64,000 nt of DNA. Source: Halostagnicola sp. A-GB9-2. GTDB taxonomy: Archaea > Halobacteriota > Halobacteria > Halobacteriales > Natrialbaceae. Shown in pieces: positions 1 to 64,000 of the stretch. The notes beneath the pieces are model-generated. The model was given only the letters and a program-made list of their open reading frames with translations, searched no databases and was not told the origin of the DNA. The number at the start of each line of letters is the position of its first letter. Within the stretch, counting starts at the first letter, position 1. Made by a program: the position numbers and the translations under genes. The stretch covers positions 1 through 64,000 of the forward strand of contig NZ_JASJOC010000007.1 in assembly GCF_030068615.1 (NCBI RefSeq). Direction: 5' to 3'.

Positions 1-223
1 TAATCAACCGATTCGGAGGGTTTCGATCAAGCTATTCGGAGGCATCCGAAAGAGTAAGAACAAGAAGTCCCAGCACAAATTCGAGAGCAACGGGCCTCAT
101 CCAGCAGCAGTATATAGTTCGATAGTATTGTAGAAAGAAGTCAACATTCAGAATCCGCTAGTACGGGGAAATCACACGAGATAGAGAGTTCCAGCCGTTT
201 GTCGATCGCTCGAGTCTCCCGAG
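1..223. other. left-edge non-coding stretch
   Basis: No convincing coding frame is seen before the stop codon of the kinase gene. The stretch is richer in A+T than its surroundings and contains a TATA-like stretch near 111-117, but no gene can be assigned to it inside the window. Confidence 0.4.
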
Positions 224-1177
224 TCAATTCCTCCCGACGATCGAGTCGACGGCCTCGAGATCCGGAAGCGCCGTCATCGCGCCCGTCGCCGTCGTCGTCG
301 TCGCCGCCACCGCGTTGGCGAACTCGAGCGTTTCCTCGAGCCCGCGTCCGCCGTTCAATCCGACGATCGCGCCGGCGACGAACGCGTCACCGGCACCCGT
401 CGTATCGACCACGTCGATCTCGTACCCGGGATGGATCGCCGTTCCAGACCAGGGTGCCTCGGGGGCTGTAACGGCGACGGCTCCGTCGCTTCCGCGGGTG
501 AGCAAGACCGTGTGCGGGCCGACTTCGAGCGCGTTGTGAGCGACGTGATCGCCAGACGACCCATCGAAGCCGAGTAACTCGAGTTCCTCTCGGGTCGCTT
601 TCAGCACGTCGACGTCGGTAAGTACGTCGCGGGTAACTCGTCGAAACGTTTCCTCGTCGGGCCAGAGCTCCCGTCTCGCGTTCGGATCGAACGAGACCGT
701 ACAACCGTGGTCGGACGCCCGGTCGACTAAGTCACACATCGCCTCTCGAGAGGACCCGCTCGAGAGCGCGACGCCGCCGACGTGAACCCACTCGGCCGAC
801 GCGAGGGTCCGGTCGTCGACGGTGCCGGACTCGAATCGGGTATCCGCCGTGTTCTCGCGGTAAAACGAGAACGATCGATCACCGATTTCGTCGTGCGTGA
901 CGAACGCGAGCGTCGTCTTCGCCTCCGGGTCTCGTTCGATGGAGTCCGCGGGGAGTCCGTGCTCCTCGAGCGTCGTCGCGAGATATCGGCCGAACGGATC
1001 GTCACCCACTCGCGTCCAGAACAGGGGCGTCGACTCGAGTCGAGTGAGCGCGACGGCGACGTTCGCGGGCGCACCGCCCGGTCTGCGATCGAATCCCTCG
1101 ACGCTCGTAAGGGGGCCGGGTCGTTTTGGGAGAAAGTCGATCAACGTCTCACCGGCAACGACCACCTCGTGTGACAT
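224..1177 (-). CDS. PfkB-family sugar kinase (fructokinase/KDG-kinase type)
   Basis: A 317-aa cytoplasmic kinase predicted to phosphorylate a sugar or 2-keto-3-deoxy sugar acid with ATP. The PfkB fold is clear: an N-terminal sugar-binding motif GGAPANV at residues 34-40 and the C-terminal signature DTTGAGDA at 258-265, with Asp264 as expected catalytic base. GGAPAN and the FYR segment near residue 105 resemble fructokinases. However, the divergently unrelated but adjacent KDPG-type aldolase (on the same strand, two genes upstream) makes 2-keto-3-deoxygluconate or -galactonate an equally good substrate. It is last in a same-strand run with an oxidoreductase and the aldolase. Family is sure; substrate is not. 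Confidence 0.9.
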   Translation of the reverse strand: MSHEVVVAGETLIDFLPKRPGPLTSVEGFDRRPGGAPANVAVALTRLESTPLFWTRVGDDPFGRYLATTLEEHGLPADSIERDPEAKTTLAFVTHDEIGDRSFSFYRENTADTRFESGTVDDRTLASAEWVHVGGVALSSGSSREAMCDLVDRASDHGCTVSFDPNARRELWPDEETFRRVTRDVLTDVDVLKATREELELLGFDGSSGDHVAHNALEVGPHTVLLTRGSDGAVAVTAPEAPWSGTAIHPGYEIDVVDTTGAGDAFVAGAIVGLNGGRGLEETLEFANAVAATTTTATGAMTALPDLEAVDSIVGRN

Positions 1178-1243
1178 AGGCTCAGTTCACAGAGCGGTGA
1201 GTAATGCGTTACGGAGATGGACGAAAGGAATACCCAACCAGTC

Positions 1244-2350
1244 CTACTCGATTTCGACCCACTCGCCGCGTTCGTCGCTGTCCTGGATAGCGGAGAGCAC
1301 GCGCTGTACCGAGAGCCCGGTTTCGAAGCTCGGTTCGAACGGCTCACCGGCCTCGACTGCCGAGAGGAACTCGTAGTTCTCGTGGACGAAGGTGTGTTCC
1401 CAGCCGAGGACGTGACCCGGCGGCCACCAGTGGTCGAGATACGGATCGTCCTCGTCGGTCACCAGAATCGTCTCGTAGCCGCGGTTGTGCTCTAAACACA
1501 CCTCGAGTTCGTTCAGGCGCTCGAGCGAGAAGCGAAGACTTCCCTTCGAACCCTCGATTTCGATCGTGTGATCGTTCTTGTGGCCCGTCGCGTACCGGGA
1601 CGCCTCGAGTGTGCCCATGGCTCCGTCGTCGAACTCGACCTGCGCGGAGTAGGCGTCGTCGACGGTGACCGGGCGCGTTTCGTCGCTCCCCTCCACCGGT
1701 CGCTCGTCGACGAACGTGCGGAGATGCCCGCTCAGGCGGGTGATATCGCCGACGAGAAACTGCAGGAGATCGACCGTGTGCGCGCCCAGATCGCCGAGTG
1801 CACCGGAGCCGGCCATCTCCTCGTCGTTTCGCCACGACCACGATGCGTCGGAATCGACCAACCAATCCTGCAGGTAACGCCCGCGAACGTGACGGATCTC
1901 TCCGAGTTCGCCGGCCTCGAGGAGTCCCTTCGCGTACTGGATTGCCGGCACGAACCGATAATTAAAGGCACAGCCGGCGGGGACATCGTCACCGGCCTCC
2001 CGCGACGCCTCGGCCATCCGTTCTGCGCTCTCGAGGGTCGGTGCGAGGGGTTTCTCACAGAACACGGCCGTTCCGGCCTCGAGCGCCGCGATCGACGGTT
2101 CGGCGTGGACGTGGTTCGGGCCGAGGTTGTAGAAGACGTCGACCTCGTCGACGACCTCCTCCCAGTCGGTCGAAATCGTATCGAAGCCGAACTGGTCTGC
2201 GGCCGCCGAAAGCTCGGATTCGTTCCGACCGACGAGCACGCTCCGTTCGATATCCGGCGCGTCCGGAAAGAACATCGGTAATCGCTCGAGAGCGTTCGAA
2301 TGCGCTTTACCCATGAACCGGTAACCGAGGACGCCAACATCGAGTGTCAT
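1244..2350 (-). CDS. Gfo/Idh/MocA-family oxidoreductase
   Basis: A 368-aa NAD(P)-dependent sugar or polyol dehydrogenase. The N-terminal Rossmann domain begins with a GYRFMG nucleotide-binding turn (residues 9-14) and carries the family CEKP motif (Lys-Pro contacts nicotinamide and substrate). The C-terminal half has the alpha/beta GFO_IDH_MocA_C substrate domain with GDLGAHTVDL, the usual Asp/His catalytic helix. A TATA-like AT-rich block lies about 2375-2385, roughly 30 nt before the ATG, so the gene probably has its own promoter and a very short leader. It is one of five intact members of this family here; inositol, glucose or other sugar could be the substrate. Confidence 0.9.
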   Translation of the reverse strand: MTLDVGVLGYRFMGKAHSNALERLPMFFPDAPDIERSVLVGRNESELSAAADQFGFDTISTDWEEVVDEVDVFYNLGPNHVHAEPSIAALEAGTAVFCEKPLAPTLESAERMAEASREAGDDVPAGCAFNYRFVPAIQYAKGLLEAGELGEIRHVRGRYLQDWLVDSDASWSWRNDEEMAGSGALGDLGAHTVDLLQFLVGDITRLSGHLRTFVDERPVEGSDETRPVTVDDAYSAQVEFDDGAMGTLEASRYATGHKNDHTIEIEGSKGSLRFSLERLNELEVCLEHNRGYETILVTDEDDPYLDHWWPPGHVLGWEHTFVHENYEFLSAVEAGEPFEPSFETGLSVQRVLSAIQDSDERGEWVEIE

Positions 2351-2427
2351 ACAGCGTTATTAACAAGAGACGTAATTAATATTTTCCCATGCGACGGAGG
2401 GCCGGTTCAAAGAGGCAACTGCGTCGC

Positions 2428-3075
2428 TCAGCGCGCCGCGTCGACGGCTTCGACGAACTCTTCGGCCGTCTCCCGAACCTGGTCCATATCTCCGGCCTCG
2501 ATCGCGTCGTAATCGACGATGGCGCTTCCGGCACCGACTGCGAGCGCACCCGCGTCGAAAAAGTCTGCGACGTTGTCGGTGGAGACGCCGCCGGTTGGAA
2601 CGATCGGCAGATCACCGAGCGGCCCCTGAAGCGCGCTGATGTGGCCCGGGCCGACCGTCGTCGCCGGGAACATCTTCAAAATATCCGCGCCCGCCTCGAC
2701 CGCGGTGACGGCTTCCGTCGGGGTCATGACGCCCGGAACCGAGACGACGCCGTGACGGTTGCAGGTCGTGATAACGTCGATGTTGACGTCCGGCGCGAGG
2801 ACGAACTTCGCGCCCGCGTCTATCACGGATTGTGCGGTCGGGGCGTCCAGGACGGTTCCTGCGCCGATGACCGCGTCCGTATCCGACAGTTCTTCGTCGA
2901 CCGCGGCGATCTTCTCGCGGACGCGGTCGCCGTCGGCCGTGACCTCGATTCCATTGACGCCGGCGTCGTGAATCGCTCGAGCGACCGGAACGATCTGTTC
3001 GTCGTCGACCCCGCGAAGAACGGCGATGACGCCGCTTTCGACCAGGCGATCCGTGACGGATGCGTGATTTGCCAT
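2428..3075 (-). CDS. KDPG/KHG-type aldolase (Eda family)
   Basis: A 215-aa class I aldolase of the Eda family, expected to cleave 2-keto-3-deoxy-6-phosphogluconate (or the galacto epimer) to pyruvate and glyceraldehyde 3-phosphate. Full family length. Key residues are visible: Glu44 in GIEVT, GAGTV at 71-75, PGVMTP at 114-119, the Schiff-base Lys134 in LKMFPA, and phosphate-binding PTGG near 162. With the PfkB kinase nearby it could form the lower half of a semi-phosphorylative Entner-Doudoroff route. A TTTTAAA box (about 3098-3104) sits roughly 25 nt upstream of the ATG, suggesting a leaderless transcript. Confidence 0.92.
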   Translation of the reverse strand: MANHASVTDRLVESGVIAVLRGVDDEQIVPVARAIHDAGVNGIEVTADGDRVREKIAAVDEELSDTDAVIGAGTVLDAPTAQSVIDAGAKFVLAPDVNIDVITTCNRHGVVSVPGVMTPTEAVTAVEAGADILKMFPATTVGPGHISALQGPLGDLPIVPTGGVSTDNVADFFDAGALAVGAGSAIVDYDAIEAGDMDQVRETAEEFVEAVDAAR

Positions 3076-3176
3076 ACGGGGTGGTTGGCTTGCCGCTGTT
3101 TAAAACCTAACTAGACAGTTCTCGACGAACGAGACGGGCAGAACGTTCGAGCTGGTCACGGCGCTTGGGCTGTTCG

Positions 3177-4022
3177 CTATTCGTACGCAAAGAGTGTCGC
3201 CTCACACACCTCGCAGACGAGCTTTTCCGCAGGCGACGATCCGATCGGTGTCACCTCTCCACAACAGGTGCGCTGTGTAACGATCAACTCGCCGTCACAG
3301 CGCGGACACTCCCGAAGGAACGGACGCAGAGGTCGACCCGCGGCGAGGCGAACCGTCGTGTCGTCGAGACGGGACTCGAGTGCGCGTGCCGCACCGAGTT
3401 CCGCGAGCACGACTGGTTCGTGGAATGAAACGATTCCGCCGGGGCCGTCGAGAACGACGTGCGGCCGACCCCAGGTCCGCTCGGAGCGCGTTTCGACCGA
3501 CTGTGAGGTAAGGTCGTCCGCGACCACTGCGAGCTCCGCGGGCGAGCCGGCGCGGAGACGCTCGATCTCCCCGCGCCATTCGCGTCGAAACGAGTCCTCG
3601 AGAACGAACTCCTCGCCGTCGGGAACGACGACGCCGGACTCGAGCAACGCCGCGATGATATCCTCACCGCTCGGGGGAGTCGACTTCGACGCGTTACCGA
3701 CTTCGGCCGTCCCGATCGATTCCGACGGGTTCACACCGCGGCTATCGGCCAGCGATCCCTCCCGGTCGTGGCCGAACGGTTCTCCCGGAAGCCCGGCGGC
3801 GAGTCGAGGCGCGAACCGGGGCGTATAGGGGACGAGATACCCCCTGAAGACGATCGTCGCGGTTCCGGTAAGGGCGAGAACGGCACCCGCGGCGAGACGG
3901 CGACGGAGCGTGAGTATCGCGACAACGAGGGCGAGAATAGCGGTGTTTACGATAGTACACGGCCAACACCGATTCTCACCTACGTGCTCCGGACGGAGAA
4001 TGCGCTCGAACGGATCGGTCAT
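3177..4022 (-). CDS. haloarchaeal membrane protein with C-terminal zinc ribbon
   Basis: A 281-aa protein of unknown function. The N-terminus (about residues 25-65) has two hydrophobic segments separated by an arginine-rich turn, so it is likely membrane-anchored. The middle is a soluble acidic region. The last 45 residues carry CPRC, CC and CEVC pairs, typical of a zinc ribbon. I recognise the opening (MTDPFERILRPEH with a Cys-Trp-Pro-Cys pair) as common to haloarchaeal hypothetical proteins, but no function is established. It is convergent with nothing obvious and does not look related to sugar use. Confidence 0.75.
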   Translation of the reverse strand: MTDPFERILRPEHVGENRCWPCTIVNTAILALVVAILTLRRRLAAGAVLALTGTATIVFRGYLVPYTPRFAPRLAAGLPGEPFGHDREGSLADSRGVNPSESIGTAEVGNASKSTPPSGEDIIAALLESGVVVPDGEEFVLEDSFRREWRGEIERLRAGSPAELAVVADDLTSQSVETRSERTWGRPHVVLDGPGGIVSFHEPVVLAELGAARALESRLDDTTVRLAAGRPLRPFLRECPRCDGELIVTQRTCCGEVTPIGSSPAEKLVCEVCEATLFAYE

Positions 4023-4206
4023 CGATCGTCCGTTCTCGTGCCACTCGCTTGAATGTAGCGCCCTCGAGAGGCGGTACTTCGGCGAAGAGGTCGCGTTGGA
4101 CGGCGGAAAGCCCCAGTCATTCCCCTCGAGGGAACCGACGACACCCGTTCGCGGTACCCCGATCCCACACCAGCATTATATACGGCGACGGTCGAGTAGC
4201 ACTCGA

Positions 4207-5187
4207 ATGGAGTATACGAGACTCGGCTCGACAGGCCTCGAGGTATCGAGGCTCTGTCTCGGCTGTATGAACTTCGGCAGTGACGAGCCGTGGATGATCG
4301 ACGACGAGGAGCGGAGTCGCGAAATCATCGATCGAGCTCGCGAACTGGGTATCAATTTCTTCGACACGGCGAACGTCTACTCGTACGGCGAAAGCGAGGA
4401 GATAGTCGGTCGTGCTGTCGAATCCTTCGATCGAGACGAACTCGTTATCGCGACGAAGGTCTACTCGCGAATGGGCGAGGGGCCGAACAAGCAGGGATTG
4501 TCTCGAAAGCATATTCTGGACCAGTGCAAAGCGAGCCTCGAGCGGCTCGGAACCGATTATATCGATCTCTACCAGATCCACCGCTGGGACGATCGGACGC
4601 CGATAGAAGAGACGCTCTCGGCGCTAGATTACCTGATAGAGGAGGGACTCGTCCGATACGTCGGCGCGAGTACGATGGCGAGCTGGCAGTTCTCGAAGGC
4701 GTTGTACACCGCGGATATCGAGGATTACGAACGGTTCACGTGTCTCCAGCCGGAGTACAACGCGGTCGATCGGCACGAAGAGCGAAACCTGCTGCCGGTT
4801 TGTGCGGATCAGGACATCGGCGTGATTCCGTGGTCGCCCCTCGCCGGCGGATTTCTGACCGGAAAGTACGATCGGGACGCCGACCCCGACGGGGACAACA
4901 GGGCGGCGACGGACGAGTACACGCAGGCGCGGTTCACGGACGAAAACTGGGACGTGCTCGACGCGATATCCGAGATAGCAGACGAGAAAGGGAAAACGCC
5001 GGCACAGATCGGCATCGCCTGGCTCCTTCACAAGGACCTCGTCGACGCTCCGATCATCGGGCCGCGCCGGATGGATCACTTGGAGGAGAACGTCGGCGCG
5101 CTCGAGGTTTCGTTGACGGACGAGGAAATCGAACGGATCGAGGCACCGAAACGACCTGTGTGGCCGCCAGCGGGGAAAGACCGGTGA
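4207..5187 (+). CDS. aldo/keto reductase
   Basis: A 326-aa NADPH-dependent aldo/keto reductase (TIM barrel). The start at 4207 (MEYTRLGSTGLEV) is chosen because this is the family N-terminus; the frame is open further upstream but that extension overlaps the divergent gene. Motifs: GINFFDTANVYSYG holds the catalytic Asp and Tyr, and the ATKVYS strand supplies the Lys. YIDLYQIHRWD carries the active-site His, and the C-terminal IIGPRRMDHLEENV segment binds the cofactor phosphate. Likely reduces a sugar aldehyde or ketone; the exact substrate is unknown. It precedes the TrmB regulator on the same strand. Confidence 0.92.
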   Translation: MEYTRLGSTGLEVSRLCLGCMNFGSDEPWMIDDEERSREIIDRARELGINFFDTANVYSYGESEEIVGRAVESFDRDELVIATKVYSRMGEGPNKQGLSRKHILDQCKASLERLGTDYIDLYQIHRWDDRTPIEETLSALDYLIEEGLVRYVGASTMASWQFSKALYTADIEDYERFTCLQPEYNAVDRHEERNLLPVCADQDIGVIPWSPLAGGFLTGKYDRDADPDGDNRAATDEYTQARFTDENWDVLDAISEIADEKGKTPAQIGIAWLLHKDLVDAPIIGPRRMDHLEENVGALEVSLTDEEIERIEAPKRPVWPPAGKDR

Positions 5188-5251
5188 CTGGAGGGCGGGC
5201 CGAGTTCCGACAAGTTGAGGTGTGTGAATCGAAACCACATACGTATACACC

Positions 5252-6325
5252 ATGAACGGCGACACCCTGGCCAACACACTCGAGGATGCGGGGCTCTCCC
5301 CGTATCAGGCCGACGCGTTCGTGACGCTGCTCGAACGCGGATCAGCGTCTGCCACCGATATCGCGAAGGCGAGTTCGGTCCCGGACGCACGGATCTACGA
5401 CGTGTTGCGGGATCTCGAGGAAGACGGCTACATCGAAACCTACGAGCAGGATAGCCTGCACGCGCGGGCACACGATCCGAGCGAGGTGCTCTCGGATCTG
5501 CGATCGCGGGCGGACCAGTTCGATACCGCAGCCGACGAAATCGAGGAGCGATGGAGCCGCCCCGATCTCGAGGACCACAAGGTGAGCATCGTCAAGCGCC
5601 TCGATACGGTGCTGGCACAGACGGACGAACTGATCCGATCGGCGGAGGATCAGGTGAAAGTCGCCCTGACGATCGGTCAGTTCGACGAGCTCTCGGACGC
5701 GCTCGAGGAGGCCTACCAGCGAGGCGTCAACGTCAAAGTCTGCCTGTCGACGATGGACGAGGGCGTGTCGCTTCCCTCCGATGACGTGTTCGAAACGACG
5801 TGTACGGAAGCGCGATACCGAAAACTACCCTCGCCGTTCGTCGCGCTGATCGATCGGTCGTGGGCCTGTTTTTCGCCCCACGGACGAACCGCGGATCAGT
5901 ACAGTATCATCGTCAACGACCTGACGTACGCGTACGTCTTTCACTGGTACTTTCTCACCGGCCTCTGGGAGTTTCACGAATCGGTTTACTCCGAACAACA
6001 CGACGGAGAGCCGATCACCTACGTCGACATGCGCCAATGTGTCAGGGACATCGATCCGCTGCTCACGGAGGGAACCCACATCGAGGCGACCGTTCACGGC
6101 TTCGAAACCGATACGGGTCGCGAACTGACGTTGGACGGCACCATAACCGACGCGACCTACGCCGGAATCAACGCAAGCGACGACCAGAAATCGCCCGTCT
6201 CCCAGCTCGCGGGGAAAGTTTCGATCAGTCTCGAGACCGATCAGGGAACGTACACCGTCGGCGGCTGGTCGGCACTACTCGAGGATATCGAAGCGACACG
6301 GATAACGATCGAACCACTCGAGTAG
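5252..6325 (+). CDS. TrmB-family sugar-sensing transcriptional regulator
   Basis: A 357-aa regulator. Residues 1-75 form a winged helix-turn-helix with the TrmB N-terminal signature (LSPYQADAFVTLLE then ATDIAKAS). Residues 80-110 are a likely coiled dimerisation helix, followed by the TrmB sugar-binding domain with a phospholipase-D-like fold and a C-terminal beta domain. In archaea these proteins repress or activate sugar transport and central metabolism genes according to sugar binding. The sugar ABC importer starting 287 bp downstream is the obvious target. Its 3' end is tandemly duplicated (see repeat at 6317-6399). Confidence 0.9.
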   Translation: MNGDTLANTLEDAGLSPYQADAFVTLLERGSASATDIAKASSVPDARIYDVLRDLEEDGYIETYEQDSLHARAHDPSEVLSDLRSRADQFDTAADEIEERWSRPDLEDHKVSIVKRLDTVLAQTDELIRSAEDQVKVALTIGQFDELSDALEEAYQRGVNVKVCLSTMDEGVSLPSDDVFETTCTEARYRKLPSPFVALIDRSWACFSPHGRTADQYSIIVNDLTYAYVFHWYFLTGLWEFHESVYSEQHDGEPITYVDMRQCVRDIDPLLTEGTHIEATVHGFETDTGRELTLDGTITDATYAGINASDDQKSPVSQLAGKVSISLETDQGTYTVGGWSALLEDIEATRITIEPLE

Positions 6326-6399
6326 TGCGCGTCGACACCGCTCGAGTAGTGTGCGCCGATACTGCTGAGTAATGCGCATCGACACTGCTCGAGTAACGG
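6317..6399 (+). repeat. 24-bp imperfect tandem repeat over the TrmB stop codon
   Basis: Three and a half units of about 24 bp start at 6317, 6341, 6365 and 6388. Each opens with CTCGAGTAG or a close variant (CTGAGTAAT, CTCGAGTAA), so the first unit contains the last Glu codon and stop of the TrmB gene and the others are copies of it in non-coding DNA. Units differ by point changes and one deletion. Each contains GAGTA, the half-site sequence reported for the Halobacterium TrmB operator, but not with the published spacing. Function is unknown. Confidence 0.8.
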
Positions 6400-6580
6400 A
6401 CGGCCGCAACGAACGACTTCGGAGCGGCTCCGTCGGCGGGTGAATATCGTAGACGAACGCCGCATTTTCACGATTCCACGCTCCGAACCGAACGGATATG
6501 TAGCGCCTCTCGTGGACGAGAGCGGCAATTCTCGCGCCACTCCCGATTGTTGACTACACCCGTTGTAACCTATCCACTAA

Positions 6581-6603
6581 TTATAAATACTTACAATCGA
6601 GAC
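6581..6603 (+). promoter_or_regulatory. promoter of the first sugar ABC operon with possible TrmB site
   Basis: TATA box TTATAAAT at 6581-6588 lies about 27 nt before the ATG at 6612. Directly over its end is TACT-N7-GAGAC (6588-6603), one or two changes from the TACT-N7-8-GAGTA motif described for Halobacterium TrmB. A CGATTGT (6544-6550) and ACAATCG (6593-6599) inverted pair also flanks the TATA box. The TATA call is firm; the operator is inference. Confidence 0.6.
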
Positions 6604-6611
6604 ATTCGCTC

Positions 6612-8084
6612 ATGCCTGACAACGGCTCACAGGGAACAAGCACAAACGAACCGGGCGTTTCGCGGCGAACACTGGTCAAAGCGGCGGGGGCGGCGGGAGC
6701 AACCGGAGCCTCGGTCGGCCTCGCGGGCTGTATCTACGGGGGCAGTGCGAGCACGGACGGGGTTACGTTCGGCTTCGACCCGGACGCAGAGGACGCTGTC
6801 GGCGAAGAGATACTCGATCTCTTCTACGAAAACGGCGTCGACGAAGACACCGAAATCGAACTCCAGCCGGGGGACAGCGACACCGGCGACCGACGCGACA
6901 CCTACACGAACCTCCTCCAGGCCGAAGAAACCGAACCGGATCTGTTCCTGATGGACAACGGCTGGGTTAACACGTTCATCGAACGTGGCGATATCGCAAA
7001 CCTCAGCGACGAACTCGGCGACGACGAACTCGAGCGAATCGAAGACGAGTACTTCCATGCGTTCACGGAAACCGCTCGAGATCCGGACAGCGGCGACCTC
7101 TACGGACTGCCGCTGTTCCCCGACTACGCAACGATGCAGTACCGCAAGGACTACGCTCGAGGCGCAGGCTACGACGACGAGGACTTCGAGGAGTGGGCGA
7201 CCGAGCCGATGACCTGGGAAGAGTGGGCCGATATCACCGAAGACATCGTCGACAACTCCGATGCGGAGTACGGACTGGCGACCCAGTGGGAGACCTACGA
7301 GGGAACCGCCTGCTGTACGTGGAACGAGGTCATGACCTCCTTCGGTGGCGCGTATTTCGGCGGCGAGGAGAACCTCCTCGGTCCCGTCGGCGACCGACCG
7401 ATAACGGTCGACGAGGACGAGTTCATCGAGGCGCTCAGCATGATGCGCACGTTCGTTGCCGACGAACACGACGAGGACACCCTCGAGGAGTATCCGACCG
7501 GACTCGCCACTTCCTCGATCACGTCGTGGGAAGAAGAGGACGCCCGGGAAGCGATCGCCGGCGGCAACGCGGCCATGCAGCGTAATTGGCCGTACGCGAT
7601 CGTCGATACGATCGAAGACGAGGACAACGACGTCTCCGCGGACGATTACGGCGCGATGCCGATGCCCTACGCCGTCTCCGAGGAAGACGCGGCCCAGCCC
7701 GGGGCGGGCGGAACGACCTCCGCACTCGGCGGCTGGCATATCGTCCTCAACCCAAACTCCGAGCGCAAGGAGGAAGCGCTCGAGGTGATGCGAGCGGCGA
7801 TGGCCGACGACCTCAACTTGGGCCTGTTCGAGCTCTGGGGTTGGATCCCGCCGAAGCCGCACCTGTTCGAGACCGAGGAGGTCGAAGACGTCGAACCGAT
7901 CGGCGATTACATGGATACGCTCCGAGTTGCCGGCGAGAACGCGATGCCGCGTCCGTCGACGAGCGAGTGGACCAATCAGGCGGGCGTCATCGCCGAAGAG
8001 GTGAACCAGGCGGTCGCCGGCGAAAAGAGCCCGGAAGACGCCGCCGCGGACCTGCAGGATAGTCTCGAAGATACCGAATCGTAA
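6612..8084 (+). CDS. sugar ABC transporter substrate-binding lipoprotein
   Basis: A 490-aa extracellular solute-binding protein of the MalE-like family 1. The N-terminus has a Tat motif (Arg18-Arg19 in SRRTLVKAAG) and a lipobox LAGC with Cys40, so it should be exported folded and lipid-anchored to the cell surface. The mature part is rich in acidic residues and has the family patterns of alternating Trp/Tyr ligand-binding loops. It leads a tight operon: the first permease starts 2 bp after its stop. Substrate is a sugar or small oligosaccharide by family and context; which one is not visible. Confidence 0.93.
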   Translation: MPDNGSQGTSTNEPGVSRRTLVKAAGAAGATGASVGLAGCIYGGSASTDGVTFGFDPDAEDAVGEEILDLFYENGVDEDTEIELQPGDSDTGDRRDTYTNLLQAEETEPDLFLMDNGWVNTFIERGDIANLSDELGDDELERIEDEYFHAFTETARDPDSGDLYGLPLFPDYATMQYRKDYARGAGYDDEDFEEWATEPMTWEEWADITEDIVDNSDAEYGLATQWETYEGTACCTWNEVMTSFGGAYFGGEENLLGPVGDRPITVDEDEFIEALSMMRTFVADEHDEDTLEEYPTGLATSSITSWEEEDAREAIAGGNAAMQRNWPYAIVDTIEDEDNDVSADDYGAMPMPYAVSEEDAAQPGAGGTTSALGGWHIVLNPNSERKEEALEVMRAAMADDLNLGLFELWGWIPPKPHLFETEEVEDVEPIGDYMDTLRVAGENAMPRPSTSEWTNQAGVIAEEVNQAVAGEKSPEDAAADLQDSLEDTES

Positions 8085-8086
8085 CG

Positions 8087-9103
8087 ATGAGCACCGAAAA
8101 TCAACCGAGCGGGCCCGCTCGAGAATCGAAGCGTTCGGGTCCGCTCGTGAGGATCGTCCGGTGGATGGAGAATCTCGGCGAAACAGGGTTCGCCTACTTC
8201 CTGTTGACACCGGTGTTTCTCGTGCTCGGAACGATCGCGCTGTATCCGCTCTTGCGGACGTTCGAGCTGTCGCTGTACACGAACGTCCTCAGCGATCCGG
8301 AGTTCGTCGGCCTCGAGAATTACGTCCAGTTGTTCACCGGCGAGGCGGACGCGAACTTGCCGGGAACTACCACGTTCCTTCCGGGAGGGGTGACCACGAG
8401 CGGGAGCTTCCCGTTCGTTCACATCGAAGGGGTTCTCCGTAGCGCGCTCATCGTCACGCTCGTGTTCACCGTCGTGAGCGTCTTTTTCGAGACGATCATC
8501 GGATTCGGACAGGCGCTGGTATTGGACCAAGACTTCCGCGGGCGACGATGGGTTCGGGCCGCGATCATCATTCCGTGGGCGATTCCCATCGTTATCCAGG
8601 GGATGATCTTCTACCTGATGTTCCATCCGGATACGGGATTCCTCGTCGATTACCTGGGGCCCCTGGGCATCATCGCACAGAACAACACGCTCAACGATCC
8701 GGCGAGTTCGCTGTTGATCGTCACGGTCGCCGACATCTGGAAGACGACGGCGTTCATGGCGTTGCTGATCCTCGCGGGTCTTCAGAGCATCGACCGGAAT
8801 CTCTACGAGGTCGCTCGAGTCGCCGGCGCGAGCCGCTGGCAGCAGTTCAAGATGATCACGCTTCCGCTGGTGCTTCCGGCCCTCGGGATCGCGATCCTCT
8901 TTCGAACGATCGACGCGATGCGAGTGTACGGGCTCATCGACTCCGTTTCGGGCTGTTCGACCGTCCCGTCGCTCTCGTGTATGGTGGTCATGACCTTCAA
9001 CAACAGCCGCGGGCTCGCCTCGGCGATCGCGTTCGTAACGGCGGCCCTCATCGGACTGCTCGTCACGGTCGTCATCTACCAACAGTACAAGGAGGGTCTC
9101 TAA
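8087..9103 (+). CDS. sugar ABC transporter permease (MalF-like)
   Basis: A 338-aa inner membrane permease with about six transmembrane helices. The EAA loop that docks on the ATPase reads YEVARVAGASRWQQF near residues 242-256. An unusually long external loop lies between helices 1 and 2 (about residues 65-110). It starts 2 bp after the binding-protein stop and ends 1 bp before the next permease, implying translational coupling. Confidence 0.93.
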   Translation: MSTENQPSGPARESKRSGPLVRIVRWMENLGETGFAYFLLTPVFLVLGTIALYPLLRTFELSLYTNVLSDPEFVGLENYVQLFTGEADANLPGTTTFLPGGVTTSGSFPFVHIEGVLRSALIVTLVFTVVSVFFETIIGFGQALVLDQDFRGRRWVRAAIIIPWAIPIVIQGMIFYLMFHPDTGFLVDYLGPLGIIAQNNTLNDPASSLLIVTVADIWKTTAFMALLILAGLQSIDRNLYEVARVAGASRWQQFKMITLPLVLPALGIAILFRTIDAMRVYGLIDSVSGCSTVPSLSCMVVMTFNNSRGLASAIAFVTAALIGLLVTVVIYQQYKEGL

Positions 9104-9104
9104 C

Positions 9105-10136
9105 ATGGCAACGACAGATCAATCGTCGACCGAACAGGAGACAACGGGCCAGCCATCGAGCGAACCCGAAGGGGGGCCGCTCGAGCGCTGGGCCCAGAGC
9201 CTCGTAACGAACAAGGACAAACGCGATCGGCTCTACAAGTTGCTGTTCTACGTGGCGGCCGGGTTTTTCCTCGTAACCACACTGTTTCCCTTCTACTGGC
9301 TGCTCGTCCTCGCGCTGACGCCGAACAGCCAGATCATCGGCGGGGACTGGGGCGTTCCGATCCCGTTCGTTGGAACCGAGATCCCGTTCCCGCATCCGCA
9401 GGGGTTCAACGTCCACGCGTTCGTCGAGGTGTTCCAGCAGGTCCCGTTCCACCTCTACGTGTTCAACAGCTTCGTGCTCGCGACCGCGACGACGATCATC
9501 GTTCTGGCTATCGCGAGCCTCGCGGGATACGTCTTCGGACGGTTGGATTTCCCCGGACGTGGACCGCTGATGCTCGCCGTGTTGGTGGTTTCGTACTTCC
9601 CGCCCGCGGCGTTCTTGGTGCCGCTGTTCGACGCCTTCCTCGGAAACGCGATCGTCGTCCCGTTCGTCGGGTGGGAACTCATCTCGGCACCGCGGCTCGT
9701 CAACACGCCGGGATCGATGATCATGCCCTTCAGCGCGCTGTTCTTGCCGCTTGCCATCTTCATCCTTACGACATTCTACGCGCAGATTCCCGACGGGTTA
9801 GAGGACGCCGCTCGAGTCGAAGGGACGACTCGACTGGGAGCGTTGTTCCGGGTGATCATGCCGCTCTCGGCGCCCGGTATCGCGACGGCCGCGGTGTTGA
9901 CGTTCATCTCGGTCTACAACGAGTACTTCTTCAGTTCGATCATGTCCCTCCAGAACCAACCCGAGCAGTGGTCACCACTGGTCGGCGGAATATTGAGCTA
10001 TCAGGACCAGTACACCACGGATTTCAACCTGATGGCGGCGGCGAGCATCATCGGCGTCATTCCCGTGGTGATCATCGTGATCCTCGCACAGGAACGAATC
10101 GTCAGCGGCCTCACCGCAGGGGCTCTCAAAGAGTGA
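9105..10136 (+). CDS. sugar ABC transporter permease (MalG-like)
   Basis: A 343-aa second permease with about six membrane helices after a hydrophilic acidic N-terminus of some 40 residues. The EAA loop is EDAARVEGTTRLGALF. The gene abuts the preceding permease (1-bp gap). It pairs with that protein to make the membrane channel of the importer. Confidence 0.93.
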   Translation: MATTDQSSTEQETTGQPSSEPEGGPLERWAQSLVTNKDKRDRLYKLLFYVAAGFFLVTTLFPFYWLLVLALTPNSQIIGGDWGVPIPFVGTEIPFPHPQGFNVHAFVEVFQQVPFHLYVFNSFVLATATTIIVLAIASLAGYVFGRLDFPGRGPLMLAVLVVSYFPPAAFLVPLFDAFLGNAIVVPFVGWELISAPRLVNTPGSMIMPFSALFLPLAIFILTTFYAQIPDGLEDAARVEGTTRLGALFRVIMPLSAPGIATAAVLTFISVYNEYFFSSIMSLQNQPEQWSPLVGGILSYQDQYTTDFNLMAAASIIGVIPVVIIVILAQERIVSGLTAGALKE

Positions 10137-10161
10137 TCAAAATCATGGTACGACAAAACAC

Positions 10162-11361
10162 ATGGCACGAGTAACACTACAGGACGTCACGAAACGCTAC
10201 GAAGACGTCGTCGCCGTCGACGAGATGAACGTCGAGATCGAGGACGGAGAGTTCGTCTGTCTCGTCGGCCCCTCCGGCTGTGGGAAGTCGACGACGATGG
10301 AATCGATCGCCGGACTCACCAAACCGACCGACGGAACGATCGAAATCGGCGAAGCGGATGTCACGACGCTCCCGCCGAAAGACCGCGGGGTCGCGATGGT
10401 GTTCCAAAACATCGCGTTGTTCCCGCACATGGACGTCTACGACAACATCTCGTTCGGGCTTCGGCTGCGAGATTACGACACGAACGAGATAGATCGACGC
10501 GTCGAACACGCGACCGATGTCGTCCAACTCGAGGGAATGCTCGATCGAATGCCCGAAGAGATGTCGGGCGGACAGCGCCAGCGGGTCGCGATCGCTCGAG
10601 CGATCGTTCGTGAGCCGTCGGTCTTCCTCATGGACGAGCCGCTCGCGAACCTGGACGCGAAGCTTCGGGTTCACATGCGAACGGAACTCCAGCGCCTCCA
10701 CCAGGAGCTGGATACGACCATCGTCTACGTCACGCACGATCAGGCCGAGGCGATGACGATGTCGGATCGAATCGCTGTCATCAACAGCGGCTCGTTACAG
10801 CAGATCGATCCGCCGTTGGTCTGTTACAACGAGCCCGCGAACCTGTTCGTCGCCGGCTTTATCGGCTCGCCGTCGATGAACTTCGTCGACGGGCGACTCA
10901 CCGCATTCGGACTCGAGACGGATACCTTCGACCTCAAGTTCGAACCGGAACACCTCGACGGCGTTTCGGTGGGCGACGACGTCACGATGGGGATCAGACC
11001 CGAAGACGTCTACCTCTCGGATATCGGTCAATCCGCTGACGACGAGACGGCACCGATCGGGGCGACGACGGACGTCCTCGAACCGATGGGCGACGAAATC
11101 TTCGTCTACCTCGACCTCGAGCACGAATCGGGTGCACCAACGGACGAGGGAGGAATGGGCGCGTCGTCCAACCAACTCCTCCTGAGTGTCGAACCGGACC
11201 TCGAGATCAGTGAGAACGAAGCCGTCACCGTCACGCTCGATCGATCGAAAATTCACCTGTTCGACGGTGCGTCAGGCGAAGCGCTCACTCACGGAATCGA
11301 AGATCTGGCGGACTCACCTCTCGAGCAGGGGAAACCAAACGTTGGTGGTCCCGATGAGTAG
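10162..11361 (+). CDS. sugar ABC transporter ATPase (MalK/UgpC-like)
   Basis: A 399-aa ATPase that energises the importer. Walker A GPSGCGKST starts at residue 36, the Q-loop Gln is residue 82, signature SGGQR is at 135-139, Walker B FLMDEP at 155-160, and the H-loop follows in VTHDQ. The C-terminal 150 residues form the TOBE/regulatory domain of the MalK type, extended by an acidic tail. The last 8 bp overlap the start of the small membrane-protein gene. Confidence 0.95.
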   Translation: MARVTLQDVTKRYEDVVAVDEMNVEIEDGEFVCLVGPSGCGKSTTMESIAGLTKPTDGTIEIGEADVTTLPPKDRGVAMVFQNIALFPHMDVYDNISFGLRLRDYDTNEIDRRVEHATDVVQLEGMLDRMPEEMSGGQRQRVAIARAIVREPSVFLMDEPLANLDAKLRVHMRTELQRLHQELDTTIVYVTHDQAEAMTMSDRIAVINSGSLQQIDPPLVCYNEPANLFVAGFIGSPSMNFVDGRLTAFGLETDTFDLKFEPEHLDGVSVGDDVTMGIRPEDVYLSDIGQSADDETAPIGATTDVLEPMGDEIFVYLDLEHESGAPTDEGGMGASSNQLLLSVEPDLEISENEAVTVTLDRSKIHLFDGASGEALTHGIEDLADSPLEQGKPNVGGPDE

Positions 11362-11557
11362 TCTCGTCCCGGTCGTGTATTACGGGGGGTTTCTCGTCCT
11401 GTTTTTCTTCTGGATCTACGGGATCGTCTCGTTTACGAGAGATCTGAAGAACAGATTCGTTCCGGGACTTCGGCAGTACCGACGCGGTCGGAAACAACTC
11501 GCCGAAGCGGACGAACAGGAACGCGAACGCGAAGAGAAAGAACAGCAGCTGTACTGA
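11354..11557 (+). CDS. 67-aa membrane protein coupled to the ABC ATPase
   Basis: A small protein whose ATG lies inside the final codons of the ATPase gene (8-bp overlap, ATGAGTAG), so translation is probably coupled. Residues about 5-25 form one hydrophobic helix (VPVVYYGGFLVLFFFWIYG). The rest is a highly charged tail ending in a Glu/Arg-rich helix. No known domain is recognised. Position argues for a role as an accessory subunit of the importer, for example stabilising or regulating the complex, but that is inference. Codon use and acidic/basic mix look like a real gene. Confidence 0.7.
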   Translation: MSSLVPVVYYGGFLVLFFFWIYGIVSFTRDLKNRFVPGLRQYRRGRKQLAEADEQEREREEKEQQLY

Positions 11558-11735
11558 TACGATGAGACGAAACAACTGTTCGGCGGCGGAGCACAACCCG
11601 ACGCCACCTGTCGCTCCAAGAGCGATCGCTAATACATCGGTAGCCGGTGGCTCGGTTGGCGACGAATCGGCGGCTCCCACATCGATGACGGTTGCACAGA
11701 CTCGTGACGAAACTACTGCGAACATCTCTCAATAA

Positions 11736-12845
11736 ATGGATACTAACTTCACACAGATTCGGACCGGTATTGTCGGACTCGGAAACATCGGCGAACATCA
11801 CGCACAGCGACTCGAGGAACTGGGCGTTTCACTGGTCGGCGGGATGGACGTCGCCGCGGATGCCCGCGAAGACTTCGCACAGCGATACGAGATAGACGTC
11901 TACGAGGACCATCAAGCCCTCTACGACAATGTCGACGTCGTCGTGATTACGACGCCGAACCGGTTTCACGAAGAGTACGCCGTCGACGCGCTCGAGCGGG
12001 ATCTGAACGTCCTCCTCGAGAAACCGCTGGGACACACGCTCGAGAGCGCCGAACGGATCGCGGCCGCCGCCGCCGACTCGAGTGGCAACTGCATGGTCGG
12101 GTTCAACAACCGATTTTTGAACGCCGTCCAGATCATCAAGAACCGACTGGAACAGGGCGAGTTCGGAAAGATCACCCACATCGAAGCCAACTACGTCCGC
12201 CGACGCGGAATCCCCGGACGGGGGTCGTGGTTCACCAGAAAGGACATCTCCGGGGGCGGATCGCTCATCGATCTGGGCGTCCACGCGATCGATCTCGCTC
12301 TGTACATCCTCGACTACCCGGAAATCGACGCGCTCTCCGGTGTGACGAGATCCGAGTTCGGACAGCGAGAAGACTACTCCTACCTGGAAATGTGGGGCGA
12401 AGACGTCGGTCCCGAAGGGTTCGACGTCGACGATTCGACGAGCGCGTTTATCCGCTGCGATGACAACCGGACGATCAGTCTCGAGACGGCCTGGGCGACG
12501 AACCGACCGTCAACCCACGAGTTCGTCGTCCGCGGAACCGAGGCCGCCGCGCGGTTCGATCTGCTCGAGAACGAACTCTCTATTCACTCCGTCCGGTCGA
12601 CCGGTCCGAATCAGTTCGAGGATGCGACGATTCGAACGCCCGAGAACGACACCCACGGCGACGAACAGGAGGCGTTTTTCACCGCCATCGCCGAGGGTGA
12701 AGCGGCCGAAGACAACGTCGAGGAGGCGCTGACGGTTCAACGAATCATCGACGGCATTTACCGCTCGAGCGAGAGCGGGCTGCCAATCGTGATGGACGGA
12801 TCGAAATCGCCACGTCAGGAGACGCCAGCTACCCCACAAAAATAG
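11736..12845 (+). CDS. Gfo/Idh/MocA-family oxidoreductase
   Basis: A 369-aa NAD(P)-dependent sugar dehydrogenase. Rossmann motif GLGNIGEHH near residues 12-20, LEKPLG for the nicotinamide-binding Lys-Pro, and DLGVHAIDL for the catalytic helix. The second domain is the usual open beta-sheet. Located 178 bp after the ABC operon on the same strand, so it may act on the imported sugar. Its C-terminal 20 residues are Pro/Thr/Ser-rich and probably disordered. Confidence 0.9.
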   Translation: MDTNFTQIRTGIVGLGNIGEHHAQRLEELGVSLVGGMDVAADAREDFAQRYEIDVYEDHQALYDNVDVVVITTPNRFHEEYAVDALERDLNVLLEKPLGHTLESAERIAAAAADSSGNCMVGFNNRFLNAVQIIKNRLEQGEFGKITHIEANYVRRRGIPGRGSWFTRKDISGGGSLIDLGVHAIDLALYILDYPEIDALSGVTRSEFGQREDYSYLEMWGEDVGPEGFDVDDSTSAFIRCDDNRTISLETAWATNRPSTHEFVVRGTEAAARFDLLENELSIHSVRSTGPNQFEDATIRTPENDTHGDEQEAFFTAIAEGEAAEDNVEEALTVQRIIDGIYRSSESGLPIVMDGSKSPRQETPATPQK

Positions 12846-13025
12846 GTCGAGCGGGTCAGACGAGCGATTCGTGGAAGCAAGCACCCGAACAGGATCGCCG
12901 GGAAGGATTACATAGCTATGGCTGTAACATTCTTCGTGAATTATAGAAGACAGATGATCGAATCTTATTGTGGTTCTTTCAATTTAAACGAGTGAGACTC
13001 ACAAGAGGGGGCGGCGAACGGATCG

Positions 13026-13766
13026 CTAGTGGACCGTGCGATCGTCGCTAGTATCGATCTCCTCGATCGGATCGCTGTTGCCGAACGTGCGATGGGTTTG
13101 GCTACTCGAGTCGAGCCACTCGACCGCATTTCGGAGCACCTGCCTGATCTCGGGCTGGTGGTAGACCGGATACGTCTCGTGACCCGGCCGGAAATAGAAG
13201 ATTCGACCCGCACCTCGCGTGTAACAACAGCCAGAGCGGAACACTTCGCCGCCTTCGAACCAGGAGGTAAACACCAACGTGTCGGGTCGCGGGATATCGA
13301 ACCGTTCGCCGTACATTTCCGCCTCGGGCACCTCGATGTACTCCTCGAGGCCGTCGGCGATCGGATGGCTCGGTTCGACAACCCAGAGCCGCTCCGTCTC
13401 GGCGGCTTCGCGCCACTTCAACGAGCAGGTTGTCCCCATCAGCCGCTTGAAAATCTTCGAATAGTGGCCCGAATGCATGACGAGCAAGCCCATGCCGTCG
13501 AGGACGTGATCGCGGACTCGTTCGACAATCTCGTCTTCGACTTCGTCGTGGGCGGCGTGGCCCCACCACGTGAGTACGTCCGTCTCCTCGAGCACGTCCT
13601 CCGTAAGGCCGTGTTCGGGTTCGTCGAGCGTCGCCGTTCCGACGGTGAAATCATCCGCCAGCGCATCAGCGATCGTTTCGTGGATACCGTCGGGATAGAT
13701 ATCTGCGACGACGTCGCTCTCTCGTTCGTGACGATACTCGTTCCAGACGGTAACGTGGGTCGTCAT
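13026..13766 (-). CDS. ThuA-like domain protein
   Basis: A 246-aa protein of the ThuA (trehalose utilisation) family with a class I glutamine-amidotransferase-like fold. Features seen: the opening [33 protein letters not shown] where the amidotransferase nucleophile elbow would be (no Cys there), and [11 protein letters not shown] near the end. It is clearly paralogous to the protein at 34852-35586 along its whole length. Members are often found beside Gfo/Idh/MocA dehydrogenases, as here; the reaction is not securely known. Confidence 0.88.
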
Positions 13767-14098
13767 TGGCGGTAATTACCCGGCAACGACCAAATACGTT
13801 CGGTTTGCTCGAGAGGTCACACGATGAGAGAGGATTGGGGCAACGAGAGCTAGAAGGGGGCGGCATCCGAGCTGCGGGCCCAGTCCGTACCGATCCCAAA
13901 ATCGGAGGGGCCGTCCGAAACGCGAAGATTGTATCATAGGGTCGGTTGTCCCTATTTTCAGCCAGTCTCAGCGGAGAACGAGTTTCGCCGAGCGAAACCG
14001 ACGACTAAGTATCCATGCCGGGAGAGAATTACAACCGACCCTATCAGCCGCCGAGATTACCGGAACCGCTTTTCAAACTGGATCGCAACTGGTGGTGT
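13767..14098. other. intergenic region between divergent ThuA and oxidoreductase genes
   Basis: Holds the promoters of the two divergent genes but no further gene. The oxidoreductase frame is open from an ATG at 14015; the conserved domain begins only at the ATG at 14099, so 14015-14098 may be leader. Confidence 0.5.
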
Positions 14099-15100
14099 AT
14101 GGCGAAACACCTCCGAACCGGAATCATCGGTACCGGCGACTGGGGAACCCACGTCGCAAAGCAGTTCCACGAGCACCCCGACGCCGCGGTTACCGCGATC
14201 ACCGACATCACAATGGCCAATCGAACGCGGGCCGGGGAAACGCTCGAGGTCGACTCGGACCACCAGTACGGACACCACGAAGCGATGCTCGACAACGAGG
14301 GCCTCGACGCCGTCCAGATCAGCTCGCCGCACGAACTCCACTACGATCACACGATCGCCGCCCTCGAACGCGACGTTCACGTCTTCTGTGAGAAACCGTT
14401 TACGCCGGGCCTCGAGCGAGCGCGAGATCTCGCGCGGCGAGCGGAGACTGACGAACAGATACTGATGGTGGGCTATCAACGGCACGTGAATCCGGCGTAC
14501 GTCGCGATCAGAGAGGCAATATCGAGTGGCGACGTGGAGCCAAAGGTCGTCACCGCCGAACTGACACAGGACTGGATTCAAGACGTTTCCGACACCTGGC
14601 GGGCGAACACCGAACTGAGCGGCGGCGGCCAGCTTTACGATAGCGGGAGTCACTTGCTCGACGCCATCATCTGGATGCTCGAGGACGTTCCGACCCACGT
14701 CAGCGCGGAGATGGAGTTCTACGAGGATACGCAGATAGACATCCAGGCGGCACTCGCGGTGCGATTCGCGGGCGGAACCGTCGCGAACATCACCGTCTCC
14801 GGAGATTCACCCGACGTCTCCGAGCGGATCGTCGTCCGTGGTGACGGCGGCCGCTGTTTGCTCGAAGGGACCGGCTGGACCGACCGCGAAGTGACGATAA
14901 CCGACTCGGCGGGAGATCTCCGAAAGTCGATCGAGAGCGAGCTTTCGTCGTACGAAAAGGTCGACGCGTTCGTCCGATCCGTTCGAAGCGGGACGGAGCC
15001 GCCGGCCACGGCCGAAAATGCGCTCTACGCGACGGCGCTCACCGAGGCGGCCTATAAGTCAGAACGGCTCGGTCAACGAGTACCGATCGAAACCAAATGA
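14099..15100 (+). CDS. Gfo/Idh/MocA-family oxidoreductase
   Basis: A 333-aa dehydrogenase when started at MAKHLRTGIIGTGDWG (an in-frame ATG at 14015 would add 28 residues with no family similarity). Rossmann motif GTGDWG, CEKPF for the cofactor/substrate Lys, and YDSGSHLLDA for the catalytic helix. It is divergent from the ThuA gene, a pairing repeated elsewhere with this family. Substrate is unknown; sugar or cyclitol is likely. Confidence 0.88.
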   Translation: MAKHLRTGIIGTGDWGTHVAKQFHEHPDAAVTAITDITMANRTRAGETLEVDSDHQYGHHEAMLDNEGLDAVQISSPHELHYDHTIAALERDVHVFCEKPFTPGLERARDLARRAETDEQILMVGYQRHVNPAYVAIREAISSGDVEPKVVTAELTQDWIQDVSDTWRANTELSGGGQLYDSGSHLLDAIIWMLEDVPTHVSAEMEFYEDTQIDIQAALAVRFAGGTVANITVSGDSPDVSERIVVRGDGGRCLLEGTGWTDREVTITDSAGDLRKSIESELSSYEKVDAFVRSVRSGTEPPATAENALYATALTEAAYKSERLGQRVPIETK

Positions 15101-15601
15101 TAAAGAAGTAACTACCCACTAATCGATCCATCAGAGCTACCTAGAGAGTGTATAGACCGCGGAACCTGATGAACGATTATTCCAGATGGACAGCGATAAG
15201 AGAGTGGGCACATCGGTTAATTTGTTTTCGGTTGAAAAATAGAACTTGCTATAGATTACTTTCGAAAACAGTGAACAAACAGATAAGAATAATTTATACG
15301 AATGTGCAGTCGAATGGTTGCGAGAGAGAATCTACGGCGGTATCGGAGTACGAAGTATCGGCCCGAAAAGTGTATTAGGATGTCTAATATGATAGTATAG
15401 CCGAAATACAGGAGACGGAAAGGAAGGAAACAGAAATTAAGGGAAAGGAGATCACCCACGTGACCGCCGACGAAGACCCGATAAACTATCCGTACAATAT
15501 TGTGTATATACTTCTAAACTAATATCCGTTATTATGCCACATTTCAACCGGAGCAATCGATCCGTCGGAAAGCCTAAATAACGCAACGGTACAGTCAGTG
15601 T
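15101..15601. other. A+T-rich gene-free stretch
   Basis: About 500 bp with base composition well below the surrounding GC and no supportable gene on either strand. It ends with the promoter of the following dehydrogenase: a CTAAATAA box at 15574-15581, about 24 nt before the ATG. The rest may be a remnant of inserted or deleted DNA. Confidence 0.5.
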
Positions 15602-16429
15602 ATGGGTCAGATTAGCTACGACTTTACGGACGAGACTGTAATCGTGACGGGCGCAACGTCGGGGATCGGTCGAGCGGTCGCACGGCGGTTCGGGGACGCC
15701 GGTGCGACGGTTATTGTCGCGGATATCCGCGAAGAGCCAAAAGAAAAGGCCGAATCGGCTCCGACGGCCGAACTGATCGAAGACGGCGGCGGCCGTGCAA
15801 CATTCGTCGAAACGGATGTCTCGAGTCCGACCGAAATCGTCTCCGTCATCGAAGCCGCTCGCGAGTTCGGCGGCGTCGACGTGATGGTCAACAACGCCGG
15901 CATCTATCGGCACGCATCGCTGCTCGAGACCGACGTCGAATCGTTCGATCAGGTCTTCGGAATCAACGTTCGCGGCGTCTTCGCTGGCTGTCGAGCAGCC
16001 GCCAGAGACATGCTCTCGAGGGAGGATCCCGGCTCGATTATCAACACGGCCTCGATCAGTTCGGAGTACGCCCAGACCGGTCACGCGATGTACGATGCCT
16101 CGAAAGGTGCGGTCATGATGCTCACTCGAGTCGCTGCCCTCGAGTTGGCCAGCCACGATATACGGGTCAACGCCGTTGCGCCGGGAATCATCGAAACCAC
16201 CTTCGGAAGTGGAAACCCCGAACCAGAGCGCCACGTCGATGACCAGTTTATTCACGACGAAATGGAGATACCGGAAGTTTCGGGGCGGGAACGAGACCCT
16301 GTGATACCGATGGGGCGAATGGGCTCGCCGGAAGAGATGGCCGGATCGTACCTGTTTTTGGCCGCCGACGATGCGTCGTACGTCACCGGCCATCTGCTGT
16401 ACGCCGATGGCGGATACCAGATCGTGTGA
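15602..16429 (+). CDS. short-chain dehydrogenase/reductase
   Basis: A 275-aa SDR oxidoreductase. GATSGIG at residues 17-23 binds NAD(P), NNAG follows near 97, and the catalytic Ser-Tyr-Lys triad is in ASISSEY...MYDASK with Tyr164 and Lys168. The C-terminus GYQIV after YADGG is standard for the glucose-1-dehydrogenase/KduD-like classical SDRs. Length is slightly above the usual 250 because of an insert around residues 200-230. In a pectin locus it could be a KduD-type or sugar dehydrogenase; this is not resolved. Confidence 0.9.
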   Translation: MGQISYDFTDETVIVTGATSGIGRAVARRFGDAGATVIVADIREEPKEKAESAPTAELIEDGGGRATFVETDVSSPTEIVSVIEAAREFGGVDVMVNNAGIYRHASLLETDVESFDQVFGINVRGVFAGCRAAARDMLSREDPGSIINTASISSEYAQTGHAMYDASKGAVMMLTRVAALELASHDIRVNAVAPGIIETTFGSGNPEPERHVDDQFIHDEMEIPEVSGRERDPVIPMGRMGSPEEMAGSYLFLAADDASYVTGHLLYADGGYQIV

Positions 16430-16635
16430 TTGAGACGACGACTGTCGAAGTGTAACCAACAGTTCGGGCCCGTAATACCGTATTTCCTGCCTCGAGCGCG
16501 GTGGTAACACTGACAGTCGGCAGATAGTGAGCGCCCATCGTTTCGGAACTACCGAACGCTCGAGTAACACCGGTGAACGAGCTGAAAATCAAGGTTCCAG
16601 TACAGTTAAGACATCGGCTGATCCACTGTGACACG

Positions 16636-17091
16636 ATGACGCTCGAACGAATCCTGTTAGCAGTCGGACCGAACGATATCGATCGCGCTGATGAGATTCT
16701 CGAAACGGTTCTCGAGGTTGCGAAACCGACCGGTGCGACCGTTATTCTTTCGCACGTGTTCACCGAAGACGAGTACGAAGACGTTCTCGAGCAACTCAAT
16801 CTCGACACGAGCGATGAATCGGTCGACGCTGATCGGGTCGCCGACCGGTACGCCGGGGTTCAGGATTTTACATCCGGCTTCGAGGAGGCCGATATCGAGT
16901 ACGAAATTCGAGGATCGGTCGGAGAACACGGAGAGATGATCGTCGATCAAGCGACAGCCTTCGAGGCGGATCGGGTTATCGTCGCAGGCCGAACACGTTC
17001 ACCGGTCGGGAAGGCGCTTTTCGGTTCAACCGCACAAACGGTGCTTCTGTCCGCTCCGTGTCCAGTCACGTTCGTCTGTAGCGAAAATTAA
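16636..17091 (+). CDS. universal stress protein (UspA family)
   Basis: A 151-aa UspA-fold nucleotide-binding protein. Start at MTLERILLAV is chosen because it matches the family N-terminus and an AGTTAAGA box at 16603-16610 sits about 30 nt upstream. The ATP-binding signature G-2x-G-9x-G-S/T appears as GRTRSPVGKALFGS towards the end, identical in pattern to the second UspA at 49461. Small cytoplasmic proteins of this family are typically stress- or energy-linked partners of transporters and enzymes. Confidence 0.88.
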   Translation: MTLERILLAVGPNDIDRADEILETVLEVAKPTGATVILSHVFTEDEYEDVLEQLNLDTSDESVDADRVADRYAGVQDFTSGFEEADIEYEIRGSVGEHGEMIVDQATAFEADRVIVAGRTRSPVGKALFGSTAQTVLLSAPCPVTFVCSEN

Positions 17092-17144
17092 TCCAACAGC
17101 AGGTCCCGTTCGCCTTGAATTTGGGAGAGTCCACGCTCGAACTG

Positions 17145-17246
17145 TTAATCAGCTCCCTGATTCGGAACGTGGCCGCAGTGTGAACAACTCGAGGGGCGAC
17201 GGCCTACCGTGACGAGTTCGGTGCAATGGGGACAGATGTACTCCAT
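17145..17246 (-). CDS. 33-aa zinc-ribbon microprotein
   Basis: A 33-aa frame (MEYICPHC ... CSHCGHVP) read on the minus strand from the ATG at 17244-17246 to TAA at 17145. Two CxxC-like pairs, CPHC and CSHC, are spaced 13 residues apart as in a minimal zinc ribbon, the type often annotated in haloarchaea as rubrerythrin-like small protein. No other domain. It lies between UspA and the MATE transporter and is likely a real small gene; function unknown. Confidence 0.7.
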   Translation of the reverse strand: MEYICPHCTELVTVGRRPSSCSHCGHVPNQGAD

Positions 17247-17364
17247 GGAGACGGCTACGATCGACGATAACTAAACTGTTACTACGACGATCAACGTACG
17301 AGATCGTAAATTGCAATCGGTTCCTGACCGTCTAGTCCCTTCGGGAACCCCGGCGCTAATCCGC

Positions 17365-18810
17365 TTAATCGTCGGCGGCAGTCGTGTCTGGGCGATACTC
17401 TTCGCTGATGGACTTCCACTTGTTCGTCCGAAACCGCCAGTAGTTGATCGCCGCGGGGACACTCTTCTCGGCGACGAACGAGAGGTACAGTCCCCAGTAT
17501 CCGAGGCTCGTCGTTGCACCGAGATACGCCAACGGGATCGCGCCGCCGAAGACGCCGATGGATTGGCTGACGAAGGGGATCCGAGTATCCCCGCTGGCGT
17601 CGAGCGGGCCGGCGGCGGCGGCCGTCACCCCCTGAAAGAGAACCGCGACGCAGGCCGCGTAGACGAGGTTCGTCGCGATAGGGATTTCGGCGCTCGTCGG
17701 ATCGTCCGCGAAGAGCACGACGATCTGTTCGGCGAACACCGCGATGAGAACTGCAGAGACAGCGTACGTGGCGACCGAAAACCGAATAATATCGCGACCG
17801 TACGCCTCTGCCAATCGCTCGTTGTTCCGCCCGAGAGCTTGCCCGACGAGACTCGAGGATGCCAGTCCGAAGCCCCATCCCGGCGTGTTCATCAGGCCCC
17901 AGACTCGACGGGCGATAACGAATGCGGCGACGGTCGTTTCGCCGAAGACATCGAGGATCGTGAGCATCGGGAACTCGGCGACGGTCCAAACGAGGTTTCG
18001 GGCTCCGATGGGCAGACCGATCTGCGTGATATCACGGAGCGTATCGGGATCGACGTACGTTCCGAGCGGATCGACCCGGACCGGGAACTCGCCGATACCC
18101 GGGAATCGACCGCGGACGATACCGATCGCGAAGACGACGGCAATTGCGACGTTCGAAAGGACGGTCCCGAGTGCAGCGCCGGCGACACCCCAGCCGACGC
18201 CGAAAATGAAGACCGCGTTCAGGACAATGTTTAGGACGGCACCGCCTGCTCGGACTTGCATCGCGGTGTAGGCGTCGTCCGCACCGACGAGCGTTCGACT
18301 TCCGACGAGGTTGAGCCCGGCAAACGGGATCCCGAGCCCGACGACCTGCAGGTACGTGCCGCCGTACTCGATTGCCCGTTCGTTGCTACTGAGCAGGGTA
18401 ATAAATTCGTACGGAAAGAGCCAGAAGACCCCCGCAATTGGGATACTGATCGCGACGACGAAGAGCGTGCTCGAGCGAACCGCGAGGCCGAGTTCCTCGT
18501 ACGCCTCGGCACCGTATCGCTGTGAGACCAGTGCGAGGGTCCCGCCGGCGACCCCGCCACCGATCGCGAAGGCGAGCCCCCAAAACGGCCCTGCAAAACC
18601 GACTCCGGCGACGGCGGACGTTCCGACCGCGACGCCGACCATCGCGACATCGACCGCGTTTTTCGACATTCGGGCGATCCCGGTGACGATTCGTGGCCAC
18701 GCGAGAACGGTCGCCTGAATAGCCCGCTCGCGGTCTATCAACCCCAGATACGCGAGACTGAGGCCGATGTACAGTATCGTGAGACGAAATGGGTTTGGGT
18801 ACCGTGACAC
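17365..18810 (-). CDS. MATE-family efflux transporter
   Basis: A 481-aa multidrug/toxin extrusion transporter with about 12 transmembrane helices. The GTG at 18810 (reading VSRYPNPFRLTILYIG) is chosen because haloarchaeal relatives begin with this helix and an AAAGGATC purine run lies just upstream. The frame is open to an ATG at 19068, but that extension overlaps an oxidoreductase remnant on the other strand and has no membrane or family character. Motifs: an N-terminal WPRIVTGIARMSKNAVDVAMVG helix region and a repeat of it in the second half. Likely exports organic cations or metabolites by Na+ or H+ antiport. Confidence 0.82.
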   Translation of the reverse strand: MSRYPNPFRLTILYIGLSLAYLGLIDRERAIQATVLAWPRIVTGIARMSKNAVDVAMVGVAVGTSAVAGVGFAGPFWGLAFAIGGGVAGGTLALVSQRYGAEAYEELGLAVRSSTLFVVAISIPIAGVFWLFPYEFITLLSSNERAIEYGGTYLQVVGLGIPFAGLNLVGSRTLVGADDAYTAMQVRAGGAVLNIVLNAVFIFGVGWGVAGAALGTVLSNVAIAVVFAIGIVRGRFPGIGEFPVRVDPLGTYVDPDTLRDITQIGLPIGARNLVWTVAEFPMLTILDVFGETTVAAFVIARRVWGLMNTPGWGFGLASSSLVGQALGRNNERLAEAYGRDIIRFSVATYAVSAVLIAVFAEQIVVLFADDPTSAEIPIATNLVYAACVAVLFQGVTAAAAGPLDASGDTRIPFVSQSIGVFGGAIPLAYLGATTSLGYWGLYLSFVAEKSVPAAINYWRFRTNKWKSISEEYRPDTTAADD

Positions 18811-18961
18811 GAAGTGTTTGAGATCCTTTCGCGTTGTATTCAAAGGGTGTTTGTTACCCGGCAAAGGGTTCCTCGAGCACGGGAATCGGACCTGACGGCC
18901 GGAGGTGCTCGCTAGAATCGAACGGAGAACACTGAGAGGACATCGCATCTGTTTGTTCAGT

Positions 18962-19436
18962 ATGAAGACGGTCAGACGCGGAATTTTCGGCGTCTCAGGG
19001 TCGAAAACGAACCACGCTGGTTGTCTCGATTCTATCGCGAATACCGAACTCGTCGCGGGTGTGACCACGAGTCAGCCCTTGATCGACGCGTTCGAATCGG
19101 CGTACGGTACAACCGGATACGCCGGCCAAAAAACACTTTTCGAGAACGAAGGCCTCGATGCGGTCAGTACCTGTCCGCCATCCTGCACACACGCGTCGAC
19201 ACGACCAGGGCACGACGCTCTCCAAGATAACGTGCGAGGATGTCGCTACAGTTGCCCTCGAGTTCGAGAACGGAGCGTACGGACGGTCAGAGCGACGACG
19301 GCCGGCACGGGGCACCGGGGAGCGGATCGCATTGAGGACGGTCGTGACAGCAGCTGAGGGAGAACCGATCGCGTGTCGGCGATCGGATCCGCTCGTGTAT
19401 CGGAACCCGGATCATACCGAGTTTAGACCGAAACGC
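18962..19436 (+). pseudogene. decayed Gfo/Idh/MocA oxidoreductase
   Basis: From the ATG at 18962 the frame reads a recognisable N-terminal Rossmann domain (GIFGVSGSKTNHAG, then LFENEGLDAVSTCPPSCTHA), closely paralleling the intact enzyme at 23912. Near 19195 the match stops before the CEKP motif. From about 19200 the similarity resumes one frame over with a fragment of the C-terminal domain (DVATVALEFENGAYG), so roughly 150 codons and the frame have been lost. The tail overlaps the 3' end of the convergent LLM gene. It is best seen as a deletion remnant. Confidence 0.75.
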
Positions 19437-19453
19437 ACGGGAGGGAGTATTGA

Positions 19454-20536
19454 TTATGCCGTTTTGAAATGGGGAATAATCGTTTCCTCATAGTGTGAAA
19501 CGGTTTCGTCGAAATCCCCCACGGGAATAAGAACGACGTGGTCGACACCGGCGTCCACGAACGACTCGAGCTGGTCGATCACCCGCTCGGGATCGCCAGA
19601 AGCGGTGACCCTATCGACCGCTTCGTCGGGAATCCGGCGCGCCGCGGCGTCCAGCTTTCGTTTTTGCTCCCGATCGAAGGACATGTCGAACATAACTGGC
19701 GTATCGTTCGCTATGGCTTCGTACCCCATCTTCGTCAGCAGTTGCGGGCGCAAAGCGAGACTCGTCCGGTTGCGCTCGATCGCGAGTCGCCGAGCCGCCT
19801 CGTGATCCTCGGAGACGGTCGTCGGAATCATCACCGCCCGATCGATCGCGTTGGGGTCTCGCCCGCGATCATCCATAACAGTAAGGATCCGCTCGAGGTC
19901 GGCCTCGTACTGGTCAGGGGCGTGGATCCAGGGAATCCACCCGTCGGCCAGTGCACCGGTAACCCCGCGCATACTCGGCCCGTAACCCCCGACCCAGATC
20001 GGCGGGCGCGGCTCCTGAACCGGTTCGAATCCCATGTGTGCGTCCTCGAGTGTGAAGAACTCCCCGTTGAACGAAAACGGCTCGTCGGCCCGCGAGTTCC
20101 AGAGTCCGTCGACGATTTCGAGCGTTTCGGTGAATCTGGTGAACGGATCGGTCCAATCGACATCTTCGATCGGTTCGAAATTGAACGCCTCACCGGCCCC
20201 GATTCCGAAGCCCGCACGGCCGTTCGTCAGCCGATCGAGCGTTGCCGTCGCATGGGCTAACTCCGTTGGGTGTCGGCGAACGGAGTCGGTTACCGCCGGC
20301 AGCAACGTCGCGTCGTCCGTGTGCTGTGCGATCGCACCCAATACGGTGAAGGCTTCCCACGGCGGGTCGACGAGGTAGTGCTCTGATCCGGTGGGATGAA
20401 ACAGGTGGTCCGGTACCGTGATGATATCGAAGCCGGCCGCTTCCGCCCGAACCGCATCTTGGATCGTTCCGTGAACGTCGTCGTAGCTGACCAGTTGGCA
20501 CCCGAACTGAAGACTGTTTGATTCGGTTTCGACCAT
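19454..20536 (-). CDS. LLM-class flavin/F420-dependent oxidoreductase
   Basis: A 360-aa luciferase-like TIM-barrel enzyme. The start at 20536 (MVETESNSLQFG) fits the family; upstream ATGs at 20578 and 20653 would add a tail with no similarity. FDIITVPDHLFHP is the first cofactor loop, GRAGFGIGAGEAFNFEP the conserved phosphate-binding region, and PPIWVGGYGPSMRG a later signature. In archaea such enzymes often use coenzyme F420. Divergent from the pectate lyase gene, so a role in sugar oxidation is possible but unproven. Confidence 0.85.
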   Translation of the reverse strand: MVETESNSLQFGCQLVSYDDVHGTIQDAVRAEAAGFDIITVPDHLFHPTGSEHYLVDPPWEAFTVLGAIAQHTDDATLLPAVTDSVRRHPTELAHATATLDRLTNGRAGFGIGAGEAFNFEPIEDVDWTDPFTRFTETLEIVDGLWNSRADEPFSFNGEFFTLEDAHMGFEPVQEPRPPIWVGGYGPSMRGVTGALADGWIPWIHAPDQYEADLERILTVMDDRGRDPNAIDRAVMIPTTVSEDHEAARRLAIERNRTSLALRPQLLTKMGYEAIANDTPVMFDMSFDREQKRKLDAAARRIPDEAVDRVTASGDPERVIDQLESFVDAGVDHVVLIPVGDFDETVSHYEETIIPHFKTA

Positions 20537-20672
20537 CACGTACGATGTCCCACTGTCTGCAGTTATAGTTGTGCCCATAAGCGGAATGGCTGGGGAAGGG
20601 AGGGGGCGTTCGAAGCGGTCCCGTCCAGCACTCATCCCGTTAGAACACATCATTTCGCCCGCAACAATACCG

Positions 20673-20682
20673 ATAATTATTA
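20673..20682 (+). promoter_or_regulatory. TATA box of the pectate lyase gene
   Basis: ATAATTATTA is centred about 32 nt before the ATG at 20710. It supports starting the protein at 20710; the alternative upstream start at 20686 lies between the box and the expected transcription start. Confidence 0.6.
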
Positions 20683-20709
20683 GTATTGGTTAGTTGTAGA
20701 GTGATCCAC

Positions 20710-22095
20710 ATGAGAGATCATGACAACAACTGTAACAGTGGTACCGACAACGCCGGGACGGGACGCCGTCGTGTCCTCGCACTGAGCGGTGGACTTCTCA
20801 CGGCGACTGCACTCGGTAGCATCGGGAGTGCAAGTGCGGAACCGAGCGAGATCGAACTGACGGAAGACCCCGGAGCCAACTCACCGGGCTCCGGAATCGC
20901 ACCCGCTGACGGCTGGGCGTCGACCGACTGGCTGACTGACAGGCCGCTCCAGGTCGTCCGCGTGACGAACCTCAAGGCGGGTGGACCGGGTTCGTTCAAG
21001 CACGCGGTCGAAGACGTCGACGGACCCCGAATCGTGGTCTTCGAGGTCGGCGGCGTCATCGATATGCAACAGCAAGACATCGAGGCTGAGGAACCGGATC
21101 TGTTCGTCGCGGGCCAGACCGCTCCGGATCCGGGAATAACGATCACTCGAACGAGTGGCCCGGGAGTCGAGTTCGACGAGGAAAATATGCTCGTCCAACA
21201 TATCCGTTCGCGTCCCGGAACCGATATCGAATACGGCGAGCCCGCCGATTCGATGGTCGTCGGAGACGACGGCCACAACGTGATTTTCGATCACTGTTCG
21301 GTCTCGTGGGGTTCGGAAGAAAACATGTCCGTCAACGCGGGATCGGCGAGTGCGGACATCACGTTCAGCAATAACATCAACGGAGAAGGGCTGAAGGACA
21401 CGACGGGCGTCGTCAGAGACGACGGCGACGACCAGCGTGCGTATGGAACGCTCGTCGGCAACGAGGCGGAAACGACCGCGATTCTCGGGAACCTCTACGC
21501 TAACAACTGGCGTCGAAACGTCCGACTCAAAGGCGGGACCTCGACCGTCGTCGCCAGCAACGTCACGTACAATGTCGAAGCCGCAAACCGAATCGGCGGC
21601 GGTATCGACGATCCGTCGGCCCGGACGAGTTTCGTCGCGAACGCGTTTCGATCCGGCGACGAATCGGACTTCAGCTTCCCGTTCATCTATACCGGAGACG
21701 AGACGCCGATCGACCTCCACGTTTCGGACAACGACGTAGAAGATTCGTTCCAGCTACTCGACGACGATGCGGTCGACGACGGGATCATAGAAGTACACGA
21801 CGAGCCACCCCTTTGGCCCGACGGATTAACTCCCGTCCAGGACCCGTTCGGGCAGCAGTTAAACACCGTGGGGGCCCGGCCCGCACAACGGACGCCGATC
21901 GACGAACGCATCGTCGAACACACGATCGAGAGAGGGGGAACCCACATCGACAGTCAAGATGAGGTTGGCGGCTATCCGAACCTCCCCGAAACCGAACGAG
22001 AGTTATCCATTCCGTCCGATCCCAACGATTTCACCGCGTGGCTCCAACAACACACTCGAGCCGTCGAACTCCCCGGCGAAACAGCTCCGAACTAG
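20710..22095 (+). CDS. Tat-exported pectate lyase (right-handed beta-helix)
   Basis: A 461-aa secreted polysaccharide lyase. A Tat signal (Arg19-21 in GRRRVLALSGG, hydrophobic core, then ASA at 41-43) predicts folded export and cleavage. The mature protein has pectate-lyase-like beta-helix repeats: RVTNLKAGGPGSF, VGGVIDM, then VFDHCSVSW-type segment (VIFDHCSVSWGSEENM) and NNINGEGL. This matches PL1-type lyases, which cut polygalacturonate by Ca2+-dependent beta-elimination. No lipobox, so it is probably released. Next to a uronate dehydrogenase, consistent with galacturonan use. Confidence 0.85.
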   Translation: MRDHDNNCNSGTDNAGTGRRRVLALSGGLLTATALGSIGSASAEPSEIELTEDPGANSPGSGIAPADGWASTDWLTDRPLQVVRVTNLKAGGPGSFKHAVEDVDGPRIVVFEVGGVIDMQQQDIEAEEPDLFVAGQTAPDPGITITRTSGPGVEFDEENMLVQHIRSRPGTDIEYGEPADSMVVGDDGHNVIFDHCSVSWGSEENMSVNAGSASADITFSNNINGEGLKDTTGVVRDDGDDQRAYGTLVGNEAETTAILGNLYANNWRRNVRLKGGTSTVVASNVTYNVEAANRIGGGIDDPSARTSFVANAFRSGDESDFSFPFIYTGDETPIDLHVSDNDVEDSFQLLDDDAVDDGIIEVHDEPPLWPDGLTPVQDPFGQQLNTVGARPAQRTPIDERIVEHTIERGGTHIDSQDEVGGYPNLPETERELSIPSDPNDFTAWLQQHTRAVELPGETAPN

Positions 22096-22247
22096 CCACC
22101 CCAGACCACACGCTCGAGAACCTCAACGAACTCGAGTGCAGGGTTTTGTGAAGGCGTCGAGCGGTAGAAGGGCTCGAACGGTCCTGGCCGTGCGGCGGTG
22201 TGCATGAAGCCCCAGTCTATATGGTGAGCTGTCGCAATTACCATCAT

Positions 22248-23090
22248 ATGGACGTGTTACTGACTGGGACGTACGGCCGGTGTGGAACCGCACTTATCGA
22301 TCACCTACACGACGATCCAGCGTACGAATTTACCCACCTGAACCGCTCGGATCGGCCGGACGATCACGAGTACGGCGGCTACGAGACCGTTGTCGCCGAC
22401 ATCGCCGACGGTGAGGCGGTCGAATCGGCAAGCGACGGACAGGACGCGATGATCCATCTGGCCGGATACCCCTATACGGACGGGACGTGGACTGACATTC
22501 TGGAGCCGAACATTCTCGGCATGGTAAATGCCCTTGAGGCCGCCCGAACACACGAACTCGAGACGGTCGTCTTCGGTTCGACGAATCACGTTATGGGAAT
22601 GTACGAAGTCGAGAACGCTCCCGAGCTGTACACCGGAACCGATGTCCCGTTTCGGCTCTCGGCCGGCGATCCCGTTCGACCCGACTCCTATTACGGCGTC
22701 TCGAAGAGTTTCGGCGAGGATATCGGGCGGTACTACGTTGAGAACTTCGAGTACCCGAAGCGGTTCCACGCCATCCGCATCTGTAGCGTTCGAATGCCGG
22801 AGTACGACCACCCCTACGGCGACGCAGAAGCAGGTGTCGACGACGGTAAATTCGATCGGAACAGCGATGAGTACGCCCACCAGGTCGGGCGGATGAAAGC
22901 GATGTGGCAGTCCCGACGCGATTTCGCGCACATGATCGACTGCTGTTTGCAGGATTCGGGTACCGGATTCGAAATTTTCAACGGCGTCAGCGACAACGAA
23001 CGACGTTGGTACAGCATCGAAAACGCTCGAGAGAGAATCGGGTACGAACCGCAGGATAACGGCGAATCGTGGAATGCACCTCCGGAGTAG
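22248..23090 (+). CDS. uronate dehydrogenase-like NAD-dependent enzyme
   Basis: A 280-aa extended-SDR protein. Start at MDVLLTGTYGRCG is chosen because the GxYGRxG nucleotide motif follows directly. Catalytic Tyr149 and Lys153 sit in SYYGVSKSFGED. The surrounding signatures (VVFGSTNHVMGMY, QSRRDFAHMID, FNGVSDNERRW, GYEPQDNGE) parallel those of bacterial uronate dehydrogenases, which oxidise galacturonate or glucuronate to the aldaro-lactone. Position 150 bp after the pectate lyase supports galacturonate as substrate. A plain nucleotide-sugar epimerase is the less likely alternative. Confidence 0.82.
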   Translation: MDVLLTGTYGRCGTALIDHLHDDPAYEFTHLNRSDRPDDHEYGGYETVVADIADGEAVESASDGQDAMIHLAGYPYTDGTWTDILEPNILGMVNALEAARTHELETVVFGSTNHVMGMYEVENAPELYTGTDVPFRLSAGDPVRPDSYYGVSKSFGEDIGRYYVENFEYPKRFHAIRICSVRMPEYDHPYGDAEAGVDDGKFDRNSDEYAHQVGRMKAMWQSRRDFAHMIDCCLQDSGTGFEIFNGVSDNERRWYSIENARERIGYEPQDNGESWNAPPE

Positions 23091-23911
23091 GGGAGGAGAC
23101 ACACGATTCGTTCGAAAATCATTTCGAAAGCACGAAGCATGAGACCGTAGCCACGAGTGTTCGGTGCGTTCCGAGAGCGGGAGGCCGCTGGTGTCGACCT
23201 GTTCCGTGATTTTCCGTTCCCCTAGGAAGAACGAACCTATCCGATAGATAACAATAGCGAGACAGTTGAACGCATGCAATGGACAGCGCGGCCGGTGCTT
23301 GTCGACTTTTCCGGAATCAACCTGCAGTCGATACGTATACAGCGACAGACCAGATACCGCGAGTTCGGTGCGAAGAACGTTTCTCATGGGGATGTAAAAC
23401 CGTAAATGACGGAATCGAAGGTGAGGAACGTTCTCAGTCTCACGAAACTAACCACGTGAGACGGGGACGCGAGCACAATCCCATTACACACATACAGATG
23501 TAACAGGATAGCATGATCTGTCGATCGGTGAGGGTTCGTCCACGATGAGAACTAAATGATCGGATGTACCGAACGCAATTAGGAGAGGAACTACAAGTGG
23601 TATACGAGAGATATTTACATTTACCCCATTCGGTCGAGTATTTGCGATAGCTTGTTTAGATACTAATGTCTATCATAGCGAAGTGTGGATTCTTCCCCGG
23701 TAAATCATGCGTTCCCGACTGCAGAACGTAAAATAACCCTCGAAGAAACCGAACCCACTGTCGGAATCGCCGACCGCGATACACTCGAGACGACACATAG
23801 GTTCGTGGATCGGACCACCATTCGATCAGTCGAACTCTTTGGCCCGACGCCGGGCGTGGTGTGGGTTACCAAAACAAATATACATCCACCCCACAGGCTA
23901 CTAAACGAGGA
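23091..23911. other. gene-free stretch of about 0.8 kb
   Basis: No supportable gene on either strand; lower GC in its second half. The end contains a TATA-like AAATATAC at 23877-23883, about 31 nt before the next start codon. Confidence 0.5.
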
Positions 23912-24928
23912 ATGGTAGCTACAGAACTTCGATACGGGATCGTCGGGTGTGCCGGGATGGGGACGAACCACGCCGATGCCGTCGCGAAAACCGACGGGGC
24001 AACTCTCGTCTCCTGTGCAGACATCGACGATGAAACCGCCCGTGCGTTCGCGACGCAATACGGAACGACGTGGTACGAGGACCCACTCGAGATGGTCGTC
24101 GATGAGCGATTGGATGCAGTCAGCATCTGTACACCGAACGGAACACACGCAGAGATCGTGACCGCGCTGGCCGGCGAAGGTGTCGATATCCTCTGTGAAA
24201 AGCCACTTGAGGTAACGCCGGAACGCGTTGCCCGAATCGCAGATACCGTCGAACGCGAGGGAATTACGTTCGGATGCGTGTTGCAACGGCGAACGTTCGG
24301 CGGCCCGCGGCTTGCTCGCGACGCAACGAGAGCGGGACGTTTGGGAGAGATCGTTCTCGGCAACGTACAGGTGAAGTGGGACCGAGGAGAGTCGTACTAC
24401 GAGGACGTGAACTGGCACGGAACGGAGGATCTCGACGGCGGAATCCTTCTCACGCAGGCACTTCACGGAATCGACCTCCTCCAGTGGACGACCGGCGGCA
24501 TCGACCGGGTTGCCGCCACGACTGATACGATCCAACACGACATCGAGGTCCCCGATACCGCCGTCGCGAGCGTCGAATTATCGAACGGGGGATACGGGCA
24601 GATTACCGCCACGACCGCGATGTATCCACAGGAGCCGATAACCCTCGAGTTGCACGGAACCGAGGGAACGCTCCGGTGGCGTCAGAACGAACTCGAAGCG
24701 TTCGAAACCCTCGAGGGCGCGGGAGCCGAGACGCCGAAGGAGTTTTACCTGGGAGCGGAACACCTCGGACAGGTTCGAGATTTCGTGCAGGCGATACACG
24801 AAAATAGAGAACCGATGATTCCGATATCAGCGGCTCGAAAACCGCACGATGTCGTGTTTGCGATCCAGGCAGCAGCGGATCGGGAAGAATGGATCGACGT
24901 TGCTACCATTCGTGAGGAATACCGGTAA
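23912..24928 (+). CDS. Gfo/Idh/MocA-family oxidoreductase
   Basis: A 338-aa dehydrogenase. Start at 23912 (MVATELRYGIVGCAG) is chosen because a TATA box lies 31 nt upstream and the upstream in-frame ATG at 23861 precedes that box. Rossmann GCAGMG near residues 11-16, CEKPLE for the cofactor Lys, and a C-terminal domain with TQALHGIDLLQW. It is the closest relative in this window of the pseudogene at 18962. It lies between the pectin genes and the Dpp-type importer. Confidence 0.88.
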   Translation: MVATELRYGIVGCAGMGTNHADAVAKTDGATLVSCADIDDETARAFATQYGTTWYEDPLEMVVDERLDAVSICTPNGTHAEIVTALAGEGVDILCEKPLEVTPERVARIADTVEREGITFGCVLQRRTFGGPRLARDATRAGRLGEIVLGNVQVKWDRGESYYEDVNWHGTEDLDGGILLTQALHGIDLLQWTTGGIDRVAATTDTIQHDIEVPDTAVASVELSNGGYGQITATTAMYPQEPITLELHGTEGTLRWRQNELEAFETLEGAGAETPKEFYLGAEHLGQVRDFVQAIHENREPMIPISAARKPHDVVFAIQAAADREEWIDVATIREEYR

Positions 24929-25051
24929 ATTTCCGATGTGAACACCGGGAATCCCCATCGGATCGGGTGAACACGCGTCTCGAGACGACAAACGACGCTC
25001 GGTCTCGAGTCGGTACCTATCGCTCATTTCGCGGTTGGGAACGAGATTTGG

Positions 25052-25267
25052 CTACACTTCCGTCGGGGACTGGGCGAACGGGTCCCACTCGAAATAGAGG
25101 ATAAGACAGCTCACACAGAACGTGAGAAGGACGGGAACGAGCGTCAATTGAGCGACGACATAGGAGCCGCTACCGGGATCTAAGTGGGGATAGGAAAACG
25201 CCAGCAAGAGAGCGAATAATATGTCGAGAGTGATCATCGTCTTGCAGACCGATTGCATCAGTGTCAT
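25052..25267 (-). CDS. 71-aa two-helix membrane protein
   Basis: Small protein starting MTLMQSVCKTM with two hydrophobic segments (about residues 10-25 and 36-58) and a short acidic tail. The DPGSGSYVVAQLTL turn between helices looks like a conserved haloarchaeal hypothetical family, but I cannot assign a function. An in-frame ATG 51 bp upstream adds residues of no membrane character, so the shorter form is preferred. Confidence 0.6.
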   Translation of the reverse strand: MTLMQSVCKTMITLDILFALLLAFSYPHLDPGSGSYVVAQLTLVPVLLTFCVSCLILYFEWDPFAQSPTEV

Positions 25268-25409
25268 ACGATAGGTTGGCGACAATATAGTATAAAAATT
25301 ACCACTCCGTGAGCACACTCAATCAGAGGATGATTGCTTGAATAGGGTCTCGAGCACTCACGAACGAGAAATTACCGCTTTGGAGGTTCGGATTGTAACC
25401 ACCACCGAA

Positions 25410-25418
25410 ATATTTATC
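25410..25418 (+). promoter_or_regulatory. TATA box of the Dpp-type importer operon
   Basis: ATATTTATC preceded by a purine BRE-like ACCGAAA lies about 32 nt before the ATG at 25446, typical of a haloarchaeal promoter with little or no leader. Confidence 0.65.
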
Positions 25419-25445
25419 ATAAATGACCGCAGATGAATAGACGGA

Positions 25446-27266
25446 ATGACAAGTGATAACAATCGTGTTGCGGGAGCAACGCGGCGGAAGTTCCTCAGCC
25501 TCAGCGCGCTCGGAACGACGGCGATGGTAGCGGGGTGCATGGGTGGTGACGGAATGGGAGACGTAGACGGTGATCGGCTCCGCACCGACGACCGAGACTA
25601 CGCAGCACCGGAGGACAGACATTTCAACCCGTTTAATCCGACCGGGTCCGCCGCGTGGCATCCCGGGCGAATGGTGTTCGACAAGATGGCGATCTATTCG
25701 GCACCGGCCGACGAGATCTATCCGGTGATCGTCGAAGACTACAGCAAGCCCGACGACGACACGCTGGAAGTCGAGATTCGGGACGACTGGACCTGGCAAA
25801 ACGGCGACGCCTTCGTCATCGACGACTGGGTCACGCAGGTGGAGATCAACAACGCACTCATCAGCGAGGGGGAAGTGGGAGACGACGAAGAGCAAGACGC
25901 AGGCCCGTTCGTCCAGGATATTGAAGTGGTCGACGATCACTTCGCTCGCCTCTCGCTTCGCGATCCGCTATCCGAACACTTCGCCGCGATCAACGCGCTG
26001 GCGACGCCGCCTGGTGACGCCGATCACGGCGTATTCACGAAACACGACGACGAGCAGTGGAGCGAGTGGCACGACCAGATCGTCGACGGTGACGATAGCG
26101 AGCGCATGGATGCAATCGAAGAAGTCATTACGACCCCGCACCCGGAGCTAACCGACGATCCGATCGGAAACGGCCCCTTCGAGGTGAGCGAAATCGGCGA
26201 CGACGAGATCGTCTGTGAGTTATACGAGGACCATCCGAACGCGGACAACGTCGACTTCAACGAATTCTCGATCCATCACTTCGAAGACCCGATTCAAGCG
26301 TACCTACAGGGGAACATCGACGCCTCACACAGCGGCTGGCCGGTCTCCCCAGATCTGCAAGAACAGATGCCGGAAGGTTCGGAACTGATCTCGGAGGATA
26401 TGGCACACAACAATCTGATCACGTTCAACTGCGGGTACGACGTCGACGTGTGGGACACGCCGTTCGATACCCCCGAAACTCGACAGGCGATCGCTCACGT
26501 CTTCGACAAAGAAGGGCTACGGACGCTGGCCGAAGACACCGAGGTCGAGGTCTTCGAACATCCACCGTGTCGCGTTCCACACGGCGCTATCGACGAAGGC
26601 GAAGTAGACGTCGGCGACTTTACCGAGTACGGGCAAAACGATACCGACAGAGCGACCGAACTGCTCGAGGGAGAAGGGTATTCGCTGGAAGACGACACCT
26701 GGTACACGCCCAACGACGAAGAGTTCGAGATTACGATCCTGACCGGTGTCGATAACGTCGTCATCCAGACGCTCATCGCAAACCTCGAGGAGTTCGGAAT
26801 CCAGACCCAACAGGAAGAGGTCGACGACGCGACGCTCGACGAACGGCGGATGGCAGGCGAGTACGATATCATCCCGGACGGGTCGTCCGCGGACAGTATT
26901 TCAGAGATGTGGTCGCTCGATCTCTGGGATTGGATCAGCGATCTCACCCACCACAGTCCGGAGATGACCGTGCCGATGCCTGTCGGCGATCCGTCGGGGG
27001 CGGACGGCGAGGAAACGATAACTATTGAGGATCACCTCACCGAGTGGCGCATCACCGACGACGACCAGTATCACCGCGAACTCATGTGGGCATGGAACCA
27101 ACACATTCCGCAGGTCGAGATGGGCGTCGAACCCTCGAACGGCGTGATCAATACGGGACACGGTTGGGAGCTCGAAGCCGAACACGGGATCAAACACGGC
27201 CTCGATACGGTACTCTACGACGCTCCCTCGATTACGGACGAGGGCCTGAGCTGGAGTGAACCGTAA
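25446..27266 (+). CDS. ABC transporter substrate-binding lipoprotein (family 5, Dpp/Opp type)
   Basis: A 606-aa oligopeptide-type solute-binding protein. Tat motif Arg13-Arg14 (TRRKFLSLSA) and lipobox VAGC with Cys31 predict a surface lipoprotein. The mature part has the long three-lobed family 5 layout, with a DNGPFEVSE-like segment (GNGPFEVSEIGDD) and the TEV...GMEP-type later repeats. In archaea and Thermotoga such proteins frequently bind oligosaccharides, not peptides. Flanking pectin genes suggest oligogalacturonides here; that is inference. Confidence 0.88.
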   Translation: MTSDNNRVAGATRRKFLSLSALGTTAMVAGCMGGDGMGDVDGDRLRTDDRDYAAPEDRHFNPFNPTGSAAWHPGRMVFDKMAIYSAPADEIYPVIVEDYSKPDDDTLEVEIRDDWTWQNGDAFVIDDWVTQVEINNALISEGEVGDDEEQDAGPFVQDIEVVDDHFARLSLRDPLSEHFAAINALATPPGDADHGVFTKHDDEQWSEWHDQIVDGDDSERMDAIEEVITTPHPELTDDPIGNGPFEVSEIGDDEIVCELYEDHPNADNVDFNEFSIHHFEDPIQAYLQGNIDASHSGWPVSPDLQEQMPEGSELISEDMAHNNLITFNCGYDVDVWDTPFDTPETRQAIAHVFDKEGLRTLAEDTEVEVFEHPPCRVPHGAIDEGEVDVGDFTEYGQNDTDRATELLEGEGYSLEDDTWYTPNDEEFEITILTGVDNVVIQTLIANLEEFGIQTQQEEVDDATLDERRMAGEYDIIPDGSSADSISEMWSLDLWDWISDLTHHSPEMTVPMPVGDPSGADGEETITIEDHLTEWRITDDDQYHRELMWAWNQHIPQVEMGVEPSNGVINTGHGWELEAEHGIKHGLDTVLYDAPSITDEGLSWSEP

Positions 27267-27378
27267 CGAATCACAACGGGAACAGACTCGAGGGCAAGGC
27301 GAATCGAGGAATTCCTCGAGAGACGCACTTTCGCACAGAATGGCCCGCTATCATTTGTGGTGTGTGAGGAACCCACAC

Positions 27379-27386
27379 ATTTATAG
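27379..27386 (+). promoter_or_regulatory. TATA box upstream of the first Dpp-type permease
   Basis: ATTTATAG is centred about 31 nt before the ATG at 27413. A GTG at 27386 in the same frame overlaps the box itself, so translation should begin at 27413. The permease may therefore have its own promoter in addition to read-through from the binding-protein gene. Confidence 0.6.
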
Positions 27387-27412
27387 TGGTTAGCGAGAGT
27401 AGTAATTTACGC

Positions 27413-28408
27413 ATGGATTGGAGAGTTCGACGGATAGGACAGGCACTGTTTACAGTGTGGGGTGTCATAACGATCTCATTTCTGCTCGTGCGACTGATGC
27501 CGGGAAATCCGATGTCAGCGATGATCGTAGAACTCGAGGAACAGGGGATCTCCCCCACGCAGGCGCGATATCTGGTCGAGCTTCGGCTTAATATCGATCC
27601 CGAAGAGCCGATTCCGATCGCCTACGTGAACTACGTCGGATCGATGATACAGGGTGACCTCGGGCACTCGATGTACTACGACCGACCGGTCGTAGAGGTG
27701 CTCGCGACCGCGCTCCCGTGGACGCTGTTCGTGTTGAGTTGGGCGGCGTTCATTAGCTTCTTTCTCGGCATTACGCTCGGGGCGTTGATGGCCTACTGGG
27801 AAGGCGGCAGGTTGGATCTGGGCCTGACCGGTTACGCGACGGTTATGGGGTCCGTTCCGTTCTACGTTCTCGCGATCTTGCTACTGGTGTTTCTCGGGTA
27901 CCGATACGGGATCTTTCCGACCGGTGGCCGACAACCAACTGGAGTCGAACCCGGCTTCAATTGGACGTATATACGCGGGGTGATTCACCACGCGGCGTTA
28001 CCGGTGATATCTATGCTGGTTGTCTCGGGGGCCGCGTCGTTGAGTATGCGCGGAAACAGTATCCGAGTGCTGGGGGAGGATTACCTCCGCGTTGCACGGC
28101 TCAGGGGACTTCCCGACTCGACGATTGCGATCCAATACGTCGCTCGAAACGCGATCCTTCCGATGTACACCGGACTGATGATCAGCATCGGGAGCATGTT
28201 CGGCGGGTCGATCATCCTCGAGGAGGTCTTCGCCTATCGGGGTGTCGGATACTACATGATGTCAGCGGTCAATCAACGCGATTACCCGCTCATGCTGGGT
28301 GCGTTTACGATCATCACGATCGCCGTCGTCATCGCCTTGCTGATCGCGGATCTGACGTATTCGAAGATCGATCCACGCGCAGGAGGTGGGAAGAGTGAAG
28401 GACTCTAG
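27413..28408 (+). CDS. ABC transporter permease (DppB-like)
   Basis: A 331-aa permease with about six membrane helices and the DppB-type N-terminus (an RRIGQALFTVWGVITISF helix followed by MPGNP). The C-terminal half has the inner-membrane-component loop with RVARLRGLPDSTI and the ILEEVFAYRGVGY segment typical of DppB. Start chosen from the promoter position. The 3' end overlaps the next gene by 14 bp. Confidence 0.92.
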   Translation: MDWRVRRIGQALFTVWGVITISFLLVRLMPGNPMSAMIVELEEQGISPTQARYLVELRLNIDPEEPIPIAYVNYVGSMIQGDLGHSMYYDRPVVEVLATALPWTLFVLSWAAFISFFLGITLGALMAYWEGGRLDLGLTGYATVMGSVPFYVLAILLLVFLGYRYGIFPTGGRQPTGVEPGFNWTYIRGVIHHAALPVISMLVVSGAASLSMRGNSIRVLGEDYLRVARLRGLPDSTIAIQYVARNAILPMYTGLMISIGSMFGGSIILEEVFAYRGVGYYMMSAVNQRDYPLMLGAFTIITIAVVIALLIADLTYSKIDPRAGGGKSEGL

Positions 28409-29483
28409 AGGGCCAACGGACGGCGACGGACAGCCCAAAGCCGCAGACGGCGATGGACAGCCAAAAGCCGCAGACGGCGGAAGTGTCAACTCCCCGTTCG
28501 AGACGATTTCCGATATCGAAGAAACGCGGCGAGATCGATACAGAAAACGCTACGAGAATTACGTCTATGCACCGTTCTCGATAATCTGGGACGACTGGCG
28601 AGCGCGCATCGGGCTGGCGATCATCGCGTTGTACGTCTTTGTCGGAACGGTCGGCGTTTTCCTCGTTGAACCGACCACAAACTTGGACGGTTCGGCGTTT
28701 ATCCAACCGTTCGAAACGTGGGAGCACCCGTTCGGAACGGATCGGATGGGCCGTGATCTGTTCGCGGATACGATCCATTCGACTCGGCCGATCCTCATCA
28801 TGATGGCATCCGGGGGACTGTTTACGGTCACAGTGGGGACAGTCTTCGGCACGATCGCGGGGTACAAGGGTGGGATAACCGACACGGTGTTGAGTTCGAT
28901 TACGGACGTGTTCATCAATATTCCCGGCCTCCCACTCGTTATCGTACTCGCGGTCATGTTCGAGCCGCGGAATCCGGTACTGGTCGGCATTCTGTTGAGC
29001 ATCGCGGCGTGGGCTGGCCTCGCGAGGGCGATTCGATCACAGGTTCTCACCATGCGGAGGGAATCGTTCACCGAAGCTGCACGGGCGATGGACGTCTCGA
29101 CCTCGCGAATCATTCGGAAGGATATCCTTCCGCGACTCATGCCGTACATCGTCATCAACATGATGAACGCCACCCGGAACATCATCTTTTCGGCGGTCGG
29201 GTTGTACTTCCTCGGGGTCCTCCCGTTTGAGGACCAAAACTGGGGAATCACGCTGTATCTGGCCTACGACGCTGGTGCACACTACCGACCGGGGGCCCTC
29301 CACTGGCTACTCATTCCGATGATCGCAATTATCGGGATCTCGGTCGGGCTGATACTGCTCGGACAGTCGCTCGACCGCGTGTTCAACCCGCGTGTCAGAG
29401 CCCGACACCGGAACGGGGAGGCCGAAGCCGAAGGAAGCGAGGATGTCGAGGCGGACAACACCGGAATGATGAAACAAGTCTAA
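28395..29483 (+). CDS. ABC transporter permease (DppC-like)
   Basis: A 362-aa permease. The GTG at 28395 is preferred because a strong ribosome-binding site AGGAGGTG at 28381-28388 ends 6 nt before it; the frame-matched GTG at 28386 lies inside that site. The first 30 residues are hydrophilic and contain a nine-residue direct repeat. About six membrane helices follow; HPFGTDRMGRDLF and the EAARAMDVSTSRI loop are DppC signatures. The C-terminal tail is long and acidic. Confidence 0.9.
   Translation: MKDSRGPTDGDGQPKAADGDGQPKAADGGSVNSPFETISDIEETRRDRYRKRYENYVYAPFSIIWDDWRARIGLAIIALYVFVGTVGVFLVEPTTNLDGSAFIQPFETWEHPFGTDRMGRDLFADTIHSTRPILIMMASGGLFTVTVGTVFGTIAGYKGGITDTVLSSITDVFINIPGLPLVIVLAVMFEPRNPVLVGILLSIAAWAGLARAIRSQVLTMRRESFTEAARAMDVSTSRIIRKDILPRLMPYIVINMMNATRNIIFSAVGLYFLGVLPFEDQNWGITLYLAYDAGAHYRPGALHWLLIPMIAIIGISVGLILLGQSLDRVFNPRVRARHRNGEAEAEGSEDVEADNTGMMKQV
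28419..28472 (+). repeat. 27-bp tandem repeat in the DppC-like gene
   Basis: Two nearly identical 27-bp units (28419-28445 and 28446-28472, two base differences, both silent) encode DGDGQPKAA twice, followed by the start of a third (DGG). The frame is kept, so the cytoplasmic N-terminus has been lengthened by duplication. Confidence 0.85.
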
Positions 29484-29493
29484 AATTACAACA

Positions 29494-31710
29494 ATGGCTC
29501 GAAACGAACGCAGTATGACGGAACAGGCCGTATCGAACGACGATCGAGACGCGTCGATCACCGACCCGATACTCGAGGTACGAAACGCCACCGTCAAGTT
29601 TGGAATGGACCGCGGTGAATCGCGAGTCCTCGACGACGTCAGCATCGATATCGAACGAAACGAGATACTCGGCGTCGTCGGCGAAAGCGGCAGCGGAAAG
29701 TCGATGTTCGCCTCAGCCTTTCTCGACGCGATCGTCGACCCGGGGACGCTCAGCGGAGAGATTTCCTACTATCCCGACAGCGGCGGGGAAGTCGACGTTC
29801 TGGGCCTCACGAAAAGCGAGCTCAACCAGTTCCGCTGGGAAGAGATTGCGATGGTGTTTCAGGGAGCCATGAGTTCGTTCAACCCCGTTCGAAAAATCAA
29901 CACCCACTTCGTGGAGACGCTCACTGCACACGGAGACACCGTTTCCGAGGGGATGGAGCGAGCACGCACGATCCTCTCGGATCTGTACATGGACCCGGAG
30001 CGGGTGCTCAGGTCCTATCCCCACGAACTCAGCGGGGGGATGAAACAGCGCGTGTTGATCGCACTGAGTCTCGTCCTCGAGCCGGAGGTGCTCGTGATGG
30101 ACGAGCCGACGGCGGCGCTCGATCTGTTGATGCAGCGGTCGATCATCTCGCTCATCGAGGATATTAAGGAGAAGTACGACCTGACTATCGTCTTCATCAC
30201 GCACGATCTCCCGCTGGTCGTCGACCTCGCCGATCGGATCGGCGTGCTCTACGCGTTCGAGTTCATCGAGATCGGTCCCGCGAACGAACTGCTCGAGGAG
30301 GCGGCCCATCCGTACACTCGAGCGCTACTCAAGTCAACCCCGAATCTCACCGCACCCGTCGACGAAATGCGGCCGATCGAAGGGAGCGCTCCCGATCCGG
30401 TAAACGAGATTTCGGGTTGTTCGTACCATTCGCGGTGTCCGATGGCAGACCAGCGCTGCGAAGTAGAAGATCCTGGTCCGTACATCGTCGATACGGATCA
30501 CGACGTTCACTGTCATTACTGGGAGGAGGCAAGCGAAGCGGTGCCGATGCCGAACGACGGGTCGGGAACTGAGACAGGGAGCCCAGATTCCGATCAACCG
30601 ATATCGGTACAAACACCGGAGACGCGCCCTCGGTGGGCGGGCGAGAACCCAGTCCTCTCGTTGGACGACGTCGAAGTCCACTTCGAAGCGACCCAGGACG
30701 AGGGATTATTGAACCTGTTCACCGATCCGGAAACGGTTCGGGCAGTCGACGGCATTTCGTTCGACATCTACGAAAACGATGTCGTCGTCCTCGTCGGGGA
30801 GAGCGGGTGCGGCAAGACGACGCTCGGTAAGGCGGCGGTCGGACTCGAGCGTCCGACAGCCGGACGCGTCGAGTACCGGGGACAGGACGTCTGGGAAGCG
30901 AAGGAAACCGGCGGCGACATTCCGTTCGAGGACATCCGTCAGTCCCTTCAGATCGTTCACCAGGATCCCGGGAACGCATTGAACTCCTACCGAAAAGTGT
31001 TCTCGAGTCTCGAGGAACCGCTCGTCAGATGGTATGACGACCTCGACGGGAACGATCGTCGCCAACGGATCCTCAGCATGCTCAAGCATGTTGGGATGTC
31101 GCCGCCGGAGGATTATATCGAGCGGTATCCACACCAGTTGAGCGGCGGTGAACAACAGCGAGTTGCGCTGATCCGTGCAATGTTAATGAATCCGGACGTC
31201 ATCCTCGCGGACGAGCCCGTAAGCGCTCTGGACGTCTCCTTGCGCGTCGAGATGATGGATCTGATGCTCGAGCTCCAGGACATGTTCGATACCTCATACC
31301 TGTTCATTTCGCACGATTTAGCCAATGCCCGATACATCACCGAAAAAACCGACGGACTGATCGGGGTCGTCTATCTGGGAAAGCTCGTCGAAATCGGGAC
31401 GCCGGAACGGATCATCAACGATCCCCAACACCCCTACACGCGGGCGCTTTGCTGGGCGACACCGGAGTTGCTGACCGAAACTGATCGAACGGACGACTCC
31501 CCGATGCGAAAGATCGATATCCCGGATCCGACGGACCCGCCGTCCGGCTGCCGGTACCACACGCGCTGTCCCGAAGCAAGGGACGTCTGTCGCGAAGTCG
31601 AACCGGAGATGGTCGACTCGGGTACGGACGAAACGCATCAACGAGCCGCGTGTTTCCGCGCCCAGGAAAACCACGAGTACTGGACGAGCGAGTCCATCGT
31701 CGAGGACTGA
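29494..31710 (+). CDS. fused Dpp/Opp-type ABC ATPase (DppD-DppF in one chain)
   Basis: A 738-aa protein with two complete nucleotide-binding domains. Domain 1: Walker A GESGSGKS at 63-70 and signature LSGGMKQR. Domain 2: Walker A GESGCGKT at 435-442 and signature LSGGEQQR. Each domain is followed by the oligopeptide-transporter C-terminal extension with a Cys-containing GC-YH-RCP motif (once after each half). The two halves are usually separate genes dppD and dppF; here they are joined by an acidic linker around residues 345-390. It is 10 bp behind the DppC-like gene and completes the importer. Confidence 0.92.
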   Translation: MARNERSMTEQAVSNDDRDASITDPILEVRNATVKFGMDRGESRVLDDVSIDIERNEILGVVGESGSGKSMFASAFLDAIVDPGTLSGEISYYPDSGGEVDVLGLTKSELNQFRWEEIAMVFQGAMSSFNPVRKINTHFVETLTAHGDTVSEGMERARTILSDLYMDPERVLRSYPHELSGGMKQRVLIALSLVLEPEVLVMDEPTAALDLLMQRSIISLIEDIKEKYDLTIVFITHDLPLVVDLADRIGVLYAFEFIEIGPANELLEEAAHPYTRALLKSTPNLTAPVDEMRPIEGSAPDPVNEISGCSYHSRCPMADQRCEVEDPGPYIVDTDHDVHCHYWEEASEAVPMPNDGSGTETGSPDSDQPISVQTPETRPRWAGENPVLSLDDVEVHFEATQDEGLLNLFTDPETVRAVDGISFDIYENDVVVLVGESGCGKTTLGKAAVGLERPTAGRVEYRGQDVWEAKETGGDIPFEDIRQSLQIVHQDPGNALNSYRKVFSSLEEPLVRWYDDLDGNDRRQRILSMLKHVGMSPPEDYIERYPHQLSGGEQQRVALIRAMLMNPDVILADEPVSALDVSLRVEMMDLMLELQDMFDTSYLFISHDLANARYITEKTDGLIGVVYLGKLVEIGTPERIINDPQHPYTRALCWATPELLTETDRTDDSPMRKIDIPDPTDPPSGCRYHTRCPEARDVCREVEPEMVDSGTDETHQRAACFRAQENHEYWTSESIVED

Positions 31711-32418
31711 CGCGGTTTTCAGCCCGTATCAGACCCGACCCTGAGTTGCGTTTTTGACGACCGATTACTCACGATAGCGAGCGGTGAGTATCGAGTTCGT
31801 ACGTTTCTCCGGACGACAAAATAGCACCGACTGGAGAACGCCGATCCAGACTACTGCCACCTCACTGGGCAGTCCGATGGGCAGAAGGCGATGGCATAAT
31901 GCCGTTACATTCTACTGTTCCCGAGAGCAGAATTCTCTGCCAACACACTCGAGGTTTTACATTCCGGTAACGATGGCTGAATCTGAATCGTACAGTATCA
32001 ATGGGAGTCATAGATCCAGAGACAGCGGTGTTTGGGGCCTGCGTGAGTCACACCGCTCAGAAACGTCGGCCCAACTCGAGTCTGCTCGAGCAAACTCGAA
32101 TTCTGTTACGATCATACTATTGTAAATAATTGGGGCGAGTGGTTCGGCTGTCGGGAACACGAAAAGCGAAAAGCGAACGAGAGTCGAAGGACTGTAACCA
32201 CCGCAAACAACGTCAATAGAAAGAGAGTCGAATAATTGGCAATACGTCTCTCGTCGTGTGCATCGGCAAACTTGTGCTACACGTTCGCTCCTTGGGAACA
32301 CATAACTTGGATCTGCGTGATGAACGGACCGAATGACCCATTAGTATCGGCGAGTGCCCCATCCCCGCGACCGGCAGTTTGGGAATGTTTTATGTCCACC
32401 GACGGCCTTCTTTGGGAT
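31711..32418. other. gene-free stretch with a terminal promoter
   Basis: About 0.7 kb following the importer with no supportable gene. A TTTTATG box (about 32388-32394) lies near 28 nt before the next small gene. Confidence 0.45.
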
Positions 32419-32649
32419 ATGACGATCGACACAGTTGATGACTCCGGCGTAATCGGAAGCCTGAGCGAAGGTGTACGAACCGTTCTCAATTCGGTCACGC
32501 TGACGCTCGCCATGGTCGGAGTGTTGCTCATACTGATCGGTTTTATCATGCAAACCGGCGTTCTGGCCGGTCTGTTACCGATCTGGGGGGCAGGATTGGC
32601 GTTCGTCGGGTTCACTGCGTATGGCCTGATCTGGCGGTCCAGGAAATAA
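32419..32649 (+). CDS. 76-aa two-helix membrane protein
   Basis: Starts MTIDTVDDSGVIG; two hydrophobic helices at about residues 26-45 and 47-68, then a short basic end WRSRK, predicting both termini in the cytoplasm. The ATG at 32419 fits a TATA-like box 28 nt upstream. The frame stays open to 32236 but the extension has no consistent character. No family recognised; it sits between the importer and the GH28 enzyme. Confidence 0.55.
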   Translation: MTIDTVDDSGVIGSLSEGVRTVLNSVTLTLAMVGVLLILIGFIMQTGVLAGLLPIWGAGLAFVGFTAYGLIWRSRK

Positions 32650-32715
32650 CTTCGATCGAGTACAATCGTCGTAATCGAGCGCAGACACCCACAGGCAGGT
32701 TCCGCTCGACACAAC

Positions 32716-32722
32716 GTTTATG
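32716..32722 (+). promoter_or_regulatory. TATA box of the GH28 gene
   Basis: GTTTATG is centred about 28 nt before the ATG at 32747. The ATG at 32720 is part of the box and so is unlikely to be translated. Confidence 0.55.
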
Positions 32723-32746
32723 ACCTCACTCAAAAATAACCGAACG

Positions 32747-34303
32747 ATGCCCGAAATTCAGACCAGTCACTCCGATATTCGCGAGTTCGGCGCGACGGGA
32801 GACGGCGAGACTCGAGATACCGACGCGATACAGACCGCACTCGACGACTGCGCCGAGTCGGGCGGAACGGTTCGCGTTCCACCGGGAGAGTACCTGACAG
32901 GACCGCTTCGCGTCGGTGATAGGACATCGTTACACGTTGAAAACGGCGCAACGCTTCGATTCGTCAAGGACCACACTGCCTTCCCGACCGTCGAAAGTCG
33001 CTGGGAGGGATGGGATCAGTTCGGCTTCCATCCGTGTCTGTTCGTCGACAACGCCTCGAGCGTCGAGATAACCGGACGGGGCGTGATAGACGGCTCGGGC
33101 GAACACTGGTGGCAGTACAGAGATCTGCCCCGATCAGCGTACCCCGACGACCTCGAAGAACGCGTCGAGGAGTTCGACAAGCGAAACGAACTTCGGGACG
33201 GTGTGAGTTCGTTCACGCTCCGACCGCCGTTACTCCAGATCTACGATTCGGAGAACGTTAGCGTCTCCGGCGTAACGCTTCGAAACTCGCCGTTCTGGAA
33301 CACGCACGTCGTCTACTCCGAAGACGTGACGATAACCGACGTGCGGATAGTGAACCCCGCGGACGCACCGAACGGCGATGGGATCGACATCGACTCCTCG
33401 AGAAACGTTCGGGTCAGTGATACGTTCATCAACGCCGGTGACGACGCGATCTGTCTCAAATCGGGGAAGGACGAACAGGGGCGTGCGGTGGGCGAGCCGG
33501 CGGAGAACATCACGATTACTAACTGCACGGTCAAACACGGTCACGGCGGGGTCGTAATCGGAAGCGAAACCGCCGGCGACGTCCGCAACGTGACCGTGTC
33601 GAACTGTACGTTTACCGATACCGATCGAGGGATTCGAATCAAGTCCCAACGGGGTCGCGGCGGCGTGGTCGAGGATCTCCGCTTCGATACGATCGTCATG
33701 CGACAGGTTGCCTGTCCGTTTGTCATCAACGGGTACTATTTCACCCCGATCGACAGCGATCCGGAGCCGATCGACGAAGGAACGCCGATGGTCAGGAACG
33801 TCCACTTCCACAACATCAGCGCCCGAGACGTCGAATCCGCCGGATTCTTCGCCGGGCTTCCGGAGCGACGTTTCGAGGGCATCACGTTCGACGACGTCCA
33901 TATCGACGCGACGCGGTCGCTCGAGGCAACCGATCTCGATCCCGCGATGGCGTACGACTACGACCAGCGACACGGTTTCTTCTGTAAATCGATGCGAGAC
34001 GTGTCGTTTACCGACGTTCGCCTCCGAGTTCCGGACGACCCGGCGCTACGGTTCGAGGAAACCAATCTGGTGTCGATCGATGGCCTCGAGGTCGAGCGAG
34101 CGGGAGCGACCGACGGCCCGCTCATCGAACTCGATAACGTCGAAGAAACGCGAGTTCGGGGCTGTTCGCCACCGCCTGAGGACCGGCGGTTTCTCGAAGT
34201 GGCTGGTCCTGCTAGCCGCAGGCTCTCGCTCGTCGGCAATTACGGCGATCTTCGGGAAACGATCGATATTGGGACGGAGTGTGATGCGGTCGTCTTCGAA
34301 TAG
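32747..34303 (+). CDS. GH28 polygalacturonase, cytoplasmic
   Basis: A 518-aa right-handed beta-helix glycoside hydrolase. The four GH28 motifs are in order: NGDGID at about residue 209 (NTD-type), GDDAIC at 231 with the paired catalytic Asp, GHGG at 265 with the catalytic-site His, and RIK near 298. These enzymes hydrolyse alpha-1,4-galacturonic bonds; the exo-acting cytoplasmic forms release galacturonate from oligomers. There is no signal peptide, in contrast to the pectate lyase, so it should act on imported oligomers. The start is set by the TATA box position. Confidence 0.92.
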   Translation: MPEIQTSHSDIREFGATGDGETRDTDAIQTALDDCAESGGTVRVPPGEYLTGPLRVGDRTSLHVENGATLRFVKDHTAFPTVESRWEGWDQFGFHPCLFVDNASSVEITGRGVIDGSGEHWWQYRDLPRSAYPDDLEERVEEFDKRNELRDGVSSFTLRPPLLQIYDSENVSVSGVTLRNSPFWNTHVVYSEDVTITDVRIVNPADAPNGDGIDIDSSRNVRVSDTFINAGDDAICLKSGKDEQGRAVGEPAENITITNCTVKHGHGGVVIGSETAGDVRNVTVSNCTFTDTDRGIRIKSQRGRGGVVEDLRFDTIVMRQVACPFVINGYYFTPIDSDPEPIDEGTPMVRNVHFHNISARDVESAGFFAGLPERRFEGITFDDVHIDATRSLEATDLDPAMAYDYDQRHGFFCKSMRDVSFTDVRLRVPDDPALRFEETNLVSIDGLEVERAGATDGPLIELDNVEETRVRGCSPPPEDRRFLEVAGPASRRLSLVGNYGDLRETIDIGTECDAVVFE

Positions 34304-34363
34304 GTGCTCGAACGGCGAAGCGTTTAAGCGCCTCCTTGACAGAGGTTCGCTAGGAGCTTTCAA

Positions 34364-34798
34364 ATGAACGCAGTTCAGGCAGACGACGGCCACGTATTCG
34401 TCCGACTCGGCTCGGGTGACCTGCTCCTCGAGTCCGTCCGTGACGTCTGCGAGGAGCACGGCATCGATTCAGGCGTCATCGTTTCGGGAATCGCGACGCT
34501 TCGAACCTTGAACTACCACTACGTCCCAACCGCGGCGTTCCCGAGCGAGCCCGATGAGCGAAACGTGTTCGAAGAACGCGAGGGGGCGTGGGAGGTCGGC
34601 ACGATCGACGGGGCGATCGCCGACGGCGAACCCCACCTGCACGTCATCGCCTACAACGGCGAAGAGACGATCGCCGGTCACCTCGAGGACGGAACCGAAG
34701 TCCACGTTACCTGCGAGATCGTTATCCGACCCATCGAGGGGATCGAGATGACGCGCCGCACGAACGAGATGAACGTGTCAGTGTTACAAGAGCGGTAG
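34364..34798 (+). CDS. PCC/DUF296-domain protein
   Basis: A 144-aa protein matching the PCC (plants and prokaryotes conserved, DUF296) fold over its full length. Typical points are LGSGDLLLESVRDVCEEHGIDSG near the start, TLNYHYVP and the HLHVIAYN strand with metal-binding-like His residues. Archaeal members are stand-alone trimers; plant members are fused to AT-hooks. Function in prokaryotes is not established. It lies 60 bp after the GH28 gene on the same strand. Confidence 0.85.
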   Translation: MNAVQADDGHVFVRLGSGDLLLESVRDVCEEHGIDSGVIVSGIATLRTLNYHYVPTAAFPSEPDERNVFEEREGAWEVGTIDGAIADGEPHLHVIAYNGEETIAGHLEDGTEVHVTCEIVIRPIEGIEMTRRTNEMNVSVLQER

Positions 34799-34851
34799 TC
34801 CAGCAAGGGGAGGCCTTCTATTAGTCGGCAAAGCGGCGACGAGAGAACCGC

Positions 34852-35586
34852 TTACGGGTCGTCGGTCGATTCAATCGACTCGACCGGTTCGACTTCGCCT
34901 CGAACGGCAGTCGCACCCGCCGTCGGGGCCGCCCAGTCGACCGCGTTCGAGAGCACACGACGAACCTCGTCCTGAAAGAAGATGGGGTACTCCTCGTGTC
35001 CCGGCCGAAACGCGAATATCCGACCGCGACCGCGCCGATAACAGAGCCCAGAGCGAAACACTTCCCCGCCTTCGAACCACGAGATAAAGACGGTTCGATC
35101 GGGTTCGGGAACGTCATAGGGTTCGCCGTACATTTCGGTCGACGGGATCTCAAAGGACTCCTCGAGTCCGTCGGCGATCGGATGACCGGGATCGGCGACC
35201 CAGATTCGTTCCGTTTCCCCACCGTGGCGGTACTTGATAGCACAGGTCGTTCCCATCAATCGCTCGAACGGTTTCGAGTTCTTTCCCGAGTGGACGGGGA
35301 CGAACCCCATCCCGCTGTGCACTCGATCGACCACGCGGTCTGCGATTTCGTCGCGGACCTCGCCGTTCGCACAGTGGGACCACCAGACGAGCACGTCCGT
35401 TTCCTCGAGGACGGCCTCGGTGAGTCCGTGGTCCGGTTCCTGTAACGTCGCCGTTTGGACAGTCCGGTTGCCGGACTCGAGACCATCGGCGATGGCGCCG
35501 TGGATGCCGTTGGGATACAGCTCACGAACGTGCTCGTCTTCGCGTTCGTGAACGTATTCGTTCCAAACTGTGACCTGAACTGTCAT
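34852..35586 (-). CDS. ThuA-like domain protein (second paralogue)
   Basis: A 244-aa ThuA-family protein, collinear with the one at 13026 (shared [57 protein letters not shown]). The start at 35586 is chosen because it aligns with the paralogue start; the frame is open 69 bp further. Convergent with the PCC gene. A duplicated pair in one sugar locus suggests related but distinct substrates. Confidence 0.88.
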   Translation of the reverse strand: MTVQVTVWNEYVHEREDEHVRELYPNGIHGAIADGLESGNRTVQTATLQEPDHGLTEAVLEETDVLVWWSHCANGEVRDEIADRVVDRVHSGMGFVPVHSGKNSKPFERLMGTTCAIKYRHGGETERIWVADPGHPIADGLEESFEIPSTEMYGEPYDVPEPDRTVFISWFEGGEVFRSGLCYRRGRGRIFAFRPGHEEYPIFFQDEVRRVLSNAVDWAAPTAGATAVRGEVEPVESIESTDDP

Positions 35587-35672
35587 ACGGAGAGTGGTCG
35601 GCCGAGAGCGATAAAAGTGTTCGGCTCGGCGATCGTTCGTCTCGTCGCCTCTCACGTTCTCGGGCTCAATCG

Positions 35673-36623
35673 TTACAGCGGGTCGAGTTCGCCGAGGTCT
35701 GCGAGGATTTCCCGGAGTTCCTGCCGTTCTTCCATTCCGATCTGTTGTTGTGGCGGCAAGAGCGTATCGTGCTCGAAAATCCCCTGCATCTCGAGGGCAA
35801 CTTTCGTTCGAGCGCGGTAGCGACCCTGCGGTTCGCCGAAGACGTGATTGGTCAGGGGCAACATCGTTTCGCGGATCTCCTTTGCACGCACCATATCGTC
35901 GTTTCGGACCGCCCGCAGCTTCTCGACCTGGAGTTCCGGAACCAGATTACCGTATCCGATGAGTCCGGTTTCCGAGCCGAGTTGGTACGCGTGGGTAAGG
36001 AACGTGTCGTTACCCGTCATCATAGTGAAGTCGTCTCTGGCGTGATCAAGGGCTCGTACGGTTTCCTCGTAGCGAACCGGATCGAACGACGCTTCCTTGA
36101 ACGCGATAACCGAAGGGTGCTCACAGATTTCGACGTGTGCGCTAATGGGAATGCCGGAGCTTCCCCACGTCGGGAACTGGAAGTTGATAAGTGGAATATC
36201 GACGGCGTCGGCGACGCGTTCGAAGTGCTCGACGGGCGTTCGTGGATCTTGATTTGCGTAGGTGTCGAGCGGGAGTAACATGACCGCGTCGGCACCGGCC
36301 TCCTGTGCCTCGCGCGCCATCTCGGCGGCCTGAAGCGAATTCTCGCCGTAGACGCCCGAGAAGACTGGGGTGTCAGCCGCGGCCTCCTTGTGAACGCGAA
36401 TAACCTCCTGTTTCATCTCTCGAGACAGGAGCTTGCACTCGCCGGTGTGTGCGTTCGCGATGACCGCGACGATGCCATCGATCCCGGTCAGGTACTCGAC
36501 GAGCCGTCGAAGGTCGGCTTCGGCGAGATCGTACTCGGGTTCCGGCGTCCACGGGGTCGCCGTTGCCGGGATGATGCCACCTGCAATCCGGTCTTTCAGC
36601 TCTCGAAATTCGTCGTATAGCAT
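35673..36623 (-). CDS. DapA/KdgD-family lyase
   Basis: A 316-aa TIM-barrel Schiff-base enzyme of the dihydrodipicolinate synthase/N-acetylneuraminate lyase family. The catalytic Lys is in VIAFKEAS, and a GGIIPATATPW segment replaces the usual N-terminal pyruvate-binding GTxxTPF. Candidates are 5-keto-4-deoxyglucarate dehydratase/decarboxylase, 2-keto-3-deoxy-sugar-acid aldolase or 2-keto-3-deoxypentonate dehydratase. Start at 36623 avoids a tail of seven residues. It is divergent from the IclR regulator gene, which suggests regulation by it. Confidence 0.85.
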   Translation of the reverse strand: MLYDEFRELKDRIAGGIIPATATPWTPEPEYDLAEADLRRLVEYLTGIDGIVAVIANAHTGECKLLSREMKQEVIRVHKEAAADTPVFSGVYGENSLQAAEMAREAQEAGADAVMLLPLDTYANQDPRTPVEHFERVADAVDIPLINFQFPTWGSSGIPISAHVEICEHPSVIAFKEASFDPVRYEETVRALDHARDDFTMMTGNDTFLTHAYQLGSETGLIGYGNLVPELQVEKLRAVRNDDMVRAKEIRETMLPLTNHVFGEPQGRYRARTKVALEMQGIFEHDTLLPPQQQIGMEERQELREILADLGELDPL

Positions 36624-36901
36624 GCGGTATGCGAACATCAGCATCGGTCACGAAAAAGATTTGGTTTCGTGTGACACGAACGAGAGTCGAGCGAGCAACC
36701 GTTGGCGGATACCACAGGTATGTTCTGTGGAACACGACTACCGTTTCGAAACCTAATCTTGGCCGCATCGCTTCGAACGCCAGACTGTCGAATCGAGGCG
36801 TTCGAAAGTCGTTGGCAGTGGCAACCGCAACCAACAACGAGTCGAGAACGTCCCGAAAATCGGAATACGACCAGTTGTTTAATTCCTTACATTTGAACAA
36901 C

Positions 36902-36911
36902 TTTATATATT
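36902..36911 (+). promoter_or_regulatory. TATA box of the IclR-family gene
   Basis: TTTATATATT lies about 26 nt before the ATG at 36932, implying a leaderless or nearly leaderless transcript. Confidence 0.65.
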
Positions 36912-36931
36912 AACAATCCCATTGGTACCGT

Positions 36932-37705
36932 ATGTCACGCGCTATGGACGGAAACCCGGGCCGAACGATTCGGTCGGTCCAAATAGCCTTCAACATCATC
37001 GAGCAGTTACAGACGCAAAAGGGGGCCGGGGTCACGGAGCTCGCGACGGAGCTGGGTCACTCGAAGAGTACGATCCATAGCCATCTCCGAACGCTATGCG
37101 AGCGGGAGATCATCGTCCGCGAGGACGACGGCTATCGATTGAGCCTTCGCGTTCTCGATATGGCGAATCACGTGCGCAAACAGGTCGAGAACTACGACGT
37201 GATCAGAGAAGAAACCGATGAGTTGGCGGCCGAAACCGGAGAGATAGCCCAGTTCGGGATGGAAGAGCACCAAAAGATTTCGTACCTCTACAAGGCCAAC
37301 GGCGACAGAGCAGTCGTCACGGCGTCCCGAGTCGGAACACAACAACCCCTCCACTCGACATCCCTGGGCAAGACGGTTCTGGCGTTTCTACCACCCGAGC
37401 GAACAGAAGCGCTTATCGAGTCGATCGACTACACGACATCGACCGCCAAAACGGTCACCTGTCGCGACGAACTCCTCGAGGAACTCGAGCGAACGCGAGA
37501 ACGGGGGTACGCCATCGACGACGAGGAGAACTTCGAGGGGCTTCGCTGTGTCGCCGCACCCGTCAGAGACGGTGATTCGGTCATGGGTGCGATCAGTATC
37601 ACCGGTCCCTCGAGTCGGTTTACCGACGAACGGCTTCACGACGACCTCTCGAAGTACGTGATGCGAGCTGCGAACGTCATTGAGGTCAATACGAAGTTCT
37701 CGTAA
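36932..37705 (+). CDS. IclR-family transcriptional regulator
   Basis: A 257-aa regulator. The N-terminal winged helix (about residues 14-75; VTELATELGHSKSTIHSHLRTL is the recognition region) is followed by the IclR effector-binding domain with HSTSLGKTVLAF and GAISITGPSSRF signatures. IclR proteins sense small organic acids and aldonates. It stands between a DapA-family gene (divergent) and the enolase-superfamily gene (same strand), so these are the likely targets. Confidence 0.92.
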   Translation: MSRAMDGNPGRTIRSVQIAFNIIEQLQTQKGAGVTELATELGHSKSTIHSHLRTLCEREIIVREDDGYRLSLRVLDMANHVRKQVENYDVIREETDELAAETGEIAQFGMEEHQKISYLYKANGDRAVVTASRVGTQQPLHSTSLGKTVLAFLPPERTEALIESIDYTTSTAKTVTCRDELLEELERTRERGYAIDDEENFEGLRCVAAPVRDGDSVMGAISITGPSSRFTDERLHDDLSKYVMRAANVIEVNTKFS

Positions 37706-37806
37706 GCGACGAGGACAGGGAGACTCCAATACGAGCAGGTCCGCCGAAGGGGCACGATTATGTTGTGAGACGGTACCATTATGCTTCCGGGTTCGTACGT
37801 GTACGT

Positions 37807-39048
37807 ATGAAGGTTAGCGAAGTTACTGGATACGCGCTGTCATCACCGATCGAACCGCCGCAGGATCGGTCGTTCCACGGCGGGACGCGGCGGCTGAACA
37901 AGCGAGACGTCGTACTCGTCCTCGTCGAAACCGCGGACGGACGACAGGGGTTCTCGACGGCCGGGGCGAGCAGTTCCGAAATGCGCGAGTACTTCGAGGG
38001 TGACTCCCAGGGCACGTTCGCCGACGTTATCGGAGGATCCGTTGCAGAAGCTCTCGAGGGACGGACGGTAGATAAAATCGCAGACGCCGCCGGCTATATC
38101 TCCGAAACCGATCTACCAGCACACCTCCGAACGGAGGCCATTTCCGCGATCGACGTCGCCCTGTACGATCTCCGGGGAAAAGAACTCGGGATCCCGATCT
38201 ACGAGCTTCTCGCCGACGCGTACGGAAGCGAACCGACGAAACGGATGCCGTTGTACGCCAGCGCGGGAATGTACATGGAACCGGAAGGGTACGCCCGGCA
38301 GGCCGAGGTCATAGCGGAACTGGGATTTTTCGGGTACAAGTACCGTCCCGGGATCGGTCCCGATGGTGACCGCCGGACCATCGATCTCCTCGCGGACGCG
38401 CTCACAGAGACGGAGTTCATGCTCGATGTCCACACCTGGTGGAAGCTCCGTCGATCCTACGGCGACGATACCGTCCGAGAACTCGTCGAGTACGCGACGG
38501 AAGCCGGCGCGTACTGGATCGAGGAGCCGGTCAAGCCCAACGACCACGAGGGATACGCAACGCTCGCGGAAACCGGCGCTCCGCTCGCTGGGGGCGAGAG
38601 CAAAGACTCGCCGAACTCCCTCGTGGAACTGGGGAAAACCGGTGCAGTCGAGTTCTTGCAGGGAGACGTCCGTCACCACGAAGGGTTTACCGGATGTGAG
38701 CCGGCAGTCCAGTACTGTCACGGACGCGATGTCGAGTTCGTCCCGCACAACTTCGGAACGTGGCTCGGACTCCTCGCAAACGCCCATCTCGTTGCCGCGG
38801 CGCCGGGCACTCGATTGCTCGAGTATCCCGTCTTCGAGGACGATCCGCTCTTCGACGAACCAACGGATCCGGGAATGTACCCGTTCGACCTCGCGTTCGA
38901 TATCATCGAGGGCGAACCCGCGGTCGAGGACGGCCGATTGACCGTCCCGGACGGTCCCGGACTCGGCGTCGACGTGAACCTCGACGTGCTCGAGGAGTAC
39001 GCCTTCGTCGACGGTCCGTGGACGGAGTTTCACTACGACGACGAGTAG
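37807..39048 (+). CDS. enolase-superfamily sugar-acid dehydratase
   Basis: A 413-aa mandelate-racemase/muconate-lactonising-type enzyme. Metal ligands are Asp in FMLDVH, Glu in YWIEEPV and Glu in LAGGES. The base-providing region is GYKYRPG on one side and His in FVPHNFGTWLG on the other. The His-Asp type active site is that of aldonate/aldarate dehydratases. Start at 37807 (MKVSEVTGYALS) matches the family N-terminus. The neighbouring regulator, DapA-type enzymes and lactonase suggest galactarate or galactonate as substrate; not proven. Confidence 0.87.
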   Translation: MKVSEVTGYALSSPIEPPQDRSFHGGTRRLNKRDVVLVLVETADGRQGFSTAGASSSEMREYFEGDSQGTFADVIGGSVAEALEGRTVDKIADAAGYISETDLPAHLRTEAISAIDVALYDLRGKELGIPIYELLADAYGSEPTKRMPLYASAGMYMEPEGYARQAEVIAELGFFGYKYRPGIGPDGDRRTIDLLADALTETEFMLDVHTWWKLRRSYGDDTVRELVEYATEAGAYWIEEPVKPNDHEGYATLAETGAPLAGGESKDSPNSLVELGKTGAVEFLQGDVRHHEGFTGCEPAVQYCHGRDVEFVPHNFGTWLGLLANAHLVAAAPGTRLLEYPVFEDDPLFDEPTDPGMYPFDLAFDIIEGEPAVEDGRLTVPDGPGLGVDVNLDVLEEYAFVDGPWTEFHYDDE

Positions 39049-39088
39049 GGGCACAAAGCGGGAGGTGCCTCCACGTAGTCGAACACGC

Positions 39089-40027
39089 TCAGTTGATTAC
39101 CCGGTCGATATCGTCGTCGAGTTGGCTATAGAGTTCCTCCGCCCGTTGGGCCGTCTCCGGGGCGAGCGGTTTGATCGGTTCCCGAACGCGGCCGCCGTTG
39201 AGGCCGGCTAACTGTAACCCTTTTTTGACGGCTGAGACGCTGATCGCGCCGTCGATGTCGTTACCCTGCCCGTTTTCTTCCCTGAAGCGCTGGTAGGGGA
39301 GACAGATGTTTCGAAGCGTGCGTGCGTACTCCCAGTCGCCGCTCGAGAGCGCGTCGAAGAGCTCGAGACCGACCTCGGGGCGGAAGTTGCTCACGCCCGC
39401 CGAGAATCCCTCGACACCCTCCGCCCAGAACGAGACCGCGTACGGCTCGGCGAGACCGTCGACCCAGACGACGTCATCAGCTCCGGCGGCGACGCCTGCA
39501 CCGAGCTTCACCGAATCCGCAATCGCGTACTTGATACCGACGACGCCGTCAATGCGGGTCAGCGCATCCAGGTACTCGACCGACGGATCGAACCCGCGGA
39601 CGTACGGAACCAGCGGCGTCTCGGTCACGTGATCGAGTTCGCGATAGTAGTCGAGCAAGCCCTGCTCGTGAATATACGTGTGATCAGGCGGCATGATCAT
39701 CATCGCGTCGACGCCGCCGTCATCGTACGCGCGAATCAGGTCCTGAGCCTCGCTTGTACTGCCGCCGACCCCGGCGAGAACGCAGGCGTCGTCCGGGAGA
39801 GCGTCGACGCTCGTCTCGGCGACTGCCACTCGTTCGTCTCGAGAGAGCGAGTGATACTCGCTGATGTTGGCACTCGCGAGGAACGTTCCGACACCGCTTT
39901 CAGAAAGCGTCTGTGCGTTCTCGCGGAGTTTATCGTACTCAATGCGGTGCTGGTCGTCGAACGGTGTCAGGAGGCCAACGGCAACGCCGCGGAGGCAATC
40001 CTGTACCTGCTCGGCAGACAGTGACAT
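39089..40027 (-). CDS. DapA-family lyase (second)
   Basis: A 312-aa DapA/NanA-fold enzyme. GVAVGLLTPFDDQHRIEYD is the N-terminal strand and loop, PYVRG holds the Tyr, and the Schiff-base Lys is in VVGIKYAIAD. Like its neighbour at 35673 it is probably a keto-deoxy sugar acid aldolase or dehydratase. Start at 40027 (MSLSAEQVQ) is selected for family length; 18 upstream in-frame residues are not conserved in character. Convergent with the enolase-superfamily gene. Confidence 0.87.
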   Translation of the reverse strand: MSLSAEQVQDCLRGVAVGLLTPFDDQHRIEYDKLRENAQTLSESGVGTFLASANISEYHSLSRDERVAVAETSVDALPDDACVLAGVGGSTSEAQDLIRAYDDGGVDAMMIMPPDHTYIHEQGLLDYYRELDHVTETPLVPYVRGFDPSVEYLDALTRIDGVVGIKYAIADSVKLGAGVAAGADDVVWVDGLAEPYAVSFWAEGVEGFSAGVSNFRPEVGLELFDALSSGDWEYARTLRNICLPYQRFREENGQGNDIDGAISVSAVKKGLQLAGLNGGRVREPIKPLAPETAQRAEELYSQLDDDIDRVIN

Positions 40028-40369
40028 GAAATTACTGTCCGCCGCAGGGAGTATAAACCCATCGGCGAAAATCGAACGCAAAACGCGGTATCCCCAGTAC
40101 GTGTAGTCGAGTTCCTCGAGACAGCGTTCGGTCCGTCCGGCACTACGTTTGGCGTCCCAAAAACGGACCCGCTATAGTCTGATCGACACAGCTTCGGTCG
40201 ACCGCGTCGTCTCAACGGCAAGCCCGCTTATCACAACGGCGACGGCGCTGATGTGGGCGAGCTACTTGCACCGGTGAACGAATTAACTCGAGGAGCCGGT
40301 TCGCTTCGACGGTTGACGGTCAGTTCGACCGACCGGTGCTTGGTAGGCTCTTACTCACTACCAGACGAA

Positions 40370-41461
40370 TTACCGCAGTTTCAGGGCCTCGACACAGACC
40401 GGTTTCTGCACGGTGACCGACGCCACCGCGGAAAGCGAACCGGAATCAGCGTCGATTCGGTAGGCGACGACGTTCTCGCCGTGCTGGTTCGCGACGAAGA
40501 GGTACTCGCCGTTCGGGGCGAGAGTGAACGTGCGCGGCGTCCGGCCTCGAGCGGACACGTGATCCATGGGGCGGAGGAGATTACCACTACTGTCGGTCTC
40601 GAAGACGGCGATACTGTCGTGGCCCCGATTGGTCGCGTACACCCACCGGCCCGTCGGATGAACGTGAATATCGGCAGCGGTATTGTCGTCGTCGAAAGCT
40701 GGCGGGAGGGTCGAAACGGAGTGAACCGGTTCGAGTTCGCCCGTGGTCGACTGCCGTTCGAGAACGGTCACCGTCGAATCGAGTTCGTTCACCACGTACG
40801 CAAACCGACCGTCGGGATGAAAGTCCAGGTGTCGGGGACCTGCTCCCTCGTGAATCGAAACTCCGTTCGCTGTGGCCTCGAGGATCGGGGGTTCGTCGCA
40901 ACCGGTTCCTGAGATCACGTCACTCGATGCGCATCGGTAGCTCTCGATGCAATCGGTGCCGAGATCTGGAACGTAAACGAAGCGGTTCTCCGGCCCGAAG
41001 CGGGCGGCGTGGGGATGCGGTTCGCGCTGTCGATTCGAATCGACGCTCGAGCCCTCGTGCTCGAGAACGGTGCAGGTATCGCTCAGACGGCCGTCAGCTT
41101 CGATCGGATACGCGGCGACGGTTCCCCCCTGATAATTGGCGAGCGTGACGACCCGTCCGTCCGGGTCGACGTCGACGTAACACGGTCCGGTGCCCCGACT
41201 TGGCTTCCGGTTCAGCGCTCCCAGCGCACCGGTTCGGTCGTCGAACTCGAATGCGGCAAGCACGCCGCCGTCGACGCGTTCGACCGCGTAGAGCGACCGC
41301 CGATCCGGGTGGACCGCGACGAAGGAGGGGTTCTCGAGGGGTGTCGAGGCTTGCCGACGGAATCGGTCGGCGTCTGGATCGAAGCGGTATCCGTGTACGG
41401 CCCCGTCGCTTTCGCCTGCGGCTGAGCAAACGACTACCAGAAACGAACGCTGACTGGTCAC
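40370..41461 (-). CDS. beta-propeller lactonase (6-phosphogluconolactonase-type)
   Basis: A 363-aa seven-bladed propeller of the lactonase family typified by YbhE. Repeated blades with GAVHGYRFD, LVVVCSAAGES-type first strand, GPRHLDFHPDGRFAYVVNELDSTV, and GRTPRTFTLAPNGEYLFVANQHGENV are clear. Start is taken at the GTG at 41461, preceded by AAGAAGGTGG, since the frame continues into the neighbouring gene without lactonase character. In this locus it could hydrolyse a uronate-derived lactone such as galactaro-1,4-lactone; a general aldonolactonase is also possible. Confidence 0.82.
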   Translation of the reverse strand: MTSQRSFLVVVCSAAGESDGAVHGYRFDPDADRFRRQASTPLENPSFVAVHPDRRSLYAVERVDGGVLAAFEFDDRTGALGALNRKPSRGTGPCYVDVDPDGRVVTLANYQGGTVAAYPIEADGRLSDTCTVLEHEGSSVDSNRQREPHPHAARFGPENRFVYVPDLGTDCIESYRCASSDVISGTGCDEPPILEATANGVSIHEGAGPRHLDFHPDGRFAYVVNELDSTVTVLERQSTTGELEPVHSVSTLPPAFDDDNTAADIHVHPTGRWVYATNRGHDSIAVFETDSSGNLLRPMDHVSARGRTPRTFTLAPNGEYLFVANQHGENVVAYRIDADSGSLSAVASVTVQKPVCVEALKLR

Positions 41462-41634
41462 ACCACCTTCTTTGACTACTCGCCGCTTAACTTCACCGAT
41501 GAACGCCGTCAGCCAGTTGTTTCGGATACGGGGTTTTCGGTACCGCAACTCATTGTGGACGAGTGTTTCGGCAGGTCGATCACCACTGCCACGGACGAAT
41601 ACCGGTCCTGCCCGAATATCGATTCCACTCCCGA

Positions 41635-43527
41635 TCACCGATTCCACGGGAGCGCGTACGTCGGATCGTTCGTGAACCGATCCAGCTCCGCCGAGAGAGA
41701 CAGGCGAGTACCCGACGGTATCGAGACGCGAAGGGTGTTCGAGTCGACGCGCGACGATCCGTCGTTGTAGCTGACGGTCTCGAACTCGTGTTCGGCGTAG
41801 GCACCCGCCTGCACGATCAGTTCGCGGTCTCGCCCACCACCGTTGACGAGCGTCAGATCGATGCCGTCAGCATCGACGTTCGTGACGAGTGCGGCAACGT
41901 CTTCGGGTAACCCGGGCCGTTGGCGGCCCGCATCGAAGTGACGAATCTGTGCCATCACGAGTCCGCCGTAGTACACCGGCTGTGGGGCACCCATCGTCAG
42001 TTGAAGCAAACCGCGGTGGAAGACGGGGTTTCGGTCGCGAAGGTAGTCCTCGTCCAACTCTGCCCGAGCGGTATCCTCCCGGCGCATAAGCTCGAGTTGT
42101 TCCTGGACGCGCTCGTGATTCGCTTTCATGAGACGCGAGGGGTAATCGGGAAACTCGCCGTCGAGGTAGGCGAGCCAGGCGTACTCGTGGCCCGCACCGT
42201 GCTTGGTCGACGCTCTCGGGTCCACGCGCCGCCAATCCTGTTTGCTCCAGTCTCGAAGCCGACGGACCCGTTCACGGTCGGCGTCGGACATCGACATGTA
42301 CCAGAGGTGAACGGCGTAGGGGTCGTCCCTATGGGGTTTGAACTCGTACCAGCCGTCGCGCCACAGCACTTCGCCATCGTCTTCGGTGAGGACGCCGCCT
42401 GCGTCGTAGTGGTAGTCCCCTTCGCCGCCGTACTTGTGTGGAACGTAGAGCGTGTCGTGGACCGCATCCTCGCTCACCTCGATCCCGTTTTCGATGAGGA
42501 TATCGAGTTGCGAGCGCGGGAACTCGAGAAACTCTCTCTCACCCTCGAGCAGAACGGCGTTCTCCGCCGCGACCATCGGGCCGATGCCAACATAGTGCCA
42601 GCCGCCCCACGACCAGCCGTAGTAGCCGCCGTACCACCGCCCGTCAGTGTACTCGCCGATCTCGCCCGATCGTCCGACGTTGTCAGGGATGATCCCGCCG
42701 TTTTCCGCCGTTCGCTCGCGCCAGGCCTCGAGATAGGTGATCGCCCACTCCCGGTACGTCTCGTCTCCGGTGTGGAGATACGCGTTGGTCATCAGGCTCG
42801 TAATGTTGAGATTGAGCGGGATATCCCCTTTTCCACACCGTTCGTTCAACACCTCGAAGAGCCGATCTTCGGTCCCGGGATCGAGAAGATCTGCGGCCTC
42901 CTCGAACTCGAGGTCTCGCCAGGGAAGGCCGTGACTCGCCCACCGGTAGTCGGCACCGTACGGATGGTGTTCGTACGCCGAAAAATCGGCGTGATCCGGC
43001 CCCGCTCCACCGTTCATCGGACCGCGAACGAGGCGATTCTCCGCGTCGTAATTGTTCGCGTCTGCGTCGTCGAAGTACAGCCCAGCGAACCGCTCGGCCC
43101 GTTCGACGACGGCTGCGTCGTCCGGAGCCGCCAGCCCCATGTTGTACGTGTACAGATTCCCCTCGCCCATGTGGAACCAGTCTCGACAGTGTTCGAACTC
43201 GTCGACAACCATCGGATGCCCGAACGGCGTCGGAGTCTCGCTCGCCCGGCGCAGGGCACCGTTGTACACGTCTCGAGCGTGCTCGAGAACTGATTCGTCG
43301 CCGCCCATCGCGTAGACCAGTGGCCAATTGTACACTCCCTCCACGATATCGTCGAAGCCGTCGGAGCCGACGTGACCGTCGGGAGGCCACAGCGGCTCGC
43401 CGCTGTCAGCAACGTAGTCGTCTACGAAGCGGTCGACCGACGTTCGCATCACCTCGAAGAGGCTTCGTTGGAGCCTCGACCACTCGGGCTGGGTTTTCCG
43501 CTGCGTACGTGCCGTTATCTCGAACAT
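41635..43527 (-). CDS. large cytoplasmic protein of unknown function, probably helical-barrel carbohydrate enzyme
   Basis: A 630-aa protein without signal peptide or membrane segments. I do not recognise the family. Visible features: many aromatic and acidic active-site-like clusters (FHMGEGNLYTYNMG, GRWYGGYYGWSWGGWHY, YVPHKYGG), heptad-like helices between them, and a C-terminal beta domain of about 90 residues with GLVMAQIRHF and a DLTLVNGGGRD strand. The layout, helical barrel plus beta-sandwich, resembles known alpha/alpha-toroid lyases and hydrolases. It overlaps no gene; the lactonase gene is 173 bp downstream on the same strand. A carbohydrate-active role is inference from context. Confidence 0.75.
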   Translation of the reverse strand: MFEITARTQRKTQPEWSRLQRSLFEVMRTSVDRFVDDYVADSGEPLWPPDGHVGSDGFDDIVEGVYNWPLVYAMGGDESVLEHARDVYNGALRRASETPTPFGHPMVVDEFEHCRDWFHMGEGNLYTYNMGLAAPDDAAVVERAERFAGLYFDDADANNYDAENRLVRGPMNGGAGPDHADFSAYEHHPYGADYRWASHGLPWRDLEFEEAADLLDPGTEDRLFEVLNERCGKGDIPLNLNITSLMTNAYLHTGDETYREWAITYLEAWRERTAENGGIIPDNVGRSGEIGEYTDGRWYGGYYGWSWGGWHYVGIGPMVAAENAVLLEGEREFLEFPRSQLDILIENGIEVSEDAVHDTLYVPHKYGGEGDYHYDAGGVLTEDDGEVLWRDGWYEFKPHRDDPYAVHLWYMSMSDADRERVRRLRDWSKQDWRRVDPRASTKHGAGHEYAWLAYLDGEFPDYPSRLMKANHERVQEQLELMRREDTARAELDEDYLRDRNPVFHRGLLQLTMGAPQPVYYGGLVMAQIRHFDAGRQRPGLPEDVAALVTNVDADGIDLTLVNGGGRDRELIVQAGAYAEHEFETVSYNDGSSRVDSNTLRVSIPSGTRLSLSAELDRFTNDPTYALPWNR

Positions 43528-44062
43528 ATACAGTAGACGCGTCTGATATACTCATTAATATTTGGGTCAACGAGCGTCGACAGGTGTGACACCTTCGTCG
43601 GGCCATCCCGGTTGAATCGGCGATTTCGGTAATCTCGTATTGGCCACCAGTTGTTCCCTTATCGGGAACGGTTTCCGTCGGGCAATTACAGCCATATCTA
43701 TGTAATTACAATCGGCCGTCGGAATCTCGAGACTGAGTAAGGGACAAACGCAACCGCACAGTATATCAGAACCGTACCGCACCCTATCGAATGTGAGTAA
43801 CACGATCAGGGGATGAACGAATCACTCGTTCGGTATCCGAGAACAGTTCGAAACACAACGACGAACCGAAAATCAGTTCAGTCACGAACCAGCGGCGAGA
43901 GAGAACTGAGCGGTGCGGTTCGCCTTCACACCAGACATCGAGTATGTTCCCATCTACGGAACGGGGAAGTGGCCAAAACAGCCGTATCACGCCCTTAGCG
44001 ACAATGTTCAGACCGCGACGAGCAAAACACTTTTGTAGGGAGAAACTGATTTTGGAGGTAGC
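43528..44062. other. gene-free stretch
   Basis: About 0.5 kb between divergent genes; no supportable gene. At the right end a GGAGGT ribosome-binding site (44054-44059) lies 3 nt before the next ATG, so that gene, unlike most here, should have a leader. Confidence 0.5.
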
Positions 44063-45049
44063 ATGAAGTTTGGAATCTTCCCGACAGAGGGTGGTGACTC
44101 CTGGGACGGAGTCAACGAAACGTGTCGACGCGCGGAGAGCGTCGGTTTCCGATCGTGCTGGGTGAACGACCATCAGGCGACGGAGGGAGACAATTACTGG
44201 CCGTCTCCCCTGACACGGCTCACGAGCATCGGAACCGCGACCGACGAGCTCGAGTTAGTCACGTCGGTCTTGATTCTCCCGCTGTATCACCCGCTTCACG
44301 TCGCCCAACGTGCTGCGATGCTCGACAACATTTCGGGCGGACGACTGACGCTGGGGGTCGGACTCGGCTATGTCGAAAAGGAGTTCGACGCGTTCGACGC
44401 GCCGATGGACGAACGCGCCGGTCGAATGATCGAGGGCATTCGATTCATTGATGAGTTTCTCAGTTCGGAAGAGCCGATTTCCTACGAGTGCCCGTTCTTC
44501 GAGGTCGAAGACTGGCAACCGCTTCCGAAGACGGTACAGAATCCACGTCCATCGCTCTGGATCGGCGGCTGGGGGGACAAACAGATCGCTCGCTCGGTCA
44601 AATTTAGCGACGCGTGGGTTCCGGGCGTCGTCGCAGACCTTGAGACCGTACAAGATCGAAAGGAGAAACAACGAGCGGTCGCCGACGAACGGGGTGTCGA
44701 CTGGGCCTCGGTCGAACATCCGCTCATGCGCGAGGCCGTCATCGGCCGGACCGAGGCGGAAGTCAGAGAGCGCAGAGAATACGTCCACCGAACGTATCGC
44801 GACGAATATGGCGGGGAGTTTTCGCATCCGCTGATGACCGCTGATTCCGTCGAACAGTTCGAATCGTTAGCCGAGGACCGGTTTATCTACGGAACGCCCG
44901 AACAGATAGTCGAACAGATCGAAGATATACGCGACCGGTTCCCGCTCGATCACCTGGCGCTCCGATTCCATCATTCGGGGATGTCGACGGAGATGGTTCG
45001 AGACCAGATCGAACTGTTCGGCGACGAAGTCATCCCCGAGTTCAGCTGA
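44063..45049 (+). CDS. LLM-class flavin/F420-dependent oxidoreductase
   Basis: A 328-aa luciferase-like TIM-barrel enzyme, MKFGIFPTEGGD at the N-terminus. Signatures: SCWVNDHQATEG, VTSVLILPLYHPLHVAQ, SGGRLTLGVGLGYVEKEFDAF and PSLWIGGWGDKQIA. Cofactor is flavin or, as often in haloarchaea, F420. It shares the fold but little else with the enzyme at 19454. Substrate unknown. Confidence 0.87.
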   Translation: MKFGIFPTEGGDSWDGVNETCRRAESVGFRSCWVNDHQATEGDNYWPSPLTRLTSIGTATDELELVTSVLILPLYHPLHVAQRAAMLDNISGGRLTLGVGLGYVEKEFDAFDAPMDERAGRMIEGIRFIDEFLSSEEPISYECPFFEVEDWQPLPKTVQNPRPSLWIGGWGDKQIARSVKFSDAWVPGVVADLETVQDRKEKQRAVADERGVDWASVEHPLMREAVIGRTEAEVRERREYVHRTYRDEYGGEFSHPLMTADSVEQFESLAEDRFIYGTPEQIVEQIEDIRDRFPLDHLALRFHHSGMSTEMVRDQIELFGDEVIPEFS

Positions 45050-45898
45050 GACGAATTGGAACGAGCCGTTCGATAAACGGATCAAGAGCCAAACAGCGTA
45101 TTTCAGCGTTATAACGCCGACCAGAAGCGTTTTCCGAAAGAGTGAGCACACTTCGGACGGCTCCCCCTCGAGGACCAACACTGTCAGCGAACTCGACTTC
45201 CTGCTATCAAATTATAGACGATGTCTACATGGAAACAACATAGTATTGTTGGGTGGTTTTTAAAATAGCTTGTTTGCTTATGGTTTATTCAGGTAGAAAC
45301 TGCTGAGTATTTACCTCCGGAACAATTCGTCTGCAACACACTGAGAGGGCAATCATGAACGAAAGATCGGGGAGTACCGATTCCAACTGGCTCAAGGTAA
45401 ATGAATCGAACGAGTCAGAAAACCGATCACGCTTGTGCGAATTACCCTCGATATACTGGAAATATTCGTGCTTGGTATCCGGATATACAGCTCATTTGGA
45501 AGCCATACCAACGGGATTTGATTCAAGCCAATTGTCGTGGACGAGTACAGCCATAATCAAATAATAGTTTAGGTAGTGATATTTATATACAAATGGTACA
45601 ATACTGCGACGGTAACCGATTGTCTCGCATGCGTAACGGATAAAGTTCGTGCGCGCACCTCACCGGTCACCGGACCACTATACCACAAGAGCAGAATCGG
45701 CTCAGTTAGTCGGTTGGAGGAATCAGGATACCCGACGCACAATCGACACGAAGTCAGAGAGGGTCGCCGGTGACATTCAGTGAGCTACGACGGCTATGGT
45801 AGTCCGGTCGTATCGATTCGATATGTGGGCAGACGACCGTCGACGACCCAATTATTTGGTTATCGCCCCTCCTTATGAATGATGTGATTTTTCGTACG
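45050..45898. other. 0.85-kb A+T-rich gene-free stretch
   Basis: No supportable gene; short open frames here lack haloarchaeal codon bias. It contains T-rich blocks near 45230-45300 and AT-rich DNA around 45545-45605. It may mark a former insertion or deletion boundary. Confidence 0.5.
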
Positions 45899-47035
45899 TC
45901 AATCCTTCAACAACGGTTCGTGCAACGAAACGCTCTCCTCGAACCCGACCGCCTCGTATTTCGCCGTCGGCCACTCATCCGTCGACGTGAGGACATCGAC
46001 TCCGTTACCTCCGGCCTCGAGGAGGACCGTCTCCTCGCACTTCGTTCCCTGAATCGTCGGGTTCCAGGCGAAGGGCATCGGCGCGCAAATCGGCATCGCC
46101 GAACCGGGTGTAGCCGTCCACTCGCGGCTCTCGTAGCCGATTTCGCCACCCTGGTGGTGCTGACGCCACTCGTTAGCGTATCCGGTCTCGGCGTACGCCT
46201 CCTGAATCGCGTCGAAGACGTCGCCTGCAGTCCCACCAGTTCGTGACGCTTCGGCGGTCGCAGCGATGGCCGTCGCGGCAACTCGAGCCGTCGCTTCGTG
46301 ACGTTCGCGGAACCACTCCGGCAGATCGAACGCCACCGTCCTTGTAACGGCGACGTTGTGGCCGCCGCGTCGAGCGACGACCGTGAGATGCCCGAACTCG
46401 TTCAACGGGGCGGCCGTGGGCGTGAAGTGTCGTTCTCGCATCGACCGGTCGGAACCGCCCACGAGAACCACCGGCGCGGCGAATCCTCGAGTTGAGAGTT
46501 CGCGTCGAAGCGCCGTTGCAGCCTCCCGTTCCGTGGTCTCGGCAGTCACCTCGTTCCCGACCGCTTCGACGGCACGTGTCGTCTCGAGACAAGCGGTTCG
46601 ATACCGATCGATCTCGGCGCTTGGAAGCGGCGCTCGAAGCGGGGACGGGTCGACCGTCTGCATTCCATCGATTCGGACATCCGCTCCTGCCGGTGAGCAA
46701 CCACGTTCGGCCACGGCATCCGACAGCGGCGACTCGTGCCACTCGTACTGTTCTGGTTCGATATCGAGGGGAGAATCGTCGAGTCGCGGGAGTTCTTCCG
46801 CTCGAATACGATCGATTTCATTGTTCGGCGCGAGCAACCGAACGGACGATCCGTCCGCGGGGATACCGAGCGCGGCGACGCCAGTAGCACTCGCTTCATC
46901 GACGACGGTAGTCCCACCCGCGAACCAGGCGACGTTCTCCGGTCGAAGGAGCCACAGTTCGGAGAGTGCGCGTTCGTCGAGTTCAGTCCGGATACGATCG
47001 TGTTTGACACTTGCAGGAGCACTCATATCGTTCAT
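45899..47035 (-). CDS. M24-fold (creatinase/aminopeptidase P-like) protein lacking metal ligands
   Basis: A 378-aa two-domain protein with a creatinase-type N-domain (LWLLRPENVAWFAGG) and pita-bread C-domain. Of the five metal ligands of M24 peptidases, the two Asp are absent: the matching strand reads VVARRGGHNVAVTRT. The His is retained in HHQGGEIGY, the first Glu region is replaced by MPICAPMPFAWNP, and the last Glu is kept in TKCEET. So it is unlikely to be a dinuclear metallopeptidase and may work metal-free like creatinase. Next to GH51; a sugar role is unknown. Confidence 0.8.
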   Translation of the reverse strand: MNDMSAPASVKHDRIRTELDERALSELWLLRPENVAWFAGGTTVVDEASATGVAALGIPADGSSVRLLAPNNEIDRIRAEELPRLDDSPLDIEPEQYEWHESPLSDAVAERGCSPAGADVRIDGMQTVDPSPLRAPLPSAEIDRYRTACLETTRAVEAVGNEVTAETTEREAATALRRELSTRGFAAPVVLVGGSDRSMRERHFTPTAAPLNEFGHLTVVARRGGHNVAVTRTVAFDLPEWFRERHEATARVAATAIAATAEASRTGGTAGDVFDAIQEAYAETGYANEWRQHHQGGEIGYESREWTATPGSAMPICAPMPFAWNPTIQGTKCEETVLLEAGGNGVDVLTSTDEWPTAKYEAVGFEESVSLHEPLLKD

Positions 47036-47113
47036 ACCGTCTATCTCGAGTATAAGTCTTTCTCGACAGTCGTAATAGAGAAACTCATTCGTCGAGACGT
47101 GGACGCGCGTCCC

Positions 47114-49357
47114 TTAGTTTTCCGAGAACGTTACACGGACGATCGAAAACGGCGGAACGGAGACGGTCGTCGAGCGACCATCGACGGAAACGGAATTTTG
47201 GGATGGAACCACGGTTTCCGGCTCTTCGAACGTGTTTTCCGCGGCCATCGTCTCGCCGGCGAGCGTCGTGACCGTCGCCTCCGGGCCGGGATCGAATCCG
47301 TCCTCGAGTTCGATCGTGGCGTCAATCTCCCCGGCCGTCGCGTCGCGGTGGACCAATTCGACGACCAGTTCGTCGCCCGACCGGCTCGAGACTGCGAGTG
47401 GATCGAGAACGGGAACCGCCGAGACGGTGGGGAGTTCCCCGAACAGGTCTTCAGTGTCGGTCGCGAACGCCGTCTCGGTATCGTAGGTATCACAGCTGAG
47501 TTCGACCGCCAGCGGCCTCGCGTCAAATAGCGACGACCCCATTCGGTGATAGTAGTAACACGGATCCGCCCAGACGCGTTCGTGGTGCTTCCGAAGCCCG
47601 CCACCGTGGTTTCCGGCACCCGAGTGAGTGAGCATGTCGACGGCACCCGAACGAACGCTCTCGTGGACGAACGTCGCGTCGTAGACGGCCTCGGAAACGG
47701 ATTTGTTGGTCGGTAGTTCCGGCGACTCTTCTATGCCCTCCCACTGTTCCCGATCCGGGAACGTAAAGAGCTGTAACTCGGTGAGCGCGATCCGCGGGTC
47801 GTCGACGTCGGCCGCCCGCATGTCCTCGAGAACGTCGTCGTACTCGTCCATCACCTGATCGGCGAGCGCCATGTGAGCGTTGTACAGTTCGGTTTGGTCG
47901 GTCTCCGGTCCGACGTGCGTTCCGACGAGAACGTGGTCAGTGAGCCAATCAACACGATCCGCGGCCGTCGACAGAACGGGATCGTTCCAGTCGGTCAGCC
48001 GGTTTCCACACGCCAGTACTTCGATATCGTCGTCCACATCGACCATCGCTTCGTGAAATCGGGCGAATCGATCCGCGTAGCCGTCGGGTGTCGTCCAACT
48101 GACTTGCCACGGGCCGTACACCTCGTTTCCGACCTCCCAGTAGGTAACATCGAAGGACTCCGGATGGCCGTGTGCCGCGCGGAGCGCGCCCATGGCCGTC
48201 TCCGTGGAGCCGTTACAGTACTCGACCCATCGGGCGGCCTCCTCGGCGGACCCGTCCCCAGCATTGACGCAGATCATCGGCTCGCAGCCGATCCGTTCGC
48301 AGAACTCCAGAAACTCGACCGTTCCGAACAGGTTCGGCTCGAGGCCGTCCCATGCCGGATTTGGCTTCGTCGGTCGTTCCTCGGTCGGACCGACGCCATC
48401 TCGCCAGCGATAGCCCGAAACGAAGTTGCCGCCGGGCCACCGAAACACGGGTAACTCTGCGTCGCGGAGATACTCGACTATTTCCGGGTCGGCCCTATCG
48501 ACGTGATCGTCCGGATACAACAGCGCCGCGTCGAGTACGACGTTTGCCGGCGAGTCGGTCGTCACGCTGAAGGCGAAAAGCGTGTCACGACCGGTCTCGA
48601 TATCGTCCGGAACCCGAAGGTCGAAGTCAATACTATCCCACGATTTATCTACGGACACCGTGGTGTCGTCGAGGGTGCGCTTGAGTTCGCCCGTCGGCCC
48701 GACTTCGCGGAGCGAAACGGTGAGCGTCGTCGGCGACGCGGCTCGGGCCGTGATCGATCCTTCGAAATCGTGCGTGCGATGGGTCGGAAGATGACACCAC
48801 TGGGCGATGCCGGCCGAATGCTCCAGCGACCGATCGTCCGCCGATTCAGAGCAGGGAGAGAGTTCCGTAGCCGATACCTCGAGGCGCTGAGCACGGTCGC
48901 CGGCGATTCCCACGTCCGGGCTCGTCGTGATGTCGACGCCGTCGATCTCGGCGACCCCGTTGATCTCGTCGTCGCCGACCGGGAACCACCAGAGGGCGGT
49001 CGCGCTACGGTAGGCCTCGATGAGCCGGGTCGAGTCGGGATACTCTCGAGTATCGGCGTACGCTTCGATTCGTTCAGCTTTCGTCTCGGCGTCGTGGACA
49101 GACGGTCGTCCGCCATCGACGGACGCGTGTTCGACCTGGAACTTCCAGTTTCCGAACGTCGGGTTGTGGAGGATTTGGGCGGTGAAGGAATTCTTCGCGT
49201 TCCGCGTCGAATAGAGGTGTTCACCGAACTTTCCGAACAGTTTCGGATCGATCGGTTCTGCGGAACGCTCCGTCGGATCGACCACGATCGTCGCCGTATC
49301 GCCGTGGTCGTCGTCGCTGGCCGCCGGGTGGTGCGTTAACAACTGTCGACTCGTCAT
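47114..49357 (-). CDS. GH51 alpha-L-arabinofuranosidase
   Basis: A 747-aa enzyme removing L-arabinose from arabinan and arabinoxylan fragments. The TIM-barrel core has the acid/base Glu412 in WEVGNE and the nucleophile Glu527 in LTELQL, a spacing of 115 residues like known GH51 enzymes. Residues about 40-60 hold IDPKLFGKFGEHLY, the family opening. It is longer than the usual 500 residues because a beta-sandwich/CBM-like stretch is inserted between residues about 90 and 270. No signal peptide, so cytoplasmic. A TAATAAG box (49380-49386) lies about 26 nt before the ATG. It would feed the pentose pathway encoded to the right. Confidence 0.92.
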   Translation of the reverse strand: MTSRQLLTHHPAASDDDHGDTATIVVDPTERSAEPIDPKLFGKFGEHLYSTRNAKNSFTAQILHNPTFGNWKFQVEHASVDGGRPSVHDAETKAERIEAYADTREYPDSTRLIEAYRSATALWWFPVGDDEINGVAEIDGVDITTSPDVGIAGDRAQRLEVSATELSPCSESADDRSLEHSAGIAQWCHLPTHRTHDFEGSITARAASPTTLTVSLREVGPTGELKRTLDDTTVSVDKSWDSIDFDLRVPDDIETGRDTLFAFSVTTDSPANVVLDAALLYPDDHVDRADPEIVEYLRDAELPVFRWPGGNFVSGYRWRDGVGPTEERPTKPNPAWDGLEPNLFGTVEFLEFCERIGCEPMICVNAGDGSAEEAARWVEYCNGSTETAMGALRAAHGHPESFDVTYWEVGNEVYGPWQVSWTTPDGYADRFARFHEAMVDVDDDIEVLACGNRLTDWNDPVLSTAADRVDWLTDHVLVGTHVGPETDQTELYNAHMALADQVMDEYDDVLEDMRAADVDDPRIALTELQLFTFPDREQWEGIEESPELPTNKSVSEAVYDATFVHESVRSGAVDMLTHSGAGNHGGGLRKHHERVWADPCYYYHRMGSSLFDARPLAVELSCDTYDTETAFATDTEDLFGELPTVSAVPVLDPLAVSSRSGDELVVELVHRDATAGEIDATIELEDGFDPGPEATVTTLAGETMAAENTFEEPETVVPSQNSVSVDGRSTTVSVPPFSIVRVTFSEN

Positions 49358-49460
49358 AGTTATGAATTTTCGCCGAGGGTAATAAGTTCATTCCTCCCGG
49401 AACGATCGAAGAACGTTGCTCCACGAGGGAAGATCCCACGGAAGACTCGACCGCCGACCG

Positions 49461-49889
49461 CTATGGCTCGTCCAATATTGTAACGACCGGTCGATCAGCG
49501 TCCAACAGTACCGATTGGGTGACGCTCCCGAACAACGCCTTCCCGACTGGGGAACGAGACCGACCGCCGATGACGAGGTAATTCGCGCCAACCTCGTCAG
49601 CGTAGCCAAGAATTTCCTCGGCGGGATCGCCTACTCGACCGACAGGTTCGTAGTCGTCGGTGACGCCCGAGGAGACATCGGCGATGACTTCCTCGGCGAG
49701 TTTCTGCGCTTGCTCTGCGGACAGGGATTCGACCTCGTTCATGTACTGGTTGACGAGGTAGGCGTGGTCGCCCGCCTCGTAGACGAGGATCACCTCGAGC
49801 GGTTCGTCGAACCGTTCGGCGAGCGTGCTCCCTTCGGAAATGACGCTATCCGAGCCGTCCTCCCCGTCGATCGCTGCGATGATTGTCAT
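49461..49889 (-). CDS. universal stress protein (UspA family)
   Basis: A 142-aa UspA-fold protein, MTIIAAIDGEDGSD at the start and GGRSRSPVGKALFGSVTQSVL for nucleotide binding near the end. It is 92 bp downstream of the GntP permease gene on the same strand, an arrangement often seen for UspA proteins beside haloarchaeal transporters. Probably co-transcribed with it. Confidence 0.9.
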   Translation of the reverse strand: MTIIAAIDGEDGSDSVISEGSTLAERFDEPLEVILVYEAGDHAYLVNQYMNEVESLSAEQAQKLAEEVIADVSSGVTDDYEPVGRVGDPAEEILGYADEVGANYLVIGGRSRSPVGKALFGSVTQSVLLDADRPVVTILDEP

Positions 49890-49981
49890 ACGCAGACGAT
49901 TTCACGTCGACCCGTAAATAGATTTGCGCCCGAAAAGGACCGTCGGAGACGAGAAGGATAGAAACGAGAGACAAACGGATA

Positions 49982-51361
49982 CTAGGTCAGCGGGAAGAGC
50001 GACGAGAGAACCATCACGACGGCGAACCCAGTAATTGAGACGATTGTGGTAAGCGCGGTCCAGATTTTGAACGTCTCCTCCTGGGTCAATCCGCCGATTT
50101 CTTTGACGATCCAGAATCCGCTGTCGTTGTACCAGGAGAAAATCGTTCCACCTGCCCCGATGATCATGACGAGGTAAACGGGGTGGACCGACAGGTCACC
50201 GACGAGCGGAGCCATAATGCCTGCAGTCGTGAGGAGGGCGACCGTGGCCGACCCCTGGGCAATACGGATCGTCGCGGCGATAACGAATCCGGCGACCAAT
50301 AGCGGAATGCCGATACCTTCCAACGTGGTCGCGATGTAGTCACCGATTCCAGACAGCGCGAGCATCCCGCCGAAGGCACCACCGGCGGCGGTGATCGCAG
50401 CAATGTGTCCGCCGCTCTGAAGCGATTCGACTAGTTCGTCGGACCACACCTCTCGGCTGAGCGATTCCATCCGGTAGTAGGTGATCGCCGCGGCGAGGGC
50501 GGCGGCGGTCAACGCGATGTTCGCATCACCGACAAAGCTAGATGCCACGTCCGCAGCGCCACCTTCGACGAGGAATCCGGCTTCGATCAACGTATCCACC
50601 GTCGTGTTCGAGGCGATCAAAAACACCGCCAGCAAAATTGGAAGCATCGCTTCGACCATCCCCGGTAATTTGGCTGTCGGACGGTCGGCCAACTCCTCGA
50701 CGCGTTCGACCGACGAACCCATCGTCTCTCGAAGCGGAATCTCCATCTTGCTGTTGATCCACTTTCCGTACAGGACACCAGAAACGAATACCGTGGGAAG
50801 AGCAACGACGAGACCCACCAATATCGTCGCGCCGACATCGACGCCGAGCTCGAGCGCCACTGCGAGCGGTCCGGGCGTCGGCGGGATAAAGCCGTGTGCC
50901 GTTACTCCGGCCGCGCCGACGATAGTGATGAACAGGGCGTAATCTCGGCCCGTTCGTGCACGCATCGAACGGGCCAACGGCGCTAGCAAAAAGAACACGT
51001 TGTCGAAGAAGACGGGGATAGCGAGTACGCCGCTCGAGCCACCCAATGCGAGATATGAGTTCCCCTCGCTCGTAAACGATTGGAACCAACGAACGATTCG
51101 TTCTGCGGCACCGCTTTCCATCATCGTTTTCCCGATTATGGCAGCCATGAGAATCGGGATACCGATGCTGATCATCGTCTCACCGAAGCCGGTTGCCGTC
51201 TCCTCAGGAACCTGGCTCAACGGCACTTCGGCCGTCGCCGCACCGACGACAATCGTCGCGATTACCAGCCCGATAAACGCGGGGACGCGCAACCAGACCA
51301 GCAACGCGACGACGACTATCAGCCCGATTCCGAAGACAACGAGTGGGTTTTCGAATGCCAT
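49982..51361 (-). CDS. GntP-family gluconate-type permease
   Basis: A 459-aa H+ symporter with about 12-14 membrane helices. Start at MAFENPLVVFGIG (51361) matches the family; upstream in-frame residues are polar and unlike a membrane protein. Signatures include GLVIATIVVG, MESGAAERIVRWF, GVLAIPVFFDNVFFLLAPLA, HGFIPPTPGPL and the late WYNDSGFWIV. GntP proteins take up gluconate and related sugar acids (gluconate, xylonate, galactonate). The adjacent xylonate pathway points to an aldonate. Confidence 0.92.
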   Translation of the reverse strand: MAFENPLVVFGIGLIVVVALLVWLRVPAFIGLVIATIVVGAATAEVPLSQVPEETATGFGETMISIGIPILMAAIIGKTMMESGAAERIVRWFQSFTSEGNSYLALGGSSGVLAIPVFFDNVFFLLAPLARSMRARTGRDYALFITIVGAAGVTAHGFIPPTPGPLAVALELGVDVGATILVGLVVALPTVFVSGVLYGKWINSKMEIPLRETMGSSVERVEELADRPTAKLPGMVEAMLPILLAVFLIASNTTVDTLIEAGFLVEGGAADVASSFVGDANIALTAAALAAAITYYRMESLSREVWSDELVESLQSGGHIAAITAAGGAFGGMLALSGIGDYIATTLEGIGIPLLVAGFVIAATIRIAQGSATVALLTTAGIMAPLVGDLSVHPVYLVMIIGAGGTIFSWYNDSGFWIVKEIGGLTQEETFKIWTALTTIVSITGFAVVMVLSSLFPLT

Positions 51362-51506
51362 ACTCACACATTCAGAGGCACTATAAAATAATCTTTGGTG
51401 ATTATATCCACACATTACCGAAGCCGAGGAGTCAATCACCACTATCCGTTGTTCGACAAAAAGAGAATTTGCTGAACGATCAACAGAGTCCAGAGACCGT
51501 CGGAAC

Positions 51507-52550
51507 TTACTCTCGAAGGACACTCACGTCAAAGACTGGCTTACAGGTGTCGCCCGCCAAAAAAGCCTCGAACGCCTCGTCGGCCTCGAGAAGCGAATAC
51601 CGGTCGTCGAGAAACGTCTCGAGGTCGACATCGCCGGATTCGATGAGTCTGAGCGATCGTTCGAAGTCCTCCCACGTCGAGGCGTAGGAACACTGAAGAT
51701 CGATTTCGGCTCTGACCAACGGCGAGTACGCCATCGTGGTCTCACCGGTCTGGCCGACCATCACGATCTGACCGCCCTTCCGAACCTCATCGACGGACAT
51801 CGTCAGTCCGGAGGGATGTCCGGTGGTGTCGAAGACGACGTCGTAGCCGGCTCCGTCGGTCAGTTCGTCACGAATACCCTCGAGATCGTCTTCTTCGACG
51901 TTGAGCGTCGGGAATCCGAGCTCTTCGGCGAGTGGGAGTCGATAACTCGTGTCGCTACCGACGCCTGCGACGACGACGTCACCGCCCTGAGAGTCCGCTA
52001 TCTGTGCAGTCAGGAGACCGATCGGACCTGGTCCCGCAACGAGCACGCGGTCGCCAGCCCCGACTCGAGAGTTCTGGATGACCGCTCGAGCGCCGATACT
52101 TGTCGGCTCGACGAGCGCGGCGTGTCGCGGATCGACCCCGTCCTGAACGTGCTGGAGGGCGGTTTCCGGAACGGCGATGTAGCCAGCGTACGCGCCGTCG
52201 TGATCGACGCCGGTGATCACCGCGTCCTGACAGACGTTTTCCTCTCCGAGCTTACACTGATAGCACTCTCCACAACCCCTGATGGGGCGCTCGACGACTC
52301 GATCGCCGGTCTGGAACTCCGTGACGTCGTCGCCGGCCTCGACGACGGTCCCGGTGTACTCGTGCCCGATGACGGTCGGAAGCGCCATTCGTTCGAAGGC
52401 GGATTTGAACTTGTAGATTCCCGCATCGCTGCCACAGAGACCCGCGTAGTCGACTTCTATCAGCGCTTCTCCCGGACCTGGATCGGGGCGCTGTCGATCG
52501 ACGAGTTCCATCTGCCCGTACTCTCGGCTCGTTTTCGCAAGTGCGCGCAT
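51507..52550 (-). CDS. zinc-dependent sugar/polyol dehydrogenase (MDR family)
   Basis: A 347-aa medium-chain dehydrogenase. Catalytic zinc ligands Cys39, His63 and Glu64; structural zinc Cys93, Cys96, Cys99 and Cys107; NAD motif GPGPIG near residues 170-175. The layout is that of sorbitol/L-iditol and threonine dehydrogenases, which oxidise a secondary alcohol. Located 75 bp after the xylose dehydrogenase gene, so likely a polyol or pentose-related dehydrogenase. Substrate not resolved. Confidence 0.9.
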   Translation of the reverse strand: MRALAKTSREYGQMELVDRQRPDPGPGEALIEVDYAGLCGSDAGIYKFKSAFERMALPTVIGHEYTGTVVEAGDDVTEFQTGDRVVERPIRGCGECYQCKLGEENVCQDAVITGVDHDGAYAGYIAVPETALQHVQDGVDPRHAALVEPTSIGARAVIQNSRVGAGDRVLVAGPGPIGLLTAQIADSQGGDVVVAGVGSDTSYRLPLAEELGFPTLNVEEDDLEGIRDELTDGAGYDVVFDTTGHPSGLTMSVDEVRKGGQIVMVGQTGETTMAYSPLVRAEIDLQCSYASTWEDFERSLRLIESGDVDLETFLDDRYSLLEADEAFEAFLAGDTCKPVFDVSVLRE

Positions 52551-52625
52551 ACTGTCGACTGGTCGGTCGAGTGGTATAATTCTATTGGACCGTCTCGACG
52601 CTGGGAACGGATCATGTTCGAAGAG

Positions 52626-53705
52626 CTATTCGAGATCGACGCGTTCGTCGCGTTCGGCCGCCTCGTGGATCGCTCGAATCGTTCGCATGTCCTCGAGCCC
52701 GTGGCGACCGTCCGGAAGGATCGGTTCGCCGCCGAGCACTCGATCGGCGAAGTAGTCGAACTCCTCGCGCATCTCTTCGACCGCGCCATAATCGACGTCC
52801 TCGAATTCGGCACGGAGGCTTCCCGAAGAGAGGTGAAGCGTCGCCTCGCCGTGGAACGCGGGGGCGAGTTCGATCGTTCCCTCGGTGCCGATTATTTTGA
52901 GTTGCGTATCCGTCTGGGCGTGTTGACTGGTCGTACAGACGACCGGCAGATCGCCCTCGAGAGTCAGCGTAAACGTCGCGTTCTGGTCGGGAACGTCGCT
53001 AAAGGCGTCCGCGGACGAGGACATTCGAGCGCTGACGGCGATCGGATCCCGCTCAAGGAGGAATCGAGCGGTATTGATCGGATAGATACCAAGATCCATC
53101 ACGGACGTCCCGTATCCGGTAACGTCGGAATCGAGCCGCCACTGATCGGGGTCGGGATTCATCTCGAGAATCGGTTGGGTATTGTTTCCGTAGACGTGCG
53201 TCGGTTCCCCAATGAAGCCGTCGTCGATCAACTCCTTGGCTCGGCGAACCGCCGGTTCGGTGTGCATTCGGTAGGCAGTCATCAGCGGAATGTCGGCCGC
53301 TTCAGCCGCCTCGACGAGTCGTTCGGCGCGCTCGACGCTGGCCTCGAGTGGTTTCTCACAGAGCACCGCCTTCCCCAGGTCAGCGGCGGTTTCGACGTAC
53401 TCGAGGTGATAGGCGTTGGGCGTGCCGACGTAGATCGCGTCGTAGGAGTCGACCGCGGCGCCGTCGTGGAAGTCGGCATACGTGAGACCGCGTTCGACGT
53501 CGTTTTCGTCCGCCAGGCGATCGGCCTTCTCCTGAGTCGAACTGACGAGTACGCTCGTTTCGCAGTGGGACGTCTGTTCGATCGCGGGGATAACGACATC
53601 GACTGTCCACCAGCCGAGACCGACGAGAGCGAAGCGAACTGTGCCGTCTGCCCCCGTTTCCCAGTCGCGTTCTTCGAACCGGCCGAGCACGGAATGTGTT
53701 TCCAT
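52626..53705 (-). CDS. xacA: D-xylose/pentose 1-dehydrogenase (Gfo/Idh/MocA family)
   Basis: A 359-aa enzyme oxidising D-xylose (and probably L-arabinose) to the lactone with NADP+, the first step of haloarchaeal pentose breakdown. The start at METHSVLGRFEERDW is chosen because it matches the known Haloarcula/Haloferax enzyme; 72 upstream in-frame codons do not. Diagnostic segments are VGLGWWTVDVVIPAI, VLVSSTQEKA, VGTPNAYHLEYVETAA, CEKPLEAS and MDLGIYPINTARFLL. A TTTTATT-type box at 53729-53736 lies 27 nt before the ATG. It is one of the strongest identifications here. Confidence 0.92.
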   Translation of the reverse strand: METHSVLGRFEERDWETGADGTVRFALVGLGWWTVDVVIPAIEQTSHCETSVLVSSTQEKADRLADENDVERGLTYADFHDGAAVDSYDAIYVGTPNAYHLEYVETAADLGKAVLCEKPLEASVERAERLVEAAEAADIPLMTAYRMHTEPAVRRAKELIDDGFIGEPTHVYGNNTQPILEMNPDPDQWRLDSDVTGYGTSVMDLGIYPINTARFLLERDPIAVSARMSSSADAFSDVPDQNATFTLTLEGDLPVVCTTSQHAQTDTQLKIIGTEGTIELAPAFHGEATLHLSSGSLRAEFEDVDYGAVEEMREEFDYFADRVLGGEPILPDGRHGLEDMRTIRAIHEAAERDERVDLE

Positions 53706-54499
53706 AGGAGAGCGTTTCGCTCGAGGGGAATAAAATCGTTCGGTGTGCTCGGGGCGGCTGCCTCGAAGCGTTTCGTGGGTCTCGTTCGTCAGTGCCCCGC
53801 TACACAGCAGGCTATAGACGCCGAGTCGGAAAACCGACGGGGCGGCAGACACCACAACGGGGACGGACGTGATCCAAACACGCTTGCGCGATCCTTTCCC
53901 GTTCGTTAACGAGAATGGCATTATCTATGAGAGAGTTACTGTTCCCATATCAAAAACACTCTTCCGGAAACAGGCAAGTGGTAGTGGTAATCCGATATCG
54001 ACGGGGGATCCTGAGTAGAACACTGGTGAATTACGGACAATATTTACACTCGTATTGTTGTATATTCGGGATATCCTCGGTCGGAACACGCACGGAAAGG
54101 GCGTCTCTTCCATCACAGTTCTATCAGAGGATTCAATATGAAATCGGCACGCACAAGAGTGGTACCGGATCAGCAGACCTATTAATATAGTGGCCCGGAA
54201 ATCGATTGCTATCAGTAGTCACCCACTTCCGTTCCCGATTACAAACCGATTGTTCATATATGGAGAACAGAGTTTTCGATAGAGCCGTAACCGACGAAAG
54301 TCCCGAGGACGATATCGGATCGTTCACCGCCAACAGATTCGCTTCGTGGCGCCACACGCCGGCGATCGATGCATTCCGCGATCTCGGCTACCCTCGACAT
54401 TGTCTGGATTCGGTAAAAAAGCGTCCGCGACGCTCGCCTCGAGTTGACGCAACTATCTCATCAACTATCACAAAAACGAAGAACCGCAAGTCCAACAGT
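53706..54499. other. gene-poor region between xacA and xacD array
   Basis: No gene can be supported. One frame on the plus strand from the ATG at 54260 shows a somewhat haloarchaeal composition for about 54 codons, then decays into the repeat array; I do not recognise it and it may be a remnant. Confidence 0.4.
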
Positions 54500-54681
54500 T
54501 TACGCCTCGTCGTTCACGTTTCGTCGAACAACGCGGAGCCAGCTCCGCGAGCTTGACTCGGCTTACGCCTCGTCAAACAACGCAAATCAAAGATTTGCGA
54601 CCACGACGAAGCATAGCTTCGTCGAACAACGCTGAGTGAAACTCAGCGAGCTTGACTCGGCTTACGCCTCGTCAAACAACG
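54500..54681 (-). repeat. hairpin array duplicated from the 3' end of xacD
   Basis: A 12-nt core, CGTCRAACAACG on the plus strand, recurs at 54522, 54571, 54620 and 54670, that is every 49-50 bp; the last copy is the xacD coding end. Each non-coding copy runs into a different perfect palindrome: CGCGGAGC-CA-GCTCCGCG (54532-54549), CGCAAATC-AAA-GATTTGCG (54581-54599) and GCTGAGT-GAA-ACTCAGC (54631-54647). A fourth, CGACGAAGC-ATA-GCTTCGTCG, sits at 54604-54624. A 36-nt exact direct repeat (54547-54582 and 54646-54681) includes the xacD stop codon. In an xacD transcript these would form a run of hairpins after the stop, possibly a terminator or RNA stabiliser. Confidence 0.85.
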
Positions 54682-55897
54682 TCTCACCATCAACCATATG
54701 CTCGGAGACGGCGTCGAGGTCTAGAGTCAACCCGAGACCGGGCTTTTCCGGAATTTCCATCCGACCGTTCTCGATCAGTCCGTCTTCTTCGACGAGGTCC
54801 TCCCACCAGCCGAGCTGATAGGAGTGATACTCGAGCGCAAGCGAGTTCGGAATCGCCGCCGCGACCTGCGCCGAGGCCATCGTTCCGATCGGCGAGGAGA
54901 CGTTGTGCATCGCGACCGGAACGTAGTAGAGGTCCGCGAGGTCGGCCACCTTTCTGGTCTCGCGCATTCCGCCGACGCGTGGAAGGTCTGGCGCGATGAT
55001 ATCGACCGACTGCTCTTCAAGAAGCTGTCGTTGGCCGTGTGTTCGGTAGACGTTCTCGCCGACGGTGATCGGCGTGGTCGTCGACTGTGTGACCTCCCGC
55101 TGGACGTCGTGATTTTCCGGCGGGACCGGATCTTCGAGCCACCAGACGTCGTAGGGCTCGAGCTCTCGAGCGAGCCGTTTGGCCGAGCCCGCAGAAAAGG
55201 ACCAGTGACAGTCGAAGGCAACGTCGGCGCGGTCGCCGACGCGTTCGGTGACTTCGCGGACGATCTCGGCCTTGTGATCGATTTCGGGGCCACGGAGGTG
55301 GCGGTTCGCACGGTCTTTCTCGTGTCCCGAGGGGACATCGAGATCGAACTTGATCGCGTCGTAGCCGAGCTCCTCGACGACGCGTTCGCCCTCGTCGGCA
55401 CAGGCGATCGGGTCGGCTTCGTCTTCGGTGTGTAGATCACAGTAGACCCGAACCTCGTCACGGTACTTGCCCCCAACCAGCTGGTATGCGGGCACATCGA
55501 GGATTTTGCCGGCGACATCGTGAAGCGCGATTTCGATTCCGGAAATCGCCGAAATGACTTTCCCGGAAATCGAGCCCTCGCCGGACATCTTCTGGATGAG
55601 GTGTTCGTATAGTCGATCAATGTCGAGCGGGTTTTCGCCGATCAGGAACGGCGTCATTCGTTCGATGATCGCATCATCACCGCCGCCCCAGTAGGATTCG
55701 CCCGTTCCAACGAGTCCGGCGTCGGTGTAGACGCGAACGAGAATCCAGGGGTAGTTCCCGTCGACCATCGTCGTTTGGACGTCCGTGATTTCGACATCCC
55801 GCGGACCGCGGTCGGCGGTCAACTCCATCGTCTCGGATGAGAGATCGCGCATGGTATACTCTGCGTTCGGATCGCGTAGCGTCCGGTAGTTCGGCAT
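54662..55897 (-). CDS. xacD: xylonate/pentonate dehydratase (enolase superfamily)
   Basis: A 411-aa dehydratase converting D-xylonate (and L-arabinonate) to the 2-keto-3-deoxypentonate. It closely resembles the Haloferax volcanii enzyme from the N-terminus (LRDPNAEYTMRDLS) to the last residues (VDGETLFDEA). Metal ligands: Asp in FDCHWSF, Glu in WWLEDPV and Glu in TVGENV; KFDLD holds the base-side Lys. The final codons are part of the repeated array downstream. A TATA-like box at 55920-55927 lies 27 nt upstream. Confidence 0.93.
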   Translation of the reverse strand: MPNYRTLRDPNAEYTMRDLSSETMELTADRGPRDVEITDVQTTMVDGNYPWILVRVYTDAGLVGTGESYWGGGDDAIIERMTPFLIGENPLDIDRLYEHLIQKMSGEGSISGKVISAISGIEIALHDVAGKILDVPAYQLVGGKYRDEVRVYCDLHTEDEADPIACADEGERVVEELGYDAIKFDLDVPSGHEKDRANRHLRGPEIDHKAEIVREVTERVGDRADVAFDCHWSFSAGSAKRLARELEPYDVWWLEDPVPPENHDVQREVTQSTTTPITVGENVYRTHGQRQLLEEQSVDIIAPDLPRVGGMRETRKVADLADLYYVPVAMHNVSSPIGTMASAQVAAAIPNSLALEYHSYQLGWWEDLVEEDGLIENGRMEIPEKPGLGLTLDLDAVSEHMVDGETLFDEA

Positions 55898-56027
55898 ACA
55901 ACTGCGTTTTACTCCTCATGGTATATCACGTTTGGCATGTCGGATATTTACAGGACCACTGCCGCCGCCCCGAACGAAACGGCGGGAGCGGTGGATTTTA
56001 GCTCCTCCGCGTCAACGAGAACGATAG

Positions 56028-56681
56028 ATGTCGAACCTGAAAACCGTGATCCTCGGCGGGAACCGCTTTCCGTTTCACCGGATCGAACGACTCGGGCCGC
56101 CGGTCAAACGATTTCTGGAGAACCGAGAGATTGAAGCCACCGTCACTACCGACCGAGAAATACTCGCAACTGATCGCATACGCGAGTTCGACGTCCTCGT
56201 CGACTTTACGACGGACAGCACGTTCGACGAACCACAGAAATCTAGCCTCTGTTCGTTCGTCGAAGACGGCGGCGGGTACGTCGGCATCCACGGCGCTGCG
56301 GATCTGACGACAACGGCCGAGGAAAACCGCGACGAACCAGTTCCCGAACTCCGAACGCTCCTCGGCGGGCACTTTCTCACCCACCCCGAGCAGACGACGT
56401 TCGACGTAACCGTCGTCGATACCCATCATCCAATTACAGCAGACCTAGACGGTTTTTCCGTCTGGGATGAACCGTACGTTCTCGAGTACGACGACGACGT
56501 GCGAGTGCTCGCACGCATGGATCATCCGGAGAACGGAGACATGCCGGTCGCATGGGTGAAATCTCACGGCGACGGTCGCGTGTTCTACTGCTCGCTCGGA
56601 CACGACCTCCCGGCGATCAGGAACGAGGGGGTGCGTTCGCTGCTTGAGCGGGGGATCCGTTGGGCGACTAGAAACAACTGA
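56028..56681 (+). CDS. ThuA-like domain protein (third)
   Basis: A 217-aa ThuA-family protein, shorter and more divergent than the paralogues at 13026 and 34852. Shared points are GGGYVGIHGAAD at the nucleophile-elbow position, LLGGHFLTHPEQ, HPITADLDGF, the GDMPVAWVKSHGDGRVFYCSLGHD strand and a final IRWA. It is divergent from xacD, 130 bp away. The role in pentose use is unknown. Confidence 0.85.
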   Translation: MSNLKTVILGGNRFPFHRIERLGPPVKRFLENREIEATVTTDREILATDRIREFDVLVDFTTDSTFDEPQKSSLCSFVEDGGGYVGIHGAADLTTTAEENRDEPVPELRTLLGGHFLTHPEQTTFDVTVVDTHHPITADLDGFSVWDEPYVLEYDDDVRVLARMDHPENGDMPVAWVKSHGDGRVFYCSLGHDLPAIRNEGVRSLLERGIRWATRNN

Positions 56682-57215
56682 CTACCTGTCTATCAGCTTA
56701 GCCACACGATCCTGAGCCACCCCGTGAGAGAGACATGGATAGAGTGAAACAGGATTCACGTTTGTTCACTATCGTTTCCGAGGGAAACATCGCGTCTCGT
56801 CGTCACTCGGAAGGAATCAGACCAACGGTACGTTTCACCACAGCAACGTCACGCTTCGGGTGTAGCGTCTTGGTGGAAGCGCCACGCACCGTACCGACAG
56901 CGCCAGCAGTGATGAAAAGTAACTTTTCGAGGAAGGACAGGAACCTCCAAGGTAACAGCAACTCGTTACTCGAGGTCGAGAATCCCGACACCGACGAAAA
57001 GACGAACTCCGTAAAGTCGCGGGATACTGCGACGACTCAACGAGGACCATTCCGGTCTCACAGGCCTGAATGCGATGGATCGTGTTAACTCGCAGATCGT
57101 CTCGGTACAAGTTCGGTTACCCCCAAACGGAACTACTGGCCGTCTCGTGATGTTGAACGTGAACCTCCACCATACCGGCATATTTATTAATGAGAGGTAA
57201 CACTGTCAAAACAGC
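56682..57215. other. upstream region of the xac importer
   Basis: About 0.5 kb with no supportable gene. It ends with a TATA box, TATTTATT at 57181-57188, about 31 nt before the XacG start. Pentose-responsive control of this promoter would be expected by analogy with Haloferax, but no operator could be recognised by eye. Confidence 0.5.
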
Positions 57216-58499
57216 ATGGTTGACAATGACAAACTTGTTGATGGGATAGGGAGGCGAACGTATCTCGGGGGCATCGCAACAGGAGCAGCGGCCGGATTAG
57301 CAGGCTGTGCCAGCGGTAATACAGCAGACGGGCTCGAAGTACTCCACGGGTGGACCGGCGGCGACGGAGCCGACGCGATCGAGACGCTTACGGACGCGTT
57401 CGAAGAGGAACATTCCGATATCGACGGAACCTTCGAAGCCGTTGGCGGAGACGGAAACGTCGAGTTGAATACGTCCATTCTGCAACGATTGACCAACGAA
57501 AATCCGATGAGTTCGTTCGCTAATTGGCCGGGAAACAATCTCGAGCGGTACGAAGGAGTCCTCATGGATCTCGAGGAAGACGTCTGGGAGGCCGAAGGGT
57601 TAAAAGAGAACATGCAGGATCGAGCCGTCGAACTCTGTACGTTCAACGGGCAGATGCCGGCGGTACCGATCGGTTCACACCGGTTGAACAACCTGTTTTA
57701 CAATACGGCCGCATTCGACGAAGCAGGTATCGACGCGGAGGATCTCGGGAGCACATCCGACCTGCTCGATGCACTCGAGACGATCGATCAAGACACAGAC
57801 TATGTCCCGTTCGCTCACGGAATGCGGTCGGCGTTCCTCGGGTTACAGACGTGGGTCCAGATCCTCGCGAGCCAGAGCGGTGTCGACGCCTACACGGACT
57901 TCATCGAGGGGGACGGTGACAGGGACGCCATGATCGACGCGCTGGAAACGCTACAGGAGATCCAGGAGAACTATATCACCGACGACGCGTCTGCGATCGG
58001 CTACACCCAGGCCGCACAGAACCTCATCTCAGATGAAGCCGCATGTATTCACGGCGGAAATTGGCTCTATGGAATGTTTCGCGCCGACGACGACTTCAAC
58101 TACGGGGAGGAGTGGGACTGGATCCCGTTCCCCGGAACTGAGGGCGTGTATTTCTATCACCTCGACGCGTTCGTTACGCCGGGAGACAACCCGAGTCCGG
58201 AAGAGACCGTCGAGTGGCAAAAATTCGTTGGAACGCAGGAAGCACAAATTGAGTTCAATAACCTCAAGGGATCCGTCCCGCTTCGAACAGATATCGAGTC
58301 GGACGAATTGGCGGACTTCCTCAAGATGACATACGAGGACCTCCTAGATTCCGATGAGTATCCGCCGACGCTCGCACACGGACTCGCAGTCGAGCCCGAA
58401 CAGCAAAACGACTGTGAAGGTGCAATCGGCGATCACTTCATGGATCCATACGATGCCGAAGCGGCGGCGGACGGGTTGCTCGATGCCGTATCCGAGTAA
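57216..58499 (+). CDS. xacG: pentose ABC transporter substrate-binding lipoprotein
   Basis: A 427-aa family 1 solute-binding protein. Tat motif Arg13-Arg14 (GRRTYLGGIA) and lipobox LAGC with Cys31. Mature domain begins LEVLHGWTGGDGADAIETL, a usual opening for sugar-binding proteins. First gene of an importer with two permeases and two ATPases, the exact xacGHIJK order of Haloferax, where it takes up xylose and arabinose. The symbol rests on this order and on neighbouring xacD/xacF. Confidence 0.88.
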   Translation: MVDNDKLVDGIGRRTYLGGIATGAAAGLAGCASGNTADGLEVLHGWTGGDGADAIETLTDAFEEEHSDIDGTFEAVGGDGNVELNTSILQRLTNENPMSSFANWPGNNLERYEGVLMDLEEDVWEAEGLKENMQDRAVELCTFNGQMPAVPIGSHRLNNLFYNTAAFDEAGIDAEDLGSTSDLLDALETIDQDTDYVPFAHGMRSAFLGLQTWVQILASQSGVDAYTDFIEGDGDRDAMIDALETLQEIQENYITDDASAIGYTQAAQNLISDEAACIHGGNWLYGMFRADDDFNYGEEWDWIPFPGTEGVYFYHLDAFVTPGDNPSPEETVEWQKFVGTQEAQIEFNNLKGSVPLRTDIESDELADFLKMTYEDLLDSDEYPPTLAHGLAVEPEQQNDCEGAIGDHFMDPYDAEAAADGLLDAVSE

Positions 58500-58580
58500 C
58501 CGCGGAAACCCAATCCAAGTGAGATCGACATGCTACAACTAACAAATCCTGTATCAAGGTATAGTAGAGCAAATAGTTAA

Positions 58581-59543
58581 ATGGCAACACACGACACGAC
58601 CGAAGCGACGGATTCGACGACGGGACCGAGTAAAGAGGTGGTAACTTGGAAGACCAAACTTCGATACTTCCTCAACAGTGACTTCGTTCGGTCGTCACCA
58701 TACTGGGGGATACCATTCGTTCTCATGGGAATCGCAGTGTACGGCGGAATCGGTTACAATCTCGCAATTTCCTTTACGGATTACGCAGGAATCGGTCGTC
58801 CGGAGTTTTCTAACTTGAGCCTCGAGATGTATCGAACAGCGCTTGCAGACGGGTCGTTCCGACAAGCCGCGTTTCAAAACTTCGTTCTCCTCGTCGGTTT
58901 TACATCGGTTTCTCTCGCCCTCGGACTGTTTCTCGCCGTCCTCCTCGATTACGGTATCAGGTACAAGGAAACGATCCAGACGATCTATCTCCTGCCGATG
59001 GCCCTCTCGTTCGTCGTAACGGCGCAGGTCTGGTTGTGGATGTACAGCCCCGGGAATGGCGTGTTAAACGTCTTCGTGACGGCGCTCGGGTTCGGTTCGA
59101 TCGATTGGCTCGGCAATCCCCGGATCGCACTCGCAGCGGTTATATTCGCGCTCGTTTGGCAGTTCAGCGGGTACGCGATGGTCGTCTTTCTGGCCGGGCT
59201 TCAGTCGCTTCCGTCGGACCAGTTCGAAGCGGCGAAAGTCGACGGCGCGAGTACGGCCAAGACCTACATTCGGATCATCATTCCACAGCTAAAACAAGCG
59301 TCCGTCGGAGCCGCCGTCGTCCTCATGCTGTTCGCCCTCAAAGCGTTCGACTTCCTTTACGCTATCACCGGCGACTATCGGCCGCCGAACGGAACCGACA
59401 TCCTGGCGACGCTGATGGTTCGAGAAGCGTTCCAGTACGGACAATGGGCGTACGGCGCGGCGATCGCAACGATGTTGTTACTGCTGTCGCTCTCCGTTAT
59501 CGCACCGTATCTCGTCTACCAGTACCGACAAGGGGCGCTCTAA
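58581..59543 (+). CDS. xacH: pentose ABC transporter permease 1
   Basis: A 320-aa permease with about six membrane helices. EAA loop FEAAKVDGASTAKTYIR. MalF-like without the long periplasmic loop. It follows XacG by 81 bp and precedes XacI by 2 bp. Confidence 0.88.
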   Translation: MATHDTTEATDSTTGPSKEVVTWKTKLRYFLNSDFVRSSPYWGIPFVLMGIAVYGGIGYNLAISFTDYAGIGRPEFSNLSLEMYRTALADGSFRQAAFQNFVLLVGFTSVSLALGLFLAVLLDYGIRYKETIQTIYLLPMALSFVVTAQVWLWMYSPGNGVLNVFVTALGFGSIDWLGNPRIALAAVIFALVWQFSGYAMVVFLAGLQSLPSDQFEAAKVDGASTAKTYIRIIIPQLKQASVGAAVVLMLFALKAFDFLYAITGDYRPPNGTDILATLMVREAFQYGQWAYGAAIATMLLLLSLSVIAPYLVYQYRQGAL

Positions 59544-59545
59544 TA

Positions 59546-60478
59546 ATGTCACAATCAACACCCGACACGAACATCGACGTTGCATCGGTCGTCGAGGACG
59601 TCAACCTCAGACGGATCGGTCACTATACGCTGATCATCTTCTTCCTCGGATTCTTCCTCCTCCCCTTAGTGACGGGGATCATGACGGCGCTGAAAACCAA
59701 CGAAGCCATCGCCCGGACGGTCCCGTTCATGCCACCACTGGGTGGAGGATTCACGCTAGCAAACCTCGAGTACGCGTTTAGCCAGCTATCGCACGCGTTC
59801 ATCAACTCGCTACTGATGGCGATCCCGGCGACGATTATCAACGTATTGCTAGCGAGTATGGCGGCGTTTGGTCTCACGATGGTCAAATGGCGCGGCCAGC
59901 TCGTGATACTGATTTTGTTCCTCATCGGGATCTTCGTCCCGTATCAGGCCGTGCTGGTGCCACTGGCTCGGTTCTGGAACAACACCTTCCCGCTCGCAGA
60001 CATGTTGTCGCCGCTGTTCGCGGGGATACCGCTCCTGCAGAGCTATCACGCCGATCTCGTTCCGTTGATAATCACCCACGTTGCATACGGCATTCCGATC
60101 TGTATGATCCTCTTTCGGTCGTACTACCAGAGTCTACCGAATTCACTGGTCGAAGCGGCCAAAATCGACGGCGCGAGCATCACGAAGATCTACCGACGCA
60201 TCATTCTGCCGATCTCGAAACCGATGTTCGGGGTCGTTTTCATCTACCAGTTCACCCAGATCTACAACGAGTTTCTGTTCTCGTTCACCCTCGTTTCGAG
60301 CGCGAGTTCGCCGGAAGCGCCGGTCACCCTGATCATCCCGGCTATTGGAACCTCAACTTCCGGGATCGATTTCGGGATCCGGATGTCGGCGGCGTTCCTC
60401 GCGGCACTGCCGACGATCATCCTGTACGTTGCGTTCGCCGAACAGTTCGCCAAAGGACTGGAAACGGAGAGTGGATAA
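59546..60478 (+). CDS. xacI: pentose ABC transporter permease 2
   Basis: A 310-aa permease starting MSQSTPDTNIDVA; the frame is open upstream inside XacH, but the ATG 2 bp after the XacH stop is the natural start. About six membrane helices; EAA loop VEAAKIDGASITKIYR. MalG-like. Confidence 0.88.
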   Translation: MSQSTPDTNIDVASVVEDVNLRRIGHYTLIIFFLGFFLLPLVTGIMTALKTNEAIARTVPFMPPLGGGFTLANLEYAFSQLSHAFINSLLMAIPATIINVLLASMAAFGLTMVKWRGQLVILILFLIGIFVPYQAVLVPLARFWNNTFPLADMLSPLFAGIPLLQSYHADLVPLIITHVAYGIPICMILFRSYYQSLPNSLVEAAKIDGASITKIYRRIILPISKPMFGVVFIYQFTQIYNEFLFSFTLVSSASSPEAPVTLIIPAIGTSTSGIDFGIRMSAAFLAALPTIILYVAFAEQFAKGLETESG

Positions 60479-60481
60479 CAA

Positions 60482-61627
60482 ATGGGAAGCATTCAACTCG
60501 ATCACCTGACGAAGCGGTTCGGAGAGACGGTCGCTGTCGAGGACGTCACGCTCGACATCGCGGACAGCGAATTCTTGGTCCTCGTCGGCCCCTCCGGCTG
60601 TGGGAAATCGACGACGCTCCGCATGCTGGCCGGTCTCGAAACGCCGACAGCGGGAGACCTTTACATCGCCGGCGAGCACATGAACTATCGCGTTCCGCAG
60701 AATCGGGATATCGCGATGGTCTTCCAAGATTACGCACTCTACCCGCACATGACGATTCACGAAAACGTTCGATTCGGGCTGGAAGAGGAAGCGGGGTACA
60801 CGGATAGTGAGATGGACGAACGAGTCGAGGAGGTCGCCGAGACCCTTGGAATCGACGACCTGCTAGATCGAAAACCTGGAGAGCTTTCCGGCGGACAGCA
60901 ACAGCGGGTCGCGCTCGGCCGAGCAATCGTTCGCGATCCGGAAGTGTTCCTGATGGACGAGCCGCTTGCGAATCTGGACGCCAAACTCCGCGCGAAGATG
61001 CGGACGGAACTCCAGCGCTTGCAGGCGGATCTGGACGTGACGACGGTGTATGTCACCCACAATCAGACGGAAGCGATGACGATGGGTGATCGGATCGCAG
61101 TGTTGAACGACGGACAGCTACAGCAGGTGGGCGAACCGCTCGAGCTCTATCACGAACCCGCGAATCAGTTCGTCGCCGGATTCATCGGCGAGCCTATGAT
61201 GAACTTCCTCCACGGGAATCGCGCCGACGCGGGATTTGTCGGCGAGCACATCGAGTATCCGTTCGACGAACGGCTCGAGCGAGCCGTCGACGGTGTCGAC
61301 GATCTCGTCCTCGGGGTGCGTCCCGAAGCTGTAGACGTTCGCCGCGCCGACGAGTCGTCAGCACCGAACCTCGGTCCGCACGAGTTCGAAATGACCGTCT
61401 CAGTCACCGAAACGCACGGCGATCAAAATATACTGTCACTCACACACGCAGCCGAGTCGGTCGACCACGACGTGTTACGTGCGGTCACCGACGGAATGCA
61501 CATCGTCAAACCGGGCGAACCAGTCACCGTCGCTATCGATCCGGAGACGATTCACGTCTTCGATGGAAAGACCGGCAAAACGATTTGTAATCGTCGAATC
61601 GAAACCGCACGCGAACTCACGATCTAA
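60482..61627 (+). CDS. xacJ: pentose ABC transporter ATPase 1
   Basis: A 381-aa MalK-type ATPase. Walker A GPSGCGKST, Q-loop FQDYALYPHM, signature LSGGQQQR, Walker B FLMDEPLANLD, H-loop VTHNQ (His then Asn instead of the usual Asp-Gln). The C-terminal TOBE region is present. The start overlaps no gene and follows XacI by 3 bp. Confidence 0.9.
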   Translation: MGSIQLDHLTKRFGETVAVEDVTLDIADSEFLVLVGPSGCGKSTTLRMLAGLETPTAGDLYIAGEHMNYRVPQNRDIAMVFQDYALYPHMTIHENVRFGLEEEAGYTDSEMDERVEEVAETLGIDDLLDRKPGELSGGQQQRVALGRAIVRDPEVFLMDEPLANLDAKLRAKMRTELQRLQADLDVTTVYVTHNQTEAMTMGDRIAVLNDGQLQQVGEPLELYHEPANQFVAGFIGEPMMNFLHGNRADAGFVGEHIEYPFDERLERAVDGVDDLVLGVRPEAVDVRRADESSAPNLGPHEFEMTVSVTETHGDQNILSLTHAAESVDHDVLRAVTDGMHIVKPGEPVTVAIDPETIHVFDGKTGKTICNRRIETARELTI

Positions 61628-61628
61628 T

Positions 61629-62774
61629 ATGGCACGCTTAGCACTCGACGACGTGACCAAGGAGTACCGGGACGGAGAGATGAGTGTCGTTGCCGTCGAG
61701 GACGTCTCTCTGGACGTGGCCGACGGGGAGTTTCTCGTTCTCGTCGGTCCCTCCGGCTGTGGGAAATCGACGACGCTCCGAATGATCGCCGGCCTCGAAA
61801 CGATCACCGACGGGGAGATCACACTCGACGATCGATCCATCAACGACGTTCCCGCACAGGAACGAGATATCGCAATGGTGTTCCAGTCGTACGCGCTGTA
61901 CCCGCACAAAACCGTTCGGGGAAACATGTCCTTCGGCCTCGAGGAGTCGACGGAGCTTTCCGACTCGGATATCGCCGAAACGGTCGAAGAGACGGCTGGT
62001 ATGATGGGTATCGAGGACCTACTGAACCGCAAGCCCGGCGAGCTTTCCGGCGGTCAGCAACAGCGGGTCGCGCTCGGTCGGGCGATCGTTCGCGATCCCG
62101 ACTTGTTCTTGATGGATGAGCCGCTGTCGAATCTCGATGCGAAACTCCGCGCGGAGATGCGAACGGAGCTTCAGCACCTTCAAGAACAACTCGGAGTAAC
62201 ATCGGTTTACGTCACGCACGATCAGACGGAGGCGATGACGATGGGCGACCAGATCGCGGTCCTAAACGAGGGAACCCTCCAGCAGACCGGTACCCCGCTC
62301 GAGTGTTACCACCAACCCAACAACCTGTTCGTCGCGGGCTTTATCGGCGAACCATCGATGAATTTCTTCGACGGCTCTCTGGAAGAGAACGCCCTCGTGA
62401 CCGAATCGCTCGCGTATTCCCTGTCTCCGGATCTGCGGCGAGATATCGAAGCGGGAACCGATCTCGTGCTTGGGATCCGTCCGGAAGACGTTCGAATCGA
62501 CGAGCCACGGACGGATGGTCAACGGTTCGCGGCCGAAGTCATCGTCGTCGAGCCGATGGGTAACGAGAACGTCATCCACCTTCGGTTCGATGACGCGATG
62601 GCCGGTGACGAGTTCATCGTAACGACCGAAGGAGTTCCAACCGTCAGCGCCGGTGACCGGGTCGACGTCGAATTTTCAGAGGCGGTAGTCCACCTCTTCG
62701 ACGGCGATAGCGGCGTCGCGATCAAAAACAGGACGTTGTCGTTTTCTGGAACGCCTGACGAGGTCATTCCGTAG
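61629..62774 (+). CDS. xacK: pentose ABC transporter ATPase 2
   Basis: A 381-aa second MalK-type ATPase, same length as XacJ and separated from it by 1 bp. Walker A GPSGCGKST, Q-loop FQSYALYPHK, signature LSGGQQQR, Walker B FLMDEPLSNLD, H-loop VTHDQ. The presence of two full ATPase genes suggests a heterodimeric motor, as described for the Haloferax xac importer. Start at MARLALDDV; the open frame upstream lies inside XacJ. Confidence 0.9.
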   Translation: MARLALDDVTKEYRDGEMSVVAVEDVSLDVADGEFLVLVGPSGCGKSTTLRMIAGLETITDGEITLDDRSINDVPAQERDIAMVFQSYALYPHKTVRGNMSFGLEESTELSDSDIAETVEETAGMMGIEDLLNRKPGELSGGQQQRVALGRAIVRDPDLFLMDEPLSNLDAKLRAEMRTELQHLQEQLGVTSVYVTHDQTEAMTMGDQIAVLNEGTLQQTGTPLECYHQPNNLFVAGFIGEPSMNFFDGSLEENALVTESLAYSLSPDLRRDIEAGTDLVLGIRPEDVRIDEPRTDGQRFAAEVIVVEPMGNENVIHLRFDDAMAGDEFIVTTEGVPTVSAGDRVDVEFSEAVVHLFDGDSGVAIKNRTLSFSGTPDEVIP

Positions 62775-63147
62775 GAACTGATCGAAGCGGACGTTTCGAT
62801 ACTGACGGTGGACCCCGACGGTCTGCAGGCAGTAAACCGAGGAGAGCGGTTCGAACGTCCGGTGCTATACGATCGTTTTCGTAGCGAGGACGATCCCTTC
62901 AATACACCTCAGAAGATCGACGTTGTGAGTCGCTTCGATAGTGTTCTGTAAAGATGAAAATTGTTCTGTAGTAGGAAACAGCGTTCCGAGGCACCAGACG
63001 CGTTATCTCCGTGAGAAACGCGAAGATGACTGTGCAGGTGTTTGGTCCGGCAATCACCGGAATCGACGCACCGCCCGATGGGATCACCAGTTAGAAGAGC
63101 GTCCGTACGCAATCAAAAATCGTGGCCGGCGCTGGGTCAGTCGCCCG
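62775..63147. other. convergent intergenic region
   Basis: About 370 bp between the convergent xacK and aldehyde dehydrogenase genes; no gene seen. It should hold terminators for both, but no clear hairpin or T-run stands out. Confidence 0.4.
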
Positions 63148-64000
63148 TTAGAAGGTATCGTAGACCGTCTTCTCGATCGTATAGAAGTCGATGCCGGCGT
63201 CACCCTGTTCGCGCCAGGTTTCGCTCGAGGAGCGTTTGAACCCGCCGAAGGGAACGTGAAGTTCGAGACCGGTCGTCTTTGCGTTGATCTTGGCGACGCC
63301 AGCCTCGACTTCTCGGACGAATCGCTCGGCTTCAGTATGGTCGTCGGTAACGATGCTCGCCGACAGGCCGTACTGCACGTCGTTCGCCGTTTCGAGACCC
63401 TCCTCGTAGTCCTCGACTTCGATTACCGCGAGGACGGGACCGAACACCTCCTCCTGGGCGATTCGGTACTCGTTGTCGACATCGGAGAAGACCGTCGGTT
63501 CGACGTAGTAGCCGTCTTCGAACCGCTCGCCTTCGGGCCGGCCGCCGCCGGTCTCGAGGGTCGCACCCTCCTGCTGTGCAACATCGATGTAGTCGAGGGT
63601 TCCCTCGAGTTCGCTTTCGGTGACCTGCGGCCCCATATCGTACTCGTCGCCGGGGCCGATTTCGATCGACTCCGCCCGATCGACCACGGCGTCGACGAAC
63701 TCGTCGTAGACATCGGTGTGGACAATCGCACGGGAGCAGGCCGTACAGGCCTGCCCGGTGACGCCGAACGCACCGTTGGCGACGATATCGGCGGCTTCCT
63801 CGACGTCCGCGCTGTCGGAGACGACCGTCGGATTCTTCCCGCCGAGTTCCGTCTGGACGCGCTTGCCGTCGTCGGTCGCCTTGTCGTAGACCATGTGGCC
63901 GACTTCGCCGGAGCCGGTAAAGGAGACTCCATCGACATCCTCGTGTGTAATAATCGCATCTCCAACCGTGCTCCCGGGACCGGTGACGACGTTCGCGACG
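63148..64000 (-). CDS. xacF: 2-oxoglutarate-semialdehyde dehydrogenase, C-terminal part
   Basis: An aldehyde dehydrogenase cut by the window edge: about 283 C-terminal residues are visible, continuing past position 64000. The cofactor-site FTGSGEVG, the general-base Glu in ELGGKNP and the nucleophile Cys in GQACTACSR are all present, as is the late EEVFGPV segment. In the Haloferax pentose pathway the last step is oxidation of 2-oxoglutarate semialdehyde (2,5-dioxopentanoate) to 2-oxoglutarate, done by XacF. The name rests on location beside xacGHIJK and xacD. Confidence 0.88.
   Translation of the reverse strand, partial: VANVVTGPGSTVGDAIITHEDVDGVSFTGSGEVGHMVYDKATDDGKRVQTELGGKNPTVVSDSADVEEAADIVANGAFGVTGQACTACSRAIVHTDVYDEFVDAVVDRAESIEIGPGDEYDMGPQVTESELEGTLDYIDVAQQEGATLETGGGRPEGERFEDGYYVEPTVFSDVDNEYRIAQEEVFGPVLAVIEVEDYEEGLETANDVQYGLSASIVTDDHTEAERFVREVEAGVAKINAKTTGLELHVPFGGFKRSSSETWREQGDAGIDFYTIEKTVYDTF

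Follow-up and report, generated by a model that had tools for sequence, protein, structure and literature searches.

A protein family of haloarchaea and bacteria linked to pectin genes, with a Halostagnicola member proposed to act on oligogalacturonides

Gene content of the locus

The window, a 64,000-nucleotide stretch from Halostagnicola sp. A-GB9-2, contains a gene for a 630-aa protein, from here on c0, together with the following genes:

25446-31710, plus strand: peptide-type ABC importer (binding protein 25446-27266; permeases 27386-28408 and 28386-29483; ATPase 29494-31710), the same clusters occurring near c0 in other loci
32720-34303, plus strand: GH28 polygalacturonase-type enzyme without evident signal peptide (family search)
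34852-35655, minus strand: ThuA-domain protein (family search), the most frequent neighbour of c0
35673-36644, minus strand: second DHDPS-family protein (family search)
36932-37705, plus strand: IclR-type regulator (family search)
37765-39048, plus strand: enolase-superfamily (MR/MLE) acid-sugar dehydratase or cycloisomerase (family search)
39089-40081, minus strand: KdgD-like dehydratase/aldolase of the DHDPS family, best NCBIfam match PRK03620, below cut-off
40370-41647, minus strand: seven-bladed beta-propeller lactonase (PF10282) that may be a galactaro-lactonase; its true start probably lies downstream of the GTG given in the ORF list
41635-43527, minus strand: c0, ATG at 43527 (ORF, translation and homologues)

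The preliminary description had reported a full-length, well-biased gene. The 630-aa ORF fits 41635-43527 exactly, its codon-position GC of 0.68/0.43/0.77 is gene-like and its homologues are full length, all in agreement with that report. A plus-strand reading of the exact span 41635-43527 was rejected for its internal stops. A plus-strand ORF of 457 aa at 41920-43293 was also rejected, its codon-position GC (0.77/0.42/0.69) not being gene-like and the conserved protein being that of the minus strand. The c0 protein is acidic, with 115 D/E compared to 60 K/R residues; strong acidity is expected of a haloarchaeal cytoplasmic protein. By-eye inspection of the haloarchaeal protein revealed no evident signal peptide, hence c0 of the window is probably cytoplasmic.

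On the minus strand, c0 is followed by the PF10282 lactonase and the KdgD-like gene; the possible galactaro-lactonase role of the PF10282 protein was deduced from PMC6353982. The position of c0 beside a lactonase in a pectin locus had been pointed out before. The PF10282 gene is indeed present at 40370-41647, but only here among 27 haloarchaeal loci does it lie near c0, and the lactonase was rejected as a conserved partner (1/27). The assignment to a pectin locus, in turn, is supported by the GH28 gene at 32720-34303, by the gene neighbourhoods and by the near-perfect co-occurrence with strong GH28 matches presented below.

Further along the window, at 47114-53921, there are a GH51-type arabinofuranosidase, a GntP-type permease, a zinc alcohol dehydrogenase and the D-xylose 1-dehydrogenase Gfo6 (above cut-off), which suggests pentose use adjoining the pectin genes. 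The genome has a further uronate region (G000:C34:186000-242000; L049, L050, L055, L056) with GH88/105, PL22, GH4, MR/MLE and Udh-like genes, an additional KdgD-like gene and an ABC importer. The Udh/Azf-like dehydrogenase of contig C34 shows 65% to the neighbour cluster, and the contig also encodes an aldehyde dehydrogenase. The oxidative galacturonate pathway comprises Udh, lactonase/isomerase, cycloisomerase/dehydratase, KdgD and 2-ketoglutarate semialdehyde dehydrogenase, and its substrate is saturated galacturonate (PMC6353982). The predicted genes of the window and of contig C34 fit this pathway.

A family without a name and its predicted fold

Single-sequence searches with c0 against Pfam-A, NCBIfam and PDB sequences yielded no match, nor did a 15-sequence c0 profile against the PDB. 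Pfam scans of each of 15 family members returned no family match, and single members matched weakly to C5-epim_C (0.07) and TAT. Annotated plasmid copies are called 'hypothetical protein'. The earlier label 'unrecognised', without a named family, thus applies in Pfam, NCBIfam and PDB sequences, and no confident match to a characterised non-carbohydrate family came up, the finding that had been named as contrary to a carbohydrate-related role.

A scan of genome contigs identified 26 full-length haloarchaeal relatives with 64-75% identity to c0 and one acidobacterial relative. Further haloarchaeal copies, including those in plasmid records, reach ~79% identity (plasmids up to 78.5%), and many are plasmid-borne; one distant haloarchaeal genome has two copies with 49% and 41% identity. 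Bacterial relatives share 28-37% identity over 97-100% of the length, those in plasmid records originating from Nonomuraea (36%), Streptomyces (33-35%), Sphingobium (29%) and Asticcacaulis (28%). Among 199 sampled genomes of Acidobacteriota, four encode c0 relatives, three of them with ~5-6 paralogues each (G262, G286 and G312, with one tandem pair, L082). No relatives were found in viral contigs. Judged from these alignments, c0 is a member of a real family common to haloarchaea and some bacteria that has no name in Pfam, NCBIfam or the PDB. The family may correspond to an unpublished or very recent CAZy family, the naming having been compared with Pfam, NCBIfam and PDB.

The family alignment contains 58 columns that are invariant in archaea and bacteria, including D56, D59, D60, E63, D116, H119, E122, Y160, D235, N239, W298, W305, D417, N500, E579 and H580. 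The only invariant histidines are H119, the sole one in the barrel, and H580 in the beta domain; an invariant cysteine was not found in the alignment. Conserved segments and predicted domains are located as follows:

43324-43368, minus strand: residues 54-68, invariant D56, D59, D60, E63 and W68
43162-43182, minus strand: residues 116-122, invariant D116, W117, H119 and E122
42811-42825, minus strand: residues 235-239, invariant D235 and N239
42613-42636, minus strand: residues 298-305, invariant W298, G304 and W305, the aromatic cluster noticed in the preliminary description
41953-43494, minus strand: residues 12-525, predicted alpha/alpha toroid (AlphaFold and Foldseek)
41680-41946, minus strand: residues 528-616, predicted C-terminal beta-sandwich (AlphaFold, confidence >90 for most residues)

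Two aromatic-acidic clusters had been highlighted previously, FHMGEGNLYTYNMG at about residues 118-131 and GRWYGGYYGWSWGGWHY at about residues 296-312. Both are present in the translation and both rank among the most conserved parts of the family.

A helical-barrel-like core with a C-terminal beta domain had been proposed from the sequence and was seen again in two AlphaFold models of moderate confidence. Model 1, computed with 28 sequences (pLDDT 74.6, pTM 0.84, several loops low), has helical hairpins and, after them, a C-terminal domain of eight strands. Model 2, with an acidobacterial relative as query (69.8, pTM 0.77), has the same layout and resolves the active site no more sharply. In Foldseek searches of the PDB, AGE/YihS enzymes were on top for model 1 (6.7e-4; 3gt5, YihS, mannose isomerase) and GH127 was on top over the full length for model 2 (1.7e-4, TM <0.35), with further matches to GH76 and GH47. 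These matches are weak, with TM-scores mostly of 0.2-0.5, and the nearest structures are nearly all sugar-active toroids. An alpha/alpha toroid with a C-terminal beta-sandwich is a credible fold class for c0, and no active site is transferable onto the models from any solved relative. The D56-E63 and D116-E122 loops could, together with D235, form an acid/base pair or a metal site; it is in the loops bearing the conserved residues that model confidence is lowest.

GH127 beta-L-arabinofuranosidases (HypBA1, Ara127N) have an alpha/alpha barrel with beta domains behind it, a layout that c0 may share according to its models. The active site of GH127 contains a zinc-bound cysteine, whereas c0 has no conserved cysteine, and none of 15 family members matched the GH127 Pfam families PF07944 and PF20736 at E-values up to 1. 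The AGE superfamily (YihS, mannose isomerase, cellobiose 2-epimerase) has a toroid like the one predicted for c0 and supplied the top matches of model 1. The presence of 3gt5, YihS and mannose isomerase there raises a slight chance that c0 isomerises or epimerises free uronate in the manner of AGE/YihS enzymes. AGE-type isomerases use several active-site histidines. In c0, however, only H119 and H580 are invariant, the latter in the beta domain, leaving one invariant histidine in the barrel, and the protein differs further from the superfamily in its greater length and its beta domain.

Neighbourhoods and co-occurrence in haloarchaea

Gene neighbourhoods were compared by ORF clustering over 36 loci, and neighbours within 8 kb of c0 were counted in 27 haloarchaeal loci. 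ThuA was found in 18 loci, MR/MLE in 16, IclR in 13, Gfo/Idh in 12, pectate-lyase-type beta-helix and KdgD-like proteins in 11 each, and GH4, universal stress protein and GH28 in 9 each. Since ThuA is present in 158/244 Halobacteria genomes, its co-occurrence with c0 at the genome level is uninformative.

The same 244 Halobacteria genomes were examined for strong GH28 matches (>140 bits). Intact c0 occurs in 14 of them, with broken remnants in two more (G170, G189). Strong GH28 occurs in 16, that is in all 14 genomes with intact c0 and in 2/230 others (G097, G135), an association with a Fisher p of 6e-21 by genome and 4e-9 by genus. In 13 of the 14 genomes both genes reside on one contig within about 45 kb. 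Part of the co-occurrence is due to this physical linkage, with many copies on plasmids, and to shared transfer. Taken together, gene neighbourhoods and GH28 co-occurrence provide a strong tie between c0 and pectin.

The remnants are located at G170:C4:238755-239441 and G189:C63:116788-117437; one of these genomes lacks strong GH28 and the other lacks a GH28 match among the matches listed. This is consistent with joint loss.

Strong GH88/105 matches were found in 10/14 c0 genomes compared to 14/230 others, which is above chance, and PL22 in 6/14 compared to 6/230. The unsaturated uronyl hydrolases GH88/GH105 (PF07470) have an alpha/alpha barrel like that predicted for c0, are often present in the same genomes and act on uronate oligosaccharides, as proposed for c0; in contrast to it, they are shorter and lack a C-terminal beta domain. 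Removal by c0 of the unsaturated end residue left by pectate lyase, the GH88/GH105 task, would allow GH28 to digest the saturated remainder and would explain the pairing of c0 and GH28 without redundancy. The four c0 genomes without strong GH88/105, though c0 loci often carry pectate lyase, are in line with such a role. We nevertheless judge it decidedly unlikely, as the other ten also possess GH88/105 and as G097 and G135 have pectate lyase and neither c0 nor GH88/105. Moreover, similarity to GH105 was not detectable: c0 has no Pfam match to PF07470, and hhalign against a GH88/105 protein of the same genome gave a probability of 2%.

The co-occurrence with GH88/105 also bears on a different reaction. 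Former GH154 uronate dehydratases and P29_PDnc, two unrelated families, were recently recognised as acting on uronates at the ends of oligosaccharides (PMC12269599, PMC8511951). A comparable uronate dehydratase would make an unsaturated end residue from the saturated one, on which GH88/105 could then act. That c0 works in this way is very improbable, because a strong GH88/105 partner is missing from four c0 genomes, so that this part of the GH154-type system is not always present, and because c0 is associated far more closely with GH28. Searches of Pfam and of PDB sequences found no similarity of c0 to such dehydratases.

The two GH28-strong genomes without c0, G097 and G135, keep ThuA, IclR, MR/MLE, KdgD-like and Udh-like genes, the ABC importer, pectate lyase and GH28, and both carry a PL2 pectate lyase. 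Full-length PL2 was detected in only 4/244 genomes, all GH28-strong, two of the 14 c0 genomes among them. This hints that PL2 may take over the role of c0 in genomes without it (p=0.05). PL2 pectate lyases have an alpha/alpha barrel. Likenesses between PL2 (PF06917) and c0 are the likely intracellular task on oligogalacturonides and the same type of haloarchaeal locus; c0 differs in its added beta domain. Haloarchaeal PL2 proteins without evident signal peptide are encoded at L046:15457-16992, L047:2681-4270 and L042:7373-9067.

These data lend some weight to c0 as an exo-acting oligogalacturonate lyase, a functional stand-in for PL2/PL22 that works by beta-elimination, with a metal perhaps held by the D56/D59/D60/E63 and D116/H119/E122 cluster. 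The invariant H119, Y160 and N239 could serve elimination, and a toroid with a beta-sheet domain is the layout of many lyase families (PMC12269599). Still, we consider a lyase unlikely: PL2 is present in 2/14 c0 genomes as well, c0 shows no Pfam match or profile similarity to it (hhalign probability 1.6%), saturated galacturonate is what the linked pathway uses, and KduI is missing. KduI, needed where unsaturated uronate monomers are used in the ordinary way, was above cut-off in none of 30 haloarchaeal genomes tested (c0-, GH28- or GH88/105-positive). Many of these 30 genomes encode GH88/105, PL22 or pectate lyase. One idea is that C1 oxidation of 5-keto-4-deoxyuronate in haloarchaea would yield the KdgD substrate directly.

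Bacterial loci, proposed function and significance

In Asticcacaulis and Sphingobium, c0 has an apparent Tat-like export signal at its N-terminus and follows directly behind an MFS gene, stop and start sharing one base. The Asticcacaulis MFS protein is above the cut-off of TIGR00893 (acid-sugar transporters). Genes for a TonB receptor, a LysR protein and a KdgD that exceeds its equivalog cut-off lie close to c0 on both plasmids, and each plasmid has GH28 elsewhere. The coupling of an exported enzyme to an MFS importer and KdgD points to release of a monomeric acid sugar by c0 in these Alphaproteobacteria. A monomer isomerase would not need export beside a monomer importer, a further argument against an isomerase of free uronate. 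In Streptomyces NBC_01450, a Pel9A-like beta-helix protein with CBM6 is encoded ~4.5 kb from c0, and the gene for a sugar-binding protein lies between the two. The S. mirabilis locus has a fuconolactonase-type amidohydrolase and the Nonomuraea locus an MR/DHDPS pair. The acidobacterial paralogues lie near GH127, sulfatase, ADP-ribosylglycohydrolase-like and Gfo/Idh genes, and given these other contexts the wider family probably has other substrates as well.

The preliminary description had suggested that c0 may be a new lyase or hydrolase for oligogalacturonide or other pectin fragments, a suggestion that the family, fold and context data support in part. We propose, with a probability of roughly 0.4, that c0 is an exo-acting oligogalacturonide hydrolase of a new family that releases galacturonate in the cytoplasm. 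In this scheme an extracellular pectate lyase would make oligogalacturonides, which the ABC transporter would import into the haloarchaeal cell. There c0 would trim the chain ends hydrolytically, alongside GH28, to monomeric galacturonate, which uronate dehydrogenase, then a lactonase or cycloisomerase/dehydratase, and finally KdgD could convert towards 2-ketoglutarate.

A hydrolase is our first choice because the product should be a monomer for the oxidative uronate route, for which saturated galacturonate fits best, and because KduI is absent from the c0 genomes tested. It is also favoured by the co-occurrence with GH28, by neighbours such as pectate lyase, GH28, GH4, MR/MLE and KdgD-like genes, by the resemblance of the toroid and beta-sandwich models to sugar-active toroids, and by the invariant carboxylates in predicted loops, which fit an acid/base pair. 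Hydrolysis rather than elimination is the least certain part. The PL2 lyase of both c0-less GH28 loci hints at elimination. A third hydrolase looks redundant, since GH28 and GH4 could already release galacturonate. The low confidence of the conserved-residue loops, the weak structural matches, the inflation of co-occurrence by plasmid linkage and the different contexts of the acidobacterial paralogues weaken the hydrolase reading further.

Somewhat short of an even chance, in our estimate, is the broader view that this cross-domain family provides a missing archaeal pectin step through a reaction on oligogalacturonides or related uronate oligomers, be it hydrolysis by a new toroid, unsaturated-end hydrolysis or dehydration, with the Acidobacteriota paralogues acting on other glycans. 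The fold class and the pathway are already known; new is a family that is nameless in Pfam, NCBIfam and PDB sequences. A literature search for a toroid-type exolytic enzyme on homogalacturonan found none described for this polymer.

Efforts to culture haloarchaea on pectin have failed, although these archaea possess pectate lyases, GH28 and galacturonate genes (PMC9726719, PMC12343721). With its near-perfect co-occurrence with GH28, c0 makes a concrete candidate to account for what is unexplained in the haloarchaeal pectin pathway. If active, it would represent a new carbohydrate-active family across archaea and bacteria, and many 'hypothetical' genes could be annotated, including the expanded paralogue sets of the Acidobacteriota.
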